DNA of 26,086 nucleotides, from IMG/VR virus record IMGVR_UViG_3300047378_000633, positions 1 through 26,086 of that record; one strand, given 5' to 3'. Made by a program: the position numbers and the translations under genes. The notes under the pieces are model-generated. The model made no database searches, had not been told where the DNA came from, and saw only the letters and a program-made list of their open reading frames with translations. Position 1 is the first letter of the stretch. Each line of letters starts with the position of its first letter. Source of the DNA: a virus. Shown one piece after another: positions 1-26,086 of this stretch.

Positions 1-3000
1 TCTTCTATTGTTGTTTTATCTCCGTAGGAATTAGCAACATTTACATATTTTCCATAATGTCCTACTATATTATCTTCTTTAAGCTCTTTAACAATCGACT
101 CAACTATATAAAAATCCATATACACTTTATTACGATCTTCGAATATGTATACTGTATTTACATTTTCCTTTTCGTCATATCTTACTACGTCTAAATCTCT
201 TAAGCTAAATACTCTAGAAGTATGATATGCGGTTATGTCGTATTGGTTTTTCACTTTCATGATAGTAGAGGCAAAGAAAGATCTCTCTTCAATTGGACTT
301 AGTGTTCCGTTTACTTTTATATTTTTACCTCCTTCATAGGATCTAGTATAATAGTCTTTAGTATATTTACTATTAAATAAATTTAGATTCTTTTTATCTA
401 TAGCTATTTCACCAATAAGGGGGTATAGCGGTTGTTTATCTGTTTCTTGACTTAGTTTTAAAACATCACTACCTTCTTCGTTAACTTTATGATAAAAGAA
501 ATTAGGTATAATTCCAAACATATTGTCTATTTTTAAATAAGATGCAAATACACAATTTACCTCTGATAAATTGTTATATTTGGATTGTTCCCACATAAAT
601 TCATCCATTTCTTCAAGACTTCCAAATGACGGAATGGAGTCTTCTATTTTTTTACTACGATATGGTGGTGTAAATTCTATTACACTTCTAAATAAAGGGT
701 TATATTCTCCATTCATTCTTCTAAGATTTGTATAATATCCACCATCTTCCCTAGCAACTAGGTCATGACCAATTTCATTATTACTTAATTTAAATGCCTT
801 AGGTTTATCATCATCCGTTTCAGCGGTAAGTATAGACGTCTTAATAAATTCTACTCCGTCCTGTATTTCTATTGTGTATAGCCCAGTAGATTCGACACCT
901 TCTTCTGAAATGGTAGTATACGTTATATTAGAATTGCTATTTATTCTTTCTGCCATTCCAGGAGCAACTACATCTTTTAAAACATTTTCCCATCCAGATC
1001 TACCACCTTTATCGTATGATAAGACTACTGAGTTTGAAATATTACTAGCATCAGTTGGACTAAGATTAAATGATAAATAAATAGATCCGTCATCGTTGGT
1101 TTGAACAGCGCCAGGTGTTCCTGAAACAATAATATTATTATCATCTACGACTGATACTACTTTCATTCCAAATTGTTGACTAGAAGAATATCCAGGAATA
1201 TTAAATTTTAAATATGCATATTCTCCGTCTATCTTAAATATATCTTCCGTGAATTTAGGTTGATTATTTCCGACAGACGCAATTGAAGCTGTTAATAGCT
1301 TGGTGTCTTCTTCCCATGAAGAAGCGCCTGCTGCACCCTGACCTCCAAATTCTAAGAAACCTCTAACACTAGAATCAATGATTTCTCCAGTAGTAGCATC
1401 TTTAATATCTGTTAATGTGTATGAAAGATATCTATCAAATTCAGTGATTTCATTTTCAGGTATTGTTAAATGTATTAGAAGGGTTATAGTTTTAAATTTA
1501 TCATTTTTTATAAATTCAAAGTCAGCTCTGGATTCTGACACTATTTCTTGAGCCTTTGGCACATCCGTGTAACACAATACTGTCGAATATTTATAATCGT
1601 TTATTTCTGAAGACGCACTGAATGATATAGGTTGACTCAGAGAGAACTCCTTTCTTTCTTTATAAATATATCTAAGTCCTTTAAATACTGTAGAGGAGAA
1701 GCTCAAAGAGTCTCCTGATGTAAATGAAGTATATAGTCTCTTGGTCATTGCATCTACCCAATCTCCATTTAGATCCGATGCTCCTGTAAAGTTTAAAAAC
1801 GCAGAAAAATAATCATAGTCTACATCTTTTAATTTACTAGAGATATCGCTATAAGACATTTTTTCATCAGTCGGATTAATGTAATCTCTAAGATATGGTA
1901 TTTTATCAGAATCTCTCAAATAACTAGGAATATTCCATATTAAAAAATGTTCCATGTTTAGTTTATCACTATCCCTATCATTTATTATAGAAATATCTGC
2001 AGAAAGGTTATCAATTCCAAACGCTTCATTAGCATTTAGTATATACGGTAAATTTCTTGAATTTATAGCAGTACCTTCTTTTAATGCAAATTTACATATA
2101 GTGGGAACTACTCTTGAATTAATACTTGTTTCTTTTAAAGAGTTTTCATTCAATCTATCATACTCGCTGGCTATTTCAATTTCAGAGCTGTCTCCTTCGG
2201 TCGAATCATCTTCTATTATGTTTGCTAATTTTTTAAATTGAAATAAATCTAGATTTTCATCACCTGGAATAAATATAAATTTAGATGAGTTGTCAATATC
2301 TGATGCTAATATTGCGTATTCGGGATTAGGTTCACCTGATAATATTAGTTTAGTACTTATCTCTTGGCCATACGATAAAGAAAGGTTAGATGTAACGTTT
2401 AATACCTTAACATATTCTTGATCTATTGCAGATTTTAAGAAATCTCCTTTTTTAATAAACTCATCGACGAATAGTCCATGGATTACTATGCTCCATTCAC
2501 CTTCCGAATTTGACTGAGGAACACCAGAGAAACCGGATCCACCATTAGAGTTTATTATCTCTGTATAACTTGCAGATGAGACTGAAAATGAACTTTCATC
2601 TTCCTTATAATTCTCACTTTCAAATTCTAGATGCGTCACGTCAGAGTTAGTAGTACTATAGAAATCAAAATCAAAATCTTTAAAGTCGTATGCTGAAAAT
2701 TTACCGAAAGGCGTCTTATATGGATTATATGTAGAGAATACCCTTCTTGTAAATTTTATAGGTTTTTCGAAAATAACTCTAAATTCTTCTGCATTTAAAG
2801 GATCTCTAATTATTTCTATAATTCTAGTAAATTTATCCTTTCTGTCATATTTTACATAATCTCCAACGTTAATGTTACCAACGTCCTTTGAAGAAACTAC
2901 TAGTCCTTGGTCAATTGCACATCCACCTGACATAGTATAAATAGAATAATCTCCAATAGAAAGATCACCAGAAACTATACCACCTTCATTAATAAATTCA

Positions 3001-4571
3001 TTATATCTTTTAGAAAAATGAGAATCCGCTAATGTACAATCACTCATATCTAAAAACGTATAAGGATTCGAAGTATTGATACCGAATATAGTGGTATATT
3101 TATTTCTACCTTGTGAATAATCATCAATTACAATCCTACTGCGATATGATTGAGCGCTATATGGTATGATTTCCCCATTTCTTATTGCTCCTGCTAATGC
3201 AGCTGCTATTTGAGAAGTGTTTCCTTGACATGAATATCTACCCTCAGAATACGTTCCAATCGGTAATGTTTCGTCTGCTATAAATATGAAATCTCCTAGA
3301 TTAAACCTTTCTATAGAGATTTCTAAAAGATCTCCTAAAAATATTTTATCATTATGAACAGGCGGTTGCGTCAGTGAAAATTTCATAAATCCATTAAAGG
3401 CTTTCTTGTCTACGAATGGAGTTTCTATTTCATTTTCTTTCTTAGCAGTAAACTTGTTAGAATCTCCCTTAAATGAAGTAGAAATAAACATATTACCGAA
3501 CGATAAATTATAATTTTCAAAAGAATTTTTTATGTGATGATAATTACCTTCATTATCTTTGACCCAGCTCAATATCGGAAGACTAGATTCAGATTCATTA
3601 GGAATAATTTTTAAATCCTCAGATTCATCATCTATTAAATTTAAGACTCCAAATTTACTTACATTCTCAACTGAGACAGTTCCTTCTTCATGCTCATCAA
3701 CATATATTCCAAAATATCTATAAATGTTATAATCTTCTGCATCTTCATCATCAAAGAGAAATTCAATATTCATTACATTAGCTGAAATAATACCATTTCT
3801 TTCAAAACTTGATGTAATAGCATTGTTTGCTAATATCTCTGGAAGATCTTCTCTTATATAATCATCGTCTATATAATCTATTTTATTGACAAAACCACCT
3901 ATCATCGCATCTATTCCCGAAAAATGAGTAGGTTCATCTATTTCAAAATTAAAAGAAAGGTGTGAACTTGGAAAAAGAGGATCTTCTATGTGGCTATTTA
4001 AATATGCTCCTAATTTAGAGTTATTAGTAAGATCAAATGATTTAATAATAGTAGCCTTCGAAAGCATTTCTTGAATCCTATTATTTTGACCATCGGCATC
4101 TTCTGTATATTTTTTAGAAAAATTAACATCTTCTATTCTGTATATTATAAATTTACTGGGGACCTTGTCTTCTAACCAAATAGGAGCAAGTATTCTATAT
4201 TGTTCATCATACACTTTAGTGTAATTAAAGGATGCTCCATAGTTATATAAATTTTCATACTGTGAAGAAAAATCCGCACTAACAGCTAAATCAGTATGCT
4301 CTCTACCTACTTGATATCTTTTATCTTTTGGTAATTTTCCATAGAAAAGAGCAACATCTCTATTATATTGACCAAAGTCAGATAGTGGATATTTTTGAAA
4401 TTCAACTTGTGAGAGAGTTCTACTAGCCTTAATAGAGCTTAGGTAAATATCTCCTAAAGAATCTGCAACTAACTTAATATTAGAAGTTAATTTTGGATTA
4501 GTTCTTAGTAAAGCAAATGATTTGTTTTTAACCAAACTATTCTTTGCCGCTGTGTTAATAATTTTCGCCAT
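1..4571 (-). CDS. Giant virion-associated protein, C-terminus cut by window edge
   Basis: The reading frame opens at an ATG (4571-4569) with the N-terminus MAKIINTAAKNSLVKNKSFA and stays open for 1523 codons to base 3, with no stop, so the gene continues off the left edge. I do not recognise the family. The translation is acidic and rich in D, E, S, N, Y and F, reads as beta-rich, and shows no signal peptide or obvious membrane segment. A Gly-rich stretch (GFLEFGGQGAAGASSWEED) sits near bases 1310-1370. It is the last gene of the baseplate cluster, downstream of the coiled-coil and Fn3-bearing proteins, which suggests a peripheral baseplate or fibre component. This is inference from position and size. 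The 57-base leader holds a GATATATA motif and a short inverted repeat. Plus-strand frames at 874-1080 and 1954-2241 lie inside it and look like shadows. Confidence 0.85.
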   Translation of the reverse strand, partial: MAKIINTAAKNSLVKNKSFALLRTNPKLTSNIKLVADSLGDIYLSSIKASRTLSQVEFQKYPLSDFGQYNRDVALFYGKLPKDKRYQVGREHTDLAVSADFSSQYENLYNYGASFNYTKVYDEQYRILAPIWLEDKVPSKFIIYRIEDVNFSKKYTEDADGQNNRIQEMLSKATIIKSFDLTNNSKLGAYLNSHIEDPLFPSSHLSFNFEIDEPTHFSGIDAMIGGFVNKIDYIDDDYIREDLPEILANNAITSSFERNGIISANVMNIEFLFDDEDAEDYNIYRYFGIYVDEHEEGTVSVENVSKFGVLNLIDDESEDLKIIPNESESSLPILSWVKDNEGNYHHIKNSFENYNLSFGNMFISTSFKGDSNKFTAKKENEIETPFVDKKAFNGFMKFSLTQPPVHNDKIFLGDLLEISIERFNLGDFIFIADETLPIGTYSEGRYSCQGNTSQIAAALAGAIRNGEIIPYSAQSYRSRIVIDDYSQGRNKYTTIFGINTSNPYTFLDMSDCTLADSHFSKRYNEFINEGGIVSGDLSIGDYSIYTMSGGCAIDQGLVVSSKDVGNINVGDYVKYDRKDKFTRIIEIIRDPLNAEEFRVIFEKPIKFTRRVFSTYNPYKTPFGKFSAYDFKDFDFDFYSTTNSDVTHLEFESENYKEDESSFSVSSASYTEIINSNGGSGFSGVPQSNSEGEWSIVIHGLFVDEFIKKGDFLKSAIDQEYVKVLNVTSNLSLSYGQEISTKLILSGEPNPEYAILASDIDNSSKFIFIPGDENLDLFQFKKLANIIEDDSTEGDSSEIEIASEYDRLNENSLKETSINSRVVPTICKFALKEGTAINSRNLPYILNANEAFGIDNLSADISIINDRDSDKLNMEHFLIWNIPSYLRDSDKIPYLRDYINPTDEKMSYSDISSKLKDVDYDYFSAFLNFTGASDLNGDWVDAMTKRLYTSFTSGDSLSFSSTVFKGLRYIYKERKEFSLSQPISFSASSEINDYKYSTVLCYTDVPKAQEIVSESRADFEFIKNDKFKTITLLIHLTIPENEITEFDRYLSYTLTDIKDATTGEIIDSSVRGFLEFGGQGAAGASSWEEDTKLLTASIASVGNNQPKFTEDIFKIDGEYAYLKFNIPGYSSSQQFGMKVVSVVDDNNIIVSGTPGAVQTNDDGSIYLSFNLSPTDASNISNSVVLSYDKGGRSGWENVLKDVVAPGMAERINSNSNITYTTISEEGVESTGLYTIEIQDGVEFIKTSILTAETDDDKPKAFKLSNNEIGHDLVAREDGGYYTNLRRMNGEYNPLFRSVIEFTPPYRSKKIEDSIPSFGSLEEMDEFMWEQSKYNNLSEVNCVFASYLKIDNMFGIIPNFFYHKVNEEGSDVLKLSQETDKQPLYPLIGEIAIDKKNLNLFNSKYTKDYYTRSYEGGKNIKVNGTLSPIEERSFFASTIMKVKNQYDITAYHTSRVFSLRDLDVVRYDEKENVNTVYIFEDRNKVYMDFYIVESIVKELKEDNIVGHYGKYVNVANSYGDKTTIE

Positions 4572-4581
4572 TTATGAATAG

Positions 4582-4600
4582 ACTCTATTTTTGTTAGAGT
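4582..4600 (-). other. Short inverted repeat in leader of the giant gene
   Basis: On the minus strand ACTCTA and TAGAGT form a perfect 6-bp stem around a 7-base A-rich loop, 10 bases before the start codon at 4571. No T-run follows on the minus strand, so it is not a good intrinsic terminator. It could be a leader hairpin or operator, or chance in AT-rich DNA. Confidence 0.3.
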
Positions 4601-4607
4601 ATATATC
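4599..4607 (-). promoter_or_regulatory. Possible phage promoter element GATATATAC
   Basis: The minus strand reads GATATATAC; its first base lies 36 bases before the first base of the start codon at 4571. The same spacing occurs for GATATATAA before the amidoligase gene, and the same 9-mer lies before the S1-like gene. The T4 late promoter is the AT-rich octamer TATAAATA, so a related late element is plausible. AT-rich background makes chance matches likely. Confidence 0.3.
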
Positions 4608-4628
4608 TTGCTTTGTTACAGCAGAATA

Positions 4629-7600
4629 TTACCTGTATGGGCGAGCGTCAAAGTCGTATAATCTAGAGGATGAAAAATCTGTATATCCGCTACTAGAGTT
4701 GAAGAATCTTCTTCTATTCCACCACCATCCACCAGAACCTGAGCTACTTCTATAACTTTGTAGCATTACTTTATTGATACTATTCTTATTAGTACCAACT
4801 GCTCTGTATTTAGCATATACTTCGATATCAAACTTAAATTCAGATTTATACGTGTCTAAGATGTCTATCCCTATTTTTTTAGAATAAGTTAAATTAGCAA
4901 AAGAATTTCCATATATACCACCTATTCTACCTTTACCACTTTCATCTTCTCCAAAATAATCTGTCATTCTATATTGAAATACCATATCTACTGAAACAGC
5001 ATTCTGACTTCCACCTTCTACTATTTTCTTACCATACTTATTAGGTCCATCTACTGATAGGCTAGTTTGATTTATAGGTGAAAGATATAAGAAAGATCCG
5101 CACGAAAGACCACCTAATAAATATTGATCATCTTCCGTAAATGAATTCTTAACAGATTTTCTAGGAATAACCGTACCTGATTCATCCTTAGGTCCGGATT
5201 CTGATCCATCCCTAAATGTAATAGCCAAAGGCTGATATGGCGTTTGTATTTTTCCGTTTTGGTCATTGGCTCTTTTAACTGCGTACTTAGGCATTGAAAC
5301 TATTCCAGTTGTCACCATTTCAAACACATTTAATCTATTGTCAGGGTCAATTCCTCCCTCATCGGCGTCTTTAATAAGTGGATGAAATTTAGATAAAAAT
5401 AAACCTTTATCATATTCACTAGAACCCAGCGTTGTTATCGAAATTAAATCTAGTTCAGAATTATTAGCAGAGCTTTCTACATTACCTCCACCGTATGTTC
5501 CGTTCCATATAAAATCTGATCCGTTTGATGTTGGGCTATTAGTTAATTGACATGTCATAGTACTAGAATCAGCTCCACTAAAATCTCGTAAATGCGTTCT
5601 ATCGGCAATACTACCTGGAGTAAATAGTGTATTACCACCATTGTTATTTCTTATTGGATAACTTAAACCATATTCTGCAGTAGTAACTCCGTTTGTTACG
5701 GCATGAGAAGATCCCGTATCTGCATTTGTTGTAAGGTATAAATTACCATTATTAGATATATTTTTAAATCTAGAATATATGAATTGCCCATTTAATTGTG
5801 AAGATTGTTCTGGTGCCGTAGCAAAATAATTATAAGAATTACCATCTCCAGTTAAGTTTTGATAAACTAAAGGAACTTGATCATATTTTCCTTCTGTCAT
5901 ATAGTATGTATCATTAGATATCATATCATCAGGACCAGCATTTGAAGCTAGCTTCATGTTACCTGTTTCTAGATCTATTATACCTAATCCATAATCTTGT
6001 TGACTTGTTGAAACATAGGCAGGTTGTTTAAGATCTCCAACGATTCTTGCACATAGTTCTAAGTCAGATGCCTTGGTGTTATGTAATTCAACTGTAAAGT
6101 TTTTAGTAACAACATATCCTTTGCTAATTCCCGTAGGTGCATTGTCTACATAATATCCTGCAAATATTTTAGCGGTAGTGTTGTTTTTAACCATAGTGGC
6201 AACTCCTTCTTCATCTACAATTTTAACTTGTAGTTCTCCAACAGTACCTTCTACTTTAGATTGTAATCTTTCTAATTGATTCTGTAATTCTAATAATTTT
6301 TCATAAACACTAATAGGATTCTGTTCTCCGGTTAAAAATCCTGATGCAAGGCTTTCAGCGCCATGTGCATAGTATGTATCACCTGCTGTAAAGCCAGTAT
6401 CAAGGTGTGTAAATAAATTCTGAGATTCTAAATCATCATTTATTTCAACTTTAACATTATCTAGATCGTTTTGATTTACGAGTGAATTAGCTCCGTCAGT
6501 TGCTATTACTCCTTCAGGGAATGGAATACTAATAATTTCGGACCATTCTGATTCTACTGGAGTCGTAGGAAAACCTGCTTCAGAAACAGATTTTACCATC
6601 ATTTCGATAACTTCGCCTTGTCTTATCGGTAAATCTATAGAATTAAAGTTAATAGCCTGTGCATCTTCTTCAGATTCTATAATCCATCTATAACCACCGT
6701 CTGCTTGCTTTTCTCTTTTTCTAACAGGACCTTTAACTTCTACCCAGTTTGAAAATGCAGCAGTTTTTTTATTAAATTTAATTTGCTCAATCACGGAAGT
6801 TTTTCCAGTAGAAGATGCATACCTATATCTTGCGATAAACTGAACTACTTCTTGTGAAACTTCATCTCCAACTTTTTTAGCATCTGGAATTGACCAGAAA
6901 CCTCTAACTCTATATTTAGGAGAAGCTTTGGGTAATTCATTAGATTCTGCAATGGCTTTAATTTCACTAACGCTAGAAGAAAATACCTTTGTCTCAGCTG
7001 CTTTTTCTCTAATTAAAGAAGATAGTTCGTTCTTCTCTCTATTTCTTTCAATTTTAGATGAGAATTTTTTAGTAGCAATTAACTTTCTTTTTTTCTTAAT
7101 AGTAGAATCAAGTTTTTTAACAGCTTCCTTTGCAGCGACCTTATCTGATTTAATCTGCTTAACCTTCTGAACACTTGCGTTTTCAGTAAGGTGTTTATTT
7201 ATCTGAGTAACCTTAAAGTTATCAGATTCAATAATCGGTGCATCTGGGATAAGACCTTCCGATGCAGGCGGAATATAATCTACTTTAAGTGCTTTAATGA
7301 ATTGTCCAAAGTCAGCAACCTCTTCTTTGTAATATTTAGCGAGAGATGTTATTACACCTTCTTCGTTTTGAATAGTTAATTCATTGGAAAAGAACGCAAT
7401 TCCTGGTGAAAAATCAGTTGAAGGAATTTTAGAAATAGGATCAATTGGCTTAACAAAAACAACTTGTCTTTCATTAAATCCAACTTTAATTTCAATATCA
7501 ACAGATAAATCAATGTCTTTATAAATTCTTAGAGAATCTGCACCAATCTTTACAGGAACATATCCTTCTAATAGTTCTAAACCTACTTGAGATGTTGAAG

Positions 7601-8450
7601 CATCGATAGAGGTTATTTTATATCTTGTGTTATATTCTTTATTGTTTACTACTAATGAATCACCTATCTTTAAAGATTCAGTGTCTTTCATTCTTTTATT
7701 AGCATCAGAATATGTTAACTTATTTAAAGTATAAACTTTAATCGTCTTAGTTTGACTAACACCGTCTACCATGACGGTCTTCTGAACATTCTCAACCTTT
7801 AATACATCTAGGCCTCCTGTATATTGAATAGACCTAATTGGCATATCAACAGTCTCTGCATCGATTCTGTATTTTAAACCAGCTTCTTCAATTTTAGAAA
7901 CAAAACTTTCGTAATTAATATCATTTTCACCTTTATAAATTTCATCAAAGGATTCAGTCGATGCAATATCTTCATGATCAAAAATAAATCTTTCAGTGTA
8001 TATTCTTTCAGTGTCTACCGGAATCTGTCCTTTAACATCTAAACTTATTGTTAATAACGGGTTTAAGAAATCTTCAAAGAAATCGTTTAATTTAGTATTA
8101 AATTCTTTAGGAGTTGCAAGAGATGTTACGGGTAAAGAAGGTCCTTTTAATTTAGAAGTATGTATTTTTCTATAAGATCCATCTTTAAGTTTAACATTTG
8201 CACTTGAAGTGTCTAGTCCACTAATTGCAGTTAAATTCTTATCAATTCTTTCAATCTCTCTTTTCAAAAATCCAAATGCTGGAATTTGAATCGCTGTCAT
8301 TTTTCCTGTGCGATTATCGAATAGGTCAATGGTAACTGTTTCTTTATCTGTAGAAATAGCCTCATTGATACGCTCAAAAGTTTCTAGTGAATTAGTGTTT
8401 AATTCTAGAAACTGTTCGAGTAAATGTGATATAGAATTACTAGCGCTCAT
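4629..8450 (-). CDS. Large baseplate/fibre-region protein with Fn3-like domain and coiled coils
   Basis: This 1273-residue protein is unidentified at family level, but several parts can be seen. Residues 1-75 are helical. Residues 100-345 are beta-rich. Residues about 415-500 form a highly charged Lys-rich coiled coil (KKLDSTIKKKRKLIATKKF). Residues about 510-645 resemble a fibronectin type III domain (the YRVRGFWSIPD strand, then EVIEMMVKSVSEAG and ESEWSEIISIPFPEG). A second short coiled coil follows at about 712-740 (YEKLLELQNQLERLQSK). The C-terminal 500 residues are rich in G, S, N and Y and read as beta structure, ending in the odd tail GGWWWNRRRFFNSSSGY. Fn3 domains occur in many phage tail-tip and fibre proteins. 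Start ATG lies one base after the upstream stop, so the two are probably translationally coupled. A peripheral baseplate or fibre-anchoring role is inferred. Confidence 0.85.
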   Translation of the reverse strand: MSASNSISHLLEQFLELNTNSLETFERINEAISTDKETVTIDLFDNRTGKMTAIQIPAFGFLKREIERIDKNLTAISGLDTSSANVKLKDGSYRKIHTSKLKGPSLPVTSLATPKEFNTKLNDFFEDFLNPLLTISLDVKGQIPVDTERIYTERFIFDHEDIASTESFDEIYKGENDINYESFVSKIEEAGLKYRIDAETVDMPIRSIQYTGGLDVLKVENVQKTVMVDGVSQTKTIKVYTLNKLTYSDANKRMKDTESLKIGDSLVVNNKEYNTRYKITSIDASTSQVGLELLEGYVPVKIGADSLRIYKDIDLSVDIEIKVGFNERQVVFVKPIDPISKIPSTDFSPGIAFFSNELTIQNEEGVITSLAKYYKEEVADFGQFIKALKVDYIPPASEGLIPDAPIIESDNFKVTQINKHLTENASVQKVKQIKSDKVAAKEAVKKLDSTIKKKRKLIATKKFSSKIERNREKNELSSLIREKAAETKVFSSSVSEIKAIAESNELPKASPKYRVRGFWSIPDAKKVGDEVSQEVVQFIARYRYASSTGKTSVIEQIKFNKKTAAFSNWVEVKGPVRKREKQADGGYRWIIESEEDAQAINFNSIDLPIRQGEVIEMMVKSVSEAGFPTTPVESEWSEIISIPFPEGVIATDGANSLVNQNDLDNVKVEINDDLESQNLFTHLDTGFTAGDTYYAHGAESLASGFLTGEQNPISVYEKLLELQNQLERLQSKVEGTVGELQVKIVDEEGVATMVKNNTTAKIFAGYYVDNAPTGISKGYVVTKNFTVELHNTKASDLELCARIVGDLKQPAYVSTSQQDYGLGIIDLETGNMKLASNAGPDDMISNDTYYMTEGKYDQVPLVYQNLTGDGNSYNYFATAPEQSSQLNGQFIYSRFKNISNNGNLYLTTNADTGSSHAVTNGVTTAEYGLSYPIRNNNGGNTLFTPGSIADRTHLRDFSGADSSTMTCQLTNSPTSNGSDFIWNGTYGGGNVESSANNSELDLISITTLGSSEYDKGLFLSKFHPLIKDADEGGIDPDNRLNVFEMVTTGIVSMPKYAVKRANDQNGKIQTPYQPLAITFRDGSESGPKDESGTVIPRKSVKNSFTEDDQYLLGGLSCGSFLYLSPINQTSLSVDGPNKYGKKIVEGGSQNAVSVDMVFQYRMTDYFGEDESGKGRIGGIYGNSFANLTYSKKIGIDILDTYKSEFKFDIEVYAKYRAVGTNKNSINKVMLQSYRSSSGSGGWWWNRRRFFNSSSGYTDFSSSRLYDFDARPYR

Positions 8451-8451
8451 A

Positions 8452-10452
8452 TTATCTTAAAATATCGTATTCAAACGTTTTGTTTATTGAATCAATACAA
8501 ACAATTTCTATATAAGGAGTAGCACTAAGTAAAGAAGAGGCTGGAATAGTAATCTTCTGAGACCATCCATTTTCTTTATCTGTCCACATTGTTATATTAT
8601 TAGATTGTAAGTTTTTGATTTTATTTTTAAAAGTTACTCTAACAACTTGGCCTGTTTTCCATTGTGTTACAGTATCGTCTAGGTATATATTTAGATTAGA
8701 ATCAAAGCTTTCGTCGAAGGCCGTATAGATTCTAACTAAGTTATCGAATTCTTTAACTCTTTGCCAAACTGCCTTTGTTGCAGATTCTGAAGGTAAGAAA
8801 GGACCATCTGAATTTAAAACTCTTTCATTAATACCCGATATAGTATCATATACATAGGCGGGGCTTAATGAATATCCGTAATTAACGCATGAAATCTTAA
8901 CTTTACCCGTGCTTGATTGTTTGTCAATAGAGATCCCTTTATTACCGGATTCTATTACGTCTGTATTATATTGTAACTCTGCAGGTATTTCACCAGATAT
9001 CACCTGATTTAATCTAGCATTGGTGTTTGTTATTAGATCTAAAAGACTTCTTTCATCTTGAAAATTAATAGTTGCATTTTCAACATCTTGTTCTATATTG
9101 TCTAATCTTTTAGATATTCCTTGTAAATTTTGAGAACTTATAAAGAAACTTTCTAACATTTCAACTTTCTTAGAAATATCATTATATCTTGTGTTAGCAT
9201 CTCTTAATAATTGAACTGCATTTTCTAAAGCACTTGTAGTGTCTAAGAAAATATCCATTGAGAATGTAGAATAATCATTAACATTCTTTTCTACTCCTAC
9301 ATTATCTAAAGCTGAATTAAATTTAAGATTTAATTTAAGTGCAAATGCATTACCATTAAGACCTGTAACCTCGTTAGGCTTATACTTAGTTAATTCTGGA
9401 ATATACCATCCGTCGTTTGAAGTATCTTCTTTCCAGTTATCTAATAATATTATACCGTATAGGTTTGTCGCTTTGTTTCCAATATTAGACTTTGAATATA
9501 TGTCATAATAAACTAGAATAGCATTGAATCTAAAATCTCCACCTCTTTTAGAATAATCTAATATTGAATCTAATTTTGGATCGTTTATTATTTTAGAATA
9601 TGCAGAAGCGTTAAAGTCTATTCCAAATGTTGGAATTTCATTTTCATTAATATTATAAGTTCCATCATCTTGATCAGTATAGGCTTGTAAGTCTAAAAAA
9701 GGAGCATTTGGATGAATGTCGTCTGACGTTCTTCCTTCAACCATGCCGTCAAAGCTTGGATTAAATTTAATATTATTAGTGTTAAACTTAGATGTTTCTA
9801 ATAAAACTTCAGGTGTATATCCTACAGAAGAAGGAACATTAATAAATATTTCATTGTATTGTTGTCCTTTATAGTTCTTGTCGTTAGTTACATCAATATT
9901 TCCGATGTATTTTATAACTTGACTATATTCAGAACCGGATTGTGTAGAGTCATCTAGCTCTATCATTCTAGAAAATCCTGTTGAAACTTCTTGTGAAGTT
10001 GCAGTTCTTACTCTTATTGCGTTGATGTGATATAAGTATTTAAAGAATATTTTTTCTGCATCACTTTCAAATAAAACATCATCAAAATCGTCGTTAACCT
10101 CAGGGTTAAGAAGCATATTCTCTAAATTAAGGGCATAACTTTGAAAAGTTTGTGCAAAATGAACATTACCATTTCCATCATGTAACGAATCATTATAAGA
10201 ACTAGCATTAGAACCGCCACCTCCTTCAAATAGTCTAGAATATTCGATGTAGTTAGGTCCAGAATACTCAGGGTTATTCGGATCACTTTGAATAGAATCA
10301 GCATATACTGGCAAGTCTAGTAATGCAAATTTAGAAAATTCAAAATTAATATCCGGATTATAATATGCACGCGTAAGATCTCTTGCTGAATTAGCAAAAG
10401 CATACATCGTACCTCCCTGTTCCTGTGGAATCCTTATTAGTGGTGTAGCCAT
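8452..10452 (-). CDS. Baseplate-associated structural protein with central coiled coil
   Basis: The 666-residue product has an N-terminal region (1-400) with acidic loops and several hydrophobic beta strands (for example AILVYYDIYS at 311-320 and LYGIILLDNW at 331-340). A predicted coiled coil runs from about 405 to 485 (heptad-like LENAVQLLRDANTRYNDISK and LQGISKRLDNIEQDVENA). A beta-rich C-terminal domain spans about 500-666. Such an architecture suits an oligomeric peripheral baseplate or short fibre protein. In T4 the genes after 6 and 7 are 8, 9, 10 and 11, so a gp8- or gp10-like position is possible, but I see no diagnostic sequence similarity. The leader is A-rich (AAAAATAAACAATTAATTAG before ATG), with no Shine-Dalgarno. 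A minus-strand frame at 10122-10304 lies inside this gene and is a shadow. Confidence 0.85.
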   Translation of the reverse strand: MATPLIRIPQEQGGTMYAFANSARDLTRAYYNPDINFEFSKFALLDLPVYADSIQSDPNNPEYSGPNYIEYSRLFEGGGGSNASSYNDSLHDGNGNVHFAQTFQSYALNLENMLLNPEVNDDFDDVLFESDAEKIFFKYLYHINAIRVRTATSQEVSTGFSRMIELDDSTQSGSEYSQVIKYIGNIDVTNDKNYKGQQYNEIFINVPSSVGYTPEVLLETSKFNTNNIKFNPSFDGMVEGRTSDDIHPNAPFLDLQAYTDQDDGTYNINENEIPTFGIDFNASAYSKIINDPKLDSILDYSKRGGDFRFNAILVYYDIYSKSNIGNKATNLYGIILLDNWKEDTSNDGWYIPELTKYKPNEVTGLNGNAFALKLNLKFNSALDNVGVEKNVNDYSTFSMDIFLDTTSALENAVQLLRDANTRYNDISKKVEMLESFFISSQNLQGISKRLDNIEQDVENATINFQDERSLLDLITNTNARLNQVISGEIPAELQYNTDVIESGNKGISIDKQSSTGKVKISCVNYGYSLSPAYVYDTISGINERVLNSDGPFLPSESATKAVWQRVKEFDNLVRIYTAFDESFDSNLNIYLDDTVTQWKTGQVVRVTFKNKIKNLQSNNITMWTDKENGWSQKITIPASSLLSATPYIEIVCIDSINKTFEYDILR

Positions 10453-10474
10453 CTAATTAATTGTTTATTTTTAA

Positions 10475-11041
10475 TTAAGATATTGTAGCTGAGTGTGAGC
10501 TAACAATATACCATTTTCCTCCGTTAGAAGATTCTCCTATTAAATTAATACATCCATTCTGACCTACTGAAATAGTAGATGTTGAATCGTATCCGTGAAT
10601 CGCTCCATTTGAGGCATCTATCGTAAACGCTAATTTAGCGATAATACTTAATGTTTGTCCAGGTGTAGATGCTCCTAATACTACCGATGCTGCTAATGAA
10701 TTTAATTCATAAGCTCCTAATGCAGGTGTTCCAGTTGGAAAGTTAATAGTGTCTGCTATTGAAATCTGTTGTCCTTTTTCAAAAATAACATTTTCTTTAA
10801 ATGTAGCTTCAACACCAGATGTAAGCGTTGATCCATCAACTGTAAATGTAGCTAAAGTTCCATTGTTTATATTCAATGATCCAGCTCCAACCGAACTTGT
10901 TAAAAGTAAAGTGGAATTTGTCGTGTCTAGGACGTTTGCAATTAATCCTAATTCTTCATTAACGTTATCAAAATTGTTATTGATAGTAAGTCTTGAAGAA
11001 GAAAGACTATGTGTCCCTAAAATTGTTGTAATACTTGCCAT
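10475..11041 (-). CDS. Small fibrous structural protein, Ser/Thr/Gly-rich
   Basis: This 188-residue protein has an unusual composition: rich in S, T, G, N, A and L, almost free of Cys and Trp, with many short alternating-hydrophobic strands. The N-terminus (SLSSSRLTINNNFDNVNEEL, residues 12-31) looks like the short helical oligomerisation segment found at the start of phage fibre or head-decoration proteins. The C-terminal part ends NGGKWYIVSSHSATIS. The look is of a trimeric beta-structured fibre or spike. It follows the gp7-like gene with a single base between stop and start, placing it in the same transcript. It could be a baseplate-fibre connector in the manner of T4 gp9 or gp11, a short fibre, or a decoration protein; nothing in the sequence decides. 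Confidence 0.8.
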   Translation of the reverse strand: MASITTILGTHSLSSSRLTINNNFDNVNEELGLIANVLDTTNSTLLLTSSVGAGSLNINNGTLATFTVDGSTLTSGVEATFKENVIFEKGQQISIADTINFPTGTPALGAYELNSLAASVVLGASTPGQTLSIIAKLAFTIDASNGAIHGYDSTSTISVGQNGCINLIGESSNGGKWYIVSSHSATIS

Positions 11042-11042
11042 T

Positions 11043-13946
11043 TTATTTAATTGTTAAGATGTTTTTTCTTGTTATGTTTTTATTTCCATTCAAATCAGTT
11101 AATTCCAGCTCTAAACTATACTCTCCTTTTGTATCGAATAGGTATGTCAGCCACTGATTATCATAATATATATCTTCTTTTTTTACACTATTATTTATCA
11201 ATCTCCATTTCTGCTCTATAACACCTGGCATTTTAGTTAAATCATAAGAAAACGTCATATGATTTAGTAAACTAATAGTGCCATGATCGTCTATTATATA
11301 GGTATCGTTAAAGTTAGGATTGTATGCTTGATATTTTACAAAGCTATTAGAATCTATTATACCTGTTGTAGTTGTTGCGTTGTGAAAATCATAACTTTGA
11401 TTAGGCTGTTTCGATACAACTAACATATATGTACATTCATCAACTCCATTTATTCCTGTCGAAACATTACCATCAGAATCAAAATAAATTGGATTCCAAT
11501 TAAATTTAGAAAAAATAGGATATTGATTAGGATTTAAATTATTAAGTTCTTGTTGTAAATTATTCCAAGCTGATAAATCCTGGGCATTCGTTGGGTATAT
11601 TGCAGTAGGTGTGTACGATTCTACTATTTCTAATCCAGTAAATGTATCTAGTTGCGAAACTGATATAGTTCCATTTAGGTCTCCGTTTAATTCTAACTTA
11701 AATGAAGAATTTAAATCTGCACCTACTCTGGTTTGATTCCATGAAGTAGTAGGTCCGTCGTTCCATGTTTGCTTTCTTAAAGCCTTCCATTGATATGCTC
11801 CAGTTGTTTCTGCAAACCCAGTTGGAGCGGAAGGATCGGCATATCTTCTACTTATAGAAAATTCTTTTCCTAATGTTTCGTCATTAAGATAATTTGCTCT
11901 ATCAAGTGTTAAATAATAAGTAGCAATACTTTCTTCGATAGTGTTTAAGTTTTCTCTACCCCATTCCCATGAAGAACCAGCTTCATCCCACTGATATTTA
12001 TAGTTAGCCCAATCTAATTCTTCTGTAAGTTTCTGATAAAGTCCATATATCTGGATGTTCTTAGATTTAACCACTATCTTTTCATTGTGGCTTACACTTC
12101 TTATATTATATAAATCCCAAAAGGCAACATCAATTGAATACTCACCTATATATGGAAGTATTATTGGCAATGTATACCAGTCGTCAATAGATCCTCTGAT
12201 AGTTTTAGAGTAACCCCTAGGACCTTTAATTATCCATTCAATTTCATATACACTTCTTTTCCACCAATCATCCCATGTCAAGAAAGTGTCTTGTGGAACT
12301 ATTGCAGCTGTTGGATTCCATTCAGGAGCAGGAGTACTTGGGTCTGAATCATAAACATTATTTGGGTTTACATCATTTGGTAATTCAGAAACGTTTAACT
12401 GGTTTTCACTATTATCAGCTAATGTTCCATTAGGATTATAAACTGGAAATGCAATATCGTCATCAGTGTCATTTGCATCTATAAATGTAAAATCAGCATC
12501 ATCCCATGTGTCTTTAAGTGAAGTTCCTGTTAAAATTATAGGTGCACCTATTGGAATATTTTCAATAGTATTATACGTGCTCATATCTTCATCATGCCAT
12601 TCAGTATAGAAAGATCTAATAGAATCTTCTAATTCATTTCTTTCTGTTTTATTAAAAACTTCTATCCTTTGATTACGACCTTCTAACCTATAGTCTACTT
12701 TCCTAAGATCTTCTATATAAATTGATTTAACTTCAGGAAAGACTTCATAGTGTACGTCTTGCCCTGCGAGCTGAGAATGTATTTGATGTTGGTTATTCCA
12801 AACTCTCTGATTTACTCCGTCAAAGTAATCACCTTCTGCTGTAATATCTACGATCTTTGCGTTAAGGGGTAAGTACTCTTTTTGTAGTTTACGCTTTAAA
12901 GCATATAATTTTATTAAAATTTCATCAGGTGAAAAATCTGTAATTTCCTCTACTTCAGGTAAATCAAATTCATTTAGTCTTCCAGTGGGAACATTTAATC
13001 TATACGCTAGTGAAAATCTAGAAGTTTTCTTTTGATTAGAATTAGGAAGGTTCTTATTTTTACTCTTCTTTGCTAAAAAACCTACTTCAGTTTGATTAGC
13101 AACAGGAACCACCATCATTTTTCCAAATCCTTCAGATTGTTCATTTATGTTTAGCCAGTATTCTCTAAGACTTACATTGTTATATCCAAAGAAATCAATA
13201 ACACCTAACAGCGCTTTATACGTTCCTATGAAAGGCTTAATGGTAGAAGCCTGTAATAAAAGTTCTTTTCTTTTTCTATTTAATAGTTTATAATCTACAC
13301 CAAGATCTTTAATATCAGAATCTCTAAATATCAAATAATCCATTTCGGTAAGATTAAGAGCCATGTTAGTTAAAAGGCTTTTTAGTCTTTCATCTTCAGC
13401 AACAATTTCACCATACACTTTAATCTCAGCAACCTTTACTTCATTGCCGTCTTCAGTTGCATATACTTCTAATTTTCTAATATGAAATCCTTCTTGATCT
13501 GAGCTCATTGCAATATTAGCAATACATGCCTGAGGACTTAGTGCGGCTGCATTTAGAGGAACTATTTTAAAACCATCTGGGTCAATTGATGTATAATAGC
13601 TATTGTCTCTCATTTCACTAATTTGAAAAGAATCTATATTTACATCATAATCCCCATTATTCATTTTACCACTATATAAAAATATATCTGTACTTTCACC
13701 ATAGTCTTCTGTGAATTTAAACTTAAGCGTATTTTTATTTGCGTCTACTGATATTGGATGTACAAACCTTTGATTATCTAATTCATCCTTTACTTCTTCT
13801 AGTACATATAAATTTAAAGTTTCATATAAACCCGTAGATATCTCAGGTAAAAATGCATTACCTGTAGAATATCCTAAATCAGAATTATATTCTAGATTTA
13901 ATTCGTTAGAATTATTATCAAAAAATCTTAGATTTTGGTATGACAT
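11043..13946 (-). CDS. Baseplate wedge protein, gp7/gpI-like core with PKD-like domains
   Basis: 967 residues, close to T4 gp7 (about 1030) and at the same position, after gp6. Residues 1-180 are beta-rich. Residues about 185-265 carry the hallmark of gpI-type wedge proteins: a helical stretch (LLNRKRKELLLQASTIKPF) followed by GTYKALLGVIDFFGYNNVSL. Residues 340-375 continue with the LQKEYLPLNAKIVDITAEG strand. A PKD/Ig-like domain spans about 560-630 (VYEIEWIIKGPRGYSKTIRG, then YIGEYSIDVAFWDLYN). A second PKD-like domain closes the protein (about 890-967, ending KGEYSLELELTDLNGNKN). Between them are Trp-rich repeats (YQWDEAGSSWEWGR and YQWKALRKQTWNDGPTTSW). In P2 and T4, gpI/gp7 joins gpJ/gp6 in the wedge. 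The gpI-like assignment rests on motif recall and gene order. The PKD/Trp-rich part is a large extension of possible carbohydrate- or surface-binding use. Confidence 0.75.
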   Translation of the reverse strand: MSYQNLRFFDNNSNELNLEYNSDLGYSTGNAFLPEISTGLYETLNLYVLEEVKDELDNQRFVHPISVDANKNTLKFKFTEDYGESTDIFLYSGKMNNGDYDVNIDSFQISEMRDNSYYTSIDPDGFKIVPLNAAALSPQACIANIAMSSDQEGFHIRKLEVYATEDGNEVKVAEIKVYGEIVAEDERLKSLLTNMALNLTEMDYLIFRDSDIKDLGVDYKLLNRKRKELLLQASTIKPFIGTYKALLGVIDFFGYNNVSLREYWLNINEQSEGFGKMMVVPVANQTEVGFLAKKSKNKNLPNSNQKKTSRFSLAYRLNVPTGRLNEFDLPEVEEITDFSPDEILIKLYALKRKLQKEYLPLNAKIVDITAEGDYFDGVNQRVWNNQHQIHSQLAGQDVHYEVFPEVKSIYIEDLRKVDYRLEGRNQRIEVFNKTERNELEDSIRSFYTEWHDEDMSTYNTIENIPIGAPIILTGTSLKDTWDDADFTFIDANDTDDDIAFPVYNPNGTLADNSENQLNVSELPNDVNPNNVYDSDPSTPAPEWNPTAAIVPQDTFLTWDDWWKRSVYEIEWIIKGPRGYSKTIRGSIDDWYTLPIILPYIGEYSIDVAFWDLYNIRSVSHNEKIVVKSKNIQIYGLYQKLTEELDWANYKYQWDEAGSSWEWGRENLNTIEESIATYYLTLDRANYLNDETLGKEFSISRRYADPSAPTGFAETTGAYQWKALRKQTWNDGPTTSWNQTRVGADLNSSFKLELNGDLNGTISVSQLDTFTGLEIVESYTPTAIYPTNAQDLSAWNNLQQELNNLNPNQYPIFSKFNWNPIYFDSDGNVSTGINGVDECTYMLVVSKQPNQSYDFHNATTTTGIIDSNSFVKYQAYNPNFNDTYIIDDHGTISLLNHMTFSYDLTKMPGVIEQKWRLINNSVKKEDIYYDNQWLTYLFDTKGEYSLELELTDLNGNKNITRKNILTIK

Positions 13947-13948
13947 TG

Positions 13949-14218
13949 TTATCTAATTTTTTTATCGTTCTTTTTAATAGTGTAAGATTTATAACTCTTT
14001 AAATAATTCACAGAGTCTACCCAATCAGCCAACACCTCTTGAATAAACTTTATAAAATCATTCATTTGGTTATTTCTCCATATATGACCAGATATAGAAT
14101 TCTTTAAAATGTTTTTTCTATAATCATTTCCAAGATTTTTTCTATCGTCAAATACACTTTCCCTAATAGAGTATAGCCTTTCTCTTCTGCTTTTAAAAAG
14201 ATTTTTAAAAATACTCAT
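13949..14218 (-). CDS. Small basic protein of the wedge module, unknown function
   Basis: 89 residues, strongly basic, with a helical N-terminus (FKNLFKSRRERLYSIRESVF) and a Trp-containing middle (GHIWRNNQMNDFIKFIQEVL), ending in a Lys/Arg tail. No family is recognised. Its ATG overlaps the stop of the gp6-like gene as TAATG (14220-14216), and the next gene starts two bases after its stop, so it lies in a translationally coupled trio between gp6 and gp7. That position suggests a small wedge or assembly factor, but the role is inferred only from context. Conservation cannot be judged here. Confidence 0.7.
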   Translation of the reverse strand: MSIFKNLFKSRRERLYSIRESVFDDRKNLGNDYRKNILKNSISGHIWRNNQMNDFIKFIQEVLADWVDSVNYLKSYKSYTIKKNDKKIR

Positions 14219-16038
14219 TATATAGCTTTTCTATTTTTAGCTTGAACTTTAGCAAATATGCTATTTTTCACAGCTGGTTCATCAAAGTAAATTGAAAGAG
14301 CTGCTTTTTCCCCAGTCTTTACTGAATCATCCACCATGTTTCCATTTTGATCTAACCATCCACCTCTAAACAATGCAACTTCTTCTTTTTCTAAAATTAT
14401 ATCTCCAAAAGAATCTAAATTAATTACATTCTCCGGAAGAGCAGCGCCTTCTTCAAAATTAACCTGTGAGGTAGTTACGTTTCTTTTAAAGAAAACCATT
14501 TTTTGTTTTCCGTTACCTATATCCTCTAATAGTGGAGTAGAAGGCGTTACGGTTACTGTTTTAGAAATATAATATCCTAATCTTCTAGCTGTTTCTTCTT
14601 TTTCAGAAGTGAATTTAACGTTAACGGAATCAATACCTTCAATACCTTCAATAATTGCTACTATATCTGATTTTGGAAGACGATCTCTTCTTGTAATATT
14701 AATTAAGTATTCAGCGACCTTAGATCTAATTTCAGATGATAGGTTATTTTTATGATATCCTTCAAAATATCTAACCTTAATATCCATTCTAAAGTATTGC
14801 GGTAAAGGATCTACTATTTTAACTTCAGTCGTTACCATCTGTCTTCCTGATTTTTCTAATAATCCCATAATTCCTTCTTTTTCTATTTCAGTAAAAAAGA
14901 ATTCAGAAGTATCTAAGCTAAAATAATCTTTATTGTTTTGTAATTTTTTAAGAGTATTAGGCAACATGAATAGATAGATAACATTATCATCGTCTAAATA
15001 TCCATCGTCTGTAGTATTATATGCATCTAAATATGAAAACAAGCCGTATCTTGAAAGAAAGTGCTCATAGTTATCTGGGGTTGCTAGTACAAATGAATGT
15101 GACTGTAATGGGGCAATTAATTTTGTTAATGCAATATCTTCTGGATTTGCTCCCATTTTAGGAGCGACTGTAAACGAAAATTCTAATAATTCGTTTAAGT
15201 CATGTGTGTTTCCTAAAGAATCTGTTCCTTCAGTTTCAAACTTAAATGTCAAATCAGCTCTACCGTTTAAATTACCCATAGCACCGGAAATCTTTAAATA
15301 TTCTACTTTAATCGAAGCTCCCTTTTCAGGTATTTCTCCAAATGAACCATTACCAAAATAAAGATCTAATCCACCTGTTATACCTGTTTTCACAATGTAA
15401 CCCTGTGTTCCTTTCTTCATATCATACAGTGAATCATATTTTGACCACAAATTAGAATTAACGGTTACTCTAATTTGATCATGATCAACCATTCCTTTTG
15501 TTATTACGTTAAATGACTGAAATGACTCCCCTGTTGAAGTTAATGTTTGATCTTCATATTCTCCTTGAACTACGGGAACATATATGAAATTAGAATTAGA
15601 TTTGTCTAATCTAAATTGATCATTATTGGTTCTTAAAGTATACACTAGACCATTATCATTTGATTTTATAATAGCATTAGCGGGAATGTTTAAAGCATCT
15701 CCTGCAATATCATCTAATCCCTGTACACCTAATCTCAGCTTTAATTCACCAGAAGCGGCAGCTCCTCTAAATGAATCATGTCCTGCTAATCTTGAAAGGC
15801 CATAAATTGATTCTGGGTTTTGAGCTGTTAGTATATTTTGCTCAACCGTTGAGTCTTCTATATAGAAGAAGATTAATTTTCCTATTTCTGAAATAACATC
15901 TAGTAATTGTGAAAAAGGAGAAGCGGTTGTAAATGCAGTTCCTACTGCACCATATACCCTGCTAACATACGATCTCACATCTGAGATCATTTCTCCAGTT
16001 TTAATTCTAGACGTTGATAAAAAGTTATTATCTGCCAT
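14218..16038 (-). CDS. gp6: Baseplate wedge protein gp6 / gpJ family (Baseplate J-like)
   Basis: This 606-residue protein fits the gp6/Baseplate_J family in length and layout (T4 gp6 is about 660 residues). Residues 1-75 are the helical entry (ASPFSQLLDVISEIGKLIFF, then an EQN segment), followed by the family-typical NPESIYGLSRLAGHDSFRGA and then a jelly-like beta region. In the middle is GLDLYFGNGSFGEIPEKGAS, matching the conserved FGDG-type loop of J proteins. Further on come AEYLINITRRDRLPKSDIVA and IEGIDSVNVKF, typical of the C-terminal domain that fits VSDI/GV-type strands. In T4, gp6 dimers link neighbouring wedges into the baseplate iris. It lies directly after gp25, as gpJ follows gpW in P2. 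Its stop overlaps the next start. The leader is A-rich (AATAAAACAAAAAAGTAAA). Confidence 0.88.
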   Translation of the reverse strand: MADNNFLSTSRIKTGEMISDVRSYVSRVYGAVGTAFTTASPFSQLLDVISEIGKLIFFYIEDSTVEQNILTAQNPESIYGLSRLAGHDSFRGAAASGELKLRLGVQGLDDIAGDALNIPANAIIKSNDNGLVYTLRTNNDQFRLDKSNSNFIYVPVVQGEYEDQTLTSTGESFQSFNVITKGMVDHDQIRVTVNSNLWSKYDSLYDMKKGTQGYIVKTGITGGLDLYFGNGSFGEIPEKGASIKVEYLKISGAMGNLNGRADLTFKFETEGTDSLGNTHDLNELLEFSFTVAPKMGANPEDIALTKLIAPLQSHSFVLATPDNYEHFLSRYGLFSYLDAYNTTDDGYLDDDNVIYLFMLPNTLKKLQNNKDYFSLDTSEFFFTEIEKEGIMGLLEKSGRQMVTTEVKIVDPLPQYFRMDIKVRYFEGYHKNNLSSEIRSKVAEYLINITRRDRLPKSDIVAIIEGIEGIDSVNVKFTSEKEETARRLGYYISKTVTVTPSTPLLEDIGNGKQKMVFFKRNVTTSQVNFEEGAALPENVINLDSFGDIILEKEEVALFRGGWLDQNGNMVDDSVKTGEKAALSIYFDEPAVKNSIFAKVQAKNRKAI

Positions 16039-16055
16039 TTTACTTTTTTGTTTTA

Positions 16056-16409
16056 TTATACATAGACACCTACTTGATATTTGTTGTCTACTCTTATATC
16101 TATAAAGACTGCATGTCTGTCGACTTCTTTAGTAAAGTCAACGTCTACAGTCACGTTAAATTTTTGCGCAAGTGGACAGAATTGAAAAATCTGTTCTGCT
16201 ACCACTTTTTTTAATAAATAGTCATTATAACTTAATGAATATACATAGTCTTCTAAATTAGCACCAAATTCTGGATTACCTAGAACATCACCCTTTCTTG
16301 TAAAAAGAACTGTTTCAATCTGCGTTAACAGTCTTGAAAGTTCTGAATAGTTTTCCATCTCAGTTGGATCGAAACCAGGATCTCCTTGCGCTTTTATATA
16401 AAACTCCAT
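16056..16409 (-). CDS. gp25: Baseplate wedge protein gp25 (GPW/gp25 family)
   Basis: 117 residues, close to the usual gp25 length (about 130). The conserved core is visible: ELSRLLTQIETVLFTRKGDV followed by GNPEFGANLEDYVYSLS at about residues 41-60, then a helix (LLKKVVAEQIFQFCP) and a beta hairpin carrying VTVDVDF and the AVFIDIRVDN strand. gp25 is among the most conserved baseplate proteins in contractile tails. It sits at the wedge core with gp6 and gp7 and contacts the first sheath layer. Its gene lies 17 bases upstream of the gp6-like gene, the expected W-J order. Despite the historical name (gp25-like lysozyme), no catalytic lysozyme signature is seen. Confidence 0.92.
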   Translation of the reverse strand: MEFYIKAQGDPGFDPTEMENYSELSRLLTQIETVLFTRKGDVLGNPEFGANLEDYVYSLSYNDYLLKKVVAEQIFQFCPLAQKFNVTVDVDFTKEVDRHAVFIDIRVDNKYQVGVYV

Positions 16410-16425
16410 TTAACTATATATTCTA

Positions 16426-17259
16426 TTAAGAATGCATCATCCAATCGGTGCCTTCATCTGATTTAATTTCTTCAATAACAGCTTCTAATTCTCCTTCTCC
16501 TAATCCCTGTATTGCATCTGCATTTACCTCTATATTTCCTGGCAATGCAAATCCAAAGATACTTAACTTTTGGCCAAGTGATATTTTAATCTTTGCAGCG
16601 CAATATCTAAAGAATGCTTCATCTTCAAATAATGCACACTCTGGAATTGTTTCATATACTTCTAATATAATATCTCTATTAGGGGTTTCTCCAGTAAATT
16701 TAATCTCATGTGTTAGTTGGTTATAGTGATAGCCAATGGGGTTTTCTAGAATTTGTCTAGCCATATCAAAGAAACTTTCATTAACCACGTAATATTGAAG
16801 GTTCTCTGCTGCATCTACTACACCATCTCCACCGAACATTCCAGTATACATCATTCTTTCGATAGCAAAATCACCTTGTGAAAATCTAATATCTGTTCCA
16901 CCCGCATACTTTGATCCGGTTTCAAAACATCCATATACTGAATAAACTTCTCCACCACCTGTAACTGGATCCATCTTTGGAAGAGTAAAGCATCTTCTAG
17001 ATTTAAAAAGATTAGACTCAAAAAGTTCTTTAGGCAAAACCATAAAGTTTTCTTTCATTGAATACTCGTAATTTTTATAGAACCATTTCTTTGCTCTCTT
17101 GACAATATTCTCTACTTCTGATTTTGGAAGATTCATAGGAATCATACAAGACCCTGTTACCTCTGATGCCAACTCATTTACAAAGTTGTTAAAGCATACA
17201 TTATCATCCCAAGTAGGCTTATTTAAATGGCTATTATTACCTATTATATTATCACTCAT
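16426..17259 (-). CDS. Virion structural protein, neck- or baseplate-associated, family uncertain
   Basis: 277 residues. The N-terminal half contains a helical segment (LPKSEVENIVKRAKKWFYKN, 44-63), then KENFMVLPKELFESN and an RRCFTLP strand (about 69-94), followed by a Gly-rich variable loop (GTDIRFSQGDFAIERM). The C-terminal half has IILEVYETIPE, a helical AFFRYCAAKIKISLGQKL, and an acidic helical end (EGELEAVIEEIKSDEG). The overall look, a compact mixed domain with an acidic helical tail, resembles proteins often annotated as structural or neck proteins of large marine myoviruses, but I cannot name a family with confidence. It sits between the amidoligase and gp25 genes (16-base gaps on both sides), so a baseplate or tail-completion role is inferred. 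Confidence 0.8.
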   Translation of the reverse strand: MSDNIIGNNSHLNKPTWDDNVCFNNFVNELASEVTGSCMIPMNLPKSEVENIVKRAKKWFYKNYEYSMKENFMVLPKELFESNLFKSRRCFTLPKMDPVTGGGEVYSVYGCFETGSKYAGGTDIRFSQGDFAIERMMYTGMFGGDGVVDAAENLQYYVVNESFFDMARQILENPIGYHYNQLTHEIKFTGETPNRDIILEVYETIPECALFEDEAFFRYCAAKIKISLGQKLSIFGFALPGNIEVNADAIQGLGEGELEAVIEEIKSDEGTDWMMHS

Positions 17260-17275
17260 TTTATTTTAGTTATTT

Positions 17276-18571
17276 TTAAACTTCCGTATAAAGTATTTTT
17301 TCAGTGTTGTCAAACTTTGCAGTTCTTTTATCGTATTTACCGTCTCTAAATATACCTCCTTGCATCGTCCCTTTCATTATTCCATTTCCGTATACGTAAC
17401 AATCTTTTAAAACACAAGACTGATGAACGTATGAACTTTCTAATTTAGATGAATTAATCTGTGTAGATTGATAAAAGTTACAAGTGTGAATATCAGATCC
17501 ATTTATGTCACAGCTAAAGAAATCACAATTTGTAAATTCTCCTCTTAAAGAACATCTTACAAATTCATATCCTTCTAATTCTACGCAATATGATAAGTTA
17601 CCATGATCTACTTGAATTGTCCCGTTATCTGCATCATAGTTAATATGTCCCTTTGTTAATTCACCATGTGTAAATAACCTAAGAACTCTTTCTCTAATAT
17701 TAGGCCAGTGTAAATCTATTATTTTTTCATTGTCATTTAAATCAACCGTTAATTTAACATCTTGATTCCAACCTACATTAATAGTTTTCCAATCTTTTCT
17801 AGCCTTTATAATTCTTTCATTTTTTGCAAGAATTTTTCTAAGCTCTATTGAATTAAGATTGTCAAATTGAACACCACTAGTACTATTCCATAATTGAGTT
17901 ATAAAAAGATCTAGCATTTGTAGAATCTTAGAAGTTTTCTTTTCCCAATCTGCTCCACCTAAGTATCTAAATTCTAAATAATTTTTATGTCTTTTTTCAA
18001 AGTTAATTCCATAATATTTAGAATCGGGATATATGAAATTACTAGGAGTAATATTTAATCCATCATAGAAATAAGTATCTGACTTAGGTAAAACGAATTT
18101 AATTGACTTTGCGTATGCAGAATCTTTTCTTTCTGGGAAAAACTTAAAAACTTGGCTTTCTTTAAAATCTAAAATAAATTTAAGAACATTCATTTTAGAT
18201 ATTCTGTGCTTATTCTCTATTTTATCAGTATCGAAAGAAAGGTTTAAGTGAATAGAACTTCTATCATTAGTATACCCATTTTCTTCTATCCATTTACATA
18301 CTTTAATAATCATCATTCTTGCAGCATAATACGGCTGTGCTCCCGTTACAAGTTCCATTAGTTTTTCACCACCTGACATATCAGGTTCAATTTTAAACTC
18401 ATCCCTTGTAACTTCAAAGTCACTATGTGCCTTTGCCTCTACTCTAATTTTTTTACCTAAAAGACCTGCTAATTCCTTAGCAGTCGTATCGATATCCTTA
18501 TTAGAATAAAATTCAAATTCAACACCTACTAGTGCGTTCTTTAATATGTCTGAATTATTAATATTATTCAT
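17276..18571 (-). CDS. GS-like amidoligase with C-terminal pentapeptide-repeat tail
   Basis: 431 residues in two parts. Residues 12-230 have the motif series of glutamine-synthetase-like COOH-NH2 ligases (Amidoligase_2 type): GVEFEFY (16-22, paired metal-binding acids), KIEPDMSGGEKLMELVTG (60-77, with a Glu after the EPDMS turn), SSIHLNLSF (105-113, the HxH-type position reduced to one His) and NYLEFRYLGG (197-206, the EFR triad). Known family members use ATP to join a carboxylate to an amine, often on peptides or proteins. Residues about 337-410 show five-residue periodicity (TNCDF, FSCDI, NGSDI, HTCNF, NSSKL, ESSYV, HQSCV), indicating a right-handed pentapeptide beta-helix with several Cys. 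The gene follows a terminator and has its own promoter-like motif. The substrate is unknown; a virion or host protein, or the cell wall, are possibilities. The fold call is fairly confident, activity is inferred. Confidence 0.78.
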   Translation of the reverse strand: MNNINNSDILKNALVGVEFEFYSNKDIDTTAKELAGLLGKKIRVEAKAHSDFEVTRDEFKIEPDMSGGEKLMELVTGAQPYYAARMMIIKVCKWIEENGYTNDRSSIHLNLSFDTDKIENKHRISKMNVLKFILDFKESQVFKFFPERKDSAYAKSIKFVLPKSDTYFYDGLNITPSNFIYPDSKYYGINFEKRHKNYLEFRYLGGADWEKKTSKILQMLDLFITQLWNSTSGVQFDNLNSIELRKILAKNERIIKARKDWKTINVGWNQDVKLTVDLNDNEKIIDLHWPNIRERVLRLFTHGELTKGHINYDADNGTIQVDHGNLSYCVELEGYEFVRCSLRGEFTNCDFFSCDINGSDIHTCNFYQSTQINSSKLESSYVHQSCVLKDCYVYGNGIMKGTMQGGIFRDGKYDKRTAKFDNTEKILYTEV

Positions 18572-18598
18572 TTACGTAATTATATAACTTAAGTTGGT

Positions 18599-18607
18599 TT
18601 ATATATC
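18599..18607 (-). promoter_or_regulatory. Possible promoter element GATATATAA before the amidoligase gene
   Basis: The minus strand reads GATATATAA between the S1 terminator and the amidoligase start. Its first base is 36 bases before the start codon. A promoter here would be needed if the terminator at 18630-18657 is efficient, since the downstream wedge genes would otherwise be cut off from upstream transcription. The same 9-mer precedes the S1-like gene. Confidence 0.38.
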
Positions 18608-18629
18608 TCTGTTAGATACACTATAACGT

Positions 18630-18657
18630 GAAAAAGCCCGAGTGATCGGGCTCTTTC
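18630..18657 (-). terminator. Intrinsic terminator after the S1-like gene
   Basis: On the minus strand a GC-rich perfect 7-bp stem AGCCCGA/TCGGGCT encloses a TCAC loop and is followed by TTTT then C, a classic Rho-independent terminator. It lies about 20 bases past the S1-like stop codon. It is the only strong GC-rich hairpin with a T-run I found in a gene gap of the window, so it marks a real transcript boundary or attenuation point within the cluster. On the plus strand the T-run is interrupted (CTCTTTC), so termination from that side would be weaker. Confidence 0.85.
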
Positions 18658-18676
18658 AACTAAATTATAGATTTGA

Positions 18677-20002
18677 TTATAGTTTAAGGAATACTTTTCT
18701 AGTGTCTTCTTCAACTCTGATCACTTGGACAGTAATATCTGCACCTTTCGATATGTCTTTAATATCTATGTTTTCAGGGAATTCAGATACATGTAAGAGT
18801 CCTACAACACCTTCTTCTATTTCTACAAATAAACCATAGTCTTTAGTAGATTTTACCTTTCCTACTACTTCAGTTTTCTTAGTATATCTTGAAGAAATAC
18901 CTTCCCATGGATCTACTTTCTTTTCAGCAGGAGAACCTTGAACAAGTGTAATTTTTCTTTCATTAATAACTTCCTTAACATAGAATTTAATTTCTGTTCC
19001 TGGCTCTAAAGATCTGTCTCTATGTGCCTTTGAAGTTTCAGTATCTAAGTCGTTAACGTGAATCATACCTGTTAAACATCCTTCAAACTCAACGAATACA
19101 CCGTATTTTGCAGAACCGGTAACATGACCTGTTCTTTCAACTGTAATATCCTCTTGTATTGTTTTAAGTGTATTAGGAATAAGTGCTCTTAAATATGCTC
19201 TATGTGAAACTACAACAGTTCCTTTTTCTTCTGAATAACTCACAGGTACTACATACATTTCTGTGCCGATGATTGATTCAAAGTCATGTAATTTATTTAC
19301 ACCTGCTAAAGAACCTGGCATAAAGCAATCAATTCCTTGAACCTGAACAATATATCCTCCACCTGGAATCATTTTAGAAACAATACCGCTGTATGCTGTA
19401 TTCCCATCATCAATAGATGCTACGATTTCTTTAATAACTTTAGTCTTAAGACCTTCAGTTACAGAACCTATCATATATTTCTTGACATTCATTGAAGTAT
19501 CGGCAGTCAATTGAACATCAACTTCAGCTCCTTCTTTTAAAAGTTCTTTTACTTCTGCAGTTTCTCTTGACAAATCTACATAGATTAATTCTCTATACCC
19601 TACGTCAATTGACGCCCATTCAGAATCAACGCCATACACCTTTCCAGTGTAACTAGCGCCTAATTGTAAAGAATATAAAGTGTTAGAAGTTAATGAATGA
19701 CCTTCCATTAGATCAAATAACTCTTGAGCATACGGCTCTCTACTATATACCTTTACTCCTTTAGGTACTTTAATATGTGGATTTGGTTTTCTAAACTTAG
19801 TGGGGCAATCCGCCTGATAAAGATCCCACATGAATTCTCCATTTTCATCTAGAAAATCAGTGTCAGGTCCTGGCGTTAATTTTTCTGGGGTTGCTTTGTT
19901 TAGAGAAGTTTCTACTTTAACTTCTGTTTCTTGATTAGCTTCTTTAAGCTGTGTAGTTGTTGAGAGTCTTGGTCTCTTTTGTTTAGTTGTCTTTGTTGAC
20001 AT
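18677..20002 (-). CDS. Ribosomal protein S1-like protein with four S1 RNA-binding domains
   Basis: 441 residues. The N-terminal 110 residues are polar and low-complexity at first, then carry DENGEFMWDLYQADCP, resembling the acidic FDWD-type entry of Bacteroidota S1 proteins. Four S1 (OB-fold) repeats follow, at about 114-180, 202-268, 287-355 and 376-441. Repeats 3 and 4 are canonical (GHVTGSAKYGVFVEFEG, and GKVKSTKDYGLFVEIEEG then VGLLHVSEF). Repeat 2 carries GIDCFMPGSLAG and TVVVSHRAYLRAL, close to what I recall of the second domain of bacterial S1. The linker DPWEGI is also S1-like. Bacterial S1 usually has six domains: the first two dock on the 30S subunit, later ones bind mRNA. So this looks like a shortened S1 keeping the docking pair and two RNA-binding domains. 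It may steer ribosomes to phage mRNA; that role is inferred. A promoter-like motif precedes it and a terminator follows. Confidence 0.9.
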   Translation of the reverse strand: MSTKTTKQKRPRLSTTTQLKEANQETEVKVETSLNKATPEKLTPGPDTDFLDENGEFMWDLYQADCPTKFRKPNPHIKVPKGVKVYSREPYAQELFDLMEGHSLTSNTLYSLQLGASYTGKVYGVDSEWASIDVGYRELIYVDLSRETAEVKELLKEGAEVDVQLTADTSMNVKKYMIGSVTEGLKTKVIKEIVASIDDGNTAYSGIVSKMIPGGGYIVQVQGIDCFMPGSLAGVNKLHDFESIIGTEMYVVPVSYSEEKGTVVVSHRAYLRALIPNTLKTIQEDITVERTGHVTGSAKYGVFVEFEGCLTGMIHVNDLDTETSKAHRDRSLEPGTEIKFYVKEVINERKITLVQGSPAEKKVDPWEGISSRYTKKTEVVGKVKSTKDYGLFVEIEEGVVGLLHVSEFPENIDIKDISKGADITVQVIRVEEDTRKVFLKL

Positions 20003-20041
20003 TTACTTTGTTTTTAAAAGGGTTAATGTATGTTTTACTAG

Positions 20042-20050
20042 TTATATATC
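20042..20050 (-). promoter_or_regulatory. Possible promoter element GATATATAA before the S1-like gene
   Basis: The minus strand reads GATATATAA, overlapping the TGA stop of the 571-residue gene, with its first base 48 bases before the S1-like start. The identical 9-mer lies before the amidoligase gene and an 8-of-9 match before the giant left-edge gene. These three gaps (46, 105 and 57 bases) are the only long ones in the window. The leader ends in TTTTAAAAACAAAGTAA, with no Shine-Dalgarno. Confidence 0.33.
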
Positions 20051-21764
20051 AAATTACGGTGGCGTCAAATCCTATCATTGGAACGTAAGGAACAGTAGGA
20101 ACTGGTATACCGCCCATATAAATAAATTTCATTTCACTAAGATGCGTAAAATAAGAATATGCAAGTGCTTTAGCCACTGCATTGGCTGCACCTTCCCTAT
20201 CTAATCCATAATCTTTACCTGAATTAAGAGCTCTTCTTAAATTATCTGCTAATTTCCTTTGATTTCCGTAACTAACTCCTATGTATTTTCCGCCTAAAGG
20301 AGGAACAGATAAACATGGTGGTGTCGGGGGATCAGTTGCAAATGGCTGTATTGTTGCATCTTTCCAATATTTAAGAGTTGCCTTTGCAAGTTCTTTATAT
20401 GGATCATCTTTACTTCCACCTTCTGCTAACATTGCAGCTTCAATTCCCATTTCTACTATTAAAGTATTTCTAATTTGCTTAGCTAAAGTTCCCGTCTTAG
20501 ACATATCTATATTCACAATAGAATCCTGTGTTTCGTCGTTTTCAGTAAGAGGACATCCTTGCCATTTTTTTCTTAATTCATCTTCTAGAAAAACGGGTTT
20601 AACTTTATTTTTTTTAAAACCATAGTCTTGTTTACCGTTCCACGTAAATTCTGTAATAACATACTGAGTTAATGCAGGTGGCATTTTATTATTTTCATCA
20701 AAAGGCTCCTGTATTTTTAAATTAGTTAATTTAAATGGATATCTTACTTTTAATTTTTCAGCAGGTTCCATTTCTTCATATCCTACGGGTAATGTAGTAT
20801 CAAAGGGCCATGGATATTTAATAGCTTGTATAGGATCTTTCTTTAATGCAGTTTCATCATTGTATAAAAACTTTCCATCACTATCTACAGTTGGATGACA
20901 CTTCCTTATTTCATCAATTACATATTTAGAAACTAGTAGATGAAATTCTCCATCACTATTTTTATTATTATTATTTACTGAAAAACCCGAGGAAGATTTA
21001 AATGATTGCCAACCCCAGTCTAATCCCTTTAGTGTAGATATAGCCGCCTTCCTGTTATTGTTCATCTGCTGAATGTCTTGATTACTAAACCCATCACTAA
21101 CACCACTAGTGGTTCTGCTTCTAATTTCGTTAGTTCCCATCCAAGTCGCCCAGTGCCAAAAATCCCATCTTTTATCTCCGTCAGAAATATCCTCAAATTG
21201 CATTAATAATCTTGTTGCAAATATTCTAGCTAATTCATCGCCGGTTTCTTTACCATCTAAGCGATGAAACTCGAAGAATTTAAATCTATATAGGTTTTCT
21301 GCTTCGTCATCCTTAAACTCTTCCAGATACTTGTCAAGCTCTTCAGTTGGCTCGTATTGTATACCTCCTGAAATTTCACCTTCTAGTTTATTATATTCAG
21401 GATCATTGTCTTTTCCTGCAATACTTAACCTGGAAGCTGCGCCAGCTGCACTCGCCAACCACGTTGCAATTCCTATTTTCTTTTCTTCGGTGTCTGGTGT
21501 TTCCATGACAGGTTCTCCTTTTTCAAAAAGGTCAGTGAACCAATGTTCATAGCTTGCTATGAATGCACTCTCCCCGGGTGATGATTCATGAGGTGCCATT
21601 CCTGGAATACACGTTGCATTAGGACCAGAACCTTTTTTAACATCAATCGTATATTGTGTGGCTAATAATTTACCGAATTCTGCGGCACTAGTCGGTGGGG
21701 CAGTAGGTGCGCTTAAAAGAAATCCTTCTACTTCACTAATAAAATTAGTCCAATCTGCAGCCAT
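20049..21764 (-). CDS. Virion-associated protein of unknown function, next to the spike gene
   Basis: 571 residues, no recognised family. The N-terminus (1-60) is Ala/Pro/Thr-rich with EFGKLLATQYTIDVKKG; residues 60-115 include a Trp-containing helical stretch and an Ala-rich helix (IATWLASAAGAASRL). Residues 150-250 are helical and rich in aromatic residues (FKFFEFHRLDG and WDFWHWATWMG). The middle (260-420) is mixed alpha/beta with YPWPFDTTLP. The C-terminus (450-571) reads as helices followed by a Pro/Gly-rich end (FIYMGGIPVPTVPYVPMIGF). There is no signal peptide and no lysozyme motif I can point to. Start lies two bases after the spike stop, so it is co-translated with the hub and spike genes. 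It may belong to the central tail axis or be delivered with the spike. That is inference from position only. Confidence 0.82.
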   Translation of the reverse strand: MAADWTNFISEVEGFLLSAPTAPPTSAAEFGKLLATQYTIDVKKGSGPNATCIPGMAPHESSPGESAFIASYEHWFTDLFEKGEPVMETPDTEEKKIGIATWLASAAGAASRLSIAGKDNDPEYNKLEGEISGGIQYEPTEELDKYLEEFKDDEAENLYRFKFFEFHRLDGKETGDELARIFATRLLMQFEDISDGDKRWDFWHWATWMGTNEIRSRTTSGVSDGFSNQDIQQMNNNRKAAISTLKGLDWGWQSFKSSSGFSVNNNNKNSDGEFHLLVSKYVIDEIRKCHPTVDSDGKFLYNDETALKKDPIQAIKYPWPFDTTLPVGYEEMEPAEKLKVRYPFKLTNLKIQEPFDENNKMPPALTQYVITEFTWNGKQDYGFKKNKVKPVFLEDELRKKWQGCPLTENDETQDSIVNIDMSKTGTLAKQIRNTLIVEMGIEAAMLAEGGSKDDPYKELAKATLKYWKDATIQPFATDPPTPPCLSVPPLGGKYIGVSYGNQRKLADNLRRALNSGKDYGLDREGAANAVAKALAYSYFTHLSEMKFIYMGGIPVPTVPYVPMIGFDATVI

Positions 21765-21766
21765 TC

Positions 21767-22492
21767 TTATTTATTTTCTTGTTGATAATCAGGGTGTTTA
21801 CTTTTCAAAGATGCAACACCCGATGGGGTAGGAGGTAATGAAACCGCAGTTCCTGATGGACCCACTCCGGTTGGATGTATATGGTTTTCAAAAAGAGTTA
21901 AATACTCGTCTAACCATGCTTCTAGTGATTTACCCCTTACAGCGGGTTCTGAAGTATCTTCTCCACTTTCACCTGTATTACTTAAATATACGTCTCCTGA
22001 ATCTATGAATATTCTATCGTCCGTAGAAATTTTAATATCACCTACTTCATCTATTTGTATTATAGGTCTTTCTTTTGCACCGCTTCCTCTTGTAATTATA
22101 AGACCATCTTCTTCTGAGTGATAAATTCTTACGTTTCTTTCAGCGTCATATACTAGACTTATTACATTTTCAGCATTGCCAGCTCCTTCTAATATATCTG
22201 TTTTAAGATCTTCGTTTTGATCTATATGAAACCAATATTCAGGATGATATAAATTACCATTATCAAATCTAGCTGAAACTATATCTCCTATTCTAGGAAC
22301 CTGGTGAGAACCTACTGCGTTTCTATTCATAGGAGTTGCCCATGGAATAGCATCATCTGGTAAATTATCAAACTTTCCTAAAACTTTAACCTTACATCTA
22401 CCCAGTTTAAGAGGATCGACATTGTCGATAACTTCTCCTAACCAATGTGTGTCTCTAAGATTATCAGTATTTAATTCCTTTTCAGTTGACAT
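21767..22492 (-). CDS. gp5: Baseplate central spike, gp5/gpV-like OB-fold protein without lysozyme domain
   Basis: 241 residues. Residues about 15-90 form the gp5/gpV OB-fold: WLGEVIDNVDPLKLGRCKVK, then DAIPWATPM and RIGDIVSARFDNGNLYHPEY, matching the family's V-D-N-D-P-x-x-x-G-R and I-P-W-A motifs. Residues about 105-175 are short beta repeats (IIQIDEVGDIKIS, then RIFIDSGDVYLSN), fitting a trimeric beta-helix spike. A short helix (LEAWLDEYLTLFENH) leads to HIHP at 204-207 and a Gly/Pro-rich end. The His-x-His resembles the metal-binding tip of P2-type spikes, though here it is 35 residues from the C-terminus. T4 gp5 (about 575 residues) has an internal lysozyme domain that is absent here. 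It sits just after the hub and tube-initiator genes, as expected for the membrane-piercing device. Confidence 0.88.
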   Translation of the reverse strand: MSTEKELNTDNLRDTHWLGEVIDNVDPLKLGRCKVKVLGKFDNLPDDAIPWATPMNRNAVGSHQVPRIGDIVSARFDNGNLYHPEYWFHIDQNEDLKTDILEGAGNAENVISLVYDAERNVRIYHSEEDGLIITRGSGAKERPIIQIDEVGDIKISTDDRIFIDSGDVYLSNTGESGEDTSEPAVRGKSLEAWLDEYLTLFENHIHPTGVGPSGTAVSLPPTPSGVASLKSKHPDYQQENK

Positions 22493-22495
22493 ATA

Positions 22496-23746
22496 TTAAT
22501 CGTTTACATTACCAAGAGACTGTGCGGCTGCTTGTTCTAAAGCACTTCCAACAGTTGCACTTGTATCTACATTAAACACATTTTCTGCGATGTTAGCTCC
22601 TATATTATCTACTCCATCTGAAACTCCCCTTAGAGCATCTTGATATATGTTTTCGAAATTAGGAACTCGTCCTCTGACACTGTCCCTTGCTCCTTGAACT
22701 AATTCATCTTTCTTTTCTCTTGCTAATCTGTTAATATCAGTTTCTGCTCTATCTTTTAATTCTTTAAGCTTTCCTAGTGCTTTATCTTTTAAGAAACCAA
22801 GTATACCATCTGCTTCATAATCTTCAGAATCGGGTGCTGGTGAATATCCGTTTGGAAATGTATCTGATACTATTCCATTTAAGACTCTGGCATCGACTTT
22901 ATCTATAACTTCATATTTCATTTCGACAGTTTGCCTGGTTTGTTCACCTGGATTTTTAGTAAGATCTGCAAAAGGATCTGCTCCTGAATTTAGAGAGAAT
23001 TCACATTCTCTAAATCTAAACATAAAGAAAGGTCTTGCTGCATTTCCTGAAATACCTTCATTTCCATTCTCTACACCCAATGAAGGTTTAAAATTACCAG
23101 GGAATCCTTTAATAGTCTCTAAAGATATTTTCTTAGGAATTCCTGATAATGAAATTTTAGACATATTTTTTATAGTTCTAACCTCAGTAACGTATATTGT
23201 CATTGAAAATTTTCTAAGATTTTCAGGTAATATCCAATTATGCTTATGTTCGTCAAATACGGCCTTTCTATATAAGTGCATTAAACCCGAAACCCTAAGG
23301 TTAATTGATTCTAAGCAACTTAACGTAAGCTTTGCATCATCTCCTCCTCTATATGGATTATTTGGGTCTATGCCTGCTATAACACGATCTACTCCCTGTA
23401 TTCCTTGAAAAAACCATGGAGTATTTTTATTAATATCTAATAGTGCTTTTTTAAATTTTATGAGATTAGATAATCTTTCACTATAGAATCTAGTAGTAGG
23501 ATCGTTGTCATCCGGTTTGAACGTAATAGGATCTATTTTACCAGGAGTAATCGCTGTTGAATTATCAGAACCAGTTGCTCCCAGGTGTCGAGTATAATAT
23601 TCTTCGGCAGCTCCTGAAAAAATAGGAGAATGCTCATGACTATTAACGTCAAACAATATAACGAAGGACAAATATGTAGGATCCTGGTATGGAGACTGCG
23701 CTAATTTACCCTTTTTAAAATCTACTATGTTTTTAAAGTCTGACAT
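22496..23746 (-). CDS. Probable tail-tube initiator / baseplate cap protein (gp48/gp54-like)
   Basis: 416 residues. The N-terminal half starts with PYQDPTYLSFVILFDVNSHE, typical of tube-fold proteins that open with a strand near the membrane-facing ring. Residues about 165-215 carry HNWILPENLRKFSMTIYVTE, and about 240-285 FFMFRFRECEFSLNS followed by TVEMKYEVIDK. That spacing resembles the tail-tube fold of T4 gp54 (an F-x-x-C strand, then a T-x-x-V strand). The C-terminal 110 residues are a charged amphipathic helical region (FLKDKALGKLKELKDRAETD) ending Ala-rich and flexible. The gene lies between the gp27-like hub and the gp5-like spike, as expected for the ring that starts tube polymerisation. 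Assignment to gp48/gp54 is inference from pattern and order; another tube-fold protein is possible. Confidence 0.6.
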   Translation of the reverse strand: MSDFKNIVDFKKGKLAQSPYQDPTYLSFVILFDVNSHEHSPIFSGAAEEYYTRHLGATGSDNSTAITPGKIDPITFKPDDNDPTTRFYSERLSNLIKFKKALLDINKNTPWFFQGIQGVDRVIAGIDPNNPYRGGDDAKLTLSCLESINLRVSGLMHLYRKAVFDEHKHNWILPENLRKFSMTIYVTEVRTIKNMSKISLSGIPKKISLETIKGFPGNFKPSLGVENGNEGISGNAARPFFMFRFRECEFSLNSGADPFADLTKNPGEQTRQTVEMKYEVIDKVDARVLNGIVSDTFPNGYSPAPDSEDYEADGILGFLKDKALGKLKELKDRAETDINRLAREKKDELVQGARDSVRGRVPNFENIYQDALRGVSDGVDNIGANIAENVFNVDTSATVGSALEQAAAQSLGNVND

Positions 23747-23765
23747 GAATTATATATTCTTATTA

Positions 23766-25256
23766 TTATGATGTTGTTTCTGCGTTAACGTTATTGAGTC
23801 TACTTGGCCATTCTCTTCTTAAAAGAGTTAGTTCTTGAGTAATTCCAGTGCTTTCTTTATACCTGTATATAATTCCAGCAATAACATAAAAACCAGTTAA
23901 AAATTCATCTTTAATTTGTTCTGTTCCCATTTCTGAAGGATGTTCTGCCTCGGTATCTTGATCTGTATCAAATCCTTTACCTTCCTTTGATTCATTGATT
24001 CCTTGTGCAGCAGACATTTGTGTAAATCCACCTTTCAGAATCTGAACAGGTATCTTTTGCCACAGATGAATACCTGGATTAAATGTTTTAAGATTAACAA
24101 CGAGCTTCATCTTATTCATTTCATCTAAGTTTTGTTGATTACTTATCGCAGAATAAGAATAATTAAGATGCGTACCGGGTGAATCATCTGATTGAATGGG
24201 AAGCCTACCTACAAATTTTGATTTTACCTCTTTAGTATATCTGTCTTCGCCTCTTCTGCCCTTTAGAGGTTCTTCAATGTCTTTCATATCATCGCTGGCA
24301 AGGGGTTCTAATTCATGAGCTACTACTCCTACGCCCGGTTCATAGTAAATCATTTTTCTTTTATATCCATTCTTTTTAGAAAGCGAGCCAGCGTTATTAA
24401 CTAGAGAATAACTTTCTATAAATGTATTCGTTGAATTCATATTAGCGGCATTCGTCAATATGTTGCTTATCTCTATTTTATTAGAGCTCTGCTCTTCGCC
24501 ATCTTCATCAAAGTCCATTTCCATATTTATGAAAGTTTCATCTACGCCTTCTTCTGAATTTAATAATGAATTAATATCTACAAAACATATATTATAATAG
24601 GGATCTATACAATATGTTTGAAAACTATTTTCACCAATATATGAGTGTTCTACTAAATTATTTAAAAATTCAATATTGGGTTGGCACGCACTAAGAGCTT
24701 TCATTTTGTCATCAGATGCATCTATGTTTGTTGCTAATCCTAATTTTAATTTAGTTGCAAATTCTTCAATCTGTTCCCTAGAAGTTCCTTCATAGGATGC
24801 ACATCCCTCAGAATACATTGTAGGTATTTTCATAGTTCCTTCCATGGAATATTTAGAACCATTTGTTGCTTTTTCTAAATCCCTGTTAGGAGGACCTGAA
24901 ACTTCATCTATATCAAAATCTATTCTTATGTCTCTAAAGGTATCTTGTTGTCTAGATGCAATTCTAATAGATATAACATCTCCGTCCCTAGGTGTTGAAT
25001 CACTGTCAAACGTTCCAGCAGTGTCCATTATTACAACATTGATTGTAGGAATTTTGTCATTACAGTTTATCTCTAAACGCCTTACATCTGCTTCTGAAAA
25101 TGATTTACCATTAATCACTATCATTGGAACAGGTCCTCCGATGGTGTGACTATGCTTATCTCCATCAGGTTCATCTTCTCCCATCGCATCAAACTTTATA
25201 ACATCAAGTTCTAATGAATGATCTATTACATTTAAAATATGATTGTTTAATGGCAT
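23766..25256 (-). CDS. Baseplate hub protein, gp27/gpD-like
   Basis: 496 residues. Residues about 43-115 form an entry beta domain (PMIVINGKSFSEADVRRLEI, then TPRDGDVISIRIA). Residues about 146-228 match the gp27/gpD core: CASYEGTSREQIEEFATKLK, then LATNIDASDDKMKAL and the pair IEFLNNLVEHSY and CIDPYYNICFVDIN. The tail end (about 430-485) closes with FLTGFYVIAGIIYRYKE and ITQELTLLRREWP, a strand pair typical of the hub's last domain. gp27 trimers form the collar between tube and spike and bind gp5; the spike gene is two genes downstream. Start is four bases after the gp53-like stop. Compared with T4 gp27 (391 residues) it has about 100 extra residues, mostly an acidic insert (about 235-255). 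Confidence 0.85.
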   Translation of the reverse strand: MPLNNHILNVIDHSLELDVIKFDAMGEDEPDGDKHSHTIGGPVPMIVINGKSFSEADVRRLEINCNDKIPTINVVIMDTAGTFDSDSTPRDGDVISIRIASRQQDTFRDIRIDFDIDEVSGPPNRDLEKATNGSKYSMEGTMKIPTMYSEGCASYEGTSREQIEEFATKLKLGLATNIDASDDKMKALSACQPNIEFLNNLVEHSYIGENSFQTYCIDPYYNICFVDINSLLNSEEGVDETFINMEMDFDEDGEEQSSNKIEISNILTNAANMNSTNTFIESYSLVNNAGSLSKKNGYKRKMIYYEPGVGVVAHELEPLASDDMKDIEEPLKGRRGEDRYTKEVKSKFVGRLPIQSDDSPGTHLNYSYSAISNQQNLDEMNKMKLVVNLKTFNPGIHLWQKIPVQILKGGFTQMSAAQGINESKEGKGFDTDQDTEAEHPSEMGTEQIKDEFLTGFYVIAGIIYRYKESTGITQELTLLRREWPSRLNNVNAETTS

Positions 25257-25260
25257 GCTT

Positions 25261-25728
25261 TTAAATTCTTATTTCCCCGTTACTTACTTCGATATTAACT
25301 TCTCCAGTCTTTAATATATTAGGAGGTAATATTTCTTTATTATATTTCTTACTTAAATATTCAATTCTATTTGCATCTTTAACAGGGAGCCTTTTAGTAT
25401 TTATGAATTGATCTCTTATCGGATTTTTCTCGTCTTTATTTAATGTTAATTTCCATTTCTTTTTACCATAATCTTTAGGTGGAATGTATAATACATCACC
25501 TTCTATAATAGAAAAGGGATTAGATATTCCATTAAACTTTAAAATAATGTCAATATAATCATGAGATCCATATTCTGATAAAGACACTAGATCTATTCTA
25601 CCGGTCTCATCATTACTTACGATATGAATATCCTGTACTCTCGTTGAATCTGCAAAAATAAGAGTAGGAGCACTCATAGACAGTTTATTATCTATGATTT
25701 TCTTTTTATCTATAGAATATATTTTCAT
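25261..25728 (-). CDS. gp53: LysM-like baseplate wedge protein (gp53-like)
   Basis: 155 residues. The signature is IDLVSLSEYGSHDYIDIILK (45-64) followed by FNGISNPFSIIEGDVLYIPP (65-84). This is the LysM-like motif of T4 gp53, in which a small LysM fold packs against the wedge core rather than binding peptidoglycan freely. T4 gp53 is about 196 residues, so this is somewhat short. The C-terminal part is Lys-rich (KKWKLTLNKDEKNPIRDQF) and ends in a beta strand. One base separates its start from the stop of the upstream gene. In T4, gene 53 and gene 5 are neighbours, which fits the order seen here. Confidence 0.82.
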   Translation of the reverse strand: MKIYSIDKKKIIDNKLSMSAPTLIFADSTRVQDIHIVSNDETGRIDLVSLSEYGSHDYIDIILKFNGISNPFSIIEGDVLYIPPKDYGKKKWKLTLNKDEKNPIRDQFINTKRLPVKDANRIEYLSKKYNKEILPPNILKTGEVNIEVSNGEIRI

Positions 25729-25729
25729 C

Positions 25730-26086
25730 TTAACCGTTAGCTATTTTTCTAAATTCAGAATTAAGAGCCTTTCTTTTATCTTTACCACCATAAGCCGTTT
25801 CAACGTACACTTTATTAACATCAACTCCGTCCTTAGGTTGAAGATAAAATCTACCTCTACCCATATTAAACATAGACTCTATATCTAATTTATCTCTTGC
25901 TCTACCTGGCTTTAATGTAATTTCAACTACCATTCTTTCAGGAAAATCCTGAACTCCCATGCCGCCTTCAAAGGTTACATTAGTTTCTCTACATGTTAGA
26001 TTACCTACCATCATTACTGGGTTTAATGGATTTCCAACTGTCAAGTGCCATGAACCGGTAGGATCTCCTGTTAATAGAGAGGCTGC
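25730..26086 (-). CDS. C-terminal part of a virion structural protein, cut by right window edge
   Basis: The frame is open from the window edge (26086) to a TAA at 25732-25730, giving at least 118 residues with no internal stop; a TTG at 26044 is probably internal, not a start, because coding-like residues (AASLLTGDPTGSWHL) precede it. The visible part includes VGNPLNPVMMVGNLTCRETN, VTFEGGMGVQDFPERMVVEI and a KPGRARDKLDIESMFNMGRG stretch, ending in a basic tail. The pattern of a conserved strand pair followed by an R-D-x-x-x-I-E-x-M-F-N motif is seen in tail proteins of large myoviruses as I recall it, but I cannot name the family. It is tightly linked to gp53 (one base apart), so it belongs to the hub/tube module. 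Confidence 0.75.
   Translation of the reverse strand, partial: AASLLTGDPTGSWHLTVGNPLNPVMMVGNLTCRETNVTFEGGMGVQDFPERMVVEITLKPGRARDKLDIESMFNMGRGRFYLQPKDGVDVNKVYVETAYGGKDKRKALNSEFRKIANG

What the first reader, a model, noticed from the sequence alone, without database searches (positions are those of the whole stretch)
18677..20002. Ribosomal protein S1 homologue inside a phage baseplate operon
The sequence shows four S1 repeats, the last two canonical, and an S1-like N-terminal entry and DPWEGI linker. Viral ribosomal proteins have been reported, but a multi-domain S1 nested among baseplate genes is unusual. Bacteroidota mRNAs largely lack Shine-Dalgarno sites, which would make S1-type mRNA capture a natural point for a phage to take over. 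The protein seems to keep the two ribosome-docking domains plus two RNA-binding domains, so it could act as a competitor or replacement for host S1.
Basis: partly seen in the sequence, partly recalled or inferred. Interest (0 to 1): 0.85.

Follow-up and report, generated by a model that had tools for sequence, protein, structure and literature searches.

The report
Phage-encoded ribosomal protein S1 homologue
A family of large marine viruses of bacteria carries its own shortened copy of the ribosome's mRNA-catching protein S1 among its tail genes, often together with a second ribosomal protein (S21), probably so that infected cells translate the virus's own messages, which lack the usual start signal.

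Summary
The ORF is real: 18677-20002 (-), 441 aa. It aligns collinearly with domains D1-D4 of ribosomal protein bS1 (E 6.5e-39) and lies among baseplate genes of a jumbo-type phage. In contigs found by the downstream gene, S1 lies upstream in 72 of 73 usable cases. The 21 phage S1s sampled, including Prevotella Lak phages and 462-735 kb megaphages, form one clade outside the sampled host S1s: an old phage lineage. An N-terminal F-x-W-x-x-[FYH] motif is shared with Bacteroidota S1s (5 of 5) and absent from 10 of 10 other S1s. bS21 is encoded in 16 of 27 S1-bearing records. Genes of these phages show no Shine-Dalgarno enrichment; T4 does. Phage rpS1 in huge phages was already reported (Al-Shayeb 2020), so this is a new variant of a known kind. 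Best reading: a phage bS1 docks on the Bacteroidota 30S late in infection and promotes SD-less phage mRNAs. Docking, timing, host and effect are inferred.

The parts
18677..20002 (-). bS1-like protein, 441 aa, four S1/OB domains (residues about 117-167, 204-266, 290-354, 377-440)
19817..19834 (-). N-terminal F-x-W-x-x-Y motif (residues 57-62, FMWDLY) shared with Bacteroidota S1
   Evidence: codon span computed from residue numbers
19688..19729 (-). predicted helix (residues 92-105) before D1, in the place of the bS1 N-terminal anchoring helix; register against E. coli differs between alignments
18896..18913 (-). DPWEGI linker between D3 and D4 (residues 364-369)
20049..21764 (-). 571 aa protein of unknown function directly upstream (46 nt gap), variable between relatives
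21767..22492 (-). baseplate hub / tail lysozyme-like protein (OB domain, PF04717)
17276..18571 (-). 431 aa amidoligase-like protein downstream (105 nt gap), the anchor used for the synteny count
16426..17259 (-). head-tail connector Ad2-like
16056..16409 (-). gp25-like baseplate wedge subunit (weak match)
14218..16038 (-). gp6-like baseplate wedge subunit

Best explanation
The gene encodes a phage version of ribosomal protein bS1, cut down to the two ribosome-facing domains (D1, D2) and two RNA-binding domains (D3, D4). It is probably made late with the tail proteins. It would dock on the 30S platform of a Bacteroidota host through its N-terminal segment and D1, in place of the loosely bound host bS1, and feed Shine-Dalgarno-less, A-rich phage leaders to the ribosome. 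In many of these phages a phage bS21, the neighbour of bS1 on the platform, is encoded too. Shown here: homology, domain order, retained residues, N-terminal motif, single phage clade, conserved locus, bS21 co-occurrence, lack of Shine-Dalgarno enrichment. Inferred: host, ribosome docking, exchange with host bS1, late timing, preference for phage mRNA.
For: D1-D4 collinear with bS1. Positions equal to E. coli D2 F120/F130 are aromatic in 21 of 21 phage rows; the D1 K43 position is R or K in 18 of 21; D3 Y/F, F, H and D4 Y, F, H are kept in 13 of 13 marine rows; roles of the D1 and D2 residues from PMC10123108 and PMC4288201 (passages). N-terminal motif in 112 of 112 viral-contig S1 ORFs over 350 aa (30 of 30 representatives), 3 of 3 Lak-like, 5 of 5 Bacteroidota, 0 of 10 other S1s (nine bacterial, one PhiMa05); 0.4% in shuffles. 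bS21 in 16 of 27 distinct S1-bearing records; the tyrosine that in F. johnsoniae bS21 stacks on the anti-SD tail is kept in six of six phage bS21s aligned (role from PMC9723584 section 10 and PMC9976891 passages). No SD enrichment: 3 of 92 and 7 of 139 genes against 3.2 and 5.1 in shuffles; T4 22 of 44 against 3.0. Added F. johnsoniae bS1 gave a 2-fold larger initiation amplitude on one SD-less mRNA in vitro (PMC9976891 passage). The window's 1273 aa protein matches 31 phage records: 23 with recorded Bacteroidota hosts, 2 Sphingomonas, 6 without host. dN/dS about 0.09.
Against: D1-D4 do not place the protein with Bacteroidota S1; identity to ten cellular or PhiMa05 S1s is only 18-28% over aligned columns. 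It scores far under NCBI's cut-off for rpS1 (143.5 of 524 bits). The anchoring-helix register is uncertain. Lak S1s have Ser at the K43 position and lack D4. In the five LR megaphage S1s the motif is missing, the D4 Phe is Leu in four and the D4 His is lost in two. At the D39 position Bacteroidota S1s themselves have Asn, not the Asp of the marine phages. Eleven of 27 records show no bS21, though many are partial. The wedge protein has relatives in 501 records, mostly of enterobacterial phages, so it says little about the host. No expression or ribosome data exist here.
Confidence: 0.6

Rival explanations
1. Off-ribosome RNA protein: it binds phage mRNA or regulates an RNase, an RNA ligase or transcription, as host S1 does with T4 RegB or in Q-beta replicase.
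For: In a Lak phage the gene sits near an RNA ligase, a tRNA-His guanylyltransferase and DnaB (3 of 8 neighbours tested had a match). The K43 docking position is Ser there. Al-Shayeb et al. themselves leave 'on or off the ribosome' open (passage).
Against: D1 and D2 are kept, the D1 Asp/basic pair is kept in 13 of 13 marine rows, and the N-terminal segment is shared with Bacteroidota S1.
Confidence: 0.21
2. Host shut-off decoy: it occupies the bS1 site or host mRNA without delivering mRNA, blocking host translation.
For: Only four of six S1 domains are present, so it could dock but work poorly. E. coli ribosomes carrying a pelagiphage bS21 had about 5% activity (PMC6375957 passage).
Against: RNA-binding residues of D3 and D4 are kept in 13 of 13 marine rows, and a position among tail genes suggests expression too late for host shut-off (inference).
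Confidence: 0.1
3. Structural or virion protein: the OB folds serve in the baseplate.
For: 72 of 73 usable loci keep it in the baseplate block; a hub protein with its own OB domain is nearby.
Against: Five cultivated jumbo phages with a homologous wedge and 1273 aa protein (four with Bacteroidota hosts, and PAU, recorded for Sphingomonas) have no S1 domain match. In Lak-B5 S1 lies about 170 kb from the wedge gene. Conservation follows RNA-binding residues.
Confidence: 0.07
4. Host DNA mis-assembled or binned as virus.
For: Some phage-database records do carry host-type rpsA.
Against: Same phage gene order in 21 of 21 viral loci printed and 72 of 73; low identity to cellular S1s; one phage clade.
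Confidence: 0.01

Closest known systems
Bacterial ribosomal protein bS1 (rpsA)
   Same: Order and signature of D1-D4, RNA-binding residues of D3 and D4, DPW linker; in Bacteroidota also the N-terminal F-x-W-x-x-[FY] motif
   Different: Four domains instead of six, 22-28% identity to the cellular S1s compared, extended lysine-rich N-terminus with an inserted C-P...K-P-N...VYS segment, own clade
Possible rpS1 of huge phages (Al-Shayeb et al. 2020, PMC7162821, passages read)
   Same: Multi-S1-domain proteins in very large phages whose genes rarely have Shine-Dalgarno sites; the LR7565xx records appear to be from that set (735 kb genome; inferred from length)
   Different: Here: baseplate-block locus as a clade-wide feature, N-terminal Bacteroidota motif, one phage clade shown by tree, bS21 alongside in many records
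Phage bS21 (Chen et al. 2022, PMC9723584, abstract, two sections and passages; Mizuno et al. 2019, PMC6375957, passages)
   Same: Phage ribosomal protein of the 30S mRNA exit platform; in Chen et al. predicted Bacteroidetes hosts and a place among structural genes
   Different: The main text of Chen et al. has no occurrence of bS1, rpS1 or 'ribosomal protein S1'; here both proteins occur in one phage
bS1 of cyanophage PhiMa05 (PMC13157829, passages read)
   Same: Phage-encoded bS1
   Different: Outside this phage clade in the tree (on a long branch), no N-terminal motif, beside bL21/bL27

Membership tests
bS1 (30S ribosomal protein S1, NCBIfam equivalogs) | Score over the curated cut-off | tested here: not met
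   143.5 of 524 bits for the best model; four-domain length may explain part of it
bS1 (30S ribosomal protein S1, NCBIfam equivalogs) | Collinear D1-D2-D3-D4 with bS1-type D2 | tested here: met
bS1 (30S ribosomal protein S1, NCBIfam equivalogs) | uS2-contact residues (N-terminal helix aromatics, D39, K43) | tested here: inconclusive
   D39 and a basic K43 position kept in 13 of 13 marine rows; helix aligns as Y91=F5, Q93=Q7 in one alignment and is shifted in the other
bS1 (30S ribosomal protein S1, NCBIfam equivalogs) | RNA-binding residues in D3 and D4 | tested here: met
   13 of 13 marine-clade rows; choice of positions partly recalled
bS1 (30S ribosomal protein S1, NCBIfam equivalogs) | Association with the 30S subunit | not testable with these tools
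   needs ribosome co-purification
S1 RNA-binding domain (PF00575) | Pfam gathering score | tested here: met
   77 against 22 bits
Huge-phage rpS1 (Al-Shayeb 2020) | Multi-S1-domain protein in a large phage genome | tested here: met
   four OB domains; contigs up to 236 kb carry it; the window's own genome size is unknown
Huge-phage rpS1 (Al-Shayeb 2020) | Phage genes without Shine-Dalgarno sites | tested here: met
   with T4 and Prevotella controls
Baseplate structural protein | Present in phages with the homologous baseplate wedge | tested here: not met
   0 of 5 cultivated relatives have an S1 match

The most novel reading that the evidence does not exclude
Large Bacteroidota phages refit the host 30S platform with two of their own proteins, bS1 and bS21, making phage-specialised ribosomes for SD-less late mRNAs. 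The bS1 belongs to an old, phage-only lineage shared by marine jumbo phages, Lak phages and 462-735 kb megaphages, and its N-terminal F-x-W-x-x-[FYH] segment is the Bacteroidota-specific docking element.
Probability: 0.32. Interest if true: 0.78.

Novelty: new variant of a known kind. Interest (0 to 1): 0.52.

Why it matters
Bacteroidota ribosomes hide their anti-Shine-Dalgarno tail, so how they and their phages choose mRNAs is open. A phage that carries its own bS1, often with bS21, gives a natural tool to ask which platform proteins select mRNAs. It would also show ribosome takeover as a long-inherited trait of a large marine phage group rather than an occasional gene capture. The shared N-terminal motif gives a precise, testable docking candidate in host S1 as well.

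Tried and rejected
Host contamination: rejected, since gene order and clade are phage-specific. Generic nuclease or single S1 domain: rejected. The best model that is not an rpS1 is a single-domain RNA-binding protein at E 1e-15, PNPase 2.6e-11 and RNase R 2.4e-5, against 7e-42 for rpS1. Nesting in Bacteroidota S1: not found for D1-D4. Only Bacteroidales host S1s were available, no Flavobacteriia: the single genome-contig scan gave two loci and a viral-contig scan with a host S1 gave one fragment. S1 and bS21 as a universal pair: rejected, 11 of 27 records show no bS21. Baseplate locus as universal: rejected for Lak. In LR756501, LR756504, LR756502 and LR745206 the S1 gene lies over 100 kb from the wedge gene, although a tail sheath, a weak tail-tube match or homologues of the window's two largest proteins are near it. 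IF3 in the same phages: 3 of 20 records, none of them in the marine clade. Virion packaging through an N-terminal tag: the window's S1 is not among proteins with the tag. tRNAs: none in G001, three in G002, scanned in 20 kb pieces.

The profiles were built with rows of LR756500 among them, so its E-values for that phage are inflated; the direct blastp matches and the wedge match do not have this fault.

Full report
What is there. The ORF at 18677-20002 (-) is an intact 441 aa gene. All 17 non-overlapping ORFs of the window lie on the minus strand and include a tail/baseplate block: by PHROGs a sheath/wedge-like protein (25261-25728), hub/tail lysozyme (21767-22492), Ad2 connector (16426-17259), a weak gp25-like match (16056-16409) and a gp6-like wedge (14218-16038). 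The record is a 26,086 base IMG/VR virus contig. A 116,899 base contig carries the same region (S1 100% identical; 22,561 of 26,086 positions equal in a gapless overlay).

Identity of the protein. Pfam sees two S1 domains, but full-length comparison aligns residues 115-439 with E. coli bS1 18-341, i.e. D1 to D4 in order; 19 of the 21 matched distinct solved sequences are named ribosomal protein S1. NCBIfam rpS1 models match at 7e-42 but far below the cut-off (143.5 of 524 bits), so I call it a bS1 homologue, not a member of the rpS1 equivalog. AlphaFold2 on 32 aligned sequences gives four OB folds (pLDDT 75.7, pTM 0.49); Foldseek ranks 30S-bound bS1 first with low TM-scores, which I take to reflect flexible domain arrangement. 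In the marine clade the RNA-binding positions of D3 (Y/F300, F303, H315) and D4 (Y389, F392, H404) are kept in 13 of 13 rows. D2 F120/F130 equivalents are aromatic in 21 of 21 phage rows. The D1 equivalents of D39 and K43 are D and R/K in 13 of 13 marine rows; the five LR rows have K at K43 but only two D at D39; the three Lak-like rows have neither. Bacteroidota S1s have Asn and Lys there. In the LR rows D4 Phe is Leu in four of five and D4 His is lost in two. The E. coli D1 and D2 residues contact uS2 or mRNA according to PMC10123108 and PMC4288201 (passages read). The alignment of the N-terminal anchoring helix differs between two alignments, so I treat it as inconclusive.

Distribution and locus. 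In the 21 viral-contig loci printed, S1 is followed by the amidoligase-like gene directly (14) or after one gene (7), down to 50% S1 identity; hub and the 571 aa protein's homologue are upstream in most. In the 462 kb phage LR756500 (36% identity) the same order returns, with direct matches to eight window genes in the stretch printed and to the wedge at 42%. Starting from the amidoligase-like gene instead, 80 loci were fetched; 7 have under 2 kb upstream; of the other 73, S1 is upstream in 72 (adjacent in 39, one gene between in 26, two to six in 7) and not seen in one (L222, 2.1 kb upstream only). In the 635 and 642 kb phages S1 follows homologues of the window's two largest proteins; in LR756504 a tail sheath and an ssDNA-binding protein, and in LR756501 a weak tail-tube match, are near; in Lak-B5 three of eight neighbours tested match DnaB, tRNA-His guanylyltransferase and RNA ligase. 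So the baseplate position is a clade feature, not universal.

Ancestry. A tree of D1-D4 (36 rows, 323 columns) puts the 21 phage S1s in one clade (100/100), apart from 5 Bacteroidota S1s and 10 others including cyanophage PhiMa05. Long branches are present. Joining the phage clade with Bacteroidota is not rejected (AU p 0.116), nor is joining it with Proteobacteria (0.113); in the best tree its neighbour is a Fraserbacteria S1 at 73/82, with a long-branch warning; splitting the marine phages off to join Bacteroidota is rejected (p 1e-69). Local matches among plasmid-record S1s favour Proteobacteria (40 of 62 records listed). Hence an old phage lineage of uncertain cellular source. Independently, an N-terminal F-x-W-x-x-[FYH] motif occurs in 112 of 112 viral-contig S1 ORFs over 350 aa (30 of 30 representatives at 90%), in 3 of 3 Lak-like proteins and 5 of 5 Bacteroidales S1s, but in 0 of 10 other S1s (whole sequences checked) and 0 of 5 LR megaphage S1s; shuffled N-termini show it in 0.4%. 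Inheritance from Bacteroidota and adaptation to their ribosomes are both possible readings. One Bacteroidales S1 (L090) comes from an unlabelled faecal record and was taken as host by its 79-90% identity to named species.

Host. The window's 1273 aa protein matches 31 phage records: Prevotella 15, Tenacibaculum 5, Chryseobacterium 2, Flavobacterium 1, Sphingomonas 2, no host 6. This and the motif point to Bacteroidota; it is not proof. The wedge protein matches 501 records of many hosts; the listed best 30 are LR and Lak megaphages, then Tenacibaculum, Flavobacterium, Sphingomonas and Chryseobacterium phages.

Translation setting. With one ORF caller and one motif test (AGGA, GGAG or GAGG at -18 to -4), the 117 kb and 170 kb contigs have SD-like sites before 3 of 92 and 7 of 139 genes, as many as in shuffles (3.2, 5.1); LR756502 0 of 42, LR756500 0 of 38, Prevotella 1 of 26; T4 as positive control 22 of 44 against 3.0. 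Leaders are A-rich (54-55% A at -15 to -1 in the two contigs). bS21 is encoded in 16 of 27 distinct S1-bearing records (15 of 26, one more); several positives are near-identical strains. Six distinct phage bS21s were aligned and keep the tyrosine that stacks on the anti-SD tail in F. johnsoniae (PMC9723584 section 10; PMC9976891 passages). In E. coli bS21 helps hold bS1 (PMC10123108 passages).

Mechanism. I infer that the protein docks at the mRNA exit platform like bS1 and delivers SD-less phage mRNAs, late, when the tail genes are read. Late timing is inferred from the gene's place and from the bS21 precedent, where bS21 and structural genes were transcribed together (PMC9723584 abstract and section 18). 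A structural role is unlikely: five cultivated jumbo phages with a homologous wedge and 1273 aa protein (pT24, PTm1, MaF61, MA9V-1, PAU) gave no S1 match, by family profile or by Pfam S1. An off-ribosome RNA role remains open, above all for Lak proteins, which lack D4 and the basic docking residue.

Novelty. Al-Shayeb et al. 2020 (PMC7162821, passages) reported S1 proteins in huge phages, up to six domains, and that such phages rarely have SD sites. Mizuno 2019 mentions earlier hints of bS1 in viral metagenomes (passage). PhiMa05 carries bS1 (PMC13157829, passages). Searches for S1 with jumbo phage and baseplate, with Lak phage, and with phage-encoded, Shine-Dalgarno and Bacteroid listed 1, 1 and 2 papers, none titled or abstracted on the baseplate locus, the motif or the S1 clade; the library is partial and supplements were not read. 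So: a new variant of a known kind, in a sharper and testable form.

Noticed in passing
record behind L003 (G001) 104122-104319; L128; also L127, L129, L130, L159-L169, L252: bS21 gene in the same phages, about 19 kb from S1 in G001, with DnaJ-like and PhoH-like genes (named by eye) close by; C-terminal tyrosine of the Bacteroidota type kept in six of six aligned.
   Followed up: partly
L083 8118-27703; G001 37888-39541; G002 62300-63953; L086 13190-18379: Many unrelated ORFs share an N-terminal tag like MKxIxxYxEFLNE: 8 of 42 ORFs in 33 kb of LR756500, 5 of 57 in LR756501, 6 of 119 in G001, 7 of 187 in G002, but 0-1 in the other three megaphage stretches and Lak-B5; internal-Met background 0-1%. 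It recalls T4 capsid-targeting sequences of injected internal proteins (recalled, no call; the T4 stretch tested gave 0 of 80), so these may be packaged proteins. The window's S1 lacks the tag.
   Followed up: partly
window 17276-18571: Very conserved 431 aa protein (39-98% identity, dN/dS 0.05-0.07) with an amidoligase-like N-terminus and, by eye, a Cys-rich repeat-like C-terminus; homologues also in four 635-735 kb phages away from S1. Function unknown.
   Followed up: partly
L059 8444-9601 (-): Opposite-strand gene beside S1 that reads like a CCA-adding tRNA nucleotidyltransferase (by eye), and other variable genes flank S1 in several relatives: an insertion-prone spot.
   Followed up: no
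L092: 3.4 kb contig in an 'uncultured Clostridium' MAG carries a Lak-like S1; probably a misbinned phage contig.
   Followed up: no
L154 (MW495066.1): Around the PhiMa05 rpsA lie ispH, rplU, rpmA, ispD, thiL, ruvA and trpS, a bacterial-looking gene set in a phage record.
   Followed up: no
L090 (MT835643.1), hits H4, H5, H27, H31, H33: Several records filed as phages carry what looks like host rpsA (by record name, annotation or match), a pitfall for surveys of phage S1.
   Followed up: partly
window 4629-8450 and 3-4571: Two very large proteins in PHROGs families without function. The 1273 aa one is shared with 31 phage records, 23 with Bacteroidota hosts; the 1523 aa one, cut by the window's end, has relatives next to S1 in LR756502 and LR745206.
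   Followed up: partly
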